DNA of 64,000 nt from Nitrospirota bacterium (GTDB taxonomy: Bacteria > Nitrospirota > Nitrospiria > Nitrospirales > UBA8639). The notes under the pieces are model-generated. The model saw only the letters and a program-made list of their open reading frames with translations. It was not told the origin of the DNA and made no database searches. How positions within the stretch are numbered: position 1 is the stretch's first letter; each line of letters begins with the position of its first letter. The translations under genes were made by a program, and so were the position numbers. The stretch spans positions 1 through 64,000 of the forward strand of contig JAQBUF010000005.1 of NCBI GenBank assembly GCA_027623995.1. Reading direction: 5' to 3'. Of this stretch, positions 1 to 64,000 are shown piece after piece.

Positions 1-50
1 GGCAGCAAATACAGTTGGTCGCGATCATATGGCAGAAAATTGTAGCCCAT
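1..50 (-). CDS. Transposase, N-terminal fragment (IS1182-like), cut by window edge
   Basis: Reading the minus strand from the ATG at 50-48 gives MGYNFLPYDRDQLYLLP. This resembles the usual opening of IS1182/IS4-type transposases (F-L-P-Y-D-x-D-Q-x-x-L-x-P). A strong ribosome binding site (GAGGAGG) lies just upstream on that strand, at about 55-63. Only 16 codons are inside the window, so the family call rests on a short motif recalled from this group. TTGTGCAAC-like words at about 113-121 and 425-433 could belong to the element's end, but this is a guess. Confidence 0.5.
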   Translation of the reverse strand, partial: MGYNFLPYDRDQLYLL

Positions 51-152
51 GGGTACCCTCCTCTGGTGAGGAAAGCAGTATATACGAATTAACACCTAAG
101 TATCAAGAGGTTTGTGCAACAGGCTCTTAAGATGGATTAATTTAATATTCCA

Positions 153-369
153 ATTGAATATTTCATGTTCATTGGCCATAGAGGCTTCAGGGCACCAACC
201 GACATCAGTGAGGGGGAATGTTCAAAAAAGTTCGTCCAGCAAGGCCCCAGCCGTTTTGACGCGCGGAGCGTACTCCCAGTACGTGAGCACGGCAAAAGGG
301 CGACGATGCCTGTGCAAGCCGTTTCGGCAAAGCCAGGGAACGCCGCTGGCGGCTTTTTTTAACATTCCC
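153..369. repeat. Dispersed TIR element, copy 1
   Basis: The core at 214-369 begins GGGAATGTTCAAAAAAG and ends CTTTTTTTAACATTCCC, so it is bounded by terminal inverted repeats. A second copy lies at 45229-45448 with the same internal order: GTCCAGCAAGGCC, GATGCGCGGAG-like and AGTACGTGAGCACGG blocks, then GCCAGGGA and CTGGCGGCTTTTTT. Similarity extends about 60 bp upstream of the core in both copies. The right end folds into a GC-rich hairpin before a T run, so it could also act as a terminator. It has no convincing coding content, which fits a non-autonomous MITE-like element. Confidence 0.75.
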
Positions 370-756
370 ATGAATGCTGGATTTATGGCATGCTTTGATT
401 CTGAGGACCATGAAGCGTAAAAGGTTGTGCAAAAAAAAGGCGTAGTTGAATGCAACTCACAACTTAATTGGGACCCAAAAAAATCTCTGGTTTAAAGCAA
501 AAAAATATCCAATTGTAATTAAAATGGATCGTGGTGGTTTTTTTAAATTTTAACAATTTTGTGTCTTTATAAAACTAGGAAAGTTTGGCATGGTTGCACA
601 TGAAACCAATGGCCGTGTATAAGATTTAGAGTGGGTTCGTCGTTAATTTTCCCATTTATTTAAAAAGGGAAAATTAAAATTTTGGTCTAAATCATTGCAT
701 GCCACCAACAAAATATATTTCGGAAGTAATCTTAGCTTTTTTATAAGGTGACCACT
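370..756. other. AT-rich intergenic leader
   Basis: No gene is supported here. The stretch is A/T rich, with many short A and T runs, and sits directly upstream of the radical SAM gene, so it probably contains that operon's promoter. I could not pick a convincing -35/-10 pair. Confidence 0.4.
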
Positions 757-2532
757 GTGAAAGTATCTCTACTTTTTCCTCCAAGTTGGCATCCTTCCCA
801 ACCATACTTAAGCCTTCCTTGTTTAACCGCTTTTCTGGATCAGGCTGGAATCACAGAAAAAACCCAACGCGATTTAAATATGGAGATGCTCGATACTATT
901 CTTACCCGAACTTATGGTTTGAATGTGCATGAACGTTTAGTTGGAAAACTTAAACAACTTGAACATTCGCGCGAGGGAGAATTTGGGCCTGGGAGCGATG
1001 AGCATTATGGAAGAGTTGTTGAAGCTTTAGATCGATTTCCTCATTTGATAGATGAGATTGAACCAGCCAAGGCCTCATTGAGGTGTGAAGAATTTTACGA
1101 TATCGAACGGTATCGTGAGTGTTTGTTTTTGATTGATCGATGGCTGGAGGTGGTTTCGTCAATCTATTTCCCCACTCGATTGACTGTTGTTGATAACCAA
1201 CTCAGCTATTCGATTTATTCCTCACGAGATATTTTAAAAGCAGTAAAAGATGAGGAACAAAATCCCTACATCGAGCTTTATCGTCAATATTTCCTGCAAT
1301 CTATTTTAGATGAACAACCTGACCTGATTGGTATTTCGATTACTGCAACTTCCCAAATTATTCCAGGCTTAACTTTGAGCCGGCTCATTAAAGAAGCCAA
1401 CCCAGATATTCATGTGACTATTGGAGGAAGCATCTTTACGCGACTGGTAGATAATTTACGAAGATGCGAACGCCTATTCCAGCTCACGGACGACTTTATT
1501 GTTTTTGAAGGAGAAACGGCCCTTCTTGAATTGGTCAATCAACTGGCAGGGCATAAGAATTTTGCCAAAGTGCCAAATTTGATTTATCGACAAGATGGCA
1601 AGGTCATAGTCAATCAGCCATTTTATTCAGAAAATTTATCTCAACATCCTGCACCGAATTATGATGGCTTTCCCCTGGATCGTTACTTAGCACCTAAAAC
1701 CGTGTTGCCAGTACAGTTTTCACGAGGTTGCTATTACAAAGATTGTGCGTTTTGCGCGCTAACTCTTGATCATCAAAACTTCCGGCAAAAAGATCCAGTC
1801 AAGGTTGTCGATGAATTACAGTACTTGTCAGAAAAGTACGATACGCCATTTTTCTTTTTTACCGACGAATGCCTAGCCTTGTCCCCTGCGCGTCGGCTTT
1901 GCAAAGAAATCATTAATCGTAAATTTGATATCCAGTGGACGGCTGAGTTTCGATTTGAAAAGAATCTTTCACGCGATTTGTTGACTCAGTTACGTGATGC
2001 AGGTTGCCATAAAATTGTGTTTGGGCTGGAAACATATAATAAACGCATGATGGACTTTATGCAGAAGGGCATTACCCAGGAGAGCGTTCAACGGATTTGT
2101 ACTGATTGCGTTGACTTGGGCATTGCCGTGCATTGCTACGTTATCGTTGGCTTCCCAACGGAAACCGAGGAAGAAGCCTTAGAGACAATGAATTTTATTG
2201 TGGATAATCCCAAGCTGAATTCTTCCTATGGATTTTCTTGTCAGCCTTGCCTGTTTGATCTCGAAAAAGAAGCTCCGATTATGAGTGATCCTGGAGGGTA
2301 TGGGGTGCAGCGAATCATGCGTCCAGCTTCAGAAGATTTAAGCCTTGGATTTTTCTATGAAGTGAAAGAAGGAATGACTCCAGAGGAAGCGGAGAAGCTG
2401 TATCAATATATCTACGGAAAAATTAGTGAAGTGGTTGTCGAGTTACCGTTTAACTATTCAATGGCAGATGGTCTTCTCTATATTGCACGGCACAAAAAAC
2501 AACATGCGGCCGAATTTACTACAGTGTCATGA
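757..2532 (+). CDS. B12-binding-type radical SAM protein
   Basis: This protein of about 590 residues has the layout of cobalamin-binding radical SAM enzymes. The N-terminal opening (VSLLFPPSWHPSQPYLSL) matches the first strand of the B12-binding fold. A later segment, PDLIGISITATSQIIPGLTL with VTIGGS downstream, is typical of the rest of that domain. The iron-sulfur cluster motif is CYYKDCAFC at about residues 333-341, the C-x4-C-x2-C spacing seen in several B12 radical SAM families. The radical SAM barrel continues with the FGLETYNKRMMDFMQKG and GFPTETEEEA motifs. The upstream GTG at 748 is possible, but AAGGTG at 745-750 is spaced correctly for the second GTG at 757, so I chose 757. It is the first gene of a plus-strand run ending in cytochromes. 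Substrate unknown; a methyltransferase or peptide/cofactor maturase is possible. Confidence 0.85.
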   Translation: MKVSLLFPPSWHPSQPYLSLPCLTAFLDQAGITEKTQRDLNMEMLDTILTRTYGLNVHERLVGKLKQLEHSREGEFGPGSDEHYGRVVEALDRFPHLIDEIEPAKASLRCEEFYDIERYRECLFLIDRWLEVVSSIYFPTRLTVVDNQLSYSIYSSRDILKAVKDEEQNPYIELYRQYFLQSILDEQPDLIGISITATSQIIPGLTLSRLIKEANPDIHVTIGGSIFTRLVDNLRRCERLFQLTDDFIVFEGETALLELVNQLAGHKNFAKVPNLIYRQDGKVIVNQPFYSENLSQHPAPNYDGFPLDRYLAPKTVLPVQFSRGCYYKDCAFCALTLDHQNFRQKDPVKVVDELQYLSEKYDTPFFFFTDECLALSPARRLCKEIINRKFDIQWTAEFRFEKNLSRDLLTQLRDAGCHKIVFGLETYNKRMMDFMQKGITQESVQRICTDCVDLGIAVHCYVIVGFPTETEEEALETMNFIVDNPKLNSSYGFSCQPCLFDLEKEAPIMSDPGGYGVQRIMRPASEDLSLGFFYEVKEGMTPEEAEKLYQYIYGKISEVVVELPFNYSMADGLLYIARHKKQHAAEFTTVS

Positions 2533-2600
2533 TCCAGGACGTGCATAGAATCATGGAATACGTCGTGAGTGTTTTAACGCGAAAGAGGGTGTGAGTCATC

Positions 2601-3725
2601 ATGGATGTCATGGGTGTTGCGACATCAGAAAAAGAATCGGGACGGCCTGGAAATCCTAGCCTATTGTTTGAATATGCTCTGAAGTTCCTTCTTGTCTCTG
2701 CTTTCTTAGAGCTCGTCCTCTACAGATTAGCCTCGCGCATGGGCATGCATATGGCCAAGCTCGCAGAAAAGTCTGAAGCAATTCGTTTGACGTTTAAAAC
2801 TCTCTCTTCTCTGGGTTTTGTGTTACTCAACGTCACTTCCATATTACTTTTTTTGGTCTTATTTATTTTGCTCATACAAAAGCTCAAACCCTCTGTGTGG
2901 ACAGGGAGTTTTGATCGTGCGTTGGTCCCAGCGGTGTCACTTCTCATCGTTCTGACGGTGGTGTATTTAATATTCCCTCCAGCCATGCTGGGGGCGGTGC
3001 TCTACAATATTGTATCCTTCGGGGTTCTGTTGATCCTAATGGCCGAGTTTGTTGGGACGCACCGCTTGTGGAGTCAGCGGATCACGGTTGGCTGTTTTTT
3101 TCTGGGGATTTTTGGATGGATTTATTATCAAACGATCACCACCTCGTATGGACTTCTTGGAATCGTTAGTGCGCCTCCCCTTGTCCACGAAATTAGTCGA
3201 GGTGGGGAAGCCTTTATGGTGTTGGCGAGCATTCTGGTGTTTTGGTCCTATGGGAGCACTTCGCTCTTTACGAAGAACAAAACACAACGGAAATGGGCCC
3301 TTACCCTGGTGGTGAGTGGTAGTCTGACATTTCTGGCATTCTTATATATCGATTTTTTCTTGTCGCTGTATAGCCCGACGCTTGCCGAAGATGCTCGAAA
3401 GGCAGGCCAGGGCCTTGGGTGGGTATTTCAAATGGGAATGGGCTACACCTTTTATCTGCCCTTCGCGTTGTATCTGGCGGGCTTTACCTGCTGGGCCTAT
3501 ACTGTGATTAAATTGGTGGTGATTGGACGGTTAGCAGGGTACGGACTCGGGTTAATGTTCATGGCGGGCTATGCCCTTCAATTATCCCACCTCACATTTA
3601 TGGTTGTGGTTGGATTGATACTCATGACATTAGATAAGCGTGGGACCTTAGGGAAGTTGAGAAATAAAATCGGAGAACCAGTGGTGTATTCGCCAGTCAC
3701 GCCGGTGCTTGGCCACATACGTTGA
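2601..3725 (+). CDS. Polytopic membrane protein of unknown function
   Basis: A 374-residue protein with about nine or ten predicted membrane segments, for example near residues 25-45, 70-95, 108-128, 130-155, 160-180, 230-260, 270-300 and 315-350. The short hydrophilic N-terminus (MDVMGVATSEKESGRPG) is followed directly by the first helix. Met4 is an alternative start. The gene begins 68 bases after the radical SAM gene and ends 17 bases before the TPR gene, so it is probably cotranscribed. I do not recognise the family and see no catalytic motif. A role as membrane anchor or transporter for the neighbouring redox genes is inference from position only. Confidence 0.75.
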   Translation: MDVMGVATSEKESGRPGNPSLLFEYALKFLLVSAFLELVLYRLASRMGMHMAKLAEKSEAIRLTFKTLSSLGFVLLNVTSILLFLVLFILLIQKLKPSVWTGSFDRALVPAVSLLIVLTVVYLIFPPAMLGAVLYNIVSFGVLLILMAEFVGTHRLWSQRITVGCFFLGIFGWIYYQTITTSYGLLGIVSAPPLVHEISRGGEAFMVLASILVFWSYGSTSLFTKNKTQRKWALTLVVSGSLTFLAFLYIDFFLSLYSPTLAEDARKAGQGLGWVFQMGMGYTFYLPFALYLAGFTCWAYTVIKLVVIGRLAGYGLGLMFMAGYALQLSHLTFMVVVGLILMTLDKRGTLGKLRNKIGEPVVYSPVTPVLGHIR

Positions 3726-3742
3726 GAGGATAGGTAAGGATC

Positions 3743-4558
3743 ATGGAACAAGAACAAGCGACGACAGAAGCAGAAGGTAATGTGTCGGACAATCCGCCTC
3801 AACAAGAGGAACAACTGACACCCGATCAGGAAATTATAGAGCTGGAAAAGCTCCTCAGTGAGGAACCAGACGATTTCCAGGCTCGTTGCCGTCTCGGCGA
3901 ATTATACTTTGGCAAAGGGCGAATGGATGAAGCCCTGACCGAAGTCAAAAAAGCCATTGAAATGGCTGAGAGTTTGAGAGTCGAAATGGATCGTTCGCTG
4001 GCCATGTATTATTCAAACCTTGGGACGATATACGGCACCAAAGGTATGATGGATGATGCCCGTCCGCAGTTTGAACGGGCCTTAGAGTTGAATAATTATG
4101 ATATTTTGTCGTTGTTTAATCTAGGAAGACTGCAAAGCGAGAAAAAAGATTACATGAAGGCCAAGGAGTACTTTGAGCGGTTAATTGAGCTTACACCCGA
4201 GGATCCAATTGCCTGGTATAATTTGGCAGGGGTGTATGAACAGTTAGATAATCCTCAGGTGTCCGACTTCAACACCCTGGATATGGCGGTTCAAGCCTAC
4301 ATGAAAGTGTTGGAATTTGACCCCGCACATTTAGAGTCAAGTTTTAAATTGATGGATATTTCCTTTACGTTGAAAAAAACGGATATGGCAGTCAAAGTCA
4401 TGGAAGATGCTGTGGAGCATAATCCCGACGAACCATTAGCGTATTACAATCTCATTAATGCGTACGAGAAATGCAAAATGTTTGAACAGGCCGAAGAGGC
4501 TCGGCAGCGGTTGAAGCAGCGGTTTGCGAAACGGACCAAGGAAGGAAGTCCGAGTTAA
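3743..4558 (+). CDS. TPR-repeat protein
   Basis: A soluble 271-residue protein with an acidic, Glu/Gln-rich N-terminal 40 residues and then at least five tetratricopeptide repeats. Typical signatures are ARCRLGELYFGKGRMDEALTE, YSNLGTIYGTKGMMDDARPQ, LFNLGRLQSEKKDYMKAKEY and AWYNLAGVYEQL. It has no signal peptide and so is probably cytoplasmic. TPR arrays are protein-protein scaffolds; this one sits between a membrane protein and TatA. An assembly role for the downstream heme proteins is plausible but not shown by the sequence. A ribosome binding site (GAGAGGATAGG) lies about 10 bases before the ATG. Confidence 0.85.
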   Translation: MEQEQATTEAEGNVSDNPPQQEEQLTPDQEIIELEKLLSEEPDDFQARCRLGELYFGKGRMDEALTEVKKAIEMAESLRVEMDRSLAMYYSNLGTIYGTKGMMDDARPQFERALELNNYDILSLFNLGRLQSEKKDYMKAKEYFERLIELTPEDPIAWYNLAGVYEQLDNPQVSDFNTLDMAVQAYMKVLEFDPAHLESSFKLMDISFTLKKTDMAVKVMEDAVEHNPDEPLAYYNLINAYEKCKMFEQAEEARQRLKQRFAKRTKEGSPS

Positions 4559-4588
4559 TTTTACCAGCCTCAAAAGGAGATAAGTACC

Positions 4589-4924
4589 ATGTTTGGGAGT
4601 TTAGGATTTACAGAACTGGTGTTGATTCTGATTATAGTCTTGATCATATTCGGCGCAGGAAAATTGCCTCAGTTGGGTGAGGGCGTGGGGAAAGCGATCA
4701 AAGGCTTTAAGAAGTCTGTGCAAGAAGCAGATGCGATTGAAGCCGAAGCCCTGGCACGCGAGGAACAAAATCAAGCTCAACAAGCGATGGCCGCACAGCA
4801 ACCCGCACCCGATCCAAGTCAGGTGTCATTGCAAGTCGCCCCAGCAGCACAGGCGGCTCCTGTGGCATCGGTTGCTCCGGCCCAAGTGGCGCAGTCGGCA
4901 CCCGCCCAAACGTCACAGGTGTAA
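4589..4924 (+). CDS. tatA: Sec-independent (Tat) translocase subunit TatA/TatE
   Basis: The first 50 residues are the full TatA signature: a short periplasmic start ([14 protein letters not shown]), one membrane helix, the hinge [20 protein letters not shown] and an amphipathic helix. The remaining 60 residues are a long Ala/Gln/Pro-rich tail, low in complexity, as in many TatA proteins. An AAAAGGAGATAAG ribosome binding site precedes the ATG. TatA forms the channel that moves folded, often cofactor-loaded, proteins across the inner membrane. Its place among redox genes fits export of a folded partner, but no twin-arginine signal is obvious in the immediate neighbours. Confidence 0.9.
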
Positions 4925-5109
4925 CCAAGTCATATCAGCTAGTGGTATGATGATATTGCCATATCACGGTGTGTGGACTGTTGCCAAAATTCACGGGCTT
5001 ACTTAAAGGCCTCCTTCTTTCCTTGGTCTTGACGGCCAAGAAGAGCAGGTCCTCGTGAGCCAAGTCTTTTATACGTTTTGACAACAGTCAGTTTATGTAG
5101 GAGTGTCCT

Positions 5110-6369
5110 ATGGAAACCAGCGTAGAATCAGTTGAATCAATAATCGGCAAAATTGAAACGTTTGCTGGAAATGGAAAATCACGTAGTACGGGTGATGGTA
5201 AACGAGCCGTCAAAGCAGGGATTCCACTTCCAAACCATATCTGTATCGATAATGACGGGCGTTGGTTATACATTGCCGAAAATGGATCGGATCGTATTCG
5301 CCGAGTGGATTTAGAAACAGGGCGAATTTACAACTATGCAGGAAATGGCGAGACCTGTTACAGCGGTGACTTTGGCCCATGTGGAGAGGCTGGTTTGTAT
5401 CTTCCACTGAATGTCGCGATTGACTCCCACAATGACCTGTTTATTTGTGATTCAGGCAGTAACCGAATTCGGAAGATCGATCATAAAACCGACATCATCA
5501 CGACCGTCGTTGGCGCAGGTCCCTCAGGGTTTAACGGGGATGGCCCAGCCTTGGAAGTGAACCTTACCTATCCCGGATCCATCGCCATTGATCGCGATGA
5601 CAATCTCTATATTGCCGATACCCAAGCTCATCGAATTCGTAAATACGATCCACGAACAGAAATGGTGACCACGGTTGCGGGGACATGGACTGGGATGGAT
5701 GAGGATTGGATTAGTCCACTGACGGCTCAGAATCTGGTGGTGCTGTCTGGAGATGCCATCGGAATTGATTTTAGCGATGATCAAGGTTGGCTCAGGCCTC
5801 AGTGTTCGGACAATTTAGACTTGAGTATTTATCTTGATGATGGAAAACCAGCTGTAGAGGCTAAGCTCTGGGATATTGTGGCCATTGAGGTTGACGATCA
5901 CGGTGATCTGTATTTGACCGATAAAGCCAGCAATCGGATTCGAAAAGTTAATATGAAGACCGGAATCATCTCAACGGTCGCTGGTGTCTGCCGGTTTGGG
6001 TATGACGGGGATGATAAGCCTGCGGTCATGTCGATGCTCAATGTTCCTGAAGCAACGATTGTTGATCATGACGGAAATGTCTATATCGCGGATTCCATGA
6101 ATCATCGGATTCGCAAAGTCGACCCCGTGACCGGTATAATTACGACAATCGCCGGAAATGGGGATAGTGGGTATGATGACAAAAATATGGGTGGATGCGG
6201 AGCTGCTCGATTTGTGGCCAAAGAAGATGGGCCGTTGAAGCATGGGGACGGGAGCCAAGCTATTGATGCTGTCATCAGTGGTCCCTCTGGGTTAGCCCTA
6301 GATAAACAAGGCTACCTCTATGTGTGTGAGCGAAATGAAAATAAGATTCGTCGAGTCAAGCTCTGGTAA
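5110..6369 (+). CDS. NHL-repeat beta-propeller protein
   Basis: A 419-residue protein built from about six NHL repeats. Each has the cycle T-x-AGNG ... GDG ... A ... L-x-x-P-x-x-I-x-x-D ... LYIADxxxHRIRKxD. Good copies are near residues 15-75, 72-125, 125-180, 255-305, 305-355 and 390-419. The repeats should form one six-bladed propeller. I see no signal peptide, so location is uncertain. The gene follows tatA after 185 bases. NHL propellers usually bind proteins or ligands, sometimes as lactonase-like enzymes; no catalytic residues can be assigned here. An insertion of about 60 residues at 195-255 interrupts the regular pattern. Confidence 0.85.
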   Translation: METSVESVESIIGKIETFAGNGKSRSTGDGKRAVKAGIPLPNHICIDNDGRWLYIAENGSDRIRRVDLETGRIYNYAGNGETCYSGDFGPCGEAGLYLPLNVAIDSHNDLFICDSGSNRIRKIDHKTDIITTVVGAGPSGFNGDGPALEVNLTYPGSIAIDRDDNLYIADTQAHRIRKYDPRTEMVTTVAGTWTGMDEDWISPLTAQNLVVLSGDAIGIDFSDDQGWLRPQCSDNLDLSIYLDDGKPAVEAKLWDIVAIEVDDHGDLYLTDKASNRIRKVNMKTGIISTVAGVCRFGYDGDDKPAVMSMLNVPEATIVDHDGNVYIADSMNHRIRKVDPVTGIITTIAGNGDSGYDDKNMGGCGAARFVAKEDGPLKHGDGSQAIDAVISGPSGLALDKQGYLYVCERNENKIRRVKLW

Positions 6370-6458
6370 GATATTATCATCAGCCTTCTTAGCATCCCTA
6401 CTTCAGCAGTAACACTATTCTATCGGGTGTCTGTCACCCTGGCCGTGAGAGGTATGGC

Positions 6459-7316
6459 GTGAGGTTGAAAGCAAACTGGACACGTTCTTTAATCGCCACG
6501 GGTTTGGGCATTACCCTCACAGCTTTTATCTTAGGCTGGTTTGAAATCCCCATCGTCAGTAGTCAAGGAATCCTGATTCGATCCCATTTTCGTGAAGGAG
6601 AGATTCCTTCATTCCCAGCCGATAAGGCTTGGGAAACCCTTGCTCCAATTCCCATTCCTCTCAGTGGACAGATAATTACTCGACCAGTCTGGCCAGAACC
6701 TAGTGCCAAAGTGATTTCTGTACGGTCGATTCATAATGGAACGGACATCTCCTTTTTGATTGAATGGCAAGATGCCACAAAAAATGAGCGATTAACCCCT
6801 GGAGTCTTTCGCGATGGCGCCGCAATCGGACTTCCTCTTGGTGATGCGCCAGCGTTTTTCTGTATGGGGCAGCTTGATCACTATGTGAATATTTGGCATT
6901 GGAAGGCCGATTGGCAAAGTGATGTGGATCGCCGATCCGCGCGAGCCAAGGAAAAGAAGCGAAGCAACGAAGGCGGTATTCGACGATTTGAAGTCATTCC
7001 GCGCCGTCCATCGTCTGTTGAGGACTTGATCGGGGGAGGGTTTAGTACCCTGACGAGTAAAGCCCATCAAGGGGCAGTTAAAGGACAAGCGGAATGGAAA
7101 AATGGGTTTTGGCGAGTGGTCATGAAGCGGCCCTTAACCAAAGTCGGGAGTGAGGCTGAAAACGAAGCCACTCTTATCCCTGGTCGAATGCAGGCGGTGT
7201 CCTTTGCTGTGTGGAATGGCGAGAATAACGAACGGAATGGTCAAAAGGCTGTCGCCTCATGGCTGCAGCTCGTGGTCGATCCCGTGGGTGGGCCGATGAC
7301 GTCACAAAAATTCTGA
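6459..7316 (+). CDS. Heme-b subunit of the DMSO-reductase gamma type (NxrC/EbdC-like)
   Basis: A 285-residue exported or membrane-anchored protein with an N-terminal hydrophobic segment at about residues 10-35. The body matches the ethylbenzene-dehydrogenase gamma (EB_dh) heme-binding domain. A central block, FFCMGQLDHYVNIWHWKADW at about residues 131-150, is characteristic: in relatives a Met and a Lys ligate heme b, and the Met of FCMG is a candidate here. Strands such as VRSIHNGTDISFLIEWQDAT and PGRMQAVSFAVWNG are also typical. The start is GTG with GAGAGG about 6 bases upstream. In nitrite oxidoreductase and chlorate/ethylbenzene dehydrogenases this subunit passes electrons out of the enzyme. 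No catalytic alpha or beta subunit is present here, so it may work with the following cytochromes. Confidence 0.8.
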   Translation: MRLKANWTRSLIATGLGITLTAFILGWFEIPIVSSQGILIRSHFREGEIPSFPADKAWETLAPIPIPLSGQIITRPVWPEPSAKVISVRSIHNGTDISFLIEWQDATKNERLTPGVFRDGAAIGLPLGDAPAFFCMGQLDHYVNIWHWKADWQSDVDRRSARAKEKKRSNEGGIRRFEVIPRRPSSVEDLIGGGFSTLTSKAHQGAVKGQAEWKNGFWRVVMKRPLTKVGSEAENEATLIPGRMQAVSFAVWNGENNERNGQKAVASWLQLVVDPVGGPMTSQKF

Positions 7317-7375
7317 TACCATGAATAGAAGCCATTACTGGTTATTTGCGTGTTACGTATAGGTCAGAAAATTTC

Positions 7376-7852
7376 ATGAATAACCTCCTTCTCTCTCAAC
7401 GCACTAAATTTGATGGATATTTCCATCTCTCCAGAATATTCCTTCTTGGCATGTTTCTTCTTGGACTAGTGGTGAGTGCGAGTCCGGTATTCAGTTCTAC
7501 TGGAGAAATGACCGAAGACCGAGCTCTTCTGCTTGCTGAAAAGTTTGGTGTTGATGTTGGTGAGGTTGATGAGGAGATTAAAGAGCTTCTTGGCTTGGCC
7601 AAGGCTGAAGGCGTTGTGGTCTTTGCCGTCCTCGGTAATACACCAGCCGATCTTGCTGGGATAAAGACAAAAGCTCTTATCAAAGAAGTCGATGGCCATG
7701 AAGTCAGGAATTTATTGGATCTAGGGCGGGCCCTAGAAAAAGCACTGGCGGTACAAAATTTTTCGGTGGCGACCTATGAACCTGCGGGAATTGATGATCA
7801 AGGAATTGGTGGGGGATTGAACTTTCATCTCGTTCGGATTGCGAAGGATTAA
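7376..7852 (+). CDS. Exported PDZ-domain protein
   Basis: About 158 residues from the ATG at 7376; an in-frame TTG at 7346 would add ten residues. A basic start and hydrophobic stretch (SRIFLLGMFLLGLVVSASPVFSS) form a signal peptide or anchor. The C-terminal half is PDZ-like: GVVVFAVLGNTPADLAGIK is the carboxylate-binding loop and strand, followed by IKEVDGHEVRNLLDLGRAL. It sits between the heme-b protein and the cytochromes, ending 8 bases before the next start. A periplasmic adaptor or assembly role is inferred from context. Confidence 0.7.
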   Translation: MNNLLLSQRTKFDGYFHLSRIFLLGMFLLGLVVSASPVFSSTGEMTEDRALLLAEKFGVDVGEVDEEIKELLGLAKAEGVVVFAVLGNTPADLAGIKTKALIKEVDGHEVRNLLDLGRALEKALAVQNFSVATYEPAGIDDQGIGGGLNFHLVRIAKD

Positions 7853-7860
7853 TCACAAAG

Positions 7861-9219
7861 ATGTCAGCTTTTCCAAAGTTGCAATTTCAGAGTAAGCCAA
7901 CTGGTGTGATGGCACGGCAAGTCTTGTCCATTCTCTTGGGAGTCTTGTTGCTTCTTCTTTCTGTTGTCAATGCAGAAGACAAGACTCCCGTTCTGGAAGA
8001 CCACAAATGGATTGATGAAATTGAAGAAGTGTTCCTTCCGTCCGATCATTGCAAACAATGTCATGACCGGCACTATGAAGAATGGAAGGGAATGCGTGAG
8101 CAAACCCCCGACCTCAAAACCTTTGGTCGTGTTGATGGAGCCTTGTTGCATGGAACGGCGTTATCTTCGCCCGTGTTTAAAACGGTTCTGGGTTTGTGGT
8201 TACAAACCAATCCCACCGCCGAGGGAAAAACACGATGTTTGGCTTGCCATGTCCCTGCGGTGACGGTGTTCCCGCAACATACAGAGAAGATCATCGCCCA
8301 GGTCATATCAGAAAAGCCAGGAAAACGTGGCAGGCGTGCTGCAAAAGAGCAGGGTGTCGAAGGTATTAGCTGTTCTTCTTGTCACCTCATCGATTCGGTG
8401 AAAGAAGATCCCAAGGATTTTCCGGCATTTACGATTAATCCCGGGAAGGTGTTGTTTGGTCCCTATGCGAAGGCTGAAGATAATCTTGTGCATCCCTCTA
8501 GCCAAGCGGATGTGTATAAGGGGGCTCAATTCTGTGCCTCCTGTCACTTCAGTAAAGTCAAAGACGTGACGCAAGCGGAATTGCCTGGGCAAATTCTGAA
8601 AGGTGCCATTTGTCAGGATTGTCATATGGAGCGATCCACGGGTAGCTCAACCTCCAAACGTGGCTCGCTGACCAGGCCTATTGGCCGTCACTGGTTTCAG
8701 GGAATTGTGATCCAGGGGATCATGCTCAGCAATCGGAACTTGCAGGCCGAATGGTTTCCTCGCGTTGATGTGGAAATGAAAAAGGGAGCCCAGGTGGTCG
8801 ATGGAACCGTGGTCGTTCGGAATGGAAGTCTCCCCCATGTGTTTCCAGGCGGAGACCCTGTGCTGAAACAGTTCTTCATCACGGTGACGGTGAAAAATGC
8901 TGAGGGGCATGTGTTAGGGACAACGCAAGAGCGGTTCGGAGTGCTCTTTGATCAACTCCTTCGAGGCCCAATCCCTCATCCCCTTGTCTCAGGTGGAACG
9001 ACGCGTCGTGTCCCTTTTTCTATACCGTTAAAAGAGGGAGATGCACCGAGTTATGTCGAAGCGGCCTTAAGCTATGCCCTCATTCCCGAGCCTGGTCAGG
9101 AATTGCTTGATCAATATCTGGCCACCTTGGAAACCGAGCGCGAAAAAGACACGGCGAAAAAGATTGTTGCGGATTACTCATCGCAACGATTATTAACCTT
9201 TCGAACCAAATCCTTCTAG
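7861..9219 (+). CDS. Pentaheme c-type cytochrome (c554-like), first of two
   Basis: A 452-residue periplasmic protein with a signal sequence; ATG 7861 or the in-frame ATG at 7909 (MARQVLSILLGVLLLL) could be the start. Five CxxCH heme sites are visible: CKQCH, CLACH, CSSCH, CASCH and CQDCH. All lie in roughly the first 255 residues, which match the cytochrome c554/c-prime type multiheme fold. The C-terminal 190 residues carry no heme motif and look like a beta-rich domain (NGSLPHVFPGGDPVLKQFF). It is paralogous to the next gene, with the same five-heme spacing and a shared motif, FGPYAKAEDNLVH versus FGSYQKPEENLAH. Likely role is periplasmic electron transfer; the redox partner is unknown. Confidence 0.88.
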   Translation: MSAFPKLQFQSKPTGVMARQVLSILLGVLLLLLSVVNAEDKTPVLEDHKWIDEIEEVFLPSDHCKQCHDRHYEEWKGMREQTPDLKTFGRVDGALLHGTALSSPVFKTVLGLWLQTNPTAEGKTRCLACHVPAVTVFPQHTEKIIAQVISEKPGKRGRRAAKEQGVEGISCSSCHLIDSVKEDPKDFPAFTINPGKVLFGPYAKAEDNLVHPSSQADVYKGAQFCASCHFSKVKDVTQAELPGQILKGAICQDCHMERSTGSSTSKRGSLTRPIGRHWFQGIVIQGIMLSNRNLQAEWFPRVDVEMKKGAQVVDGTVVVRNGSLPHVFPGGDPVLKQFFITVTVKNAEGHVLGTTQERFGVLFDQLLRGPIPHPLVSGGTTRRVPFSIPLKEGDAPSYVEAALSYALIPEPGQELLDQYLATLETEREKDTAKKIVADYSSQRLLTFRTKSF

Positions 9220-9275
9220 CTCAGCCCTGACCACCTTTTTCACTAACCCCAACATGATGAATTGAGGTCGGCTTC

Positions 9276-10517
9276 ATGCAAAAAATTCTCCATGGTATAT
9301 GTTGGGCGGTCGGCCTGTTGTTGGTGGCCGCTTTCTTGGTTATTTTGATCGATTTTCCCGCGACAGAAACGCTTGCTGCGAAACAGGGGGAGAGCAAACC
9401 TCTAGAAAAGGCCTATCCCCACTCACAAAAATGTAAGCGGTGTCACCTTCGGGTATTTGAAGAATGGGAAGCCTCGGCCCAATCGCGATCCATTATTAGC
9501 GCCCCCTTTCGAGTTTCGTTGGAACGCTATCGGGCGATGTCTAAAGACAAAGAAGGGGCGATGTGCTTTCGATGTCATGCCCCGAGTGTGTTGGAATACC
9601 CAGATCATACCGGTGTCTATATCAAAGAAATCGAATCAGGCGATCCTAAATTAGATGGCGTAGGATGTTCCCAATGCCACTTAATCAATGCGGTCGATCC
9701 GACACAGCATCCCCCTCATCCCACATATCAATTAGAGCGCACAGTCTTTGGGAGTTATCAAAAGCCTGAAGAAAACTTAGCCCATCAATCGGTACCGCTT
9801 CCGCTGTTTTCCCAATCCCAATTTTGTGTGACGTGTCATGAAAATTTACCGGGGTTTGAAAAGAAACTTCCGAAGTTGTTAGGGGCGTGGGAAGAATCCA
9901 AAACCCAAAAGGCCGGGAAAAACTGTCAGTCGTGTCACATGCCCGAAGAGTTTGGGGAATCGGCCAATGGAGAACGGAATCGGAAAATCGCCAATCATAG
10001 TTTCCCTGGGCGATTTGGGAAAGTTCGCGCTGATGCAGTCAAGCTGACCGTGGCCACAGAAGTGAAGGGGAAAGAATCCGAGGTCAAAGTCACGATACAA
10101 AGCTTGGTCCCTCATAATCTGCCGTTGCCACATCCTGGGTGGTCTCGGGTTGAAGTGGATCTCACCATTCTTGGAAAAAACTTACGAAAAACCTATGACG
10201 AGCAACGCCACTATGAACGGGTATTTGGGGACAAGGATGGCAAGCCCACGGTATTTGATTTCGAAGCGGTCAAAGTCCTGAAGGAAAATGTCCTGACGCC
10301 AGAGGAAACACGCGTGGAAACCTTCACCTTCCCCACGCCACCAAATGCGCCATCGATGGATGTCATCGTGACCCTCACGTATGCGCCGATTCATGGGCCT
10401 GATGAATTTGTCAAAGAAGTTGAGCAGCGTGCCGCTCTAGGAAAGAAAGACCGGGCCTTTAAGCCCGTGGAAATTGTTCGTTTTAAAGAAAATGTGAAAC
10501 TGACGGGCAACAAATAA
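9276..10517 (+). CDS. Pentaheme c-type cytochrome (c554-like), second of two
   Basis: A 413-residue paralog of the preceding cytochrome. An N-terminal hydrophobic segment (residues about 9-27) serves as signal or anchor. Five CxxCH motifs occur in the same order: CKRCH, CFRCH, CSQCH, CVTCH and CQSCH. A C-terminal beta-rich region follows, with the shared feature VPHNLPLPHPGWSRVEVDL that parallels the first paralog's LPHVFPGGDP segment. The gene starts 56 bases after its paralog and ends just before a strong terminator, so it closes the operon. The tandem arrangement suggests the two cytochromes form one electron wire or complex; this is inference. Confidence 0.88.
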   Translation: MQKILHGICWAVGLLLVAAFLVILIDFPATETLAAKQGESKPLEKAYPHSQKCKRCHLRVFEEWEASAQSRSIISAPFRVSLERYRAMSKDKEGAMCFRCHAPSVLEYPDHTGVYIKEIESGDPKLDGVGCSQCHLINAVDPTQHPPHPTYQLERTVFGSYQKPEENLAHQSVPLPLFSQSQFCVTCHENLPGFEKKLPKLLGAWEESKTQKAGKNCQSCHMPEEFGESANGERNRKIANHSFPGRFGKVRADAVKLTVATEVKGKESEVKVTIQSLVPHNLPLPHPGWSRVEVDLTILGKNLRKTYDEQRHYERVFGDKDGKPTVFDFEAVKVLKENVLTPEETRVETFTFPTPPNAPSMDVIVTLTYAPIHGPDEFVKEVEQRAALGKKDRAFKPVEIVRFKENVKLTGNK

Positions 10518-10537
10518 TTCACCCGAAGTATTGTGTA

Positions 10538-10570
10538 GGCGGGAAGGCAAAGGTCTTCCCGCCTTTTTTT
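10538..10570 (+). terminator. Rho-independent terminator of the redox operon
   Basis: The stem GGCGGGAAG / CTTCCCGCC (10538-10546 with 10555-10563) has a short loop and is followed by seven T residues. It lies 20 bases after the second pentaheme cytochrome. Confidence 0.92.
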
Positions 10571-10601
10571 ATGGAAAAATAATTTTCAAGGAGTGGACTT
10601 C

Positions 10602-10976
10602 ATGGCTTCAACAGATTCTCTGTATTCCAGACTTGGCGGGTATGATGCCATCGTGGCAGTCACCGATAATCTTCTTCCCAGGCTTATGCAAGATCCTCAG
10701 CTAGGGAGATTTTGGGCCCATCGGGGAGAAGACGGAATTACGCGTGAAAAACAACTGCTCGTGAATTTTCTGTGTGCCAGTGCCGGAGGACCGATGGTCT
10801 ATACGGGTCGAAATATGCCGACCTCGCATAAAGGCATGAAGATTAGTGCGAATGATTGGGACGTCTTTATTGGCCACCTGAAATCCTGCCTGGAGTCTTT
10901 TCAGGTGCCAGATCAGGAGCGAGGAGAGGTGTTAGCGTTTATCGAGAGCACTCGGGCGGAAATCGTCGAAGCGTAA
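10602..10976 (+). CDS. Group I truncated hemoglobin
   Basis: About 124 residues. The N-terminus SLYSRLGGYDAIVAVTDNLL is the classic start of group I (GlbN-type) truncated hemoglobins. The heme pocket follows with the proximal helix and a conserved MPTSHKGMKISANDWDVF segment; the His in TSHKGM is the expected proximal ligand. AAGGAG at 10588-10593 is 8 bases before the ATG at 10602, so the GTG at 10593 is not the start. It is separated from the cytochromes by a terminator and is probably transcribed separately. Such proteins bind O2 or NO; NO detoxification would suit a nitrogen-cycling host. Confidence 0.88.
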   Translation: MASTDSLYSRLGGYDAIVAVTDNLLPRLMQDPQLGRFWAHRGEDGITREKQLLVNFLCASAGGPMVYTGRNMPTSHKGMKISANDWDVFIGHLKSCLESFQVPDQERGEVLAFIESTRAEIVEA

Positions 10977-11048
10977 TGACGAAATTAAAATAAGGAAATC
11001 CTAGCTTGTTTGACGATGGTAGGATTTATGGAAAATTTTCGTGGGAAA

Positions 11049-11262
11049 TGATTGATAGCAGGGTTTCGCCCCTGCAGACGAGTCACTTTTGTTTCGGCAA
11101 AAGTGACCAAAACCATTTCCGCCCGTCTGCGTCCCCAAGGGGGTCCCTCCGCCAAAGCCCCGAATAAGATGGCGAGAGAACTCACTCCGCTCAAACAGCT
11201 CTCGTCGAAAAGTCGATTCGGGACTCCGTCTCCGCCGCATCCGAAGGCGGGAAGAATAAAAT
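11049..11262 (+). repeat. Left arm of long inverted repeat around higBA
   Basis: This roughly 210-bp block contains the ordered words TTTTGTTTCGGCAAAAGTGA, CCAAAACCATTTCCGCCCGT, CTGCGTCCCCAAGGGGGTCC, GATGGCGAGAGAACTC and GCATCCGAAGGCGGGA. The reverse complement of 12300-12556 repeats them in the same order. Short reading frames here belong to the repeat rather than to a gene. Confidence 0.85.
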
Positions 11263-11272
11263 ATTCCAAATT

Positions 11273-11587
11273 TTATGCAGCTGATAGAGGCGAGATACGG
11301 TCAATCTTCTTCTTACTGGTTTTTGCTGTCTCCCAAAGATCGGTGGCGTGTTGGGCGTTCAACCAAAATTCTGGTGCATTGCCGAATAAACGAGAAAGTC
11401 GCAACGCCATTTCTGGGCTCACTGCACGTCGTTCTCGTAACAACTCATTCACGGTTTGGCGTGATACATCAAGCGCTTGGGCAAAGCTGGAGACGGTCAA
11501 CTCATAGTCAGGCAAAAAGTCCTCACGTAACATTTCACCAGGATGGGTCGGACGAACCTTTCGGGTCTTTGGTCTAGGAATACTCAT
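11273..11587 (-). CDS. higA: HigA-type antitoxin (XRE-family helix-turn-helix)
   Basis: A 104-residue protein with HPGEMLREDFLPDYELTVSSFAQ, then an HTH (ALDVSRQTVNELLRERRAVS) and the HigA/VapI tail ALRLSRLFGNAPEFWLNAQ. It is the second gene of a minus-strand pair 12 bases after the HigB-like toxin, the usual higBA order. Antitoxins of this type bind their toxin and repress the shared promoter. Confidence 0.92.
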   Translation of the reverse strand: MSIPRPKTRKVRPTHPGEMLREDFLPDYELTVSSFAQALDVSRQTVNELLRERRAVSPEMALRLSRLFGNAPEFWLNAQHATDLWETAKTSKKKIDRISPLSAA

Positions 11588-11599
11588 AGAGTCCTCATG

Positions 11600-11881
11600 T
11601 TAATGATAATCGGTTAGCTGGACATCATACGCATCGCCATTCACAAACCGAAAACAAATTCTCCATTGATCATTGACCGAGATGGAATATTGCTCCGTTC
11701 GGTTTCGTCCTAATTTATGAAGTCGATTACTGGGAGGCAACTTCAAATCATCCAGCCGAAGGGCTAAATCAATGTATTCTAATCGCCGCAACGCCCGCTT
11801 CCATATTTCTGAAGGAAATTGTTTCGATTTTCCAATCGAGAACAACTCTTCTGTGTGCTTATCGGCAAATGTGCGAATCAC
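11600..11881 (-). CDS. higB: HigB/RelE-type mRNA endonuclease toxin
   Basis: A 93-residue protein of the HigB (RelE superfamily) type. It starts MIRTFADKHTEELFS, has the middle block LPPSNRLHKLGRNRTEQYSI and ends with NDQWRICFRFVNGDAYDVQL, the conserved catalytic and substrate-binding strand of this family. It precedes higA on the minus strand. Family members cleave mRNA at the ribosome. The pair lies inside inverted repeats, so it is probably a mobile addition. Confidence 0.92.
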   Translation of the reverse strand: MIRTFADKHTEELFSIGKSKQFPSEIWKRALRRLEYIDLALRLDDLKLPPSNRLHKLGRNRTEQYSISVNDQWRICFRFVNGDAYDVQLTDYH

Positions 11882-11992
11882 ATCTCAATTGTAATCTGTC
11901 ACGTGACAAACGTCAATTATGAAAAATATAGGCGTTACGAACCCTGGCTCTAAGACTGTAAGGTCAAGGGGACGCTTTCCTTTTTAGGAGTT

Positions 11993-12250
11993 TATGATGC
12001 AGGGTCTCGCCCCTGAAGACGACCTCCTTTTGTTTCGGTAAAAGGAGGCAAAAGCATTCTTGCCTGTGCGCGGCCCCTCCGACCTTGCTCAGAAGCAAGG
12101 TCTCCAGGGTGCCTGGGCCATCACCCCGAATCAAGAAGGCTCAGAAACTCGCTCCGAGGTGCAAAGCCGCCTCTCCACTCAGACAGTCTTCGCCAAAGCG
12201 GTAGGATTCTGGGCAGCGGCCCAGCCGCGCCAGAAGGCAGGAGAGGAAAC
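11993..12250 (+). repeat. Diverged third copy of the higBA-flanking repeat
   Basis: This block opens like 11049-11262 (GCAGGGTCTCGCCCCTGAAG, then TTTTGTTTCGGTAAAAGGAG) but diverges afterwards. It has its own GC-rich palindromic pieces, such as CCTTGCTCAGAAGCAAGG. The 104-codon frame across it has no domain signature and I do not call it a gene. Confidence 0.6.
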
Positions 12251-12299
12251 GGATACGGAAAAAATTAATTGGAATGGTCCAAGCTATTTGAGGTTGTTT

Positions 12300-12556
12300 T
12301 ATTCTGTGGGCCTCCCGCCTTCGGATGCTGCGGAGCCGAAGCCCCGAATCGACATTTTGGCGAGAGCTGTTTGAGCCCTTCGATCAGACTCAGGGTAGAC
12401 TCCACGAGTTCTCTCGCCATCTTACTTGTCCTGAGCGGAGTCGAAGGATTCGGGGCTTTGGCGGAGGGACCCCCTTGGGGACGCAGACGGGCGGAAATGG
12501 TTTTGGGTCCTTTTGCCGAAACAAAAGGACCTCGCCGTGTGGGGGCGACACCCCAC
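12300..12556 (-). repeat. Right arm of long inverted repeat around higBA
   Basis: Inverted relative to 11049-11262 and highly similar. Compared with the left arm it carries two extra short blocks, around 12380-12412 and 12425-12449. They contain the word GAGCGGAGTCGAAGG and a related inverted word, so a small palindromic element appears to have inserted into the repeat. It ends at the 3' end of ilvD. Confidence 0.85.
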
Positions 12557-12557
12557 A

Positions 12558-14393
12558 TCAATCTAATTTAGAGATATCTCGCACCGCCCCTTTGTCGGCA
12601 CTGCTGACAAAGGCGGCATAGATTTTCAGCGCGGTACTGATTTTGCGAGGGCGTTCCTTGGCGGGCTTCCAGCCCTTTTTATCTTGTTCTTTGCGACGTG
12701 CTTGCAAGACGTCATCCTCTAGCAGCACGTTGATGCTGCGGTTGGGGATATCAATCTTAATGCTATCTCCATTCTGTACCAACCCAATCGCTCCGCCTGC
12801 GGCGGCTTCGGGAGAAATGTGCCCAATAGACAGACCGGAGGTGCCACCAGAAAACCGTCCGTCAGTGAGCAGGGCACAGGCTTTACCGAGTCCTTTGGAT
12901 TTGATGTACGATGTCGGGTAGAGCATTTCCTGCATGCCAGGGCCACCACGTGGTCCTTCATAGCGGACAATGATCACATCTCCCTCTTTGATTTTCCCAT
13001 CGAGAATATTGGCTACGGCCTCTTCCTGAGATTCGGTCACATGGGCCTGACCCGTGAAGACCAGAATGGATTCGTCCACTCCAGCTGTTTTGACCACACA
13101 CCCGTCTTCGGCGATATTCCCCTTGAGGATCGCCAATCCCCCTTCTAGACTGAACGCATGTTCAAGGGAATGAATGCAACCGTTCTTACGGTCTGTATCC
13201 AATGTGTCCCAGCGTGTGGCTTGGCTAAAGGCGACTTGCGTGGGAATGCCGGCTGGCCCCGCTCGGAAAAACTCCGCCACGGCAGGGTCTTGATTACGCA
13301 TGATGTCCCATTTGTCGAGGGCGTCTTGCAGTGTTGGACTGTGGATGGTGGGAATCTTGGTATGCAAAATGCCAGCCCGGTCTAACTCTCCCAGGATGCC
13401 CATAATGCCTCCAGCACGATGCACGTCTTCAATATGATACTGTGGCGTATTCGGTGCGACTTTGCAGAGTTGCGGAACCCGTCGTGACAAGTGGTCAATG
13501 TCGTCCATGGTAAAGTCCACTCCGGCTTCGCGCGCAATGGCCAAGAGATGGAGGATGGTGTTGGTGGAGCCGCCCATGGCGATATCCAAGGCCATGCAAT
13601 TTTCAAACGCCTGTTTGGTGGCAATGCTCCGAGGCAAGACGCTGTAATCCTCTGATTGGTAATGGCGTAGGGCGATTTCCACAATCATGGACCCTGCCCG
13701 TTCAAAGAGGCCTTTCCGATCGGCATGGGTGGCGAGAAGGGTGCCGTTCCCTGGCAAGGCCAAGCCCATCGCTTCCGCCAAGCAATTCATGGAGTTGGCG
13801 GTAAACATGCCGGAACACGAACCACAGGTGGGGCAGGCACTCCGCTCGAACTCGGCCACCTTTTCATCCGAGGCTGTGTCGTCCACGGCAATCACCATGG
13901 CGTCGACGAGATCGAGTTTGTGGTTGGCCAGGCGAGTTTTGCCAGCTTCCATGGGGCCGCCGGTCACAAAAATGACGGGAATGTTTAACCGCATGGCGGC
14001 CATCAGCATACCTGGGGTGATCTTGTCGCAATTGGAAATGCAGACCATGGCATCGGCGCAATGGGCATTGACCATATATTCTACGGAGTCAGCAATCAGA
14101 TCTCGGGAGGGCAGGCTATAGAGCATGCCATCGTGGCCCATGGCGATGCCATCATCCACGGCGATGGTGTTGAATTCTTTGGCGACGCCACCAGCCTTCT
14201 CAATTTCACGGGCGACGAGTTGCCCCATATCTTTCAGATGGACATGCCCTGGGACAAACTGAGTGAAGGAATTGGAGACGGCAATGATGGGTTTGTGAAA
14301 ATCGTCATCCGTCATGCCGGTGGCTCGCCAGAGGGCGCGGGCACCGGCCATATTACGGCCGCTAGTCGTGGTGGCTGAACGAAAGGGAATCAT
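12558..14393 (-). CDS. ilvD: Dihydroxy-acid dehydratase
   Basis: A full-length IlvD (611 residues; E. coli enzyme 616). It converts 2,3-dihydroxy-3-methylvalerate or -isovalerate to the 2-keto acid in isoleucine and valine synthesis. Characteristic segments are [20 protein letters not shown] at the start, [18 protein letters not shown], the iron-sulfur region [35 protein letters not shown] and, near the end, [20 protein letters not shown]. The three cluster cysteines expected for the family are present. It is probably cytoplasmic. The gene is monocistronic here and its 3' end abuts the repeat cluster. Confidence 0.96.
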
Positions 14394-14664
14394 AATAACC
14401 TCGCTGTTGGTGGCAATATTCCTGATATTTAGATGTAGCCTAGCACATTTGAGGTGTCAAGCGGGACTAGGGGGTTGAACCGGTTCCCTGTCTTGCTAGG
14501 GGCGCGCTTTGGGCATTAAAGCGGTAGCTTAGGGAGGCTCATATTAGCAGAAAGAGTATTTCTGGAAATTTATGCGTAGCTGCAGTACCATTCGTCACGC
14601 ATAATAGGTTTGGATTACAAAAGACCTTGACTCATACTCCATTAAGACAAAGGGTACTTCCATC

Positions 14665-15054
14665 ATGAAAAAGTATGCTAATAAATCTATCCTCATCGCT
14701 GAAGATCATCCAGACGGGCGAAAACTTGTGGTGCGTCTTCTGGAGAAACTAGGGGTGACAGATGTTGTGGCAGTTCCAAATGGCAGAGAGGCCCAGGAGC
14801 AGTTACAAGGGCAAGTCTTTGATCTCCTGTTATCCGACTGGCATATGCCGGAGTTGGATGGAATAGGATTATTGAAAGCCGTCAAGGCCGATGCCACCTT
14901 GAAGTCAATGAAAGTGCTGATGGTCACCGCTGATGATGATCAAAAACATATCCTGGAAGCGATTCTCGCAGGGGCTGATGGATACTTAGTGAAGCCCGTC
15001 ACGGAAGAACGGCTACAGCAAAAGCTCGAGGATGTTTTTAAGGATGAGGGATAG
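14665..15054 (+). CDS. Stand-alone response regulator receiver (CheY-like)
   Basis: A 129-residue single receiver domain. The acidic pair is in ILIAEDHPDGRK, the phosphoacceptor Asp in LLLSDWHMPELDG, the conserved Thr in MVTADDDQ and the Lys in GYLVKPVTEE. There is no output domain, so it would act by protein-protein contact, as CheY or Spo0F do. No kinase lies nearby. An AAAGGGTAC site precedes the ATG. Confidence 0.92.
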   Translation: MKKYANKSILIAEDHPDGRKLVVRLLEKLGVTDVVAVPNGREAQEQLQGQVFDLLLSDWHMPELDGIGLLKAVKADATLKSMKVLMVTADDDQKHILEAILAGADGYLVKPVTEERLQQKLEDVFKDEG

Positions 15055-15482
15055 TGTCTTATTGGTTCAGCAAAAACTTAACATTTTTTTGGCAATGAAG
15101 ATTGTGAAAATTTAATCGTTGTTAGGGGTTAATTCCCCGACGCTTTCGGCGAGGTTTTTCATTGTAGAAACTTTCCATCCCACCATTTTCGATCGATTCC
15201 AGGCGAAGCATTTTCTTGTCTTGTGAATTGCAAGCGAAGGCCTCTTGGTTCGACAATGGGGATAAAAACTATGGCTCTCCCAGCCCGGTTCTTTAAAAAA
15301 AATCAAAAAGGTTCGTTTGGCAAAGCTATAGGCCACTAGAGTGATTGGTTCTTTTTTCTCGATCAAAACCCTTACGAGATTTTGTTGCGAAAATTCCAGT
15401 TTATGCTAGGGTTGTGGCGTAGGTGACATTCCCGTCATCTATTAATTTTCTTTATCCATTTTAATTACTCAGGGAGGAGTAA
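15055..15482. other. Intergenic, no supported gene
   Basis: No reading frame here has a domain or good ribosome binding site. The last 60 bases form the leader of the next gene, including a strong GGGAGGAG site at 15472-15479. Confidence 0.4.
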
Positions 15483-15998
15483 ATGAAATCATTTAACGCT
15501 AGGGTTCATCCTATTTTTGGTCTTATGGTTGTATTCCTTTTGACTGGTCTTTTAAGTTTTCCCCTTCAAGCTCAAGCGGCGGCGAAAGTTGTCACTGGAG
15601 AAATTGTGAATTTAGTCGTGGATGCCGACAATTGTCTGCTTGGGACGACGATGTGTACGGAAATCGGCACGTCTGGGCAGCAGGCTCAGCATGGCAACGA
15701 TTCTGGAGTACTCCTCATGATGCAGTTGATTAAGCCCAATGGGCAGCCATTAACGGGCCTTGGGTTTACGGATTTTTTTGTTGATGCCTAGTTTAGCCCT
15801 AGCGGATCAGGCGTGAGCAAGCCGGATGCCGTGGCTTGCCCAAGTTGTTTTGCTGATTTGGGTGATGGGGTTTATCGCTTGATGATTCGTCCCCTTGTCG
15901 GTGCGATTTGGGTTCAAGGGACGTATGTTCTGCAATTACGGGTTGTGGTTGGTGGAGCCACCATTTACAAATTATTTTCCTTCGAAGTGATTCCTTAA
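15483..15998 (+). pseudogene. Exported small protein interrupted by an in-frame TAG
   Basis: The reading frame from ATG 15483 (strong GGGAGGAG site three bases upstream) encodes a signal peptide (LMVVFLLTGLLSFPLQAQAAA) and a secreted domain. A TAG at 15789-15791 stops it after 102 codons. The same frame then stays open for another 68 codons (FSPSGSGVSKPDAV ... VGGATIYKLFSFEVIP) to a TAA at 15996-15998, followed by a terminator. A CAG-to-TAG change would explain this. The intact product would be about 171 residues; family not recognised. It is either a recent pseudogene, a sequencing error or readthrough. Confidence 0.7.
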
Positions 15999-16050
15999 TG
16001 ACGTGTGGGCTTTTGAGCCCAAGTCTCTTTAGGTAAGCATTTTTTAAAGA

Positions 16051-16093
16051 AAAGGCGTGGCCTTGGAGACACCAAAGGCTGCGCCTTTTTTTT
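16051..16093 (+). terminator. Rho-independent terminator
   Basis: AAGGCGTGGCCTT pairs with AAGGCTGCGCCTT around a short loop and is followed by eight T residues. It sits between convergent genes and could serve both strands. Confidence 0.8.
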
Positions 16094-16098
16094 AAGCT

Positions 16099-17031
16099 TT
16101 AAACCGGGGCTTTGGCTTTGGCCATCATTTTACAATACGTGCAGACTTCCATGGATGTGGGTTGGCCGCAGGTTTGGCAGGGGGAGAGGCGTTGTTGATC
16201 CTGTGAAGTGATGTCCTGAGTGGCGGCTTGTTCCTTCGCTTGTTTATCAAGAAATTTTAAATAAAAGACTTGTTTGGTCCCAGGCGATTCAGCCTCTAAC
16301 CGATTGAGCACATCTTTATACACCAGCATTTTTGAGCCCTTGGACATCGGGCATTCATCGACAATATAAGAAATCTTATTGATGATGGAATACGCCGCCA
16401 TTTCTCGCTCGGTTAATCGATACAAGGGTTTGACCTTTTTCGCGAATCCGTCCAGGGACGCTGGGAGGGTGGGAGATTGTTTATCCAAAAATTCTGTCTG
16501 CCAGTGTAGGACGTTGCCTAGGAGTCTGGAGGCCTCGTCATCCAAGTTATGGCCGGTGGCCATCACATCATAATCTTTTTCAAGAGCTGTGCGGTTAAAA
16601 TGATACCGCTTCATGGTTCCACAGGCCGAGCATGTGGGGCGATTGAGCATCATGGCTAATTCTTTGACCCCCGCCCCTTCGTTTTCAGCCAAGGTATGAA
16701 TATGAAGTGTGGATCCCAAGGGTTGCGCCACCGATTCATTGAAATGTTCGACCTTATGGCGAGACTGTACGGAATAGTTGCCAATGCCCAAGTCTAGATA
16801 GAGGGCGTCGGCATGGTAGCCTAATTTCAGCAAGATGGCCCAGAGAGCCATGCTGTCTTTCCCTCCTGACACCGCCACCAGGATCCGGTCATCAGGGGAA
16901 AACATTTTTTGCTTTTTGATGGCTTTGGCGACTTGGGAATGAACAAATTCCGTGAAGCAAGTCTTACAGTAGGAGGTATTATGCTGAGGGAGTTTGATGG
17001 CCGCCTGTAGGGGGCATTTCTTACAGCGCAT
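16099..17031 (-). CDS. tRNA 2-thiolation enzyme, TtuA/Ncs6 (TtcA) family
   Basis: A 310-residue ATP-pyrophosphatase. The N-terminus has a zinc finger-like set (MRCKKCPLQAA ... SYCKTCFTEF), then the PP-loop ILVAVSGGKDSMALWAIL. A CSACG motif and GHNLDDEASRLLGNVLHW follow, and the C-terminus has another CQTCGQPTSMEVCTYCK finger. Paired terminal zinc fingers plus a central Cys motif are typical of TtuA and Ncs6, which thiolate a tRNA uridine using a ubiquitin-like sulfur carrier. The gene starts 8 bases after the small carrier-protein gene, which supports a TtuA-type role over TtcA. Confidence 0.85.
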   Translation of the reverse strand: MRCKKCPLQAAIKLPQHNTSYCKTCFTEFVHSQVAKAIKKQKMFSPDDRILVAVSGGKDSMALWAILLKLGYHADALYLDLGIGNYSVQSRHKVEHFNESVAQPLGSTLHIHTLAENEGAGVKELAMMLNRPTCSACGTMKRYHFNRTALEKDYDVMATGHNLDDEASRLLGNVLHWQTEFLDKQSPTLPASLDGFAKKVKPLYRLTEREMAAYSIINKISYIVDECPMSKGSKMLVYKDVLNRLEAESPGTKQVFYLKFLDKQAKEQAATQDITSQDQQRLSPCQTCGQPTSMEVCTYCKMMAKAKAPV

Positions 17032-17039
17032 GAAGAGGG

Positions 17040-17234
17040 CTATCCTCCTGAAATGACGGATCGGATTTCAATAGTATCACCATCGTTCAGCTTTTCATCT
17101 TCCGTGACGAGTTCATCGCCGCGGATCACGAGATAGGCTTCTGGAGTGAGCTGTAACTGCTCAAGCAATTGCTTCACTCGCATGGGTCCTTGAATGTCGA
17201 GTTCTTTTGTGGGGTTGGTTAGGTGGATTTTCAT
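17040..17234 (-). CDS. ThiS/MoaD-like sulfur carrier (TtuB-type)
   Basis: A 64-residue beta-grasp protein (MKIHLTNPTKELDIQGPMRV ... DGDTIEIRSVISGG) ending in the Gly-Gly needed for C-terminal thiocarboxylation. It is first in a two-gene minus-strand operon with the tRNA thiolase, an arrangement matching TtuB as sulfur donor. ThiS for thiamine synthesis is the alternative, but no thi genes are present. Confidence 0.88.
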   Translation of the reverse strand: MKIHLTNPTKELDIQGPMRVKQLLEQLQLTPEAYLVIRGDELVTEDEKLNDGDTIEIRSVISGG

Positions 17235-17649
17235 AATGGTGGCTCATCATAAGGGTGCGTATGTAGAGTTTGCAATTGTTCCAAAGAATTGGGAATTAGG
17301 GAGAGAGAGTGGAGAAGTTCACACCTTATCCTGAACTAGGCATCTTTCGATTGACTCCCCTGTGTTTCAATCAGCCAAAAGAGGCAAAAATTTCCTAAAA
17401 ACCTTCTGATTGAGGTGTTTCGCTAAATCCAAGCCCCATATTCTCTCTCAATGAAAAAGTTTTCTAAATTATCAGTATAGAAATACCGATAAAAATGATA
17501 GGATTTTACATAAACTTCAGGAACTTAAGCTGTTTTGACAAGAGTCGTAGCTCTAAAAACATAAATTGTTGGTTCTGTTATTCAATGTGACTCTGGATTG
17601 ATTCATTAGTGGAGTTGCAATCGTTTTTCTTTTAAGAAGGGACAAGACC
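17235..17649. promoter_or_regulatory. Divergent intergenic region upstream of transketolase
   Basis: 415 bases without a gene separate the thiolation operon (minus) from transketolase (plus). TTGACA at 17535-17540 is a possible -35 element for transketolase, with an A/T-rich ACATAA about 18 bases on. AAGAAGGGA before the GTG at 17650 is the ribosome binding site. The -10 match is weak. Confidence 0.4.
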
Positions 17650-19719
17650 GTGGCTGATCAAGTTTCTATCGAACAACTCAGTATCAATACCATTCGGACG
17701 TTGGCAATGGATGCCGTGCAGGCGGCCAATTCTGGTCATCCGGGAACGCCGATGGCCTTGGCTCCAGTTGCCTATTGTCTGTGGAATCAATTTCTGCAGT
17801 TTGATCCGGATGATCCCATTTGGCCAAACCGTGATCGATTTGTCCTTTCTGTCGGCCATGCTTCGATGTTGCTGTATTCCATGTTGCATGTGACTCAAGT
17901 GAAGACGGTGAATGATCAATATGAAGCCACCAATGATCTGTCTGTTCCACTCGATCAAATCAAACAGTTTCGACAATTAGAAAGCAAATGTCCTGGACAT
18001 CCTGAATATCATTGGACTTCAGGAGTGGAAACCACGACGGGGCCTCTTGGGCAAGGCTTAGGCAATAGTGTTGGCATGGCCATGGCGCAGGGTTGGATGG
18101 CTCAATATTTTAATCGCCCAGGCTTCGACATCATTAATTATGATGTGTATGCCTTATGTGGTGATGGTTGCTTAATGGAAGGGGTCTCGAGTGAAGCGGC
18201 ATCCCTTGCTGGTCATTTGAAATTGTCGAATTTGTGTTGGATCTATGATAACAACAAGATCACGATTGAAGGGAAAACCTCGCTGGCCTTTAGTGAGGAC
18301 GTTGGCGCACGCTTTCGAGCCTATGGATGGAATGTGGTGCATGTTGATGACGCCAATAACCTAGAAAAACTCTCTGGGGCATTCCGTGCATTCCAAGAGG
18401 AAAATACTAAGCCTACGATGATTATTGTCGATAGTCATATCGGGTTTGGCGCACCGAACAAACAGGATACTCATGGCGCGCATGGTGAGCCTTTGGGTGA
18501 GGAAGAAATTCGCCTGACCAAGAAAAATTATGGATGGCCCGAAGACGCAAAATTTTTGGTGCCTGAGGAAGTCCTCCAACATTTTCAAGCGGGAATGGGC
18601 CAACGTGGCAAAGCCAATAGCAAGGTCTGGAAGGCGAAGTTTCAGGAATACACCACGCAATACCCCGAGCTTGCGGATCAATTATCTAAGATGCAGCGTC
18701 GACAACTTCCCGAAGGCTGGGATCAAGGATTGGCGGAGTTTCCCGCAGATCTCAAAGGCCTCGCGACCAGGGATTCATCTGGGAAAGTCCTCAATGCAAT
18801 TGCCAAGGAAGTTCCTTGGTTGATGGGGGGATCGGCGGATCTTGCTCCTTCGACAAAAACCCGATTGACCTTTGACGGTGCGGGTGATTTTGAAGCGGAG
18901 ACCCCAGGTGGGCGAAACCTCCATTTTGGCGTTCGCGAGCATGCTATGGGTGCGGTCATGAGTGGCATGGCATTATCAAAAGTGCGAACGTATGGCTCCG
19001 GCTTCTTGATCTTTAGCGACTATGGCCGGCCTTCTATTCGGCTGGCATCCATGATGGAACTTCCCGTGATTTATGTGTTCACGCATGATTCCATTGGTGT
19101 GGGAGAGGATGGACCGACGCATCAACCTGTGGAACAAATAGCCTCGCTGCGAGCCATTCCTGGGTTGGTCACGATTCGTCCCGGTGATGCGAATGAAGTA
19201 GTTGAGGCTTGGCGAGTGATTATGCAACTTCAACATCAACCTGTGGTGTTGGCCTTAACGCGGCAAGCACTTCCGACCTTGGACCGCACCAAGTATGGGG
19301 CCGCAAACGGAGTAGCCCAAGGGGCCTATGTGTTAGCCGATGCCGATGATGGCAACCCCGAGGTGCTTTTACTGGCCACCGGAAGCGAAGTGCCCTTGTG
19401 CATCGAAGCCTATGAACAACTAAAAGTGGAAGGCATCAATGCGCGTGTCGTGAGCATGCCGTCCTGGGAGCTGTTTGAACAGCAAAACCAAGAGTATCGG
19501 GACTCGGTCATCCCTCCCGGCATCATGGCGCGAGTGTCAGTTGAACAAGCGACGACCTTTGGCTGGAGCAAGTATGTCGGGTTAACTGGGACGAGCATTG
19601 GCATGCAGACGTTTGGGGCATCGGCGCCACTGAAGGATTTGGCCAAACATTTTGGATTTACCGTTGATCGCGTGATGGCGGCAGCAAGACAACAGCTTGA
19701 ACTGGTTGTTCGAGCCTAG
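17650..19719 (+). CDS. tkt: Transketolase
   Basis: Full-length (689 residues), thiamine-diphosphate enzyme that moves two-carbon units between sugar phosphates. Motifs in order: the N-terminal ANSGHPGTPMALAP, TTGPLGQGLGNSVGMAMAQ, the ThDP motif GDGCLMEGVSSEA ... DNNKITIEG, the pyrimidine-domain segment GGSADLAPSTKT, FGVREHAMGAVMSGMAL and DSIGVGEDGPTHQPVEQIAS. The start is GTG with a good AAGAAGGGA site. It lies 50 bases before tal-pgi on the same strand, so the two are an operon of the non-oxidative pentose phosphate pathway or a reductive counterpart. Confidence 0.96.
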   Translation: MADQVSIEQLSINTIRTLAMDAVQAANSGHPGTPMALAPVAYCLWNQFLQFDPDDPIWPNRDRFVLSVGHASMLLYSMLHVTQVKTVNDQYEATNDLSVPLDQIKQFRQLESKCPGHPEYHWTSGVETTTGPLGQGLGNSVGMAMAQGWMAQYFNRPGFDIINYDVYALCGDGCLMEGVSSEAASLAGHLKLSNLCWIYDNNKITIEGKTSLAFSEDVGARFRAYGWNVVHVDDANNLEKLSGAFRAFQEENTKPTMIIVDSHIGFGAPNKQDTHGAHGEPLGEEEIRLTKKNYGWPEDAKFLVPEEVLQHFQAGMGQRGKANSKVWKAKFQEYTTQYPELADQLSKMQRRQLPEGWDQGLAEFPADLKGLATRDSSGKVLNAIAKEVPWLMGGSADLAPSTKTRLTFDGAGDFEAETPGGRNLHFGVREHAMGAVMSGMALSKVRTYGSGFLIFSDYGRPSIRLASMMELPVIYVFTHDSIGVGEDGPTHQPVEQIASLRAIPGLVTIRPGDANEVVEAWRVIMQLQHQPVVLALTRQALPTLDRTKYGAANGVAQGAYVLADADDGNPEVLLLATGSEVPLCIEAYEQLKVEGINARVVSMPSWELFEQQNQEYRDSVIPPGIMARVSVEQATTFGWSKYVGLTGTSIGMQTFGASAPLKDLAKHFGFTVDRVMAAARQQLELVVRA

Positions 19720-19769
19720 CCGAGGTTGTCTATGCCTGACATCAATATTGAACGTAAGGAGACCGTGAT

Positions 19770-22628
19770 ATGAATCCACTCGAACAACTACGAACCGCCG
19801 GACAGAGCCCTTGGTATGACTACATCCAACGAACCTTGATTTCTTCTGGCGGATTAAAAGCCATGATTGATCAAGATGGCCTGATGGGGGTCACTTCGAA
19901 TCCATCCATCTTTGAAAAGGCCATTGCCGGAAGCAAGGACTATGACGAAGAATTGAATCGTGTGGCTGCGCAAGTGACAAGTGTTAAGGATATCTATGAG
20001 ACATTAGCCATTCGAGATATTCAAGATGCAGCGGATGTGATGAATTCCGTGTATGAGTCAAGCCAGGGACGGGATGGATATGTGAGTTTGGAGGTATCAC
20101 CTGACTTGGCCTTCAATACCGAAGCGACAATCGAAGAAGCCCTTCGCTTGTGGAAAGCCGTCGGTCGAAAAAACGTGATGATCAAAGTGCCTGGGACTCC
20201 GGAAGGATTGCCCGCCGTTGAACATCTGTTGAGTCAGGGGGTGAATGTCAATATTACGCTTTTGTTTAGCACGAAGGTTTATGAGGAAGTGGCTTGGGCC
20301 TATATCCGTGGATTAGAAAAGTTCGCCGCGAATGGTGGCGATGTGTCCAAGATTGCCTCCGTAGCCAGCTTTTTCGTGAGCCGAATTGATTCCCTTATTG
20401 ATAAACAACTCGATGCCAAACTCAAAGATGAAACTGATAAGAGCAAACGTGCAACGATGGAAAGTCTCAAAGGGCAAGTCGCGATTGCGAATGCGAAAGT
20501 TGCTTACCTGGCCTATCAAGAAATTTTTTCAGGTGCACAGTTTCAAGCTTTGAAACAAAAAGGTGCCATGGTTCAGCGTCTTCTGTGGGCCAGCACGGGA
20601 ACGAAAAACCCAGCATATCCCGACACCTACTATGTGGATACGCTCATTGGTCCAGATACCGTGAACACCATTCCAGCAGCCACCTTTGATGCTTTTCGAG
20701 ATCATGGAATCGTGAAAGAAACCTTGACCGAAGGGCAAGATCAAGCCAAAGCCACCATGCAAAGCCTAGCGGACTGTGGGGTGTGTATGGCTGAGGTGAC
20801 GGAGACCTTACTCAAAGATGGCGCGCGATTGTTCATGGAATCTTTTGATCAACTGATGGGGGTCATTAGTCGAAAGCGGACCGAGGTGCTGAAAAAAAAA
20901 ATTAATAAACAATCCCATGCCATTGGAAAATTTGAATCTGCAGTCCAAGACACCTTAAAAGATTTACAATCTCAACGCTTCGTCAGCCGGTTATGGGCGA
21001 AAGACGCCACCTTGTGGCATCAAGATCCCGAACACCAAAAGATTATTCGCAATGCCCTTGGGTGGCTCAGAATCTCTGAGCAACAAGTTTCTAATATTCC
21101 ACGACTCCAGGCGATCGCCGAAGAAATCAAAAATGCTGGATTCAAGCATGTCCTCTTGTTAGGGATGGGGGGAAGCAGCCTATGTCCTGAAGTATCCAGG
21201 ATGACCTTTGGTGTTGTGCCAGGCTATCCAGAATTGCACGTATTGGATAGTACCGTTCCCTCTCAAGTGAAAAGTTTTGAAGAGCGGGTTGATCTCGAAA
21301 AGACCTTGTGCGTTGTGGCGAGTAAATCAGGTTCAACCACTGAGCCGCTCGTGTTCCAAAAGTATTTCTTTGAGCGGATGCGCCAGGTTAAGGGCGACAA
21401 GGCAGGCGAAAACTTTATCGCGATCACCGATCCAGGTTCGCTCCTAGAACAAGTCGCCAAAGACCTTCACTTCCGCGCAATATTCCCTGGCGTGCCAGAA
21501 ATCGGAGGACGATATTCGGCCTTATCCAACTTTGGTCTGGTCCCTGCCGCACTCATGGGTGTCAACATTGAGCATTTTATCTATCGTGCGGAACGTATGC
21601 GGCATAGTTGTGATTCGACCGTGCCTGCGGCAGACAATCCAGGGGTTGAATTAGGAGTCATCCTCGGTACGTTAGCCAAAGCAGGACATGATAAGGTGAC
21701 GTTCATTACCTCTCCTGCTCTCAGTGATGTCGGCGCGTGGTTGGAACAATTGATTGCCGAAAGCACAGGAAAAGAAGATAAAGGCATCGTTCCAGTTGAG
21801 GATGAACCATTAGGAGAAATTTCGGCTTATGGCACTGATCGACTCTTTGCCTACATTCGGTATGCCAATGGTGTTGATTCCAAACAAGATGCCAAAGTTG
21901 AAGCGTTGAAATCAGCAGGGCATCCAGTAGTGCAAATCGATGTGGCTGACTTAGTGAATTTAGGACAAGAATTTTTCCGATGGGAAATTGCGACGGCTAC
22001 CGCTGGGTCGCTCCTGGGAATTAATGCCTTCGATCAACCCAACGTTCAAGAGAGCAAAGATTTTACGAAGAACTATCTCGAAGAGTTTAAGAAGAACGGA
22101 AAATTACCAGAGGAATCACCGTTGGCCATGGATGGCGATATTCGTATCTTCGCCGATCCAGAAAATCAACAAGCGTTAAAAGGTGCGTCTTCCTTAGATC
22201 AAATCGTGTCGGCCCATCTTTCTCGCGTGCAGGCCGGCGATTATGTCGCCATTAATGCCTATGTCGAACGAACACCTGTAGTCCACGAGAATTTCCAAAA
22301 TATTCGGGCTACCGTCCGGGACGCCAAACATGTCGCGACAACATTAGGCTATGGCCCGCGCTTCCTACACTCAACCGGTCAGCTCCATAAGGGTGGTCCT
22401 AACTCTGGCGTGTTTATTCAGGTAACTTCTGATGTCGCGCAGGACCTAGCGATTCCAGACGAGTCCTACTCCTTTGGCGTCTTGGCTGCCGCGCAAGCCC
22501 TAGGCGATCTGCAATGTCTCAACACCCGAAACCGACGAGTGATTCGAATTCACCTAGGAACGGATGTTGAAGGTGGGTTAAAGCGCCTTCAGGTAGCTGT
22601 GGAAGGGGCATTGATGGCCAAGGCGTAA
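19770..22628 (+). CDS. tal-pgi: Bifunctional transaldolase / glucose-6-phosphate isomerase
   Basis: A 952-residue fusion. Residues 1 to about 375 are transaldolase: GVTSNPSIFEKAIAGS, NVMIKVPGTPEGLPAVE with the Schiff-base Lys near 139, and STGTKNPAYPDTYYVDTLIG. From about 390 on the protein is phosphoglucose isomerase of the short type: LLGMGGSSLCPEV, VASKSGSTTEP, GGRYSALSNFGLVP, and near the end TRNRRVIRIHLGTDVEGGLK. Fusing the two gives one polypeptide linking sedoheptulose/fructose phosphate exchange to glucose-6-phosphate. Similar fusions are known in a few bacterial groups. The 3' end recurs as a relic at 23905-24098. Confidence 0.95.
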   Translation: MNPLEQLRTAGQSPWYDYIQRTLISSGGLKAMIDQDGLMGVTSNPSIFEKAIAGSKDYDEELNRVAAQVTSVKDIYETLAIRDIQDAADVMNSVYESSQGRDGYVSLEVSPDLAFNTEATIEEALRLWKAVGRKNVMIKVPGTPEGLPAVEHLLSQGVNVNITLLFSTKVYEEVAWAYIRGLEKFAANGGDVSKIASVASFFVSRIDSLIDKQLDAKLKDETDKSKRATMESLKGQVAIANAKVAYLAYQEIFSGAQFQALKQKGAMVQRLLWASTGTKNPAYPDTYYVDTLIGPDTVNTIPAATFDAFRDHGIVKETLTEGQDQAKATMQSLADCGVCMAEVTETLLKDGARLFMESFDQLMGVISRKRTEVLKKKINKQSHAIGKFESAVQDTLKDLQSQRFVSRLWAKDATLWHQDPEHQKIIRNALGWLRISEQQVSNIPRLQAIAEEIKNAGFKHVLLLGMGGSSLCPEVSRMTFGVVPGYPELHVLDSTVPSQVKSFEERVDLEKTLCVVASKSGSTTEPLVFQKYFFERMRQVKGDKAGENFIAITDPGSLLEQVAKDLHFRAIFPGVPEIGGRYSALSNFGLVPAALMGVNIEHFIYRAERMRHSCDSTVPAADNPGVELGVILGTLAKAGHDKVTFITSPALSDVGAWLEQLIAESTGKEDKGIVPVEDEPLGEISAYGTDRLFAYIRYANGVDSKQDAKVEALKSAGHPVVQIDVADLVNLGQEFFRWEIATATAGSLLGINAFDQPNVQESKDFTKNYLEEFKKNGKLPEESPLAMDGDIRIFADPENQQALKGASSLDQIVSAHLSRVQAGDYVAINAYVERTPVVHENFQNIRATVRDAKHVATTLGYGPRFLHSTGQLHKGGPNSGVFIQVTSDVAQDLAIPDESYSFGVLAAAQALGDLQCLNTRNRRVIRIHLGTDVEGGLKRLQVAVEGALMAKA

Positions 22629-22662
22629 AAACCTTCTTGTGATTGAAGTAAAAAAGAAAAAT

Positions 22663-22696
22663 CCCCCTGTGGTTTTCTACACAGGGGGCTTTTTTA
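22663..22696 (+). terminator. Terminator of tkt/tal-pgi operon
   Basis: CCCCCTGTG pairs with CACAGGGGG across an 8-base loop and is followed by a T run. It lies 35 bases after the tal-pgi stop. Confidence 0.92.
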
Positions 22697-22774
22697 TATG
22701 AAATCGACGGAGATGTATATTTCAGGATCTAGAATGTGTAAGCGTTCAACGCGGAAAAATTTTTCCCCAATATT

Positions 22775-23152
22775 TTATTCCCATAACGTTGACACTGCGT
22801 ATCGTGATATTTGTGAATCATGAGTGATGAGCGTCAATTGTTCTATTTGTGCCTGTGCAACCAGCATGCGATCGAAGGGATCATCATGGTGTCGTGGTAA
22901 TCGGCCAGCATGCAAGGCATGTCCGATAGAAATTGGAAGAGGTAGAAATCGATTGGCCGCCATAGCCTCTTCAAGATTATCTGGCGCTTTGAGTTTTTTG
23001 AGAGATTTTTTGATGGAGATTTCCCAAGCGGTCGCGGCACTGACATATATGACATCACGGCCCTCTTTTAACACCGTGAGGATTTTGGGTGGAAGGGCTG
23101 TATACGAATCGAGCCACCACAGCAACGCATGAGTGTCGAGCAAGCATTTCAC
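22775..23152 (-). CDS. PIN-domain toxin (VapC-like)
   Basis: A 125-residue PIN-domain ribonuclease. Acidic active-site residues are visible in LLDTHALLWWL, AATAWEISIKKSLKKL, DDPFDRMLVAQAQ and the terminal LITHDSQISRY. It overlaps the upstream antitoxin by 4 bases (ATGA type), so the two are translationally coupled. VapC-type toxins cleave tRNA or rRNA. It is the first cargo inside the tal-pgi/zwf island. Confidence 0.9.
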   Translation of the reverse strand: MKCLLDTHALLWWLDSYTALPPKILTVLKEGRDVIYVSAATAWEISIKKSLKKLKAPDNLEEAMAANRFLPLPISIGHALHAGRLPRHHDDPFDRMLVAQAQIEQLTLITHDSQISRYAVSTLWE

Positions 23153-23388
23153 GTGGATTCGCCTTGAAAGGCTGAAGATATTGTCGATGGCAATTCATCG
23201 AAATCACGAGCTATCTTTACTTTGCCTTTCCAGTACCCTGGCTTTCGCGGCTGGCCAATGCTTGTATAGCTTATCAGTTTGGCCAAAGGTTTCCCGGCTC
23301 GCGCAATCACGACTTCTTCGCCGGAGGCTGCTAGGTCAAGGAGTTTTGATAGATGAGTTTTGGCTTCATAGACATTGACGGTTTTCAT
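23149..23388 (-). CDS. Phd/YefM-type antitoxin
   Basis: A 79-residue protein with the Phd/YefM DNA-binding signature MKTVNVYEAKTHLSKLLDLA, then GEEVVIARAGKPLAKL. The C-terminal half (residues 50-79) is the toxin-binding tail. It lies upstream of, and overlaps, the PIN toxin. A GGAGAC ribosome binding site precedes it. Confidence 0.9.
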   Translation of the reverse strand: MKTVNVYEAKTHLSKLLDLAASGEEVVIARAGKPLAKLISYTSIGQPRKPGYWKGKVKIARDFDELPSTISSAFQGEST

Positions 23389-23506
23389 GGTTGTCTCCTG
23401 CCTGAATTTCTGGCGTTGAATTCTGATTAAGTCTAGTCTAGTTTAACTCTGTGAATTGTAGGTAAGAACAGCTGGCGGGTCAAGAGCTCAGGATAACTTC
23501 ACATAT

Positions 23507-23791
23507 TTACTTTGGGAGGACATCAGGTTTTGGCTTGCGTCCTTCCTGAATTTTCGTAGTCGCGGCCTTTCGTACCTCTCCTAACACTTCCGGTGTCCAT
23601 TCTCGGTGTTGCCCGTCGGCCATTTTGTCCTGACCAACCTTAATAGCCGTTAGAAACTGGCACTTGCGTTCGTCTTCTTCACGCATATGTCTGACGGCAT
23701 CACGGACAAGCTCAGTTTCATTCATATAAAACCCTGACTCCACCTTGGTCTTTATGTAGTGTTCATCCACATCTGGAAATCTGATGTTCAT
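23507..23791 (-). CDS. ParD-like antitoxin without an adjacent toxin
   Basis: About 94 residues with a ribbon-helix-helix-like N-terminus (MNIRFPDVDEHYIKTKVESG, then NETELVRDAVRHMREEDER), as in ParD/CopG antitoxins. I chose the ATG at 23791-23789 because GAGGAGG lies 7 bases upstream; a longer frame starts at 23827. No ParE-type gene overlaps its 3' end, so it is an orphan or the toxin was lost. Confidence 0.7.
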   Translation of the reverse strand: MNIRFPDVDEHYIKTKVESGFYMNETELVRDAVRHMREEDERKCQFLTAIKVGQDKMADGQHREWTPEVLGEVRKAATTKIQEGRKPKPDVLPK

Positions 23792-23904
23792 ATCAGCATC
23801 CTCCTCAAAATATCCGATAATAATCACAATAGGTGTATTATTATTATATCATTATCGTATGTCTCGAGAAAGAAAAAAGGTGCCAAAGCCCACATGAAAA
23901 GGCG

Positions 23905-24098
23905 TAGACCAAGACCTCGCCATTCCAGGCGAGCCCTATTCCTTCGGTGTCCTTGCCACAGCCCAAGCCTTAGGTGATATGCAATGTCTGAACATCAGGA
24001 ACCGACGAGTGATCCGAATCCATCTCGGTGCGGATGTTGAAGCTGGGTTAAAGCGAATTCAAGCAGCAGTAGAAGGGGCAATGATGGCGAGTGCATAA
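23905..24098 (+). pseudogene. 3' tail of a second tal-pgi gene (relic)
   Basis: About 194 bases correspond to the last 63-64 codons of tal-pgi. Shared words include AACCGACGAGTGAT and GCGGATGTTGAAG (GGATGTTGAAG shared), and both end near a TAA. No upstream part of the gene is present. It is followed, as in the intact gene, by a terminator. It is not identical to the intact copy, so it is either an old duplication or a tail imported from a relative. Confidence 0.85.
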
Positions 24099-24132
24099 AA
24101 GCATTTTTGTTGTTGTCACATGGAAAAACCAA

Positions 24133-24171
24133 AGTCCCCTGTACGCTCAGATTCGTACAGGGGACTTTTTA
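24133..24171 (+). terminator. Terminator following the tal-pgi relic
   Basis: AGTCCCCTGTACG pairs with CGTACAGGGGACT, followed by a T run. It occupies the same relative position as the terminator after intact tal-pgi, though the stem sequence differs. Confidence 0.9.
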
Positions 24172-24236
24172 TTTGAATGAGCTTTCAAACGATTGTGCTA
24201 TAGCCAATGAAAGTTTCGACTGAAAGCGGCCTGGTC

Positions 24237-24593
24237 TTACACCAACCGCCACTTTCTTTCATCGGTCTCGATCAACTTGTCCGCTTCGACGGGACCCCAG
24301 GTGCCGGCGGGGTATTCGGGTAACCATTTCCCGCCATGGTCTTTCCAGCCTTGGATGATATCTGTGATCCAGGCCCACGAGGCTTCGACGGCATCGCGTC
24401 GCATAAAGAGCGAGGCGTCGCCGGCCATGACATCTAACAATAACCGTTCATAGGCTTCGGGCGAGGGAGCGGAAAAGGCGGCGCCATATTTGAAATTCAT
24501 TTCCACGGGTTGCGCGCGCGGCATCCTTGAATTTGTGACATGATGTCTCAAGGACATGCCTTCATGTGATTGGATCTGGGTGTTGTTGTTCAT
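24237..24593 (-). pseudogene. zwf 3' tail A (C-terminal 118 codons of a second G6PD gene)
   Basis: An open minus-strand frame of 118 codons matches the C-terminus of intact Zwf at 37131-38693: YGAAFSAPSPEAYERLLLDV, then DASLFMRRDAVEASWAWITD and ETDERKWRLV at the end. The first dozen residues are only loosely similar, so the breakpoint lies near 24540-24593. It faces the tal-pgi relic with a 138-base gap, reproducing a convergent tal-pgi/zwf junction. The polypeptide cannot be catalytic: it lacks the nucleotide-binding and substrate sites. Confidence 0.88.
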
Positions 24594-24846
24594 ACACAGC
24601 GCCCTTTTGCTTGGGGCCCGTTACGTTGACAATGCCTAGCGCGGCATTCCGTCAACTGGTTGAACGCGAGGCGATGTTGTGAACTCGCTTACAGATTCAT
24701 CAGGTCTTTTCCTTATATCTATTCGCAACGACTCTTCTATATGATTGCATTCCAGACCATCGTTAAACGGGAAGGGCAGGAAAAGAGGTCCGGCCAAGAT
24801 CGTCCATGAATTTTTAATGCCCGGCATCAAGGTAAAGGTGGATTTG
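24594..24846. other. Island junction sequence
   Basis: Between zwf tail A and the large surface-protein gene I see no coding frame with support. The segment presumably holds that gene's promoter. Confidence 0.35.
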
Positions 24847-24869
24847 ATGAAATCGTTTCGGTCTAGCAT

Positions 24870-27854
24870 TTGGTGTCGTGGCGTAGGCCTGGCGATTGTC
24901 TCTGTGTTTCTTGTCCACCTGAGCCCGCTTCCTCTCAGCACAGCCAACAATATTCCTCGAGTTTCCTTCCTCAGAAATTACAGAATACTCTTACACCACT
25001 TCTGACATGGTTCTCTCTCCCTGAAGTGTACGCCCAATCGCTGATGTGCGATGTCGATCGTGATGGCGACGTGGATCGGAATGATATTAATCTAATTTTT
25101 GGTGCGCGAGGGAGCCAAGCCACATCCGGTGATCCCCGCGACTCCAATGGCGATGGATTCATCACCATCAATGATGGCCGCTTCTGCGTGCTCCAATGCA
25201 CTTCCCCTCGATGTGGCATTCTCAATAGACCAGTCGCCAATGCCGGGCCGGATCAAACCGTGCCTCGCGACAGCACGGTGCAACTCGATGGCAGCGCCTC
25301 CACCGATATAGATGGGAATCCCCTGACATACCGCTGGGAAATCAAGGAACAGCCAGATGGCAGTTCAGCCCAACTGTCCGATCCGACATTGGTCAATCCG
25401 ACATTCCTGGTCGATCAACCCGGTTCCTACCTCCTTCAACTCATCGTCAACGATGGCGCACTCGACAGCCTCCCGGATACGGCGACCATCAATACCTCCA
25501 ATTCAGCTCCAGTGGCCAAGGCGGGCGAAGATCAATTCGTATTTGTTGGCGATACGACCAAGCTCGATGGCAGCGCCTCAAGCGATGTCGACGGCGATCA
25601 ACTCACGTTCTTTTGGGAATTGACCACCATTCCCGACCAAAGCACGGCCACGCTTTTAGACCCCACCGCCCTCATGCCGACGTTCTTGGTGGACCAGCCC
25701 GGAACGTATGAAGCCACACTCATCGTCAATGATGGGGCCGAAGCCAGCCAACCCGATACCGTGATCATCACCACGCAGAACAGCAAGCCCGTCGCGGATG
25801 CCGATGGCGATCAACTCACGTTCTCCTGGGCCTTGATCAGCAAGCCGGATCAAAGCACCGCCACGCTCACCAATCCCACCGATCCTAATCCCACGCTGAC
25901 CATTGATCGGTTCGGCACGTATGTGGCTCAACTCATCGTGCATGACGGGACCCTCCCCAGTGAGCCCGATACCGTGACGGTCAGTACGCTGAATAGCCGA
26001 CCCGTGGCGGATGCGGGCAAGGATCAGACGGTTCGCGTTCAGGAGACAGTCCAACTTGATGGGCGCGACTCGTTCGATGCGGACCTGGACCCCCTGACCT
26101 TTCGCTGGGCCTTCACCACGCGACCACCGAACAGTACCGCCACCTTCACCGACGACACCACGGACAGCCCTACGTTTGTCCCGGATGTGTCCGGCACGTA
26201 CATCGCCCAGCTCATCGTCAATGATGGCCTGCTCGATAGCGCACCTGATACCGTGACCACCACGGTCACGGACCCCAATATTCCCCCGGTTGCCAATGCC
26301 GGCCTCGATCAACTTGGCACCGTCGGGAAAAGGGCCTTTTGGATCGGAAGTCAATCCTTCGATGACAACAATGATCCCCTCACCTATCAGTGGACCTTAC
26401 GGTCGGCCCCACCTGGCAGTACGGCCACCTTGACAGCACCCACCACCGTCACGGCCTCCCTGGTCCCCGATCAGGTGGGATTCTATGAAGTGCAACTGGT
26501 GGTCCATGACGGCACCGAAGCGAGCGCCCCGAAAACCGCGATGGTCGAGGCCCGGGAACTCAATGAGCCGCCTACCATTATCTCAACCCCCGGCACGACC
26601 GGCCTCGTGGACCAAGCATATACCTACGATGTCGAGGCCACGGATCCGAATCTCGGGGATAGGCTCACGTATTCTCTCCCGCTGGCCACGTCCGGGATGA
26701 CGATTGATTCCGGCACCGGGCTGATCGAATGGACCCCCGGGGCAGAACAGGTCGGCCCTCACGACATCACCGTCAAAGTCGAAGACGGCCAGGGGGGGCT
26801 CGACTTTCAAACCTTCATCATGCAGGTGGCCCCGATCAACCTGGGCCCGACCGCCGTGGATGATGGCTACGACGCGCGCCAGGGCCAGACGCTGACCGTG
26901 CCCGCCAGTGGCGTCTTGGCCAACGACCCCGACCCCAACGGCGATGCCCTGACCGCCACGCTCATGACGCCTCCAACCAAAGGCACCGTCTCCCTCCACG
27001 GTGACGGTTCCTTCACCTACACGCCGCCGGCACAACCACCCATCACGGTAGGGTTTGATCGGCAGTGCAATGCCTCTGCAGACATCGTGTCCGGGAGCGG
27101 GACCATGGTCGTGGGGGATGTGGATGGCGATGGCGATACGGAAATTGTCGGCATGCGCGATTTCTTCGGGACCTTTTGGATTATCGATGGCGCCACCTGT
27201 GCCACTGAGTTTCCACCTACGTCTGTGCCACGGTTTTCAGGGTGGTCCACCCCCGCCTTGCTGGATATCGATGGCGATGGCGATCTAGAGATTATTGCTC
27301 CTGCAAATATCCAATTGGGCCCGAACTCACAAGCTGATCTTCTGATGGCGGTGCACCACGATGGCACATTGGCCTGGACCGGAAATAATGTCAATGGAAC
27401 AAGCGAATCCCTGAGCCACGATGTTGCGATCTGGACCAACTCACACGTCACGCTTGCCGATCTGGATGGTGACGGCCGCGTCGAAATTCTGATGCCGTAT
27501 CAGTTCCAGGTGAGCACCAGTGTGTCGCGTGATGGAGTCGCCGCCTACAACAGCGCGGACGGCACGCTGTTGTGGGAATATGACGGGCCACCCTTTATTC
27601 CGGCGCTAAACGGGTTCAGGGCTCCGGTACTGCATGTGATCGACCTGGATCTGGATGGTACCCGTGAGGTCATCATGGGGCAGAGTGTGGTGGATCACAC
27701 CGGTCAGCTTGAATTTCTATTGCCCATCGTCCCGCGGGGTGGCCTGATAGATCAGATCGCCCTCGCCTTTGCGAACTTTGACACGGATCCCTTTCCGGAA
27801 ATTCTAGTGCGGGACAGACAGTTTCATTACTGTTCAACCATGACGGCTCACTGA
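24870..27854 (+). CDS. Giant surface protein, N-terminal part (PKD-like and FG-GAP repeats; frameshifted)
   Basis: This 994-codon frame is the first part of a much longer gene. A signal-peptide-like start lies in another frame (ATG 24847, then FRSSIWCRGVGLAIVSVFLV), which implies a first frameshift around 24980-25005. Then come a dockerin/EF-hand-like calcium segment (CDVDRDGDVDRNDINLIF) and about five PKD/Ig-like repeats of about 90 residues (pattern PVANAGPDQ ... QLDGSAS ... LIVNDG). Next is a putative cadherin-like/Ig block (PPTIISTPGTTGLVDQAYTY), a VCBS-type block, and FG-GAP repeats (GDVDGDGDTEIVG, LDIDGDGDLEIIA, ADLDGDGRVEILM). The frame fails at about 27822 and continues in another frame. 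Likely secreted or cell-surface. Confidence 0.8.
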   Translation: MVSWRRPGDCLCVSCPPEPASSQHSQQYSSSFLPQKLQNTLTPLLTWFSLPEVYAQSLMCDVDRDGDVDRNDINLIFGARGSQATSGDPRDSNGDGFITINDGRFCVLQCTSPRCGILNRPVANAGPDQTVPRDSTVQLDGSASTDIDGNPLTYRWEIKEQPDGSSAQLSDPTLVNPTFLVDQPGSYLLQLIVNDGALDSLPDTATINTSNSAPVAKAGEDQFVFVGDTTKLDGSASSDVDGDQLTFFWELTTIPDQSTATLLDPTALMPTFLVDQPGTYEATLIVNDGAEASQPDTVIITTQNSKPVADADGDQLTFSWALISKPDQSTATLTNPTDPNPTLTIDRFGTYVAQLIVHDGTLPSEPDTVTVSTLNSRPVADAGKDQTVRVQETVQLDGRDSFDADLDPLTFRWAFTTRPPNSTATFTDDTTDSPTFVPDVSGTYIAQLIVNDGLLDSAPDTVTTTVTDPNIPPVANAGLDQLGTVGKRAFWIGSQSFDDNNDPLTYQWTLRSAPPGSTATLTAPTTVTASLVPDQVGFYEVQLVVHDGTEASAPKTAMVEARELNEPPTIISTPGTTGLVDQAYTYDVEATDPNLGDRLTYSLPLATSGMTIDSGTGLIEWTPGAEQVGPHDITVKVEDGQGGLDFQTFIMQVAPINLGPTAVDDGYDARQGQTLTVPASGVLANDPDPNGDALTATLMTPPTKGTVSLHGDGSFTYTPPAQPPITVGFDRQCNASADIVSGSGTMVVGDVDGDGDTEIVGMRDFFGTFWIIDGATCATEFPPTSVPRFSGWSTPALLDIDGDGDLEIIAPANIQLGPNSQADLLMAVHHDGTLAWTGNNVNGTSESLSHDVAIWTNSHVTLADLDGDGRVEILMPYQFQVSTSVSRDGVAAYNSADGTLLWEYDGPPFIPALNGFRAPVLHVIDLDLDGTREVIMGQSVVDHTGQLEFLLPIVPRGGLIDQIALAFANFDTDPFPEILVRDRQFHYCSTMTAH

Positions 27855-30775
27855 TCTGGCGCAGAGATGCGCCGAACTTCACCAATAGTCAGATTGTCAT
27901 CGCCGATCTGGATGGGGATGGAGCACCTGAATTCGCCTACGTTACGCGGTTTGGGATTCCTAATACGGGTGTAGCGTACCTGGCAGCCTACGATACGGAT
28001 GGGACCTTGATGTGGAGCCACGAAAATGAACCGGCCCTGCACCAGCCTAACGATGCGATGGGACGAAGCGCTGTCAATGCTTCGGCCTTCGATTTCGATG
28101 CAGACGGTGACGCCGACCTGTTTTTTGCCCGCTTTATTACCAGGGAGGCAAATCCGGGCAATGGTATCTATATCGTCGATGGTGCTGACGGCACGGTCAT
28201 GGCCTTCGATCCCGTTGAGCCTGGCTCGCATAACTGGCAATGGGATATTCGACTGACCCTTGCCGATGTGGATGGCGATGGCGCGGCAGAAATGGTGTAT
28301 GGCATAAGCAATCAAATCGGTGTCTTGCCCGTACGTGTTCTGCAGGGATTGCCGGGCAATCCGTGGCCGCCGACCCGGGCCGTGTACAATCAGCACCATT
28401 ATCAACCCATGCAGGTGAACGCGGATTCCAGCATCCCCCAACAGCCACGCCCGCACTGGCTGATTCCGGGGCTCAACAGCTACCGTGCGCATCCGGTGGT
28501 CCCCGGCGAAGATCCTGGCGCTACCGATAGATTCAGATACACGGCATCCGACGGTACAGCGACATCGAACGAAGCGACAGTGACCATCGCCATCACCAAT
28601 GTAAACGCACCCATCATTGTTTCCCGGCCCCCGCTCGGCGCTTCGCCCGGGCACGGCTATCTGTACGGGGTGCTGGCAACCGACGCCGATTTCGGTGATG
28701 TCTTCACCTATACGCTGGTGGATGCACCGGCTGGCATGACGATTGACAGCTTCTTCGGCATTGTCAACTGGCTACCGGACAGTGGCGATCTTGGCAACCA
28801 ACGGGTGCAGGTGGTGGTGTCCGACAGCCAGGGCAATACCGATGAACAATCTTTTACCATCAACGTAGCCCCACCCGTCATCGTCCCAAATCTCGTTGGC
28901 AGCGATGAAACCGGAGCGAGCGGTGCTCTGGGTGCTGCGGGCCTTGCTGTGGGCAGCATCGCCCAGGCCTTCAGTCTCACGGTTCCTGCAGGCGTCGTGA
29001 TTTCTCAGAGCGTCATGGGTGCTACGGAAAGTGCTGCAGGCGCGTTCATTGACTTCGTCATCTCTCTGGGTCCGCAGCCCATCTTCGTGCCGAGTCTGGT
29101 GGCGGTAAGTGAGCCGGTGGCCCGGAGTCTGCTTGAATCCGTTGGACTGAATCTCGGTGCTGTGACGCAGGCCAACAGCAATACCGTGCCGGCTGGTCTG
29201 GTGTTGGCCCAGGGCACGGCCGCGAACCAGCAAGTGGCTTTCGGCACGTCGGTGGCTATCACCGTGTCATCAGGTCCTTCGGTCAAGCTTGAGCTTGACC
29301 GACCATTAATAAGCTCCGGTGATACCTTGCCTGTCAGCATTACGCTGTTCGACAACACCGGGGTTGCGCTGGACCCGCAACCGCCCGTGGTCGTTAGTTT
29401 GGACTTTGATCCGCTCGCTGTTGTTGGCGTATTGCCCGTGGCAAGCTCGAGTGAGATTACAACAGCCTCCAATACCAGCGGAGCGTTTACGTTGATCGTG
29501 GATGCCGGAGCCCTGGGTAGTGCCAAAGCAAGCTTCATCGTACGCACAGGTCTTGCGATGGATACCTACTATGGGCCCATAGCCGAACTTGCGAATACCA
29601 TCGACGATGTCCAGGCACTCTATACCGATCTGGTCACTGCAGTCGCGGACAACGATCTGGTGCAAATACAAGCGCTGGGGGTGCAATTGCAAGCACTGCG
29701 AGGCAGTATCGATCTGGAAATTCTGGCAGATCGTACCCCCTTTGCACCGGAAACCGGTTTCATTCCTTCCCCCGCCGAAGCGAGCGCGGCAGGATTCCCT
29801 GCCACCTTTACCGAGGGCCAGGAGTTGCCGGAAATATTCAGGAAACTCGAACTGGCGATCAACGACAATCGGATTTTCCTGGAACGGCTGGATCCCAATG
29901 TTGGCCGTGACGACGATGTGCGTGCCCGATCCCTGAACAACCAGCTTGCCACCGGCGCTGCGGCGTTGAACACCAATGTATCCGTTGGCGCTCACGTCGT
30001 ATTCCAGGCTCAGTACTATGTGCTGTTGTCGCGCCTGATACCGGAGCTAATGGTCGCTGATCTGGACAGAAGCATCGCGGTTCTGACGGATGCCGGATTG
30101 TTGACATCAACCTGGGGCGAGAAACGGTTTGAAGGCTATGCGAGCGTAACGCCGCAAGCCTTCTATGCCGATACCCGCGACGTATTGTTTACCCTGGGCG
30201 GTGTGATGTCGGCCGGTGCCATAAGAACGAGCCTGATAAAGAGCATGTACATACCGCACATCACGCGCCTGCTCTCGTCGACCGCGATTCTGGCTGAGGC
30301 AAATGCACTGAGGGAAGAACAGGGGGCTCAGGATCTCGTTGGCATCATTACCGCTGCCTCTTTAAGCCTGCATATTTTTGAGACGGAGAATTCGGTGATT
30401 GAAGTGGCAGGCGTCAGCAATGATGCTCGCGCCTTCCAGGTACAAGTGATCGGGCCGGACAAGTACCAGGTCTGGCTGGACTTTGTCACCGGGGCCGAGA
30501 AGCCGGGGAGTGTTAAAGAGGCGGCGGAACTCGCCAAGGCAGCGGGAGATGCCGCGGCGGATTCACAGAACGGCACCCAGACTGCAGTGGCAAATAACAT
30601 TCTGCGTGGCTGTATCCTGGAGCAGAATTTGTCCTGTTCACAACTCGTGCTGGGCTTCGGGTTCCCGGTGGTGCACAAATCAGGTGCTTTTCCAGGGCCA
30701 GTGATCGTTATCCTGAGGGACGTGTCTGCTGGTAAATTGTACGCGAGTGTATATGCGTTTTTCCCGAAGAACTGA
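27824..30775 (+). CDS. Giant surface protein, C-terminal part (FG-GAP, Ig-like, PASTA; frameshifted)
   Basis: Continuation of the upstream frame after loss of one base, probably in the T run at 27822-27824. Reading on from 27824 gives SLLFNHDGSLIWRRDAP, which resumes the FG-GAP pattern (IADLDGDGAPEFAY); the first internal ATG is 28007. Further FG-GAP repeats, an Ig-like segment (GHGYLYGVLATDADFGDVFT), and two PASTA-like repeats follow (VPNLVGSDETGASGALGAAG and VPSLVAVSEPVARSLLESVG). The last 450 residues are an unrecognised, mainly helical domain. Codon use and higher GC differ from nearby core genes, which suggests transfer. Confidence 0.75.
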   Translation, partial: SLLFNHDGSLIWRRDAPNFTNSQIVIADLDGDGAPEFAYVTRFGIPNTGVAYLAAYDTDGTLMWSHENEPALHQPNDAMGRSAVNASAFDFDADGDADLFFARFITREANPGNGIYIVDGADGTVMAFDPVEPGSHNWQWDIRLTLADVDGDGAAEMVYGISNQIGVLPVRVLQGLPGNPWPPTRAVYNQHHYQPMQVNADSSIPQQPRPHWLIPGLNSYRAHPVVPGEDPGATDRFRYTASDGTATSNEATVTIAITNVNAPIIVSRPPLGASPGHGYLYGVLATDADFGDVFTYTLVDAPAGMTIDSFFGIVNWLPDSGDLGNQRVQVVVSDSQGNTDEQSFTINVAPPVIVPNLVGSDETGASGALGAAGLAVGSIAQAFSLTVPAGVVISQSVMGATESAAGAFIDFVISLGPQPIFVPSLVAVSEPVARSLLESVGLNLGAVTQANSNTVPAGLVLAQGTAANQQVAFGTSVAITVSSGPSVKLELDRPLISSGDTLPVSITLFDNTGVALDPQPPVVVSLDFDPLAVVGVLPVASSSEITTASNTSGAFTLIVDAGALGSAKASFIVRTGLAMDTYYGPIAELANTIDDVQALYTDLVTAVADNDLVQIQALGVQLQALRGSIDLEILADRTPFAPETGFIPSPAEASAAGFPATFTEGQELPEIFRKLELAINDNRIFLERLDPNVGRDDDVRARSLNNQLATGAAALNTNVSVGAHVVFQAQYYVLLSRLIPELMVADLDRSIAVLTDAGLLTSTWGEKRFEGYASVTPQAFYADTRDVLFTLGGVMSAGAIRTSLIKSMYIPHITRLLSSTAILAEANALREEQGAQDLVGIITAASLSLHIFETENSVIEVAGVSNDARAFQVQVIGPDKYQVWLDFVTGAEKPGSVKEAAELAKAAGDAAADSQNGTQTAVANNILRGCILEQNLSCSQLVLGFGFPVVHKSGAFPGPVIVILRDVSAGKLYASVYAFFPKN

Positions 30776-30827
30776 GCGAAAGATCGGTGCCGCTGCGCTG
30801 CCCCTATCACTTGGTCGGACCACTCGC

Positions 30828-31457
30828 ATGAAACGACGATGCGTTTCGATAGTTCTTACGGGCCTGATGCTAGCTTTGGGCGCCTGTTCAACGAATGTGG
30901 TGTCACCGGTTCCGGAGGTCATACGCAACGCGACGCGAGGCATCGTCACCATCGCGAACGAAGTGGGTTCACTCGGCACCGGCTTCGTGGTTGCGAGTGA
31001 TGGGTTGATCGCAACCAACTACCATATCGCAAGGAAAGTCATGATTTTCGTGATACTGCCATCGGGCAAGCACCTGCAAGCAACGCTGGTGGCAAAAAAC
31101 GAAGATTCCGATCTGGCGATTTTGCGGGTGCCTGCCGAGGACCTCATGTCGCTTGAACTGCGCTCGACGGAAGCAATTGTCGGTGAACCCGTTCTTGTAC
31201 TCGGAAACCCCTTCGGGCTTGGCCTGACCGCCAGCGCGGGTATTGTGAGTGCCATAGGAAGTAGTCTGAGGAAAACCGACCGCATTCAAACCGATGCAGC
31301 GATCAACCCGGGTAATTCCGGAGGACCTCTCCTCGATATGAAGGGGAAAGTGATCGGTATCATCAACGGCAAAACCACCATCGGTCATGGCGTGGGTTTT
31401 GCTGCTTCTGCGGAATCTGTGAAAAGACTGCTCAAGACTGTTCCCATGTTTCGGTAG
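30828..31457 (+). CDS. Trypsin-like serine protease lipoprotein (HtrA/DegP type, no PDZ)
   Basis: About 209 residues from the ATG at 30828. The lipoprotein signal ends LTGLMLALGACS. The S1C catalytic triad is visible: His in LIATNYHIARK, Asp in EDSDLAILRVP and Ser in INPGNSGGPLLDM. It ends soon after the protease domain (GVGFAASAESVKRLLKTV), so the PDZ domains of DegP are missing. It starts about 50 bases after the giant surface-protein gene and has similar base composition, so the two probably arrived together. A role in processing or quality control of exported proteins is inference. Confidence 0.88.
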   Translation: MKRRCVSIVLTGLMLALGACSTNVVSPVPEVIRNATRGIVTIANEVGSLGTGFVVASDGLIATNYHIARKVMIFVILPSGKHLQATLVAKNEDSDLAILRVPAEDLMSLELRSTEAIVGEPVLVLGNPFGLGLTASAGIVSAIGSSLRKTDRIQTDAAINPGNSGGPLLDMKGKVIGIINGKTTIGHGVGFAASAESVKRLLKTVPMFR

Positions 31458-31913
31458 ATAAACCAACTATCTCGGCGCCTTGCCGATACCGTCAGCGGAA
31501 GGAAGCCCGGGTATTGCAGTTCTACTATAGGTGATCAGTTGAAGCGATGATTGATCCAGGGTCCACCAGTTTTGCTGGTATTGTCATGTATGGACGCTCC
31601 CAAGAATGCAAGGGGTCTTAGTCGTACATAGCGCATGAAGTGTGCCGTCATGTATCCGGCCTGTTTGCGCAGTCCTATGGCCGCTGGCCTTGATGGAATC
31701 CGCCTCTCAAAAGGGCGGAGGAGAGACGCCCAGTCAACTTATCGAGCTGTGGGCTCAGACAATACCTCGGGTTAAATCTCTCCTGGCTACCTGTTTCGCC
31801 CTCATGCTCTCTTTTCCCTCGCAATTCCACTCGCGTTGCCCTACCGTTAGACGGCGTGAAAGTCCTGCTTCCGACTCATCATTGCCCAGACTGTTCGAGC
31901 CGTTTTATTGGCC
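31458..31913. other. Intergenic, no supported gene
   Basis: Frames of up to 96 codons exist, but none has a domain, ribosome binding site or plausible composition. Confidence 0.4.
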
Positions 31914-32117
31914 ATGGGGACCAGTGCGTTAACGCTGAGTAGTGTGGTTTTGTCGGCCCCCTTTGGGATACCTATTACTTTTGATTTGGGAGGTGCGAGG
32001 TCGATCACGGTGGAGGCGGGCCAACCGGTGATTCCGAAGCCATCCACCATCTTGTTGTTTGGCACAGGCCTGGCGGGATTGGCGGCCTGGCGCTTGAGAA
32101 AACACCAATTAGGGTAA
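31914..32117 (+). pseudogene. Truncated PEP-CTERM protein relic
   Basis: A 67-codon frame whose C-terminus is a clear PEP-CTERM sorting signal: PKPSTILLFGTGLAGLAAWR followed by basic residues. Only a short upstream segment without a signal peptide is left. It resembles the C-terminus of the intact PEP-CTERM protein at 33610. A terminator follows. Confidence 0.6.
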
Positions 32118-32154
32118 AGCCTGGCTTTATCAGCAGGCATCCTAATTATTGTGG

Positions 32155-32191
32155 GAGCCGGATTCCTTCATGAAGGAGCCCGGCTCTTTTT
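32155..32191 (+). terminator. Rho-independent terminator
   Basis: AGCCGGATTCCTTCATGAAGGAGCCCGGCT folds as a bulged hairpin and is followed by five T residues. It lies 38 bases after the PEP-CTERM relic. Confidence 0.8.
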
Positions 32192-32443
32192 GTTGAAGCC
32201 GCCACGGTTCGGCAATTGGAGAGAAAAAACTGCAAGGAAAAAGGGGACGCTACCCTTTATTATCTTCCCCTGCCATATTAACAATGGCTTTGGATGGAGG
32301 GGGCTACCTCGATTTGTCCCCAAGCTGAAATCACCGTTAATTCTATGACTCTTTCAATGGGAGAATTGTTTTCAGCCATGCGATTGGGTACTATTCAGAA
32401 ACCAAACACTAATTTCTTGGGGGTGAAATAGGGGAATAGATGT

Positions 32444-32716
32444 ATGCCTACGATTTCGATGTTCTATGGGATTCTTATCCGAATGTTTTTTTATGACACA
32501 GACAGGCATAATACACCCCACCTTCATGCTGACTATCAGGGGCAGGTTGCAGTGTATTCAATCCCGGAGGGCGGTGTGTTGGCTGGCTCACTCCCACCAA
32601 AGAAACATAAATTGGTGGTTGCCTGGATCCAAATACATGAAGAGGATTTGCTTGTTGATTGGGAATTAGCTGTTCACGGAAAGAAACCATTTCCTATTCG
32701 AGGTCTTGATCAATGA
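32444..32716 (+). CDS. DUF4160 protein, probable toxin-antitoxin partner
   Basis: A 90-residue protein with DUF4160 features: MPTISMFYGILIRMFFYDTD, then HNTPHLHADYQG and a C-terminal WELAVHGKKPFPI. It overlaps the next gene by 4 bases (ATGA). DUF4160/DUF2442 pairs are common on mobile DNA and are suspected toxin-antitoxin modules; a function has not been shown for this one. Confidence 0.85.
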   Translation: MPTISMFYGILIRMFFYDTDRHNTPHLHADYQGQVAVYSIPEGGVLAGSLPPKKHKLVVAWIQIHEEDLLVDWELAVHGKKPFPIRGLDQ

Positions 32717-32997
32717 ATATTGCAGAAATTACCCCGCGCGATAATTATTTTTTGTATGTTAAAGCTGAGGATGGGAATGCGGGATTATTTGATGTGAAAC
32801 CGTTTCTTGAATCTGAAGCTTTTGCTCCCCTGAAGGATGAACGCGAATTTCATCTCATTCATAACGGGAAATACTTTATTGAGTGGGATTGCGGTGCAGA
32901 TTTTTCTGCAGATACAATTTTTGCGCGATGGTCGCCCTTATCTCATGAAGGCCCCCATCACGCTGTTCCAGCTGACGCTCGTCCCTCGCGCTCCTGA
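32713..32997 (+). CDS. DUF2442 protein with an altered C-terminus
   Basis: A 94-residue protein. The first 75 residues match DUF2442 (DNYFLYVKAEDGNAGLFDVK ... IEWDCGADFSADTIFARW). The last 20 (SPLSHEGPHHAVPADARPSR) are Pro/His-rich and unlike the family, as if the 3' end ran into foreign sequence. Translationally coupled to the DUF4160 gene. Confidence 0.82.
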   Translation: MNIAEITPRDNYFLYVKAEDGNAGLFDVKPFLESEAFAPLKDEREFHLIHNGKYFIEWDCGADFSADTIFARWSPLSHEGPHHAVPADARPSRS

Positions 32998-33340
32998 GCT
33001 TGGCCTTGGCCTTTGGCCTTTAAAAAAGAGGACGTTACCCTTTATTGAAAGGGGGTCAAGCTTATTTAGTCATGTATTAATTTCACCGACTTTCCCGCCA
33101 TGCCGTGAGACCCACCAGCTTTCAAGACGCCCATGCTGTGTGTCATGTCATGAATCTGGGTAGAGGGCGGCAGCGTATCTTTCATGGTGCGCCCTATTAT
33201 CAGGATTTTCTAAACCCCCCTGTCTTCAGGTTATCCCTTTTCGCTTTTCGTTGTGTCTTTCTATGTAAAGCCAGGTGCGTCATATACCGTATCGTTGATG
33301 CTGCTTTGTGCGCCTTTCTTCGTATTTTTCCCGCCTCCTG
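32998..33340. other. Intergenic between DUF2442 gene and palindromic element
   Basis: No gene supported. GAGGACGTTACCCTTTATT near 33028-33046 repeats GGGGACGCTACCCTTTATT near 32243-32261, so the DUF4160/DUF2442 pair lies between short direct repeats. Confidence 0.45.
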
Positions 33341-33513
33341 TTCAACCTAGAAACGGCAGTTGGGCGCAAAAAAGCCGTGCAAGCTCTTGACGTGCATGGT
33401 GAAATACAAAAAGGCGTGGTCACCTTGGTGGTGATGAGCCATTTTTGGATTTTGCCAGGTGCGTCAAGAGGTTGTGCGGACTTTTGTGATCCAACTGCCG
33501 TTTCTAGGTTCAA
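33341..33513. repeat. 173-bp near-perfect palindromic element
   Basis: The left arm begins TTCAACCTAGAAACGGCAGT and the right arm ends CTGCCGTTTCTAGGTTCAA. The arms are about 85 bases each and remain similar throughout (for example CTCTTGACG against its complement CGTCAAGAG). The two strands therefore encode similar peptides. This is the form of a MITE or of paired ends of a deleted insertion sequence. Confidence 0.85.
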
Positions 33514-33609
33514 TGGTAGAGTTCTCCCTAATGATTGTTGGTCCCTTAGCGGGTAGAAGTTGTGAGCGTACTCAAGGGTTATTTTTTTTCTGAATGATGG
33601 AGGTCTAAC

Positions 33610-34218
33610 ATGAAAAGCGGGAGATTCTTTCTTCTAACCAGTATGGCTGCGCTGGTGTTGAGCGGCTTGGTCGGCGTAGCATCGGCACATGCCCTTTCCT
33701 TACACTTTGTGCCGTCGACGCAAACGGTGGATGTGGGGACTCCGGTCATGGTGGAGGTGGTGCTGAGTGGGCTGGATGCGGCTGGGCAGGTGGTGTCGGC
33801 CTTTGATCTGGACGTCACCTATGATCCCACGATTTTATTGGCCACCAACGTCACCTTTGGCCTGTCCTTAGGTGATCCGTTCTTTTTTGATGTACTCGAG
33901 AGCTTTTTCTTAGGTGTTCCAGGTGTCGTGGACTTTGCGGCATTGTCCTTCCTTTCAGATAGCGACCTCGCCGCTCTTCAAGGCGACAGCGTGACCCTCG
34001 CTCAGTTGGCTTTTGATACCATTGGAGCAGGAACGAGTTCACTGGCCTTTGTCTTGGATACCTTTAATGACGTCAAGGGGTTGAATGCGGAAATACTCGA
34101 TGTTTCGACGAATCTGGGAAGTGTGACAGCGAGTAACCCGGTGCCAGAACCCAGCACGATGTTGCTCTTGGGATCAGGACTGATCGGGCTCGTGGCCTGG
34201 CGCGTGAGAAAGCCCTAA
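33610..34218 (+). CDS. PEP-CTERM sorting-domain protein, cohesin-like
   Basis: A 202-residue exported protein. It has a signal peptide (SMAALVLSGLVGVASAHA) and a cohesin-like beta domain (LHFVPSTQTVDVGTPVMVEV, then SAFDLDVTYDPTILLA). The tail carries VPEPSTMLLLGSGL, a helix and basic RVRKP, the tripartite PEP-CTERM signal recognised by exosortase. The protein is expected to be anchored or processed at the cell surface, often with exopolysaccharide. A good GATGGAGG ribosome binding site precedes it. No exosortase gene is in the window. Confidence 0.9.
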   Translation: MKSGRFFLLTSMAALVLSGLVGVASAHALSLHFVPSTQTVDVGTPVMVEVVLSGLDAAGQVVSAFDLDVTYDPTILLATNVTFGLSLGDPFFFDVLESFFLGVPGVVDFAALSFLSDSDLAALQGDSVTLAQLAFDTIGAGTSSLAFVLDTFNDVKGLNAEILDVSTNLGSVTASNPVPEPSTMLLLGSGLIGLVAWRVRKP

Positions 34219-34278
34219 AGGATTTCATTCCTCAGAGCTTGGAATACCTTTCTCCGATTTGACCTTAATAGACTAAAG

Positions 34279-34310
34279 AGCCCCACGCTGGCTTGGTGGG
34301 GCTTCTCATT
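34279..34310 (+). terminator. Probable terminator after PEP-CTERM gene
   Basis: AGCCCCAC and GTGGGGCT form a stem around a 9-base loop. The following T run is weak. Confidence 0.6.
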
Positions 34311-34630
34311 TTGGGCGTATCGAGTTTTTTCAGTATTAAGACTCCTTCCTGCTGTCGCCTCCCAAGATACGCCACTACTGTCCCTGATTGTTTGCCATCA
34401 AAAAGGTGGACCTGAATACCGATCTTTGGATTTTAACAAAACGGAATTTTCAATTTTCTGATAAGAAGGAATGATGGGAGTACCCATGAACTGATTGAGG
34501 GTAAAGGCCCCATGAGGGTGCTCTTGCTCGGAGGTTTTGGCTATCAAAGGGTTGGATAAATTTAGGATGCGTGCCGTCGTACTAATCGACTATCGGAGGT
34601 TGTGAAATTTGCCCGTATCAAATTTGGCCC

Positions 34631-34706
34631 TCCACCAACCGCCACTTTCTTTCATCGGTTTCGATCAATTTGTCTGCTTCGACGGGGCCCCAGGTGCCGG
34701 CGGGGT
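34631..34706 (-). pseudogene. zwf 3' tail B
   Basis: About 75 bases match the last 25 codons of zwf, as in tail A (CCGCCACTTTCTTTCATCGG in both). The match stops abruptly at CGGCGGGG, just before the 3' end of the ATPase gene. Same orientation as intact zwf. Confidence 0.85.
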
Positions 34707-34718
34707 CACTCTAACCTG

Positions 34719-35918
34719 TTAAGATTGAGTGCCAACCCAATGTTCAACGGGTTTGGATAAAAAATCTTCAACGGTTATGCCGTCTCCTCCAACAAGGAGC
34801 ATGCGTGTGGGTTTAAATGCGGAGGCAAAGGCTTCCATGCCAGGTAGATGTTCTTGGCTTCGGCCACTTTTTACTTCGATGGCAGTTAGTGTTTTTCCCA
34901 CGCGGACCACAAAGTCCACTTCACGGTTTCGATCTCGCCAATAGAACACTTCGCACATCCCGGCTGCTGCTGCATTGGCCAGATGCGCACCAATGGCAGA
35001 CTCCACAATCCTGCCCCAAAAGGTTGTGTCTTGCCGGGCGATCTTCAGTGTGAAGCCTGACTGTGCGCTGAGTAGCGCGGTGTTCAACACTTGAAGTTTG
35101 GGGCTAGACGCACGCCTTCGCGCTGCACCTCCCGCGAATTTTTGTAAGCCGACGACCATCCCCGCTCCTGCGAGTAAATCCAAATAGTGCGCGAGAGTCG
35201 TGGTGTTCCCGGCATCTTGCAACTGGCCCAGCATTTTTTGATAGGAGAGAATCTGGCCTGAGTACGCACATCCCAATTCGAATATACGACGTAATAAGAC
35301 CGGTTTATCCACGCGAGTGAGCAATAACACGTCACGCGAGATGGTCGTTTCAATCAACGAGTCCTTCACGTAGCGAGCCCATCGAGCGGGATCCTTCACC
35401 AAGGATGCCGCACCAGGATAGCTGCCGTAGAATATAAATTGATCCAAGGTCCAGCCGAAGGCCTCTCGCATTTCAGAGTACGACCAGTGAGGGAGATGCA
35501 TGATTTCAAAGCGGCCAGCTAGGCTCTCGGTAAAGCCTCGTTGGATGAGGAGGGGGGCTGATCCTAGAAGAACGACTTTGAGTGGCACCTCGTTGGCGGA
35601 GTCGGCATCCCACAGGCGTTTGACGGATTCTGACCAGTGAGGAATTTTTTGAATTTCGTCGAGCACCAATAACGATCCGCGTCGTTTCGATTCTTTGGCC
35701 TCTAGGCGTGCGGCTTCCCACTGCTGGGCAATCCATTCTGAACTCTGGAGGGTGGGTTCATCGGCATTGGCATAACGAATGGGAATGCCGGAGGCTGTGG
35801 CTACCTGTCGAACGAGTGTGGTCTTCCCCACTTGACGTGCGCCGGTGATCACTTGAATGAAGCGACGGCGTTCTTTGATCCGACGGGCGAGAAGTGTGTT
35901 CTGAGGGCGGGTGTACAT
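34719..35918 (-). CDS. AAA-family ATPase with DUF4143 domain
   Basis: A 399-residue protein. Walker A is ITGARQVGKTTLVRQVA and Walker B is LLVLDEIQKIPHW. The C-terminal DUF4143 region has RDRNREVDFVVRVGKTLTAI followed by EVKSG, the PD-(D/E)xK-like nuclease core. Such proteins are common on mobile DNA; their role is unsettled, with toxin, nuclease or regulatory functions suggested. Two palindromes just upstream of the start look like an operator. A decayed copy of its 3' end lies at 36155-36243. Confidence 0.92.
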   Translation of the reverse strand: MYTRPQNTLLARRIKERRRFIQVITGARQVGKTTLVRQVATASGIPIRYANADEPTLQSSEWIAQQWEAARLEAKESKRRGSLLVLDEIQKIPHWSESVKRLWDADSANEVPLKVVLLGSAPLLIQRGFTESLAGRFEIMHLPHWSYSEMREAFGWTLDQFIFYGSYPGAASLVKDPARWARYVKDSLIETTISRDVLLLTRVDKPVLLRRIFELGCAYSGQILSYQKMLGQLQDAGNTTTLAHYLDLLAGAGMVVGLQKFAGGAARRRASSPKLQVLNTALLSAQSGFTLKIARQDTTFWGRIVESAIGAHLANAAAAGMCEVFYWRDRNREVDFVVRVGKTLTAIEVKSGRSQEHLPGMEAFASAFKPTRMLLVGGDGITVEDFLSKPVEHWVGTQS

Positions 35919-35928
35919 GGTTTGACGA

Positions 35929-35972
35929 ATTACTCAATACGTTGAGTAATTTTACTCAATGTATTGAGTAAT
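35929..35972. promoter_or_regulatory. Tandem palindromic operator of the ATPase gene
   Basis: Two adjacent 22-bp palindromes, each TTACTCAA-N4-TTGAGTAA. The first is at 35929-35950 and the second at 35951-35972, beginning about 10 bases before the ATPase start. This layout suits a dimeric repressor, possibly autoregulation. Confidence 0.75.
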
Positions 35973-36047
35973 GGCAATATCGAAATAGAGTATTGGTCAA
36001 CGGGAGGGTGGGGTGATGGGCAGGGCCGTGTTTATTTTCGAGTGGTC

Positions 36048-36113
36048 CTATACTAACCGCCACTTTCTTCCGTCGGTTTCAATGAGTTTGTCTGCTTCAG
36101 CAGGGACCCCTGG
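36048..36113 (-). pseudogene. zwf 3' tail C
   Basis: About 65 bases again match the zwf 3' end (ACCGCCACTTTCTTCCGTCG ... GTCTGCTTC). It is more diverged than tail B and carries small indels. Same orientation as intact zwf. Confidence 0.78.
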
Positions 36114-36154
36114 GTAAGGATGAAAAAATAGACTGATCATTGAAAAGGACTTAT

Positions 36155-36243
36155 CCAATGTTCAACGGATTTGGACAGAAATTTTCCCAGGGGAATGCTA
36201 TCATCGCCAGTGAGGGGCATGCAGTGGGGCTTAAATGTCGTGG
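36155..36243 (-). pseudogene. Relic of a second ATPase (DUF4143) gene, 3' end
   Basis: The stretch CCAATGTTCAACGGATTTGG ... GGGGCTTAAATG parallels the 3' end of the intact ATPase at 34737-34820 (CCAATGTTCAACGGGTTTGG ... GGGTTTAAATG). It sits just after zwf tail C, so tail plus ATPase end is a duplicated unit. Confidence 0.8.
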
Positions 36244-36318
36244 ATACCTCAAATACGTGTCAATTCTATATAGGCATCTCTAAAAACCGACTTTTTCCGT
36301 TGAGAAAACTTCGGGTCG

Positions 36319-36549
36319 TTATACTTGCTTGAGATAGGAGAAGTATTCCTCACGAGACATGCCCGCTGTTCGGAGATTATTTTTGATAATGAAGACAGGG
36401 ACTTCATCCCAATCGGGAACGACGAGTGGTCGAGATAGGCCTGGTTTGACAAACACGAAATGGTCTCCTTCTGTTCTCACCAAAGTAAATCCGGCTTTCT
36501 CTAGAATTTTTCGGAATTTCTTGGCAGAAAGTGGCGTAATTCTTGGCAT
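36319..36549 (-). CDS. hicA: HicA-type toxin
   Basis: A 76-residue mRNA interferase of the HicA family with a dsRBD-like fold: ITPLSAKKFRKILEKAGFTL, then the catalytic His in EGDHFVFVKPG and VVPDWDEVPVFIIKNNLRTA. It starts within the stop codon of the antitoxin gene (TAATG), so the genes are coupled. Confidence 0.92.
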   Translation of the reverse strand: MPRITPLSAKKFRKILEKAGFTLVRTEGDHFVFVKPGLSRPLVVPDWDEVPVFIIKNNLRTAGMSREEYFSYLKQV

Positions 36550-36824
36550 TAGATCGAGGGTCCAAGTTGCATGATCTCAGTGGCTACGAGTTGCGGGGCT
36601 TGCCATTTGCCGTCTGGATTCTGCTTAAATCCACTTTCCTGTAAGATGTCTTCCAATGTACCCATTTTTTCAGCTTCTTCAACAAATAAACGAACGGCAG
36701 TTTTTAAATTGTATCGTGCTTCATCAATGGTTTTCCCACAGCTGGATACATCCAGTTCTGGGCAATGGGAGATAAAGGTATTTTCCTCACGAAATACAAT
36801 CGCATCAAAATCCATCACATTCAT
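36549..36824 (-). CDS. hicB: HicB-type antitoxin
   Basis: A 91-residue partial RNase H-like antitoxin: FREENTFISHCPELDVSSCG, then TIDEARYNLKTAVRLFVEEA. It comes first in the operon, the hicBA order. The C-terminus has a short tail with no clear DNA-binding domain. The pair lies between the ATPase relic and the ATPase operator relic. Confidence 0.9.
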   Translation of the reverse strand: MNVMDFDAIVFREENTFISHCPELDVSSCGKTIDEARYNLKTAVRLFVEEAEKMGTLEDILQESGFKQNPDGKWQAPQLVATEIMQLGPSI

Positions 36825-37008
36825 GATTTCCTCCTAATTTAAGAGCTTTCAAAAACCATTTTGTTATGCGTCCCTTTACTATACGTGGAAAGTTTTTCTC
36901 TCTCCAGTCAATTGTTGAGTTTGGATCAAAGTTATCCCTTGCCTGTTAAGGGGAAATTTGGGGCAAGGAATAGAAAGGAAGAAGAGTGCAGGGTGAGGTG
37001 TCGCTGAC

Positions 37009-37048
37009 AATTTACTCAGTATGTTGAGTAAATTTACTCAATGCTTAG
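37009..37048. promoter_or_regulatory. Relic of the tandem palindromic operator
   Basis: TTTACTCA-N6-TGAGTAAA is followed by a half-site TTTACTCAATG. It matches the order at 35929-35972 but the second palindrome is broken. It marks the 5' side of the lost second ATPase copy. Confidence 0.7.
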
Positions 37049-37130
37049 GGTGAGGACAAAACCGATGATGGTTTATGTGGATCGGGATACATTAAAAATA
37101 ATGGGTTAGGTTTGTTGTGTTTTCTTCGTT

Positions 37131-38693
37131 CTATACCAATCGCCATTTGCGGCCGTCGGTTTCAATCAACTTATCCGCTTCGACGGGACCCCAGGTGCCG
37201 GCGGGGTATTCGGGTAACCATTTGCCGCCATGGTCTTTCCAGCTTTGGATGATATCGGTGATCCAGGCCCACGAGGCTTCCACGGCATCGCGTCGCATGA
37301 AGAGCGAGGCGTCGCCGGCCATCACATCCAATAGCAATCGTTCATAGGCTTCTGGGGATGGGGCATCAAAGGCATCGCCATAGTTGAAGTTCATTTCTAC
37401 AGGATGTGATCGTGCACGGCTTCCTGGAATTTTGGACATGATTCTCAGAGACATGCCTTCATGTGGTTGGATGCGCAGCGTCAGTAGATTTGGAGCTTGG
37501 CGTGCTTCAGGATTCGTGTTGAAGAGAATTTCTGGAATGTCTTTAAACTGCACCGCGATTTCCGATGCGCGACCGGGCATGGCTTTTCCTGTGCGCAAAT
37601 AAAACGGCACACCAGACCATCGCCAGTTTTCAATAAAGAGTTTGAGCGCCACAAAAGTTTCAGTTGTGGAATCGGCTTTTACCCCTTCTTCTCTTCGATA
37701 CCCTGGCACTTCTTGCTCGTGCGCGATTCCATGAGAATATTGGGCTCGGACTGTATATTTTTCGACGTCTTTTCCCTGAATCGGATGAAGGCACCGCAGC
37801 ACTTCCATTCTTGCATTCCGCACCACATCTGGGTCCAATGAATAGGGCGGTTCCATGGCAATGAGGCAGAGCAGTTGAAGGATATGGTTTTGCACCATAT
37901 CGCGTAGGGCGCCTGCTTCTTCGTAATATGTTGCACGCGTGCCTAACCCTTCAGCTTCGCTCACCGTGATCTGTACGTGGTCGATATATTTATGGTTCCA
38001 GATGGGTTCGAAAATACTGTTGGCGAATCGGAGCACCATAATATTCTGAACGGTTTCTTTTCCAAGGTAATGATCTATGCGGTAGATCTGCGATTCATCA
38101 AAGACATCACCAATGGTGGCATTAATGATCTTCGCAGATTCCAAATCATGGCCTATAGGTTTTTCGACAATCACGCGGGAGACACGCTCAGGAAGTTCAG
38201 GCGGATAGATGAGCCCGGCCTGCTGTAATCCCTGACATGAGGGCGCAAAAGAGGTGGGGGGAATGGCCAGGTAAAAGATGCGATGCCCCGGCAATGCAAA
38301 CTGGGTTTCAATCTCTTCGATTCGGCTACGGAGTCCGTGATACATATTGGGGTCATCAATAGCCCCCGAAACATAATGCAGGCGTCGAGCAAATTCTTCC
38401 CATTTCCCTTCCTGGAGGGATTGCCGTGAAAATTTTTCAATGCCTTCACGAGCGACATTTCGAAACTCATCATCATTCCAGGCTTTCCGCCCAATTCCGA
38501 CCACGGCATAGTTTTCGGGAAGCGATCCATCGAGTACGAGGTTGTAGACGGCTGGGAGGAGTTTGCGCCTGGTGAGGTCTCCTGACCCGCCGAAAATCAC
38601 GAGGGTGCAGGGTTCTACCATAGAGCTGGTTCCGGTCTGTATCTTGGCAGGCTGTTCTTCCTCGGCTGTCATGGTCATAAGATCCTCATTCAA
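37131..38693 (-). CDS. zwf: Glucose-6-phosphate 1-dehydrogenase
   Basis: Full-length, 520 residues. It oxidises glucose-6-phosphate to 6-phosphogluconolactone with NAD(P)+. The nucleotide-binding GGSGDLTRRKLLPAVYNLV is at about residues 35-53, the catalytic RIDHYLGKETVQN follows, and the C-terminal region ends ETDGRKWRLV. It lies 12 bases after gnd on the minus strand, so gnd-zwf form an operon. Its last codons are repeated three times (tails A-C), always in this orientation. Confidence 0.96.
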   Translation of the reverse strand: MNEDLMTMTAEEEQPAKIQTGTSSMVEPCTLVIFGGSGDLTRRKLLPAVYNLVLDGSLPENYAVVGIGRKAWNDDEFRNVAREGIEKFSRQSLQEGKWEEFARRLHYVSGAIDDPNMYHGLRSRIEEIETQFALPGHRIFYLAIPPTSFAPSCQGLQQAGLIYPPELPERVSRVIVEKPIGHDLESAKIINATIGDVFDESQIYRIDHYLGKETVQNIMVLRFANSIFEPIWNHKYIDHVQITVSEAEGLGTRATYYEEAGALRDMVQNHILQLLCLIAMEPPYSLDPDVVRNARMEVLRCLHPIQGKDVEKYTVRAQYSHGIAHEQEVPGYRREEGVKADSTTETFVALKLFIENWRWSGVPFYLRTGKAMPGRASEIAVQFKDIPEILFNTNPEARQAPNLLTLRIQPHEGMSLRIMSKIPGSRARSHPVEMNFNYGDAFDAPSPEAYERLLLDVMAGDASLFMRRDAVEASWAWITDIIQSWKDHGGKWLPEYPAGTWGPVEADKLIETDGRKWRLV

Positions 38694-38705
38694 GTTGGAA
38701 TGTGT

Positions 38706-39611
38706 TTACCGTTTGACGCTATGCCCACCAAAGGCATTGCGAAGCGCGGCTAACATTTTTTCTGAGAACGATTCTTCCTGCCGCGATCGGAATCGGGTAA
38801 ACAAGGCTGTAGCCAAGGTAGGTACGGGGACATCCTTGTCTAGCGCATCCATGAGCATCCAGCGACCTTCGCCGGAATCTTGCACATAGCCCTTTAAGGA
38901 TTCTAATTTTGGATCGTCTTTCAATGCGCTGGCTCCGAGCTCTAAGAGCCAGGATCGTACCACGCTGCCATGCATCCAGAGGTCGGCAATATTGGCGAGG
39001 TCAAGGTTGTATTCGCTTTTCGACATGAGCTCAAAGCCTTCGGCATAGCCTTGCATCATGCTGTATTCAATGCCGTTATGGACCATCTTGACGTAATGTC
39101 CCGCGCCGATGCCGCCAACGTGCGCCCAACCATCTTTGGGAGCGAGTGTGGTGAAAATAGATCCAAGCCGATCAACGATGGTTTTTTCGCCTCCGACCAT
39201 GAGGCAATACCCAATTTGTAATCCCCAGATGCCTCCGCTGGTGCCGGCGTCTACGTAGTGTATCTGTTTGGGTTTAAGCTCAGCGGCTCGACGGACATCA
39301 TCATGGAACTTGGTATTGCCGCCATCGATGATGACATCATTGGGTTCTAGCATACCGGCAAGCGTTTGAATGGTTTCTTCGGTTGGTGCCCCAGAGGGAA
39401 CCATGACCCATACGGCGCATGGTTTGGCGAGTTTTGAGACGAGATCTTGAAGCGAGGAGGCTCCTACCGCGCCAGTGCCTTCTGCTTGTTTGACGGCGTC
39501 TTGTGCTCGATCAAAGACGACGACCCGGTGATCATCCTGCCGAAGCCGGGTCACCATATTCATACCCATTTTCCCAAGCCCGATAAATCCGATCTCCATA
39601 TCCGTTCCCAT
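38706..39611 (-). CDS. gnd: 6-phosphogluconate dehydrogenase, decarboxylating
   Basis: A 301-residue short-form enzyme (GntZ/YqeC-like; classic Gnd is about 470 residues). Motifs are IGFIGLGKMGMNMVTRLRQD (Rossmann fold), VIDGGNTKFHDDVRRA, DAGTSGGIWGLQIGYCLMVG, and AGHYVKMVHNGIEYSMMQGY with the catalytic Lys. It oxidises and decarboxylates 6-phosphogluconate to ribulose-5-phosphate. An internal ATG four codons on (39599) is a possible start. It is first in the gnd-zwf operon. Confidence 0.95.
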   Translation of the reverse strand: MGTDMEIGFIGLGKMGMNMVTRLRQDDHRVVVFDRAQDAVKQAEGTGAVGASSLQDLVSKLAKPCAVWVMVPSGAPTEETIQTLAGMLEPNDVIIDGGNTKFHDDVRRAAELKPKQIHYVDAGTSGGIWGLQIGYCLMVGGEKTIVDRLGSIFTTLAPKDGWAHVGGIGAGHYVKMVHNGIEYSMMQGYAEGFELMSKSEYNLDLANIADLWMHGSVVRSWLLELGASALKDDPKLESLKGYVQDSGEGRWMLMDALDKDVPVPTLATALFTRFRSRQEESFSEKMLAALRNAFGGHSVKR

Positions 39612-40464
39612 TCCCCCTAGAAAAAAATTTTTCTTTCTAGGAATGAGGTTTATAGGTGGTGGAAACTCCTAAGCTCTCCACCATGTTGCTGTGAATCCGA
39701 GATGAGAAATGTAGTCTTTTTACCTCACAATATGTTTCAACAACATAAGAGAACAGAGGCAGACAATTATTTATCGGTAGAAAGGTGGGTAGACACGATA
39801 CCCGGGTACAGTAACGCAAAAAGGCCTAAGGGTAAAGTCTGAAATGAACGTCGAAGTTATTCTTGTCTGGGCCCTATGAGCAAAGGGAGGAATCTGGGAA
39901 GAGTCGTCTCTTCGGAACTCTGGCTCTGCCTCCCCCAACGCGGGGCGAGTGGAATGGTTGTATTGTTCCTCCCACCACTATCTTCCAAAGGGCTGCGCCA
40001 AAAATTCCTAGACGTTCCCTCTCTCGTTGGGGGGATGTCGGCATTCTTTCCCCCAGGCGAAACGGTCGTCGGGTTTCGTCTCGCCATCGTCCCATCCCGC
40101 ATGAAGAGAGAGCCTTACCCTTTTTCCCGTAGCCGCAGCATCTCATGCTGCCTCTTCCGAGCGGCAGTAGCCATTGATGCGCGTGAAGAGGGCACAATGA
40201 GATTGTGCAGCTACAAGAGGGAGAGGGCTGGTTTGAGGCCATTGTGTCTTTCTTGTCGCCGCCGCATCCCCCACATGCCTGTGCGGAGCCGCTTTGGGCG
40301 GAGCCAGGTGCTGCCTCCCCCGCGTGCGGCTTCCTTGTGATTTGCCGAAGGGGGTGTACCTTGAGTCCTATTCGTTACATTTTTTCCTCACGCCGAACGT
40401 CGAACCCCGCACGTTTAGCGAATTCCATCTTAGGAACAATTTTTTTTGTTCTGGCTCGTTGGTG
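39612..40464. other. Intergenic region with repeat, no supported gene
   Basis: Frames of up to 154 codons cross this stretch, but they are low-complexity, Arg/Ser/Pro-rich and lack domains. The segment at 39890-40340 has GC-rich inverted words and contains the 86-bp palindromic element at 40129-40214. Confidence 0.5.
40129..40214. repeat. 86-bp palindromic REP-like element, copy 1
   Basis: Begins GTAGCCGCAGCATCTCATGC and ends with a related inverted sequence, AATGAGATTGTGCAGCTAC. A second full copy is at 58091-58176 with the same length and layout, and a half copy is at 45171-45201. Confidence 0.8.
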
Positions 40465-42339
40465 TTAGGGCTGCGAAGGTTTTGGGGCGGAGGTCGTCCT
40501 CCGAGTCATGGTGATGTTGCCTTGTCGGGAATTCAGGGCTGTATCTAGATTGATGGCCGCGCTGATCAAACCAAAATGCGTAAAGGCTTGCGGGAAATTA
40601 CCCAACTGTTCACCAGTGTGTGACACTTCTTCGGCATACAAACGAAGGTGGTTGGCGTAGCTCAACATCTTTTCGAAAATCAATCGTGCTTCTTGTAATC
40701 GTCCTGCCCGCGTGAGAGCTTCGACGAGCCAGAAGGTACACATGCTAAAGGTCCCTTCGTCTCCCTCTAGCCCGTCAGGCGCGGCTTCTCCCACCCGATA
40801 GCGATAGACCAAGCTTCCCATGGTGAGTTTCTCAAGGGTGAGGTCGAGCGTCGAGATCATTCGTGGGTCTGTGGGAGAGACGAAATTGACCAATGGCATG
40901 ATGAGGTTGGCCGCATCCAACGCTTCCGTATCGTAATGTTGAACAAATGCGCCCAATTTGTCGTTATAGCCATGCTCCATCACATCGATATAAATGCGGT
41001 CGCGTTCTTGTGTCCATCGAGTTCGATTGCCTGGGAACCCTCGTTGATCGGCGAGCCGAATCCCTCGGTCTAAGGCAACCCAGCACATGACTTTGGAATA
41101 GACAAAGTGACGACGCCCGCCACGGACTTCCCAAATGCCTTCGTCAGGCATGTGCCAGTTGTCACAGACATAATCGAGAAGACGGCAGAGGTTCATCCAG
41201 AGATCAAAAGAAATCGAAGTCCCATGTTTATCATAAAGGTATACGGCGTCCATGAGGGTTCCGTACATATCCAGTTGGAGTTGATGTGATGCGGCGTTGC
41301 CGATGCGGACGGGTTTGGAAGAGAGATAACCATCCAGATGGTTGAGCTCTTCTTCTGGTAGATCACGGCGTCCATCGATCCCATACACGAGTTGTAACGA
41401 GCCATCAGGATTGAGGTCATGACATCGGGCATTGAGCCAATCCATAAAACGCCCGGCCTCTGTGGTGAACCCTAGGCGTAGCAGGCCATAGACCGTAAAC
41501 GCCGCGTCGCGCATCCATGTATAGCGATAGTCCCAATTGCGCGGTCCGCCAATGGCTTCAGGTAGACTGGTGGTTGGGGCAGCCACAATGGCACCTGTGG
41601 GTGCGTAAGTCAGGAGTTTGAGTGTGAGGGCGGACCGATGCACCGTCTCTCGCCATCGTCCTGAATATTGGCATTGGGCCAGCCAACGTTGCCAAAAGGC
41701 TGAGGTGTTTTGAAACGCCATCTCTCCAGATTCTGGAGTCGCTAAGAGAGCTTCGGAACTATCGGTTTCCAGGTATTCGATGAAGAACGTGAGGCTTTGC
41801 CCTTCGCTGAGCGTAAATTCCGTGAAGGCTAGGCCTTCTCGTGCCTGAAGGGGGATTGGACTCACTAATCCGAGGACCGCATTTTTGGAACGGAAGATGG
41901 CGTTGTTCTCACGCGTGATGAGGGTATGGGGATCGCGTGCATAATTAAAGGATGGGGCACATTCCAGGCGGAACCGTACTTGTCCTCTGGTGACCTCGAC
42001 CATTCGAATGATTTGATGACGTTTAGGAATATACCCCGGTGCATCCGATTCGATGGGCATGAAATCGGTAATCTCGCCTACACCGTCTTCTTGGAAAAAA
42101 CGGGTCAGCAAAATATTCGTTTCCGGTAAATACATCTGCCGTTGATTGCCTTCTTGAATGGGCGAAATTTTAAAATGTCCGCCTTGCTTATGGTCTAACA
42201 TGGCTGCGAAGACGCTCGGAGAATCAAAGTGAGGGAGGCAACACCAATCGATGGAGCCATCCATGCCCACTAACGCCACAGTATGAAGATCACCGATGAT
42301 GCCGTAGTCGCCAATACTTTTATAGGCCATGAGTCGCAA
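40465..42339 (-). CDS. Glycoside hydrolase family 15 (glucoamylase-like)
   Basis: About 621-624 residues. The TTG at 42339 is possible, but the ATG at 42330 is a more usual start. The N-terminus SIGDYGIIGDLHTVALVGMD is typical of bacterial GH15 glucoamylase/trehalase-like proteins. The (alpha/alpha)6 catalytic domain has RNWDYRYTWMRDAAFTVYGL and DGLEGDEGTFSMCTFWLVEA. There is no signal peptide. It may release glucose from internal oligo- or polysaccharides or trehalose, feeding the neighbouring zwf and gnd. Same strand as gnd but 850 bases away. Confidence 0.92.
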   Translation of the reverse strand: MRLMAYKSIGDYGIIGDLHTVALVGMDGSIDWCCLPHFDSPSVFAAMLDHKQGGHFKISPIQEGNQRQMYLPETNILLTRFFQEDGVGEITDFMPIESDAPGYIPKRHQIIRMVEVTRGQVRFRLECAPSFNYARDPHTLITRENNAIFRSKNAVLGLVSPIPLQAREGLAFTEFTLSEGQSLTFFIEYLETDSSEALLATPESGEMAFQNTSAFWQRWLAQCQYSGRWRETVHRSALTLKLLTYAPTGAIVAAPTTSLPEAIGGPRNWDYRYTWMRDAAFTVYGLLRLGFTTEAGRFMDWLNARCHDLNPDGSLQLVYGIDGRRDLPEEELNHLDGYLSSKPVRIGNAASHQLQLDMYGTLMDAVYLYDKHGTSISFDLWMNLCRLLDYVCDNWHMPDEGIWEVRGGRRHFVYSKVMCWVALDRGIRLADQRGFPGNRTRWTQERDRIYIDVMEHGYNDKLGAFVQHYDTEALDAANLIMPLVNFVSPTDPRMISTLDLTLEKLTMGSLVYRYRVGEAAPDGLEGDEGTFSMCTFWLVEALTRAGRLQEARLIFEKMLSYANHLRLYAEEVSHTGEQLGNFPQAFTHFGLISAAINLDTALNSRQGNITMTRRTTSAPKPSQP

Positions 42340-42677
42340 TGTTCCTTTGGTGGTTGATTGATAAAGAGCGAGCGATCAGGAAGGTCTCATGCCAAATATA
42401 AAAATGTTCCTCATGGGTGCTGGATGTTGGTTCTTGGTGAATCCAGGGTCGGGTATGGAACAATGGTGTTAATGTAATCAAGTGATTACCAGGATGTTTG
42501 AAAAAATGGACAGAGAATTTCCTTCCTGTCCCTGATGGTCACACAGCTGTAGTGCTTCATCTTGACGCTCCGTAGTGTCAGACATGAAGGGGTGCAGCCA
42601 GAGGGTTGAAAGTGTCAAACATCAACATGCCACTTCGTTTCTTTATGAGGCCTTCCTGGTCATCATAAAGAAACGAT

Positions 42678-42866
42678 TTAGGCGATGATATCAATGTGAT
42701 GTTCGGACTCTTCCACTCCAGACTCAGGTCCTTGTTGTTCACTCTTCGGTTGGGGAGGATTTCGTTTCCGCGGTGAGCCAAAATACAGATTTCTCCCAGG
42801 GTCACGATCTCCAGTCGCCGTGGTGAAAGGATGAGTATGCACGTACAAGCGAGTGTTGATGTCCAT
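42678..42866 (-). CDS. Small hydrophilic protein
   Basis: A 62-codon frame (MDINTRLYVHTHPFTTATGD, ending ESGVEESEHHIDIIA) with an excellent AAGGAG site about 5 bases before its ATG. It is Pro/Arg/Glu-rich and probably disordered. I recognise no family. The longer overlapping frame on the same strand (42578-42904) has a poorer composition. Confidence 0.5.
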   Translation of the reverse strand: MDINTRLYVHTHPFTTATGDRDPGRNLYFGSPRKRNPPQPKSEQQGPESGVEESEHHIDIIA

Positions 42867-43235
42867 GGCGCTCCTTGTCCATTGGTGGTTGATGTCTCAT
42901 CCATGAGACAGTTGTATTCAACTACGCTTACTTATTATTTCGGAAGGAAATAGGCAAAACCTTACCTATCATTCCCAAAAAGACGAATTTCTCTTAAAAA
43001 GGCTGCTACCAAGCACCTTCCGTTATGAAGGTTTGAGTTTCCGACATTATTTCGAACCAACATGGTTTTCTTTGAATATACGGGGTCGTTACTGAATTAA
43101 GAGGAAAATACTTTAGCTTCAGAAACGCCTTTCCGATCTTCCTGTTATTGATGCTCAAACTCTCATCCGCCCAGGAAGATCTGATGTCGGTGTGGGAAAA
43201 ATTATTGGGGGTACGCAAAAGGTGTTCACATTATT
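42867..43235. other. Intergenic, no supported gene
   Basis: A 369-base A/T-rich gap between divergent genes, presumably holding promoters for both. No clear elements picked. Confidence 0.35.
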
Positions 43236-44081
43236 ATGAAGACATCACCGGTTCTTGTTGTTGATAGCCACGTGCATATTCATCCCAGTTTTAATTTGGC
43301 CAGTTTTTGTGATTCGGCCTATGAGAACTGTCAACGTGAAGCCCAAACTCGTCATCAAACCGAGTCTTTTATGGGATTTCTCCTGCTTACCGAATCATGG
43401 GGGGATCACTGGTTTCAGCAATTAGGAAAATGGGCAGATGAACGCCAAGGTATTCAGAATGAGGCTGGCAGTGAATGGTTCGTCTCTCGAACAAGCGAGG
43501 ATTCTTCTCTCATTGTCAAAGCGAACCATGGGGCCACGATTTTCATCGTGGCGGGGCGGCAAATTGTCGTCAAAGAAAATCTTGAAGTCTTAGCATTGTT
43601 AACTGCCACACAGTTTCCAGATGGTGTGGGATTGAAAGATACGGTTGATGCTGTGCGCAGTGATGGGGGGATTGCGGTGGTGCCATGGGGATTTGGGAAG
43701 TGGTGGGGGCGTCGAGGGCAAATCCTTGATGACTATCTTGTCTCCCAGACACCGACAACCTTCTTTCTCGGGGATAACAGCGGGCGTCCAGGGTTTCTGC
43801 CTTATCCGCCTCAGTTTCAACAAGCCCGTCAGCAAGGTATCGCGATTCTCCCTGGGAGTGACCCGTTACCCTTTGCCTCAGAATGTTGGCGGCCGGGGAG
43901 TGCAGGGTTTGCGATGAAGGGAACCGTGAATCGCGAAACGCCAGTCAAAGAGCTCAGGAAACTCATGGGCGATCCTCGAACGATATTTTACCCTTACCAT
44001 CAAACCGAGAATGTATTTCGATTCATTCGGAATCAAATCGCCATGCAGGTGGTCAAACGAAACCGTCCCAAGAGTTGTTAA
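43236..44081 (+). CDS. PHP/amidohydrolase-like metal-dependent hydrolase
   Basis: A 281-residue protein starting with a metal-binding VVDSHVHIHPSFNL (His-x-His). Later residues that could complete a metal site are in PWGFGKWWGRRG, FFLGDNSGRPGFLP and LPGSDPLPF. This pattern suits the PHP or amidohydrolase superfamily, but no substrate can be assigned. The next gene starts 40 bases downstream on the same strand, so an operon with the epimerase is likely. Confidence 0.7.
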   Translation: MKTSPVLVVDSHVHIHPSFNLASFCDSAYENCQREAQTRHQTESFMGFLLLTESWGDHWFQQLGKWADERQGIQNEAGSEWFVSRTSEDSSLIVKANHGATIFIVAGRQIVVKENLEVLALLTATQFPDGVGLKDTVDAVRSDGGIAVVPWGFGKWWGRRGQILDDYLVSQTPTTFFLGDNSGRPGFLPYPPQFQQARQQGIAILPGSDPLPFASECWRPGSAGFAMKGTVNRETPVKELRKLMGDPRTIFYPYHQTENVFRFIRNQIAMQVVKRNRPKSC

Positions 44082-44121
44082 CTTTACGCCATCACTTCCT
44101 TCGCTGTTCGCAGGACTCTCA

Positions 44122-45006
44122 ATGAAATTACACAATGGAAAAATTAGGGTTGTACTTGTTCCAGAAATCGGGGGATCGATCACAGAATGTTCGGTCAACC
44201 GTGCTGGTCAATGGATTCCCATTATGCGATCGGCGGTGGACCCGTTGAGAAGATCTTCTGACGCGTCGAGCTTTGTGCTTATTCCTTATTCCAATCGACT
44301 TGGTGATGGGCGGTTTCAATTTGAGGGAAATGACTATCAACTGCGAGATGCAGAGAAACATGCCATTCATGGGGATGTCCGTGACCGACCCTGGTCGGTG
44401 CTTGACCAGACCAACGAGAAAACAGTCTTGGGTTTTCATTCTGAAGACTTCAAAGATATCAATTTCCCTTTTCCGTTTTCAGCCGAATTGACCTATGCCT
44501 TGGAGGACTTCAAGTTTTCCAGCCATATCAAAGTCACGAATATCGGTAACACATCCATGCCAGTTGGGTGCGGCTTTCATCCATACTTCAATCGGACGTT
44601 GCCTGGGTCACATGGTGAGGTGGAATTACAACTGACGGTGGATGGTGTGTATCCAGGAGAAACCCCATTACCCACGGGGCCAGCGGTTCCAATTCACCTC
44701 GATCAAGATTTTTCGACGCAGCGGCCTCTTGATGCGGTGCTCGACCACTGTTTTGCGGGGTGGAATCGATCAGCTCTTATCGATTGGCCTGGTAGTGGCA
44801 TCAAAGCAAGAATTTTTGCCGACCCAGGTATGGAGCATGTCATTCTCTATTCCCCCAAGGGGGAAAGTTTTTTTGCCCTTGAACCAGTGACCAATGCCAA
44901 TGATGGGTTTAATTTATTTGCCCAAGGCGATCTGAGCTGTGGGGTAGTGGTGTTGCAACCAGGTGAGATTTTAGAATCGGGTTTTGGAATGGCCCTGGAA
45001 ATTTAG
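44122..45006 (+). CDS. Aldose 1-epimerase-like protein
   Basis: About 294 residues from the ATG at 44122. Galactose-mutarotase fold signatures: IPEIGGSITE-like start (VPEIGGSITECSVNRAGQW), LIPYSNRLGDGRF with the conserved Asn-Arg, EKHAIHGDVRDRPW with the conserved His, and VGCGFHPYFNR with the second His. Near the end the family's acidic residue is likely in FFALEPVTNANDGFN. Interconverts sugar anomers, probably glucose or a phosphate. Confidence 0.88.
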   Translation: MKLHNGKIRVVLVPEIGGSITECSVNRAGQWIPIMRSAVDPLRRSSDASSFVLIPYSNRLGDGRFQFEGNDYQLRDAEKHAIHGDVRDRPWSVLDQTNEKTVLGFHSEDFKDINFPFPFSAELTYALEDFKFSSHIKVTNIGNTSMPVGCGFHPYFNRTLPGSHGEVELQLTVDGVYPGETPLPTGPAVPIHLDQDFSTQRPLDAVLDHCFAGWNRSALIDWPGSGIKARIFADPGMEHVILYSPKGESFFALEPVTNANDGFNLFAQGDLSCGVVVLQPGEILESGFGMALEI

Positions 45007-45170
45007 GGTTTTCTCAATGGGTTGTAGTGGGAGTTCTTCAAAAGAAAATATATGACTAGCAGCATATCACGATAATCTTCTGTTCGTACCGTTTGTCTTC
45101 GCCCGCCTTTCTAGAATTTTAATCTCTGAAACATTCCTCATTCCTCTTTGGCAGGTTCTTTATTTCTTTT

Positions 45171-45201
45171 GTAGCTGCACGATCTCATCGTACACTCTTC
45201 G
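45171..45201. repeat. Half copy of the 86-bp palindromic element
   Basis: GTAGCTGCACGATCTCATCG matches the inverted right end of the copy at 58091-58176; the other half is missing. Confidence 0.7.
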
Positions 45202-45228
45202 GGCCTTCACACTAGCCAGAGAGGGCCT

Positions 45229-45448
45229 GTTGAATATTTCATATCCAGGACCCATAGATGCTCTGAGCAAGAAGACCCGTAGCAGTGAGAGGGAATGTTC
45301 AAAAAATTCCGTCCAGCAAGGCCGTAGCCATTTTGATGCGCGGAGGGTACTCACAGTACGTGAGCACGGAAAAATAGCGACTCTGTGCCTGTGCGAGCCA
45401 TTTCCGCAAAGCCAGGGAGCGCTGCTGGCGGCTTTTTTCAACATTCCA
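45229..45448. repeat. Dispersed TIR element, copy 2
   Basis: The core at 45291-45447 is bounded by GGGAATGTTCAAAAAATTCC and TTTTTTCAACATTCC. Internal blocks match copy 1 (153-369) in order, with roughly 80-85% of bases identical by eye. It is flanked on the left by the half palindromic element. Confidence 0.82.
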
Positions 45449-45484
45449 AGTGAAGCAAAGAAGGGGTGGGATTAGATCCCGCAG

Positions 45485-46471
45485 TTACAATACCCGAGAG
45501 GAATCATTCGAAGGCTCATCCATACTCAACGCAATCGCATAGATCCCAAACTGTGCGACCCAATGGCTACATTTTTTATAATCGTCGCGCCAGTATTGAG
45601 GTGACTCTATATGCGTGACGATATGATTCACGTACTGGTCACGATAGGTGACTTGGCTGGTATGACGATAAAGATCCCACAAGCCCCAACTGCGGCTGAA
45701 ATTTAGCCCTGCCGAATGTGGAGATGAGGGGTGCTCCACAGGCTGGAGGATAACCCCCTCACGAAAAAATGCCTCCAGCCACTCATTCCTTTCTTCCTTC
45801 GGCAACATCGCCAAGAGTGCGCGTGTTCGCTGAAGCGAAGCGGGGAAGAATTCATCTGTCAGGTTATCCAATGATGCGGGCACCGTCAGGTCAAGCGGAA
45901 GTATTTGTTCTTTGGCGAATTGCGTCAGCTTCTTGGCTCGTTCCTCATCCTTTCGAAATTGAACCCATTCCCACAGATTGAGTAACGCCCAAGAGAGATT
46001 GCCATACGCTCGATGCGACGCGTGATAAACGATTTTCTCCGCGGAAAGCGAAAAAATCCACGCTTCCAATCGTTTGGCGATTTCTGTAGCCAATGGCTCT
46101 AAATCATTCTTGCCTGACCACCGTTCACGTTCTTGCGCCAGTTTCAAAAACCACGCAAATCCATACGGCAGTTCCTGGTTCACTTCCTCTCGCTGAATGG
46201 CGAGCAGTTCCTGTTCGAGCCCACCAGGTTCAAGGCGCGACTCGGCAATCTCTGCCCATTGTGGATCGTCCGTTAATCGCGAAACGGTCAGCAACGCATA
46301 GAGTCCATGCACACAAGAATGCCAATCAATACATCCGCAAAAGGCTGGATGGCTGGTGTCTTGGCGAGTGACTCCTTGGGCCACAGTAATTGCCAGGGCC
46401 GTGAGGTATTCGACCCGGGACTCGCAAAAGCTATCCCAAGTGTCTTGGGATGATGGGGAGTTGAGATCCAT
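45485..46471 (-). CDS. DUF2891 family protein
   Basis: A 328-residue protein. The family signature is HPAFCGCIDWHSCVHGLYAL near residues 42-61, and there is a later cluster of conserved Trp/His residues (HASHRAYGNLSWALLNLWEW). It has an alpha-helical repeat character. No signal peptide is visible. Function unknown in the family; a hydrolase-like (alpha/alpha) toroid is possible. Confidence 0.85.
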   Translation of the reverse strand: MDLNSPSSQDTWDSFCESRVEYLTALAITVAQGVTRQDTSHPAFCGCIDWHSCVHGLYALLTVSRLTDDPQWAEIAESRLEPGGLEQELLAIQREEVNQELPYGFAWFLKLAQERERWSGKNDLEPLATEIAKRLEAWIFSLSAEKIVYHASHRAYGNLSWALLNLWEWVQFRKDEERAKKLTQFAKEQILPLDLTVPASLDNLTDEFFPASLQRTRALLAMLPKEERNEWLEAFFREGVILQPVEHPSSPHSAGLNFSRSWGLWDLYRHTSQVTYRDQYVNHIVTHIESPQYWRDDYKKCSHWVAQFGIYAIALSMDEPSNDSSRVL

Positions 46472-46613
46472 AATTGAATCTACTGTACCGTTGGTGTGGG
46501 TTTTTGGAAAGTCGATGAAATTGTTGCCCCTCTGTTATTAACCAAACCTCCCTAATGACCGAATAGAATGGTAAGCCTTTCTTATTGACAACTTCCAACG
46601 TCATAGGTGTGGA

Positions 46614-47027
46614 GTGATATCGTCTTACCCATTGAGAGTTTTGGTGTTTCTCGTCGGCTGGGCGAGTCTCATCCTGGGGTGCATCGGGATCTTTCTTCCG
46701 CTCTTGCCCACCACGCCATTCATCTTATTGTCTGCCTATTGTTTTAGTCGAAGCTCGGAACGTTTGCATCAGTGGCTCGTGACCCATCCGAAAATGGGGC
46801 CCCATATCCGAGATTGGCAACGAAATGGCAGTATTAGTAAAGCCGCCAAGACCAAAGCCACCATGCTCATTGTTGGCACCTTCGCGATAACCTTTGCTGT
46901 GGTCAATGTCGGGTTATCTGTGAAAGGTCTGATTGCGCTGATGGGAGTCAGCGTTTTAACTTTTATCTGGACTCGCCAGGCACCACAGGCAGAACAAGTC
47001 TTGCCAGCAAAAGTTGTCGTAGAGTAA
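46614..47027 (+). CDS. DUF454 (YbaN-like) membrane protein
   Basis: A 137-residue protein with GTG start. The first half shows the DUF454 core LGCIGIFLPLLPTTPFILLS and AYCFSRSSERLHQWLVTHP, followed by two more membrane helices (residues about 80-100 and 103-120). Function unknown. Confidence 0.9.
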   Translation: MISSYPLRVLVFLVGWASLILGCIGIFLPLLPTTPFILLSAYCFSRSSERLHQWLVTHPKMGPHIRDWQRNGSISKAAKTKATMLIVGTFAITFAVVNVGLSVKGLIALMGVSVLTFIWTRQAPQAEQVLPAKVVVE

Positions 47028-47256
47028 GTTATAGCTCGACGGCACCTGCTCGACTAGAATGTCTTCTGAATTTCATAATCCGCATTTTCTAACCTCTCTC
47101 ATTTCAATTTAATTTCTCTTTTCAGCTCTTGTTGGAAATTTTCCTTGAGGAGAATATCGACGAGGCTTCATGGGATATGTCATGATAATGAAGGGTTGCG
47201 AGATTCAGTTACTTGAAAAATATATTTAGTCTGAAACACTTCTAAGGAGAGTCTTC

Positions 47257-48303
47257 ATGTTACATACGCAAGGTTATGCTGCGATGAATGCAGGGGCAGC
47301 GTTGGAACCGTTTCGTTTTGATCGTCGTGCTGTTGGTGCTTATGATGTCTTGATCAATATTCGGTATTGTGGAATTTGTCATTCTGATATTCATCAAGCC
47401 CGCGATGAATGGGGTGGGTCGATTTTCCCTATGGTCCCGGGCCATGAAATTGTTGGGGATATCCTTCAGGTTGGGGCAGATGTCAAAAAATATCACGTGG
47501 GCGACAACGTAGGAGTGGGATGTTTCGTTGATTCGTGTCGAACCTGTGGGTCTTGTCGTGATGGCCTTGAACAGTATTGTGAATCGGGAATGATCTTGAC
47601 CTATAACGGTCTCGATCAACAGGGCGCACCGACCTACGGTGGCTATTCTAAACAAATTGTCGTGGATGAAAACTATCTGCTGCGTATTCCATCTTCCCTG
47701 TCTTTGGAGGGGACGGCTCCATTGCTCTGTGCCGGCATTACCACCTATTCCCCATTGAAACATTGGGGTGTGGGGAAAGGTCATCGATTGGGTGTGGTTG
47801 GGTTGGGTGGTCTTGGGCACATGGCGGTGAAAATTGGAAAGGCTTTGGGCGCTGAAGTCACGGTATTCAGTCGTTTTGATGCCAAGCGATCTGATGCGGA
47901 GCGGCTTGGGGCTACTGAATATGTGGCCACAGAAAAAGAAGGGTCTATGGCCGGGCTGTCGGGGAAGTTTGATTTTATGATTGATACCGTTTCTGCTGCT
48001 CATGACTACAATACCTATTTAGATGTGCTGAAGCGAGACGGGACTATGATTTTAGTTGGTGCTCCCAGTGAGCCATTGCCCGTGCTCGCGTTTAATTTAG
48101 TGCTTAAGCGTCGGCGCATGGTGGGTTCTCTCATCGGTGGAATTCGAGAAACTCAAGAAATGCTCGATTTCTGTGCCGAGCATAATATTCCGTCTGATGT
48201 CGAGGTGATTCCGATTCAACAAGTGAATGAGGCGTATGAACGAGTCTTGAAGGGTGATGTTCGATATCGGTTCGTGATTGATCTGAAGTCCTTGGAAGGA
48301 TAG
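47257..48303 (+). CDS. Zinc-dependent alcohol/aldehyde dehydrogenase (YahK/CAD type)
   Basis: A 348-residue medium-chain dehydrogenase. Catalytic zinc ligands are in GICHSDIHQ and PGHEIVG, structural zinc cysteines in CRTCGSCRDGLEQYC, and the nucleotide-binding motif in VVGLGGLGHMAVKIGKALGA. The layout and length match NADP-dependent aldehyde reductases such as YahK. A good AAGGAGAG site lies before the ATG. Probably cytoplasmic aldehyde detoxification; substrate not assignable. Confidence 0.94.
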   Translation: MLHTQGYAAMNAGAALEPFRFDRRAVGAYDVLINIRYCGICHSDIHQARDEWGGSIFPMVPGHEIVGDILQVGADVKKYHVGDNVGVGCFVDSCRTCGSCRDGLEQYCESGMILTYNGLDQQGAPTYGGYSKQIVVDENYLLRIPSSLSLEGTAPLLCAGITTYSPLKHWGVGKGHRLGVVGLGGLGHMAVKIGKALGAEVTVFSRFDAKRSDAERLGATEYVATEKEGSMAGLSGKFDFMIDTVSAAHDYNTYLDVLKRDGTMILVGAPSEPLPVLAFNLVLKRRRMVGSLIGGIRETQEMLDFCAEHNIPSDVEVIPIQQVNEAYERVLKGDVRYRFVIDLKSLEG

Positions 48304-48348
48304 CATCTGTTATCATACGAGAAGATGAGACCTTAACCCGAGGGACGT

Positions 48349-48933
48349 ATGAAAAATACAATATTTTCAACCTTTGTCGTTGGGATGGTGCTGTTATTGG
48401 CAATGCCCACATGGGCTGATTTTGATGCAGGAGAAAATGCCTACCTGCGTGAAGATTTTGAGACCGCGTTCAGAGAATGGGAACCATTAGCCTATCAAGG
48501 CAATGTTGAAGCCCAAAACATGCTGGGCTTCATGTATCGTTGGGGGCAAGGAGTTAAACCGGACTTTGCCAAGGCGCAGGAATGGTATCGTCGGGCTGCC
48601 GATCAAGGTTATCCCACCGCACAAAATAATCTTGGCTTAGTCTTTCGATACGGATTAGGTGTGCCGAAGGATTTTGAACAAGCCTTTCAGTGGTTCCTGC
48701 GGGCCGCAGACCAGGGAAACGCTGCTGGGCAAAACCATCTTGGCCTGATGTATTTCAAAGGGGAAGGTGTGAAGCAGGATTACGTGGAATCGTATAAATG
48801 GGCCTTGTTGGCAGCAGACCAAGGCATGGAGCCCGCGATACAAGCCTTGTCGATGTTGGAAGAAGTCCTGACTCCTGCTCAAATAGAAGAAGCCAAGCGG
48901 TTAGCGAGAGAGTGGAAACCCAAAGGTGCTTAG
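48349..48933 (+). CDS. Exported SEL1-repeat protein
   Basis: A 194-residue protein with a signal peptide (FSTFVVGMVLLLAMPTWA) and at least three SEL1-like repeats: AQNMLGFMYRWGQGVKPDFA, AQNNLGLVFRYGLGVPKDFE and GQNHLGLMYFKGEGVKQDYV. A periplasmic protein-interaction role is likely. It follows the alcohol dehydrogenase by 45 bases on the same strand. Confidence 0.92.
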   Translation: MKNTIFSTFVVGMVLLLAMPTWADFDAGENAYLREDFETAFREWEPLAYQGNVEAQNMLGFMYRWGQGVKPDFAKAQEWYRRAADQGYPTAQNNLGLVFRYGLGVPKDFEQAFQWFLRAADQGNAAGQNHLGLMYFKGEGVKQDYVESYKWALLAADQGMEPAIQALSMLEEVLTPAQIEEAKRLAREWKPKGA

Positions 48934-49027
48934 CAAGTGTTATGACGATTAAACATCTAACTTCAGCATGAAGGTTGGTAATCAAAGGGCATCGTTTGTA
49001 ATCGAATCTTGCTTTAAATCCAGCTAA

Positions 49028-49693
49028 CTAATATCCCTCTCGACTGATACACGAATTCGTAAGCTGAAGGCCTTCTCGTTGGCAGGTGCAAGTCAACAGT
49101 TGAGAATGTGCAGAAGAATCTGTCGCTGCTGCGATCTTAAGCGTGTCACACAGCCGAATGGTATACACCAATGATGCGCTGGTTTTAATCAACGCCCACC
49201 CATATTCATACGCTGGTCCATCTTCTTCCGTAAACGCTCTTCGACTTAAATCCTTGACGGTTTCGACTTGGTACGTCCGGTCTCTCCATTCCGAGGAAGT
49301 GAATTGAGATAGGACTGAAGAGTCATCAGATTTTGAATCCTGCTCCCTCGAAAGTTGCGCAACATCGAACAATCCACGCTGGAACCGATAGTCGTTCTGC
49401 AACGCTTCGTGAAATATTCCACGCCATCGCGAATCTGCTAAATCTCGATTCACGGCAGCCACGATTTCCGTGTCCATTGGGCCATTCACGGTATGCCCAT
49501 GAATAATTCGACCCTCAGCGAGTAGCTCAGGATAGTAATCCCCCATGCGATCTGGAAAGGCTGTCGTACCCATGAATGGCGTGAGTTGGAGCGCCATGAA
49601 ATCACGAAAGTGCACGACGTCATAGTCTTCGACCAGACGGTGAAGCGTACGTTCATGGCACAAGTGAAAGGGATAATAGAGGGCGTTCATCAA
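49028..49693 (-). CDS. Hypothetical protein
   Basis: A 221-residue protein I do not recognise. It has a His/Tyr-rich start (MMNALYYPFHLCHERTLHRL), several Asp/Arg residues in VVHFRDFMALQLTPFM, and a terminal Cys-rich piece. There is no signal peptide. It starts 12 bases after the lipoprotein gene ends, so it is probably cotranscribed. Confidence 0.6.
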   Translation of the reverse strand: MMNALYYPFHLCHERTLHRLVEDYDVVHFRDFMALQLTPFMGTTAFPDRMGDYYPELLAEGRIIHGHTVNGPMDTEIVAAVNRDLADSRWRGIFHEALQNDYRFQRGLFDVAQLSREQDSKSDDSSVLSQFTSSEWRDRTYQVETVKDLSRRAFTEEDGPAYEYGWALIKTSASLVYTIRLCDTLKIAAATDSSAHSQLLTCTCQREGLQLTNSCISREGY

Positions 49694-49705
49694 TTGTTCA
49701 TCTGG

Positions 49706-50497
49706 TTAATGGGCCCAAATATTTTCTGGCGAGTCCTCAAAGGGATAGACGTGGACCATCCATCCGAATACTTCAGGAAACCATTGGCCCCCCGCGGCCT
49801 GACAATCCTCTTGTTTTTCAATAGCGCCTGTTGGACCAAAAACCGTCCAGTCCACTGTCTTTGATTGGCCAGGGGGAGGGAAGCATAGATCTACGTGCGC
49901 ATGCCAGCGTGTCATGCTGAGAGGAATCCTCTCGTGTAAGGTGTCGGCGCTTTCCCCTTCGAGAGCGGTATACATCGCGCCCTTGAGTTCAATGCCATTT
50001 TCAGTCTTTCGATACAATAATGCCGTGGGCTCGGCCGGATCAAAACGATAGAGTTCCATGAACCCTCGCCAATGGCTCATGAAGTGAAAGTTGGCCAACG
50101 GCACGTTGTGCAAAAATGGTCGGAACCCATGTTCCATTGCGACTCGATAGTCACGGTAAGGGGCTAAGGCCTTTCGTAGGGTTTCCACAATCTTATTGGC
50201 TTTCTGTTGATCTTCAATATTGGCTGGTCGTTGGGGAGTCCATCGCCAATGGGAGCCGAAATGCGCTTCGGTGGAGCCCATCGCAATCATCGTGTGATTG
50301 CCGGGCTGATTGTGTAAGAAGGGGGTGTGATCGTTGTCTAGCTGAAGGCGGGTAGACATCATCCAATCAGGCTGAGGTCCAGCCGCACAGGCGTTGAGTA
50401 AGAGGCCAAGAGCCAAGTACAGGAAGCATACGTTCCGCTTGCGATGGGTTGCTCGTGAGTTTCCAGGGGGGAAGAGTGAAAAGGAGTTAGGCTGCAT
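49706..50497 (-). CDS. Lipoprotein of unknown function
   Basis: About 263 residues from the ATG at 50497; a longer frame starts at 50620. The N-terminus carries a basic stretch, a hydrophobic helix and a lipobox (LALGLLLNACAAG). The mature part has Trp/His-rich motifs such as HFGSHWRWTP, FHFMSHWRGFMELYRF and RWHAHVDLCFPP, and ends VFGWMVHVYPFEDSPENIWA. Conserved His residues suggest a metal-binding role. A broken paralog lies at 52224-52575. Confidence 0.7.
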   Translation of the reverse strand: MQPNSFSLFPPGNSRATHRKRNVCFLYLALGLLLNACAAGPQPDWMMSTRLQLDNDHTPFLHNQPGNHTMIAMGSTEAHFGSHWRWTPQRPANIEDQQKANKIVETLRKALAPYRDYRVAMEHGFRPFLHNVPLANFHFMSHWRGFMELYRFDPAEPTALLYRKTENGIELKGAMYTALEGESADTLHERIPLSMTRWHAHVDLCFPPPGQSKTVDWTVFGPTGAIEKQEDCQAAGGQWFPEVFGWMVHVYPFEDSPENIWAH

Positions 50498-50568
50498 GAA
50501 GGGGAAGCCTGCGCACCTTTTTGTCAATTTAACAAAGGTGCGCAGTGACAATAGGAAAGAACTGAAAT

Positions 50569-50925
50569 TTATGACCGTTCCTTGAGGGCGACTTGATAGG
50601 CTTTGTCTTGAGCCAGCCAATCGAGCCGAAGCCGTTCGGACACGGCCTTCTTTTGGGCATCGATGTCCAGGCGAACCTCTTGATTAAGGACTGAGGCTTT
50701 GACGGCTGCGACGACGGCATAAGATGTTTGCTGGCCATGTTGGACCCGAATGGATTCTCGATGAGGGTTCAATCTTCGTTTTTGGCAATACTTTGTTCCA
50801 GCTTCCGTCAAAGCTTCGCCAGTTTCGTCCGTCAGGGGTGTCGTTCCTGCAGGGACATCGGTCCCCGTAAACGAAAATAATTTTCCAAGTTCCCCCTCGG
50901 CGTATCGTGTTATTGCATCACCCAT
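50569..50925 (-). CDS. Hypothetical protein
   Basis: A 118-residue soluble, charged protein with a good AAAGGAAAC site before its ATG. It has no motif that I recognise. It lies just upstream of the lipoprotein gene on the same strand and may share its transcript. Confidence 0.6.
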   Translation of the reverse strand: MGDAITRYAEGELGKLFSFTGTDVPAGTTPLTDETGEALTEAGTKYCQKRRLNPHRESIRVQHGQQTSYAVVAAVKASVLNQEVRLDIDAQKKAVSERLRLDWLAQDKAYQVALKERS

Positions 50926-51116
50926 GTGTGGTTTCCTTTGTGTCAGTAAATTGGATTAATGTGGCGAAGGCAACCGACGGGTGTCACGAGGTCCGGCGGG
51001 CTGACTTCTCGATGAATCATCAAGGCCCTGCTTATCGGCAGGTAGCTCCGTAGTGTACACGGTTTGTCTGGAAACTCAAAGCCTGGGCACCACCGCGAGA
51101 TGCCCAAAACCGTGCA

Positions 51117-52187
51117 CTACACGTTAAACTTGAAATGGCAAACATCGCCATCTTTCACAATATATTCTTTGCCTTCCGAACGAATCAAACCCTTCTCCCG
51201 GAGCGTCACCTCTGAGCGATATTGATCGATGTCCGTGACCCCGTAAATGTCGGCCTTAATAAAACCTTTTTCAAAGTCCGTATGGATCACCCCGGCGGCT
51301 TGAGGCGCCTTGGCCCCGATCGGGATAGTCCAGGCTCGAACCTCTTGGGGCCCGCACGTGAAATATGAGCACAACCCAAGGGTTTTATAAGCGGTGACAA
51401 TGACTTTCTCCAGGCCACTTTGTTCCATGCCGAGGTCAGTCATGAACATGGCGCGGTCTTCACCAGACAGTTCTCCAATTTCGCTTTCCAGTTTCCCGCA
51501 AATCACGACAGATTCTGACCCACGGTTTTTGGCAAACGCTTGAAAATCATCGATCACGGCTTGGTCTGGGCTCTCGTCGGTATTGCCGACATAGAGGACA
51601 GGCTTGGCGGTCAGGAGGAAGAATGGTTTAAGCACCTCTTCCTCAAGTCCCAACGCTCTCGCGGGCTTTCCCTCTTCAAGGCCGTTCTTCAGGGCTTCGA
51701 GTACGACAAGAGCCTCTTTCGCGGCTTTGTCTCCTGTCCTCGCCTTGCCAGAGGCTTTGTCAAATTGTTTGGTCAGACTCTCTAGGTCAGCGAGCATGAG
51801 CTCGGTTTCAATGACTTCAATGTCACGCTTAGGATCGACGCTTCCCAAGGTGTGCATGACATCAGGGTCCTCAAACAGGCGGACCATGTGCAGAATGGCA
51901 TCGACTTCGCGGATGTTGGCTAAAAATTTGTTGCCGAGTCCTTCCCCACTCGCCGCACCTTTGACCAGGCCGGCAATATCAACGAATCGACAGGAGGCCG
52001 GAATGGTTTTTTTTGGTTTAAAGAGTTCGGTGAGTCGGTCCAGACGTGCATCGGGAACGGCCACGACGCCAACGTTGGGCTCAATCGTGGTAAAGGGGTA
52101 ATTCGACGCCGCCGCATTGCCTGACGTCAGGGCGTTAAAAATGGTCGATTTGCCGACGTTGGGAAGTCCGACGATGCCAATTTCCAT
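51117..52187 (-). CDS. ychF: Ribosome-associated ATPase/GTPase YchF
   Basis: Full-length, 356 residues. It belongs to the Obg family with a TGS domain. Walker A is GLPNVGKSTIFNALTSG; the switch region is FVDIAGLVKGAASGEGLGNK; NTDE replaces the usual NKxD, as in YchF proteins that prefer ATP. The C-terminal TGS region is FFTCGPQEVRAWTI-like (YFTCGPQEVRAWTIPIGAKA). Associates with ribosomes and is linked to stress responses. Confidence 0.95.
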   Translation of the reverse strand: MEIGIVGLPNVGKSTIFNALTSGNAAASNYPFTTIEPNVGVVAVPDARLDRLTELFKPKKTIPASCRFVDIAGLVKGAASGEGLGNKFLANIREVDAILHMVRLFEDPDVMHTLGSVDPKRDIEVIETELMLADLESLTKQFDKASGKARTGDKAAKEALVVLEALKNGLEEGKPARALGLEEEVLKPFFLLTAKPVLYVGNTDESPDQAVIDDFQAFAKNRGSESVVICGKLESEIGELSGEDRAMFMTDLGMEQSGLEKVIVTAYKTLGLCSYFTCGPQEVRAWTIPIGAKAPQAAGVIHTDFEKGFIKADIYGVTDIDQYRSEVTLREKGLIRSEGKEYIVKDGDVCHFKFNV

Positions 52188-52223
52188 GGGATGCGCATCC
52201 TAGCAAATCTGATCTCGACCCGG

Positions 52224-52575
52224 CTAGTGCGTCCAAATTTTTTCTGGTGAGTCGGCAAAGGGGAAGATGTGAATCATCCATCCATACACTTGCGGGAACC
52301 AGCGTCCGTCTACTGCGTGGCATTCCTCTTGAGTCGTAATACTGCCATGTAGGCCATAGACGGTCCAATCCATATCCTTGGCATGTGGGGTGTGGGAAGC
52401 ACAGATTGATATGCGCATGCCATCGTCCCAGGCTAAGCGGAATGCGATCATGTTACTGGTCCTCACTGGTACCTGCAGGCGCGGTAAATTATGACGCCTT
52501 CTAACTCAAAGCCGTTCGGTGTGAACCCATACAAGAGGGCGGTGGGCTCTTCCGGCTTAATGTCTTGGCCAGAAA
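52224..52575 (-). pseudogene. Broken paralog of the 49706-50497 lipoprotein
   Basis: The minus-strand frame at 52224-52466 encodes a C-terminus (MDWTVYGLHGSITTQEECHA ... PEKIWTH) closely similar to that of the lipoprotein (DWTVFGPTGAIEKQEDCQA ... PENIWAH). Just upstream, in another frame, 52490-52575 reads DIKPEEPTALLYGFTPNGFE. This parallels FDPAEPTALLYRKTENGIE of the lipoprotein. So at least one frameshift is present and the N-terminal two thirds are missing. Confidence 0.8.
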
Positions 52576-52640
52576 TGTGAGTGAGACTGGGAGTGCGGTG
52601 CCGGATACGGTTGAAGATCTAAAGCAGGTTGGTGCACCAT

Positions 52641-54059
52641 TCAGGCCTGGCCACCTGAAATCTTTGTATGAATCTTCTCAGGTACGGGTTGTGCAATTTC
52701 TTCAGCAGCATGGAGGAAGATGGCCACATGGCGCCGGCTTAACTTTTCAAGGACTTTGGGGGGGAGCTCATTGAGACGTGGCACCTTCTCTATTTTAAGG
52801 TGTTCATTTTTCGCCAGGTCAATGATTGTAGCTTCGTTGTTAATTTCTTGTGGCGTATACAGCATGATCAGTGGATGAGTCGGGTCTTGTTGATTGATAC
52901 TCGTCACGACGCCGATGGACTCATCCGACAGTTGGACGAATGTTCCCGGCGGATACACGGTCAACACCCGAATCAATGCTTGAACCACTTCCTCGGAAAA
53001 TTTGTGGGAGCCCGTTCCCATGAACGCTCGAAACAATATGGCCAAGGCTTGATGGGGAGTGCGCCGATCCTCTTGTCGAGGGGCATTGCACATTTCATCA
53101 TATTCGTCCGCCACCATCACGATTTGCGCGGGGAGTCCGATGTCTTCCTGCCTGAGACCCTTGGGGTACCCCGTCCCGTTTAAGCGTTCATGATGCTGCA
53201 GAATGATACTCAAAGCCTCCGGGGGAAATCCTGAAAACTTTTCCAACCATTCACAGCCTTTTTCCGGATGCAGCTTGTGCAGTGAGGCATCGGATTGCAT
53301 CTTCATGCCCCCTTCCATGAATTTCACTTTCATAGGTACGAGCCGTTCACCGAGGTCATGAAAGAGAGCCCCCAGTCCTAAGAGCTGTAGATCTTTTTTG
53401 GGAATTCCCAATTCATGCCCAATCAATAAGGACATAATGCTCACATTGAGCGAATGCGTGGAGAGTCCCCAACCTAATCCGTTACTGCCCAACACTTCCA
53501 TCAGCGTCATCGATACTGCCTGGTGACGAAAGACATCAACCATCCCGGCTACCACTTGTTTTGCCGCCATAATGCTTTCCGGCCGATTCGCGATCAGATT
53601 ATTGAAAATGGCTTCGCTGTCTTTGATAACTCTGGAATATGTCCCCTCCACCTTTCTCAAATGGGTCATCTGCTCTTGTAAAATCTGGCTTCGTTGTTTT
53701 TGGAGAGAGGCGGCCTTTGCTTTCGTGTCAGCGATGGAATCTTCCTCTGGTTCGGAGTCATGGGTGAGCAGATCTTCCTCCTCTTCGGTTTCGAGGGGGC
53801 CAGCTTCTGGTTCTGACGTAGCCGTTTCGATGGTGGGCTCTTCTTCAGCGGGTTTGGCATCTGGGTCCGGGTCCGGGTCTGATCGTGTTGGATCATAATA
53901 GAGTTTTACTCGTGTGAGGCCGCGGAGTGTATCTAACTCCTTTTGAGTTTTGATTTTAAAGGCACTGACGGAAAATGGATGACTAAACCATGATCCCTTG
54001 ATCTTGATGAATAATCCAAGACGAAGCTTGCCAATGTTTTCAAGTAAAATGAGGGCCAT
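52641..54059 (-). CDS. HD-GYP-domain protein (probable c-di-GMP phosphodiesterase)
   Basis: A 472-residue protein. The N-terminus (residues 1-55) resembles the DUF3391-type partner domain; a Pro/Glu/Asp-rich linker follows. The catalytic half carries an HD pair in LLGLGALFHDLGERLVP, His residues in LHKLHPEKGCEWL and SIILQHHERLNGTGYPKGLR, the HD-GYP hallmark, then VADEYDEMCNAP. These enzymes hydrolyse cyclic di-GMP. Soluble. Confidence 0.9.
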   Translation of the reverse strand: MALILLENIGKLRLGLFIKIKGSWFSHPFSVSAFKIKTQKELDTLRGLTRVKLYYDPTRSDPDPDPDAKPAEEEPTIETATSEPEAGPLETEEEEDLLTHDSEPEEDSIADTKAKAASLQKQRSQILQEQMTHLRKVEGTYSRVIKDSEAIFNNLIANRPESIMAAKQVVAGMVDVFRHQAVSMTLMEVLGSNGLGWGLSTHSLNVSIMSLLIGHELGIPKKDLQLLGLGALFHDLGERLVPMKVKFMEGGMKMQSDASLHKLHPEKGCEWLEKFSGFPPEALSIILQHHERLNGTGYPKGLRQEDIGLPAQIVMVADEYDEMCNAPRQEDRRTPHQALAILFRAFMGTGSHKFSEEVVQALIRVLTVYPPGTFVQLSDESIGVVTSINQQDPTHPLIMLYTPQEINNEATIIDLAKNEHLKIEKVPRLNELPPKVLEKLSRRHVAIFLHAAEEIAQPVPEKIHTKISGGQA

Positions 54060-54248
54060 AACAAAAATCTCAGGGAAGGTAGAGGGCGGTCATGGGTATT
54101 ACTTCGGGGGGGTACCAAGGATTCTTAAGAAGGGAAAATTTCTAGAAACCTTCAGGAATGAGAGGAACAGAAGGGAATGAAGTCCAAGTCAGCAAGACAG
54201 AACATGCTCACGATGGCGGCATTGAAATTAATTGGCGAATACGAGGGC

Positions 54249-54416
54249 CTACGTTTCCTCCCCACCATCAAGGCATTCGGTGCATTCATCCATTTTTGGA
54301 TCTCCATGGCGGCTACAGTAATGACGGTTGCATCGTGCACAGACCATAAAACTCATGCGTATGCCATCAGCGGCCTCGCATACATAGCAATTTTGTTCTC
54401 GTTTAGCCTTCGGCAT
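54249..54416 (-). CDS. Cys-rich small zinc-binding-like protein
   Basis: A 55-codon frame from the ATG at 54416, with an AGGAAAGAG site upstream. It has a Cys/His pattern of a zinc-ribbon or FYVE-like fold: CYVC, CARC, HYC, RH and CTEC. The longer frame starting at 54533 adds an unconvincing N-terminus. It is probably a small zinc finger. Confidence 0.6.
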   Translation of the reverse strand: MPKAKREQNCYVCEAADGIRMSFMVCARCNRHYCSRHGDPKMDECTECLDGGEET

Positions 54417-54809
54417 ATCGCTCTTTCCTACATCAGTAACAAGTGGCACTCTTCGCCCGATTAGGCGTAACTTGATCCTCCGACTTTGTCGGAACCCTTC
54501 CAAAGCATTTCCGGTCGAAGACTTGGACACCAAGGTCGGCGTGGAAGTCAGGGATGGCGTTCATCTTGCGAAGACGCGCGGAGTTTGACGTTGATCGGGA
54601 ATAGGGAAGGAAGATTACAGTATGACACTCGTCCATAGCAAACGGTGGGGTCCCAGCCTGGTGGACACAATTTTCATATCCTGTTTTGAGCAGGGATCCG
54701 TATACAGCTCTGTCATTCATCGACGGTTTTCCACAGTCAACACTAGGGATGCAGAGGTTGATTGCCAAATTGATTCGGTTTGGGTATCTCTATAGGGGCC
54801 ATGTGATGG
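54417..54809. other. Intergenic, no supported gene
   Basis: About 390 bases. Short minus-strand frames exist but have no motif. It presumably contains the promoter of the helicase gene. Confidence 0.35.
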
Positions 54810-56492
54810 ATGGAGTGGAGTTCTTCAGCCAAGCCGCGTAGTGAATGTGTCGAATTGCCTCACCGACCTAGGCCGGAATCAAACAAGCGAAAGCGTGGAA
54901 TGCAGTTACGCCGACATCAACAAGAGTTAGTAGACATTTGTGACGCCGTACTTCAGGGGCGTTCTCTCACCGATATTATCTGCGCGGTGACGCCAGGTGG
55001 AGGAAAGAGTCTCTTGCCACAAATCCTGGCATCACGGTTGATTCCGTCCATTGCTGATGCCCTTTGTTGGGTGGTGCCCCGGCGAGTGTTGCAAGACCAA
55101 GGCGCGCGTGGCTTTCAAGACCCCAGTCATCGGATGATGTTAGGGCATCGGCTTGAAGCGATGGTGAGTACCAATCAGGAGTATCCCACGCGCGGGTGTG
55201 CAGCCTATGTCACGACCTATCAAGCTCTTGCCGCGGATGTAAAGAAGATTAACGCCAAAGAATTTCGTCGGAAACGTTATCTTTTAGTGTTGGATGAGCC
55301 ACATCATATGGAAGCGGATGGCATGTGGCACCATGCCATTCAGCCGTTATATGACCAAGCAACTCTACGAGTACTCATGAGCGGGACCTTCGAACGAGGC
55401 GATAGGATGCGGATGGCCTTCATGCCCTATGCCTCATCGCATCAGTTGGATGATATCGATTGGGAAAATACCGTATCACGAGCGGTCATTCGCTATTCCT
55501 TGGCCGATGCCATACGCGAACATGCCTGTATTGACCTCACCGTCCACTATGCCAACTGCCAAGCCACCTGGTTAGATGCCCAAGGGGTTGAGCATCATGT
55601 AGAAAGTTTGGCTGAAGCCGGGAAGAAGACTTCCGAAGCACTCCTCACCGCCTTGAAGACAGAAGCGGCGTTGGAATTGCTTCACACTGGGGTGAAGGCC
55701 TGGCAAGAACATCGTGCGATTCATCCACGTTCCAAGTTGCTGGTGGTGGCAGCGAATATCGAACAAGCGCAAAAGTATACGGCCTGGCTTCAAGAGCGCG
55801 GAGTACCTGCGAAGATCGCGACGAGTGATGATACGACCTCGGCTTATCGAACGATTAAGGCTTTCAAGCGGCAGGGAGCTAGTGCGGTGGACTGTCTCAT
55901 TACGGTGGCCATGGCCTATGAAGGATTGGATGTGCCGGCGATTACTCATCTGATTTGCCTCACGCATATTCGGACCAAGCCATGGATCGAGCAAGTGGTT
56001 CACCGTGCGACGCGCATGGATCCTCTGGCAGGACCTTATGAAGAGCAACGTGCCTATATCTATGCGCCCGATGATCGGCCCTTTCGTGAATGCATGGGGT
56101 ACATTTTGGCGCAACGGCAAGTGGACCTCCGTTCGTCATCAAGGGATGGGACTCAGGATGGTGCGGGCCATGATGGGTCTGGTATGGAGAGAACAGAATT
56201 AAGAATGGAACCCTTGAGTTCAGGGGTGCTCGGCATGCGTCAGCAAGGATTATGGGCGAATATATCAGGACCCACGCCGGTTGAAGATCCACAAGAAACA
56301 CCGAAAGAACGACTTGATCGGTTGCGGCTTCAGATTGAAAAACATGTGCGCGCCCATGAGCAGTCCCGAAGGTTGAAGCACGGGACGGTCAATAGCGCGG
56401 TCTATCGGCATTTCAAGAAATCGCGCACGTCCATGACGGAAGCTGAATTGGATAAAGTGCTGCGGTGGGTGGGCAAGGCGTTTCCGTTGTAA
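54810..56492 (+). CDS. DEAD/DEAH-type superfamily II helicase
   Basis: A 560-residue protein. Motif I is VTPGGGKSLLPQILAS; motif II is LLVLDEPHHMEADG (DEPH rather than DEAH); motif III is SGTFERGDRM; motif VI is QVVHRATRMDPLAG. The C-terminal 120 residues are a charged linker and a helical tail. Start ATG 54810, or the Met at residue 31 (54900). RNA- or DNA-dependent ATPase; the specific pathway is not clear. It lies 14 bases before the GTPase gene. Confidence 0.85.
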   Translation: MEWSSSAKPRSECVELPHRPRPESNKRKRGMQLRRHQQELVDICDAVLQGRSLTDIICAVTPGGGKSLLPQILASRLIPSIADALCWVVPRRVLQDQGARGFQDPSHRMMLGHRLEAMVSTNQEYPTRGCAAYVTTYQALAADVKKINAKEFRRKRYLLVLDEPHHMEADGMWHHAIQPLYDQATLRVLMSGTFERGDRMRMAFMPYASSHQLDDIDWENTVSRAVIRYSLADAIREHACIDLTVHYANCQATWLDAQGVEHHVESLAEAGKKTSEALLTALKTEAALELLHTGVKAWQEHRAIHPRSKLLVVAANIEQAQKYTAWLQERGVPAKIATSDDTTSAYRTIKAFKRQGASAVDCLITVAMAYEGLDVPAITHLICLTHIRTKPWIEQVVHRATRMDPLAGPYEEQRAYIYAPDDRPFRECMGYILAQRQVDLRSSSRDGTQDGAGHDGSGMERTELRMEPLSSGVLGMRQQGLWANISGPTPVEDPQETPKERLDRLRLQIEKHVRAHEQSRRLKHGTVNSAVYRHFKKSRTSMTEAELDKVLRWVGKAFPL

Positions 56493-56505
56493 CTGAGGTC
56501 TTCGT

Positions 56506-57357
56506 ATGGCGATACAGTGGTTTCCCGGTCACATGAATAGAGCGCGAAGGGAAGTGGCCAAGACCATGGCGGCGATTGATGTCGTGGTCGAACTCGTGGA
56601 CGCGCGCATCCCAGAAGCCAGTAGTAATCCGATGATCGCGGACCTGCGACAACAATTCCATCGTCCTTGCCTCAAAGTGCTCAATAAGGCTGATCTTGCG
56701 GATCCTCTTGTGACCAAAGCCTGGGTAAAGGCCTACCAGCAGCAAGAGGGCGTGAACGCCGTCGCTATATCTGGAAATCTTGTAGGGCAGGCGGCGAAAG
56801 TGCCTGGTTTGTGTCAGCCGCTCGCCCCGAACCGCAACAGTGCTCTGAAGCCTCTTCGAATACTGATCATGGGGATTCCTAATGTTGGTAAATCAACGTT
56901 CATGAACACCTTGCTCAAACGTCGTATCACTAAGGTCGGCAATGAACCGGCTGTCACGAAGAAACAACAACGCCATAAATTAAGCGATGAGATGACCCTC
57001 ATTGATTCGCCCGGTCTGTTGTGGCCAAAAATTCAAGACCCAGTCGTTGGGTACCTGCTCGCGACCATCCATGCCATTGGAGCCAATGCGGTTGTCGATG
57101 AAGAAATTGCCGAGTTCCTTGCTCGCATTCTCCACACGCGCTACCCAGCGTTACTGACGAGACGCTACGGGATTGAGAGTGATGAACTTGATGGCGAGGA
57201 GGTCCTCGAAGCCATTGCCATCAAACGCGGATGTTTGCGAAAAGGAAAGGGCGGGGAACTCGATAAAGAACAAGCCGCCAGGATATTACTCAAGGAATAC
57301 CGTAGCGGGACTCTGGGTCGAACCAGTTTGGAAAGTCCTGATGAGAAGTACGCATGA
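56506..57357 (+). CDS. rbgA: Ribosome biogenesis GTPase YlqF/RbgA
   Basis: A 283-residue circularly permuted GTPase. The G4 motif NKAD comes first (LKVLNKADLADP), then G1 IMGIPNVGKSTFMNTLL, a G2 region with VTKKQQRHKL, and G3 LIDSPGLLWPK. The N-terminus MAIQWFPGHMNRARRE is the family hallmark. RbgA assists late assembly of the 50S subunit. Probably cotranscribed with the helicase. Confidence 0.94.
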   Translation: MAIQWFPGHMNRARREVAKTMAAIDVVVELVDARIPEASSNPMIADLRQQFHRPCLKVLNKADLADPLVTKAWVKAYQQQEGVNAVAISGNLVGQAAKVPGLCQPLAPNRNSALKPLRILIMGIPNVGKSTFMNTLLKRRITKVGNEPAVTKKQQRHKLSDEMTLIDSPGLLWPKIQDPVVGYLLATIHAIGANAVVDEEIAEFLARILHTRYPALLTRRYGIESDELDGEEVLEAIAIKRGCLRKGKGGELDKEQAARILLKEYRSGTLGRTSLESPDEKYA

Positions 57358-57978
57358 TGGGAAGAACCTGTGGCGACCTCGCCGTCCTATCGTGTGCTGG
57401 GGATGCGCCGTGGAGAGCAGGAAGGCTTTCTAAGTTTTCGTGTTGTGGTGCCGGAAGCGGCAGCGTTTGGCGTTGCTGCATCGCCACTTATTGACAGGGA
57501 GCAATCCTGCGGCGGCTCAGGGGTGCGTGAAACGCCTTTGGCGTCGAGTCAAGCCTGAAGACGTATGCTTGAAAGGCTACACCACGACACACAAATTGCT
57601 GCTGAGGCTGACGAAATACCTTGCGTTTCTCCCACAAAAAGAATCCTGCTTACTGCAGGGCTCCAGCACCTCGCGGATGAAGGTCTATCGTACCATAACC
57701 GGTGGCGGAGCCAGTCTTGTGGAGAAATTCAGTGAGAAAGAGTAACTTCTCCCAGAGCCAGAAACAAAAACGAGGCAGCGCTGTTCCGCTGCGTGCGATC
57801 GGTTCTCTTCCAACATTCAACTCAAAATGGTTTTGATGGAGGGTGCCACGTTACCACTAGAATCATGCAATGGTTATTCTCGTATTAACATTCCCTAGGC
57901 TGACAGGAATGTTCATCTAAAGTTTTTGACAAATTGCATTGGACGCCTTGAACCCTGATCGGTGCGCAAACAATTACT
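57358..57978. other. Intergenic with possible degraded gene
   Basis: A 101-codon plus frame at 57440-57745 includes PEDVCLKGYTTTHKLLLRLT and may be a decayed gene remnant, but it has no recognised family or ribosome site. A short inverted pair AACATTCC / GGAATGTT lies at 57889-57915 and resembles the TIR of the elements nearby. Confidence 0.35.
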
Positions 57979-58271
57979 GGGAATGTTGAAAAAATCCACC
58001 AGCCTTCGCCAAGGCTACGGCTGACAAGCCATCGGTCTTCTTTGTAGACATGAAGCGTACTCCGGATTCGTATCGCAAAAAGTATTTCCTGTAGCTGCAG
58101 CATCTCATGCTGCCTCTTTCTGCCGGCAGTGGCAATTGATGCGCCCGAAGAGGGCACGATGAGATCGTGCAGCTACAAAAGAAATTCTGCGTCCTTTCCT
58201 TCGACTCCGGTCAGGACAGGACTGGACGAACCCTTCGGTAAGGCTCAGGGCATGCTTTTTTCAACATTTCC
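57979..58271. repeat. TIR element, third family member with nested repeat
   Basis: Bounded by GGGAATGTTGAAAAAA and TTTTTTCAACATTTCC, the same inverted ends as copies 1 and 2, but with a different 260-bp interior. The interior includes a full 86-bp palindromic element (58091-58176) and a CTTCGACTCCGGTCAGGACA word. It ends about 60 bases before the glucan synthase start. Confidence 0.75.
58091..58176. repeat. 86-bp palindromic element, copy 2
   Basis: GTAGCTGCAGCATCTCATGC ... GATGAGATCGTGCAGCTAC. Same length as the copy at 40129-40214, differing by scattered substitutions. Confidence 0.82.
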
Positions 58272-58331
58272 AAACCTAGGTCATACAGCCCGTGCTGCGC
58301 TGACTACCCAAGTTCATACAAGGAGAACGTC

Positions 58332-61300
58332 ATCATCATCAAAGAGTTCGGATTTTTAGCACGTACACGGAATACGCTACGTAATGACCAGGATACTGAG
58401 TTGCTTCGCTCGGAGCTGTTCAGTATCGAGCAACTGAAGCGTCACGCAGTCACGCTGGCTGGGCAGCATAGAATCAATCCGCGTCCTGGGCCGGACAGGT
58501 TGCTGCCACGGCTGGCGGACAATGCGCGCGTTCTCATGGCGGCGTATGACGTGGTGACCGCCGCAGCCACGCCAGGACAACGTATCGTGCCAGCAGAGGC
58601 CTGGTTACTCGACAATTTCTATCTCATCGAGCAGCAGATCAGTCTGGCGCGTCGGCATCTGCCGCGCGGGTACAGTCGGCAATTGCCACGACTGGCTGAT
58701 GGTCCATCAACTGGTTTCCCCCGTATCTATGACTTGGCGTTGGAGTTGATCTCTCATATGGACGGTCGTGTCGACTGCGACAACGCCACCCACATCGTCG
58801 CCGCCTATCAGACCGTTGAAGCGTTGCAGTTGGGCGAGTTGTGGGCATTTCCGATCATGCTGCAGTTGGCACTGTTGGAAAACCTACGCCGGGTAGGGGT
58901 GCGAATCGCCCGCCGGCGCGAGGAGCGCGACGCGGCGATCATCTGGGCAGACCGCATGCTCGCGACGGCCGAAAAAGAACCAAAACAACTTATTCAGTTG
59001 CTAGCTGAATTTGCCAATGCCGATGTGCCTCTGACCGCGCCGTTTGTGGAGGAATTTTACGCAAGACTCCAGGCTCATGGGCCCGCTATGGCGTTCATTC
59101 AAACCTGGGTCGAGCAAAAACTACTCGAACAAGGGGTGACCGCAACGCAGTTGTCGATAGCGGCCAGCCGAACGTCGGCGGCCAACCAGATTTCCATTGC
59201 CAACAGTATCGGGAGTCTGCGTTTCATTGGCGCCATGGATTGGAAGAATTACGTCGAGTCGCTCAGTGGCGTTGAACAGACATTGTGTGAAGACCCGACG
59301 GGGATGCACGCCAGTCAGGATTTCGCCACCCGCGACCGGTACCGGCATGTGATCGAAGACGTAGCGCGGGGCAGTTCGCACAGTGAGCTGGCGGTGGCAC
59401 GCGAAGCTATTGTGCTCGCGCAGACTGCTGCAGCGCGATTGAGTGCCAACGACCGCACCGCGCATGTCGGATACTATCTGATCGATCACGGACGCTACAT
59501 ACTGGAGCATGCGGTGGGTTGCCATTTGTCCTGGAAATTGCGGTTCAACCGAGCGACCCGGCATTTCCGTCTGATCCTGTACCTCGGCCCCATCCTATTC
59601 CTCACCGCCATGGCGACATCAATCGTGCTGTTCCCTCTCAATGAGCTTGGGCTGAGTGATTGGCGGTCCTGGTTTTTTGGGCTGGCTGGCATCATCGGTG
59701 GCTTGGCGCTTTCCGTCTCGCTGGTGAACTTGTTTGTCACGCTTGTCTTGGCACCTCGGGCGTTACCACGATTGGATTTTTCTCAGGGCATTCCATCCGT
59801 TCACCGGACGATGGTGGTGGTCCCCACTTTGCTCACCAGTCCCCAAGAGATCGAGGATCTTCTCGAATCCTTAGAGATCCGCTACCTGGGCAATCGCGAT
59901 CCCCATCTGTTCTTTGCCTTGCTGACTGATTTTCGTGACGCGCCTGAGCGTACGCGGCCCGACGATGACGCGTTGCTCGCTCATGCCCGCGCAGGTATCC
60001 AGGCGCTCAATGAGACCTATCGCGAGGACGGCCCGTGTATCTTTTATCTGTTTCACCGACATCGGGTGTGGAACCCCTACGAACGGGTGTGGATGGGATA
60101 TGAGCGCAAGCGCGGCAAACTGGAGCAGTTCAATGCCTTGTTGCGGGGAGGGGACCAAACAGTATTCTCAGATATTGTCGGTGATCCGTCCATCCTCGGT
60201 TCGATCAAGTACGTCATTACCTTGGATACCGACACGCAATTGCCTCGCGACACGGCACGCACCTTGGTCGGAAATATCGCTCATCCTCTCAATCGGCCGG
60301 TGTACGATGCCGCCAAAGGACGCATCGTCGAAGGCTACGCGATTTTGCAACCACGCGCTTCGATCAGCCTGACCAGTGCAGGCCAGTCACGGTTTACGAA
60401 ACTGTTCGCGGGTGAGTCCGGCATCGATCCCTATACCCGCGAGGTCTCGGATGTCTATCAGGATATGTTTGGGGAGGGGTCGTTTATCGGCAAGGGCATC
60501 TACGATGTGGATGCGTTTCGTCAGGCCGTCGATGGACGCTTTCCAGAGAATCTCATTCTCAGTCACGACTTGCTGGAAAGCGGGTACGCGCGTTCAGCCC
60601 TGGTGACCGATGTCGACATTATTGAAGAGCATCCGGCCAGTTATGCCATAGAGGCCAGCCGGCGACATCGGTGGATACGAGGCGATTGGCAGCTTGCGGG
60701 CTGGCTACTCCCGTATGTGCCAGGACCACCCCGTTCAAGTCAATCGATCGAGTCAAATGGATCGAAGGCGAAGCGGCAACCGAACCCGCTCTCAGCCTTG
60801 TCGGTGATGAAAATTTTCGACAATCTTCGACGCAGCCTCGTGCCGCCGTCGTTGCTGGCCTTGCTCGCCGGTGGGTGGGTGTTTGGTCCTGGACCGTCGT
60901 GGGTCTGGATCCTGCTGGTCGTGGGTGTGGTGTTCTTGCCCATCTTGCTGGGAGCCGTGATCGAGTTCATCCGTAAGCCGGACGAACGTGATTGGCTGGT
61001 GCATCTGATCCTGAAAGGCAAATCCACGGGCCACCCAATTATGCTCGGGTTGCTGACATTGGTCCTGTTGCCCTACGACACGTTGATTTCCCTGAATGCG
61101 ATTTTGCGCTCGGGTGTGCGGATGCTGTTCACTCGACGCGGATTGTTACTCTGGCATATGCGATCCTATACCCGTCGCAACGCGCGCCGTACGCTAGCCG
61201 ATTTTTTACAGGAGATGTGGATTGCCCCTGTTGTGGCGCTAGTGTTGGCCTTTGTTCTGTGGCCAGCCCATTCCGTGGAGTGGATCTTCTGGGCACCTGT

Positions 61301-64000
61301 CTTGTTGCTTTGGCTGATGTCTCCCGTCGTCGGCTGGTGGATTAGCCTTCCGCTTGTGTCCCCCGTCCCGGACTTGACTGTTGAGCAACGGTCGTTCCTG
61401 CGGGCATCGGCCCGGCGTACCTGGCGCTTCTTTGCGGAGTTTGTCGGTCCAGAGGACAACTGGCTGCCGCCCGATAACTTCCAGGAATATCCGGCTCTAG
61501 GCATCGCCTCGCGTACCTCGCCTACGAACATCGGCATGTCGCTCCTGGCGAACCTGGGTGCGTACGATTTCGGTTATCTTTCCACCGGAGAATTCCTGCG
61601 GCGTACTGGGCACACATTGGCAACGATGGAAAAACTGGAACGCTACCGTGGTCATTTGTACAACTGGTACGACACGCGCACCCTGAAACCGCTTCGTCCG
61701 CTCTACGTCTCTTCGGTGGACAGCGGTAACCTGGCCGGCAGCTTGCTCACGTTGCAAGCGGGACTGGCGGAGTTGAAAGATCAGCCGGTGCTGTCCTCGT
61801 GCCCGTTTCGTGGGCTACAAGATACCTTACAGGTGCTTGCCGAACACATTCCCTCGGTACCAGCCCCGGATCTTGCGAAGAAGATCAAATTTCTACAGGA
61901 CAATCTTCACTCACTCACATTGAACGGGGAGCCACAGACCTTGGCTGCTGCGGACGTGGTGCTGGATGAGATTCATCGCACCGCCGAGGAGTTGGTGTCA
62001 TGGCTGCCGGCGGATAGTGATATCGATGGCGAACTGTATTACTGGGCGCAGGCATTCGATCAGCAATCCCGAGCACTTCGAGATGATCTGAGATTGTTGG
62101 TGCCTGAGCCTGGGCACTTCAGCAACATCCCGACACTGGCGGAATTGGCCAGAGAGAGAGCCGTGAGCACTGAAGCGCTGTCGTCAGCCGCGTTGCCAGT
62201 GTCCCGTTCTACGGCTGCGGTAGAGCGACTTAGAGTCATTGATGATTTGGTGGATCGTTGCCGCGAACTGGCGGTGATGGATTTTGAATTCCTTTACGAT
62301 TCGTCGTGCGGTTTGCTGACTATTGGGTACGACGTGGGCGAACGACGCCGCGATCCGTCCTGCTACGACCTGCTGGCATCAGAAGCGCGCCTGGCCAGTT
62401 TCCTGCTCATCGCGGAGGGACAAGTCCCGCAGAAGCATTGGTTCTTACTCGGCCGCCAGCTGACCAGTTATGGCGGCGACGTCAGTTTAATTTCGTGGAG
62501 CGGCTCGATGTTCGAGTATCTCATGCCACAACTGATCATGCCGAGTCACGAGAATACCTTGTTGGGGCAGACCTGCAAGGCTGCGGTGTCGCGCCAGATC
62601 GAATACGGACGACAACGCGCGGTGCCCTGGGGCATTTCCGAGTCCTGCTATAACGCCACCGATATGCACCACGTCTACCAATATCGGGCATTCGGAGTAC
62701 CCGGACTGGGCTTCAAGCGCGGGCTGGGAGACGACCTGGTCATCGCGCCTTACGCCAGCGCACTGGCCCTGATGGTGATGCCACGGGAAGCCTGTCGCAA
62801 CTTGCAGACATTGGCGGCCAATGGTTTCCGCGGTCGATATGGGTTCTACGAGGCGGTGGATTACACGCCATCGCGCGTGCCGCGGGGTAAGGATCACGCC
62901 ATCGTGCGAACATTCATGGCGCATCATCAAGGCATGAGCCTGTTGGCTTTCGAGCATGTCTTGCTTAATCGGCCGATGCAGCGCCGATTCATGTCTGTCC
63001 CCCTCGTGCGAGCGACGGAATTGTTGCTGCAGGAGCGTGTGCCGAAGAAGGGAGCGACGTTGCACCCACATTCTGCTGAAGTCAACGCCGCCGCGCGCCC
63101 CCCCGCGGCGGAAGCCGACGCGATCATGCGCGTGTTTACCGACCCGAACACGTCGACCCCTGAGGTGCATCTGTTGTCCAACGGCAGGTACCACGTCATG
63201 GCGACTAATGCCGGTGGAGGGTACAGCCAATGGGGCGATCTGGCCGTTACTCGTTGGCGCGAGGACGCCACTTCCGATTGCTGGGGTACATTCATTTACT
63301 TGAGAGACCATGACTCGGGACGTTATTGGTCAACCGCGTATCAACCGACCTTGCGCAAGGCCGATCACTATGAGGCGATCTTCGTGCAGGCGCGCGCGGA
63401 ATATCGGCGGCGCGATCAGGGGATCGAAGCACACACCGAGATCAGTGTGTCACCGGAAGACGACGTCGAGATTCGCCGTGTGACGCTCACCAACCTGTCG
63501 TCTCGTACCCGTCAGATCGAGGTGACGAGTTACGCGGAGATCGTATTAGCGCCGTTGAATGCCGACCTGGCCCATCGCTCATTCAGCAACCTGTTCGTGC
63601 AAACCGAAATCCTGCCCGATCTGCAGGCGATCCTCTGCAGGCGGCGCAGCCGCACACCGGGGGAGCAGGTGCTATGGATGTTTCACCTGTTGGCCGCACC
63701 TGGCGCGATTGCCGACGAGCCGTCATATGAGACGGACCGCTCCAAATTTCTCGGGCGGGGTCGAACGGCGGCCAACCCGGTGGTATTGGATAGCCGTGCT
63801 AGCCCATCCAGGTTGTCGAACACTGATGGGTCGGTGCTTGATCCCATCGTGGCGATCCGCCGCACCATCACGTTGTCCCCAGACGAAGGGGCGACCGTAC
63901 AGATCATCTCAGGGGTCGCGGGCACGCGCGAGGCCGCCTTGGAATTGCTGGAGAAGTATTGTGACCGGCACTTCGTTGAGCGTGCCTTTGAAATGGCATG
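58332..64000 (+). CDS. ndvB: Cyclic beta-1,2-glucan synthase (NdvB type), cut by window end
   Basis: An open frame runs from about 58332 to beyond the window end, about 1,890 codons; one stop-free frame (58332 mod 3 = 0). It starts after an AAGGAG site at 58320-58325. The first codons are GTC/ATC, with no ATG or GTG near. The N-terminal family segment (RSELFSIEQLKRHAVTLAGQ) is present. GT84 features include ITLDTDTQLPRDTARTLVGN, EGSFIGKGIYDVDAFRQAVD and LLESGYARSALVTDVDIIEE. Several membrane helices follow, at about 60830-61330. The later HHQGMSLLAFEHVLLNRPMQ and the glycoamylase/GH94 parts resemble NdvB. The protein makes cyclic glucans exported to the periplasm. GC is higher than in the core genes. 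Confidence 0.88.
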   Translation, partial: MIIKEFGFLARTRNTLRNDQDTELLRSELFSIEQLKRHAVTLAGQHRINPRPGPDRLLPRLADNARVLMAAYDVVTAAATPGQRIVPAEAWLLDNFYLIEQQISLARRHLPRGYSRQLPRLADGPSTGFPRIYDLALELISHMDGRVDCDNATHIVAAYQTVEALQLGELWAFPIMLQLALLENLRRVGVRIARRREERDAAIIWADRMLATAEKEPKQLIQLLAEFANADVPLTAPFVEEFYARLQAHGPAMAFIQTWVEQKLLEQGVTATQLSIAASRTSAANQISIANSIGSLRFIGAMDWKNYVESLSGVEQTLCEDPTGMHASQDFATRDRYRHVIEDVARGSSHSELAVAREAIVLAQTAAARLSANDRTAHVGYYLIDHGRYILEHAVGCHLSWKLRFNRATRHFRLILYLGPILFLTAMATSIVLFPLNELGLSDWRSWFFGLAGIIGGLALSVSLVNLFVTLVLAPRALPRLDFSQGIPSVHRTMVVVPTLLTSPQEIEDLLESLEIRYLGNRDPHLFFALLTDFRDAPERTRPDDDALLAHARAGIQALNETYREDGPCIFYLFHRHRVWNPYERVWMGYERKRGKLEQFNALLRGGDQTVFSDIVGDPSILGSIKYVITLDTDTQLPRDTARTLVGNIAHPLNRPVYDAAKGRIVEGYAILQPRASISLTSAGQSRFTKLFAGESGIDPYTREVSDVYQDMFGEGSFIGKGIYDVDAFRQAVDGRFPENLILSHDLLESGYARSALVTDVDIIEEHPASYAIEASRRHRWIRGDWQLAGWLLPYVPGPPRSSQSIESNGSKAKRQPNPLSALSVMKIFDNLRRSLVPPSLLALLAGGWVFGPGPSWVWILLVVGVVFLPILLGAVIEFIRKPDERDWLVHLILKGKSTGHPIMLGLLTLVLLPYDTLISLNAILRSGVRMLFTRRGLLLWHMRSYTRRNARRTLADFLQEMWIAPVVALVLAFVLWPAHSVEWIFWAPVLLLWLMSPVVGWWISLPLVSPVPDLTVEQRSFLRASARRTWRFFAEFVGPEDNWLPPDNFQEYPALGIASRTSPTNIGMSLLANLGAYDFGYLSTGEFLRRTGHTLATMEKLERYRGHLYNWYDTRTLKPLRPLYVSSVDSGNLAGSLLTLQAGLAELKDQPVLSSCPFRGLQDTLQVLAEHIPSVPAPDLAKKIKFLQDNLHSLTLNGEPQTLAAADVVLDEIHRTAEELVSWLPADSDIDGELYYWAQAFDQQSRALRDDLRLLVPEPGHFSNIPTLAELARERAVSTEALSSAALPVSRSTAAVERLRVIDDLVDRCRELAVMDFEFLYDSSCGLLTIGYDVGERRRDPSCYDLLASEARLASFLLIAEGQVPQKHWFLLGRQLTSYGGDVSLISWSGSMFEYLMPQLIMPSHENTLLGQTCKAAVSRQIEYGRQRAVPWGISESCYNATDMHHVYQYRAFGVPGLGFKRGLGDDLVIAPYASALALMVMPREACRNLQTLAANGFRGRYGFYEAVDYTPSRVPRGKDHAIVRTFMAHHQGMSLLAFEHVLLNRPMQRRFMSVPLVRATELLLQERVPKKGATLHPHSAEVNAAARPPAAEADAIMRVFTDPNTSTPEVHLLSNGRYHVMATNAGGGYSQWGDLAVTRWREDATSDCWGTFIYLRDHDSGRYWSTAYQPTLRKADHYEAIFVQARAEYRRRDQGIEAHTEISVSPEDDVEIRRVTLTNLSSRTRQIEVTSYAEIVLAPLNADLAHRSFSNLFVQTEILPDLQAILCRRRSRTPGEQVLWMFHLLAAPGAIADEPSYETDRSKFLGRGRTAANPVVLDSRASPSRLSNTDGSVLDPIVAIRRTITLSPDEGATVQIISGVAGTREAALELLEKYCDRHFVERAFEMA

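Follow-up and report, generated by a model that had tools for sequence, protein, structure and literature searches.

We read the large gene at positions 24847-30775 of the forward strand, with moderate confidence, as a laterally acquired and recently inactivated copy of a gene for a rare family of secreted surface or matrix adhesins of about 1,900-2,000 residues. The window (the whole 64,000-nucleotide stretch of DNA that was analysed, G000:C100:1-64000) comes from a 3.13-Mb draft genome of 110 contigs, and in it the gene, about 5.9 kb long, is split into two long open frames, neither of which contains further stops. The first half (24867-27854; all coordinates are on the plus strand unless stated otherwise) holds an ORF of 994 aa at 24870-27854, and the second half (27782-30775) holds an ORF of 922 aa at 28007-30775 with its frame open from 27782. 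The sole overlap of the two frames, at 27782-27851, lies between stops at 27779 and 27852 and delimits the downstream break; tblastn searches with the relatives L039 (1925 aa) and L040 (1927 aa) as queries both switch frame at 27830. The initial annotation, made from the letters alone, had proposed that one gene of about 6 kb is split near 27822, and the continuous homologs together with this frame switch confirm it.

A further break, which the initial annotation had placed near the signal peptide, is likely rather than proven. The probable true start is an ATG at 24847, preceded by a purine-rich stretch that we take to be a ribosome-binding site. The frame that it opens encodes a hydrophobic, signal-peptide-like segment (score 1.9) and ends at the stop at 25003-25005, so that start and segment together span 24847-25005; the main frame, which opens at 24867, contains no hydrophobic segment above the threshold used. 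The putative break region (24867-25002) is bounded by the frame stops at 24864 and 25003, and it is postulated because the signal-like segment lies in the other frame and because L070, a locus of genome G007, carries the signal-like segment, the linker and the EF-hand part all in one frame. The search that recovered L070 matched 5/48 genomes of the window’s bacterial family, its own included. Of five related N-terminal loci, three gave a usable frame (L070, L072 and L074, not L071 or L073): in L074 the signal is present and the long linker absent, and in L072 the EF-hand part lies near the end of another protein. None of the full-length relatives has the window’s N-terminus.

The inactivation is probably real. 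Were the breaks instead errors of sequencing or assembly, the gene would be intact and working in the organism, a lesser though genuine possibility, in keeping with the single long open frame that each half forms apart from the breaks, the draft state of the 110-contig genome and the liability of a repeat-rich gene to misassembly. The neighbourhood shows no such frame changes: in a comparison with a stretch from the same genus (L060), each of the seven sense-strand gene matches (7/7) runs in one frame, the two further matches listed being one antisense match and one g6pd remnant, and the unmatched L060 frames being uninformative. Neither break region contains a run of ≥4 identical bases, and gene-end remnants inside the same insertion also speak against error. 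It is very improbable that the split yields two products on purpose, as two separate genes or by programmed frameshifting, even with a long open frame in each half. The downstream break cuts the FG-GAP propeller between the fifth and sixth of its eight calcium-type loops, and the second half has no visible signal-like start at its front. Homologs with the halves as separate genes were looked for and none was found, the three intact relatives (3/3) and a fourth copy, L064, all being unbroken across the site; with three copies intact in one frame we rejected separate genes. Programmed frameshifting was rejected likewise, since the break regions contain no in-phase slippery heptamer, the sole heptamer found being out of phase, and the relatives are continuous at the site.

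Five copies of the giant gene were found. Three are intact in a single frame, namely L039, L040 and L059 (1993 aa, from genome G228), and two, the window’s and L064 (from G708), are broken. The positions of the breaks differ between these two, and the four other copies are all unbroken at the window’s site. L064 matches only from about residue 392 of L039 onward and changes frame near position 2935. L039 and L040, both from contigs titled Gammaproteobacteria MAGs, were the only relatives among 56 pattern matches in a contig scan with the second half, a scan by peptide patterns that picks up close relatives only; they are 39 and 41% identical to the window’s second half, versus 26% for the copy in G228, which belongs to the same phylum as the window. 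The family looks rare among the genomes sampled. Profile A2, built from the C-terminal region, matched 2/395 genomes of the window’s phylum (its own and G228, of another family), 1/2 genomes in the order of G059 (itself), 2/369 in the class of G059 (itself and G708), 1/293 in the order of G060 (itself) and 1/13 in the order of G708 (itself), and a five-row profile (A4) matched 1/398 genomes in the phylum of G060 (itself); these samples overlap and, small orders excepted, were drawn from larger groups. In a search of 58 relatives of the window, in five of which the scoring covered 15 of 18-25 candidates, none of the matches listed extends past residue 428 of the second half, so none lies in the C-terminal region.

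The domain content agrees with that of a secreted-type surface protein, as the initial annotation had held, and the PKD, FG-GAP and PASTA parts that it named were all recovered as Pfam families. The order of families in the window is K319L/PKD repeats, He_PIG, Cadherin_4/Big_9, FG-GAP_3, Big_9, He_PIG and two PASTA. FG-GAP_3 is matched in both halves, in the first after K319L/PKD, He_PIG and Cadherin_4/Big_9 and in the second before Big_9, He_PIG and PASTA. The dockerin-like part fared less well: the EF-hand/dockerin-like segment at 25038-25175 is weak, with EF-hand_6 at E 0.0098 and Dockerin_1 at E 0.28 (11.9 bits against a cut-off of 22.9), both below their cut-offs. The K319L/PKD-type Ig repeats follow at approximately 25240-26560 (PF22352, E 6.8e-43), and contig C83 of the same genome contains an 854-aa frame with similar repeats that are 39-47% identical to this part. 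Pfam He_PIG Ig-like domains lie at 26568-26828 and 28610-28870. He_PIG, Cadherin_4/Big_9, FG-GAP_3 and two PASTA stretches are common to L039, L040, L059 and the first frame of L064, and a search for intact homologs, as the initial annotation had advised, returned three that share these domains.

Between the two He_PIG domains, the FG-GAP propeller (approximately 27036-28490; Pfam and loop pattern) seems to sit inside a cadherin-like (tandem-95/Big_9) unit in all five copies. The first part of the unit (26811-27032) matches positions 6-55 of the 98-position model NF012211 (E 1.1e-10) and Cadherin_4 (E 1.9e-19), and the last part (28523-28609) matches NF012211 positions 61-89 of 98 (E 5e-5). 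Across the five copies, all ten flanking fragments (10/10), picked by eye around two conserved motifs, matched the same model (length 98), those before the propeller at positions 5-55 and those after it at 61-92, with E values of 1.1e-10 to 0.052; none of the scores reached the 90 bits that the model sets as its whole-protein cut-off. In Pfam, Big_9 is split in the same way in the window, L039 and L059, its second part being missed in L040 and L064. The propeller itself has eight calcium-type loops in the window (five before the break and three after it), eight in L039 and in L040, seven in L064 and six in L059, as counted with one pattern that was written after inspecting the loops. Structure prediction gave poor models both for the nested propeller (2 sequences, mean pLDDT 34) and for the C-terminal region (3 sequences, mean pLDDT 47), and the blades and the nesting therefore rest on sequence profiles.

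Two PASTA domains follow at 28880-29272 (start approximate; PF03793, E 6.3e-17, two stretches). The initial annotation had remarked on PASTA repeats outside a cell-wall kinase or penicillin-binding protein, and Pfam indeed lists no kinase or PBP family in the giant protein, the PknB_PASTA model covering only its positions 363-499 of 563. The absence of a kinase is not special here, because PASTA frames of genus g9 in the window’s own bacterial family also show no kinase match at E 0.001 (four frames scanned of five loci: L010, L011, L012 and L014). These four frames, all cut by a locus end, carry 6-11 PASTA stretches each, with FG-GAP_3 also present in 1/4 and a signal-like start, judged by eye, in 3/4. 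The g9 proteins thus share with the window’s protein PASTA without a kinase match and, in one case, FG-GAP_3, but unlike it they have long PASTA arrays and no cadherin-like family at E 0.001, and among the matches listed their similarity ends before the C-terminal region.

That region (29282-30775, about 497 aa) is present in all five copies and, in whole-protein scans at E 0.01, has no Pfam or NCBIfam match. Among solved structures its profile picked up no more than two entries, SUN2 at E 0.0074 and a capsular biosynthesis protein at E 0.79, both of which we take to be chance matches to helical stretches. In viral contigs, 137 pattern matches included 0 relatives, and a search of plasmids and phages gave no match. 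It may be a new domain, since it lacks a family match and has only weak matches among solved structures.

The N-terminal segments of the intact copies suggest that these proteins may be cut in the middle. L039 and L040 contain an internal PEP-CTERM-like segment, which TIGR02595 (cut-off 16) scores at 19.5 and 16.2 bits respectively in a short region and at 17.7 and 14.4 bits in a longer one; in scans of the whole proteins at E 0.01, TIGR02595 is unlisted and only the related NF038129 appears (E 0.0021 and 0.0097). By eye, a second signal-like segment follows the PEP-CTERM-like one, and of the two proteins only L039 has it flagged in a hydrophobicity scan. In L059 there are likewise two hydrophobic segments of this kind, and no PEP-CTERM match. 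Among known families, NF033207 (midcut-by-XrtH) is close to this arrangement: when short pieces of the N-termini are scanned, L040 and L059 match its model positions 30-85 weakly (12.9 bits, E 0.08-0.09, where the cut-off is 45 bits); there was no match to it in L039 or in longer N-terminal pieces, and the window’s copy has an N-terminus different from that of L040 and L059.

Directly downstream of the giant gene in the window lies a gene for an HtrA-type serine protease (30747-31457, with 30828 as the likelier start; PF13365, E 1.2e-30; TIGR02037) that consists of the catalytic domain only behind a lipoprotein-like signal. Protease genes occupy the same place beside L039 (9748-10431) and L064 (971-1684, minus strand), their products being 42 and 43% identical to the window’s, and an alignment of the three shows a trypsin-like catalytic domain with GNSGG in each. 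The window’s protease (236 aa) has no PDZ domain, its TIGR02037 match ending at position 226 of 434 and its family scans listing no PDZ family, and the same holds for that of L039; the L064 protease is PDZ-less as judged by length and alignment only. By eye, the signals end in a lipoprotein-like cysteine in the window and L039, not in L064, and we assume this to be a lipobox. The protease thus adjoins 3/5 copies, or 3/4 of those whose neighbour could be fully judged: L059 is followed by a different gene and no protease, and the 220 bases of contig after L040 contain no protease match.

The giant gene and the protease gene lie within a 14.5-kb insertion (22640-37120) between tal-pgi, which ends at 22628, and g6pd (37131-38693). 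In two other genomes, G001 (L060) and G005 (L050), tal and g6pd are adjacent and converging, G001 having the tal part only. This adjacent order is not general, because three further loci (L048, L051 and L052) show no g6pd match after tal-pgi in the approximately 0.2-1.5 kb compared. The insertion contains an extra copy of the 3' end of tal-pgi (23910-24110, 79% identical) and three extra copies of the 3' end of g6pd on the minus strand (24238-24575, 85% identical; 34625-34706 and 36043-36113, both from comparison with g6pd). All three extra g6pd ends run to the stop codon or close to it, and the pairs compared are 77-91% alike. The locus is an instance of two converging metabolic genes whose 3' ends have repeatedly taken insertions. 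Ten small genes of the insertion were scanned and matched PIN, RHH (weakly), a g6pd remnant, DUF4160, DUF2442, PEP-CTERM, AAA_14/DUF4143, HicA and the protease, with one lacking a match; the gene at 36549-36824 is presumably HicB. The initial annotation did not mention the extra ends of tal-pgi and g6pd, the propeller nesting, the protease gene or the relation to Bap1.

Base composition, from which the initial annotation had suspected acquisition, fits that reading, as does the position of the gene. From the PKD repeats onward the giant gene has a GC content of 0.56-0.64 and a GC3 of 0.62-0.78, against 0.42-0.55 and 0.37-0.61 in 14 other genes of the window that were measured, and its EF-hand start has a host-like GC3 of 0.475. 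High GC is not unique to the giant gene, however, because a second high-GC stretch begins at 58.4 kb, where the gene at 58401 is, we assume, a cyclic beta-glucan synthase. We infer a lateral origin from the adjacency of tal and g6pd elsewhere, the higher GC3, the closer copies in the MAGs and the 58 relatives, in none of which a listed match reaches the C-terminal region; the gene would then be a host-type front end fused to a foreign body.

If this reading of the family is right, the Ig-like domains of a working copy would form a stalk and display a propeller emerging from a single cadherin-like unit; this propeller, a relative of the one in Bap1, would attach to extracellular polysaccharide, aided by calcium, and so serve adhesion. 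Contact with the envelope may come from the PASTA domains together with the C-terminal region, and the neighbouring HtrA-type protease may trim or release the giant protein as its substrate. A wider proposal, which we put forward only tentatively and think doubtful as a whole, is of a family of giant matrix adhesins with a Bap1-like propeller in a cadherin-like unit and a dedicated PDZ-less HtrA-type protease, in which the intact copies would have, inside the chain, a sorting signal of exosortase type and after it another signal-like segment, leading to a cut in the middle and hence to two parts, the whole being a cassette that spreads between distant bacteria and decays quickly. Such a giant matrix adhesin family was not met in the literature searched, which also yielded nothing on surface proteins combining PASTA with FG-GAP or PASTA with VCBS, on HtrA-mediated release of adhesins, or on exosortase H/midcut.

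The relation to Bap1 comes from searches against solved structures. A profile of the L040 and L039 propellers (A3) matched 6mlt best (E 6.6e-15), an entry named Hemolysin-related protein, with an alignment that extends to the end of the propeller; the next matches were YesX (2.7e-4), YesW (7.7e-4) and cartilage acidic protein (1.7e-3). The window’s propeller part alone matched 6mlt at E 9.2e-7 and a family 11 polysaccharide lyase at E 0.0023, and with the more distant L059 propeller three designed propellers rank first and 6mlt fourth (9e-11). YesX and YesW presumably have lyase activity, and the protein could be pictured as a polysaccharide-degrading enzyme instead of an adhesin, with a lyase-like propeller on Ig/PASTA carriers. 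We regard this as unlikely: RGL11_C (rhamnogalacturonan lyase) does appear weakly in 4/5 copies (the window, L040, L059 and L064) and the lambda-carrageenase propeller at E 1e-5 in L059, but all of these Pfam scores are below cut-off, and Bap1 outscores the lyases both with the L040/L039 profile and with the window’s part. The propeller is related in sequence to those of Bap1 and RbmC, though only distantly, and it need not bind the same ligand.

Among known proteins, this one would belong with the large FG-GAP/Ig adhesins, as a variation in which a Bap1-related propeller is set into a cadherin-like unit. According to two papers, 6MLT is Bap1 of Vibrio cholerae, with an eight-bladed propeller into which a beta-prism is inserted (PMC8295476), and the propellers of Bap1 and RbmC bind the biofilm polysaccharide VPS (PMC10102183). 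Bap1 and RbmC both share a related FG-GAP-type propeller with the window’s protein, but where Bap1 has a prism set into its propeller, here the propeller appears to be set into the cadherin-like unit, and family-level Pfam scans of the window and its relatives list no prism family. Unlike Bap1, the window’s protein continues after the propeller with PASTA domains and the C-terminal region. BapP of Pseudoalteromonas tunicata is likewise described as a large adhesin of the calcium type in which a propeller occurs together with Big_9 and cadherin-like repeats (PMC12153261). Its predicted five-bladed propeller is N-terminal and precedes the repeats, unlike the nested propeller proposed here, and FG-GAP and PASTA are each mentioned 0 times in the main text of that paper (PMC12153261). 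If the nesting is true, a sugar-binding type of propeller would sit within an Ig-like domain of the stalk rather than be strung beside it, and in bacteria other than Vibrio.

The intact, single-frame relatives of the giant propeller protein carry internal hydrophobic or signal-like segments, located at 3974-4750 in L039 and 3977-4720 in L040 (loci of two gammaproteobacterial MAGs) and at 1057-1770 in L059 (from the window's phylum). In L039 and L040 a PEP-CTERM-like segment lies far inside the protein, the L059 protein has a similar internal hydrophobic segment, and in all three a second signal-like segment follows the internal one with the frame unchanged. A further copy of the family, on the minus strand at L064 1739-6348 (genome G708), is also broken: it is without the front ~390 residues (L039 numbering) and changes frame near 2935.

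Shortly after the HtrA-type protease gene of the window, a short frame (31908-32117) ends in a PEP-CTERM-like tail and is perhaps the remnant of a sorted surface protein. A second high-GC stretch, 58401-64000, is a very long frame that continues to 67025 of the same contig and presumably encodes a cyclic beta-glucan synthase.

Long PASTA arrays without a kinase match occur in proteins of genus g9 genomes from the window's own family (L010, L011, L012 and L014), one of which also contains FG-GAP_3.

Among the ten small genes scanned in 22640-37120, between two converging metabolic genes, no integrase family was found. Additional copies of the ends of g6pd (three) and tal-pgi (one), four in all, bound the segments of this region, an arrangement that looks like insertion repeated at gene 3' ends.
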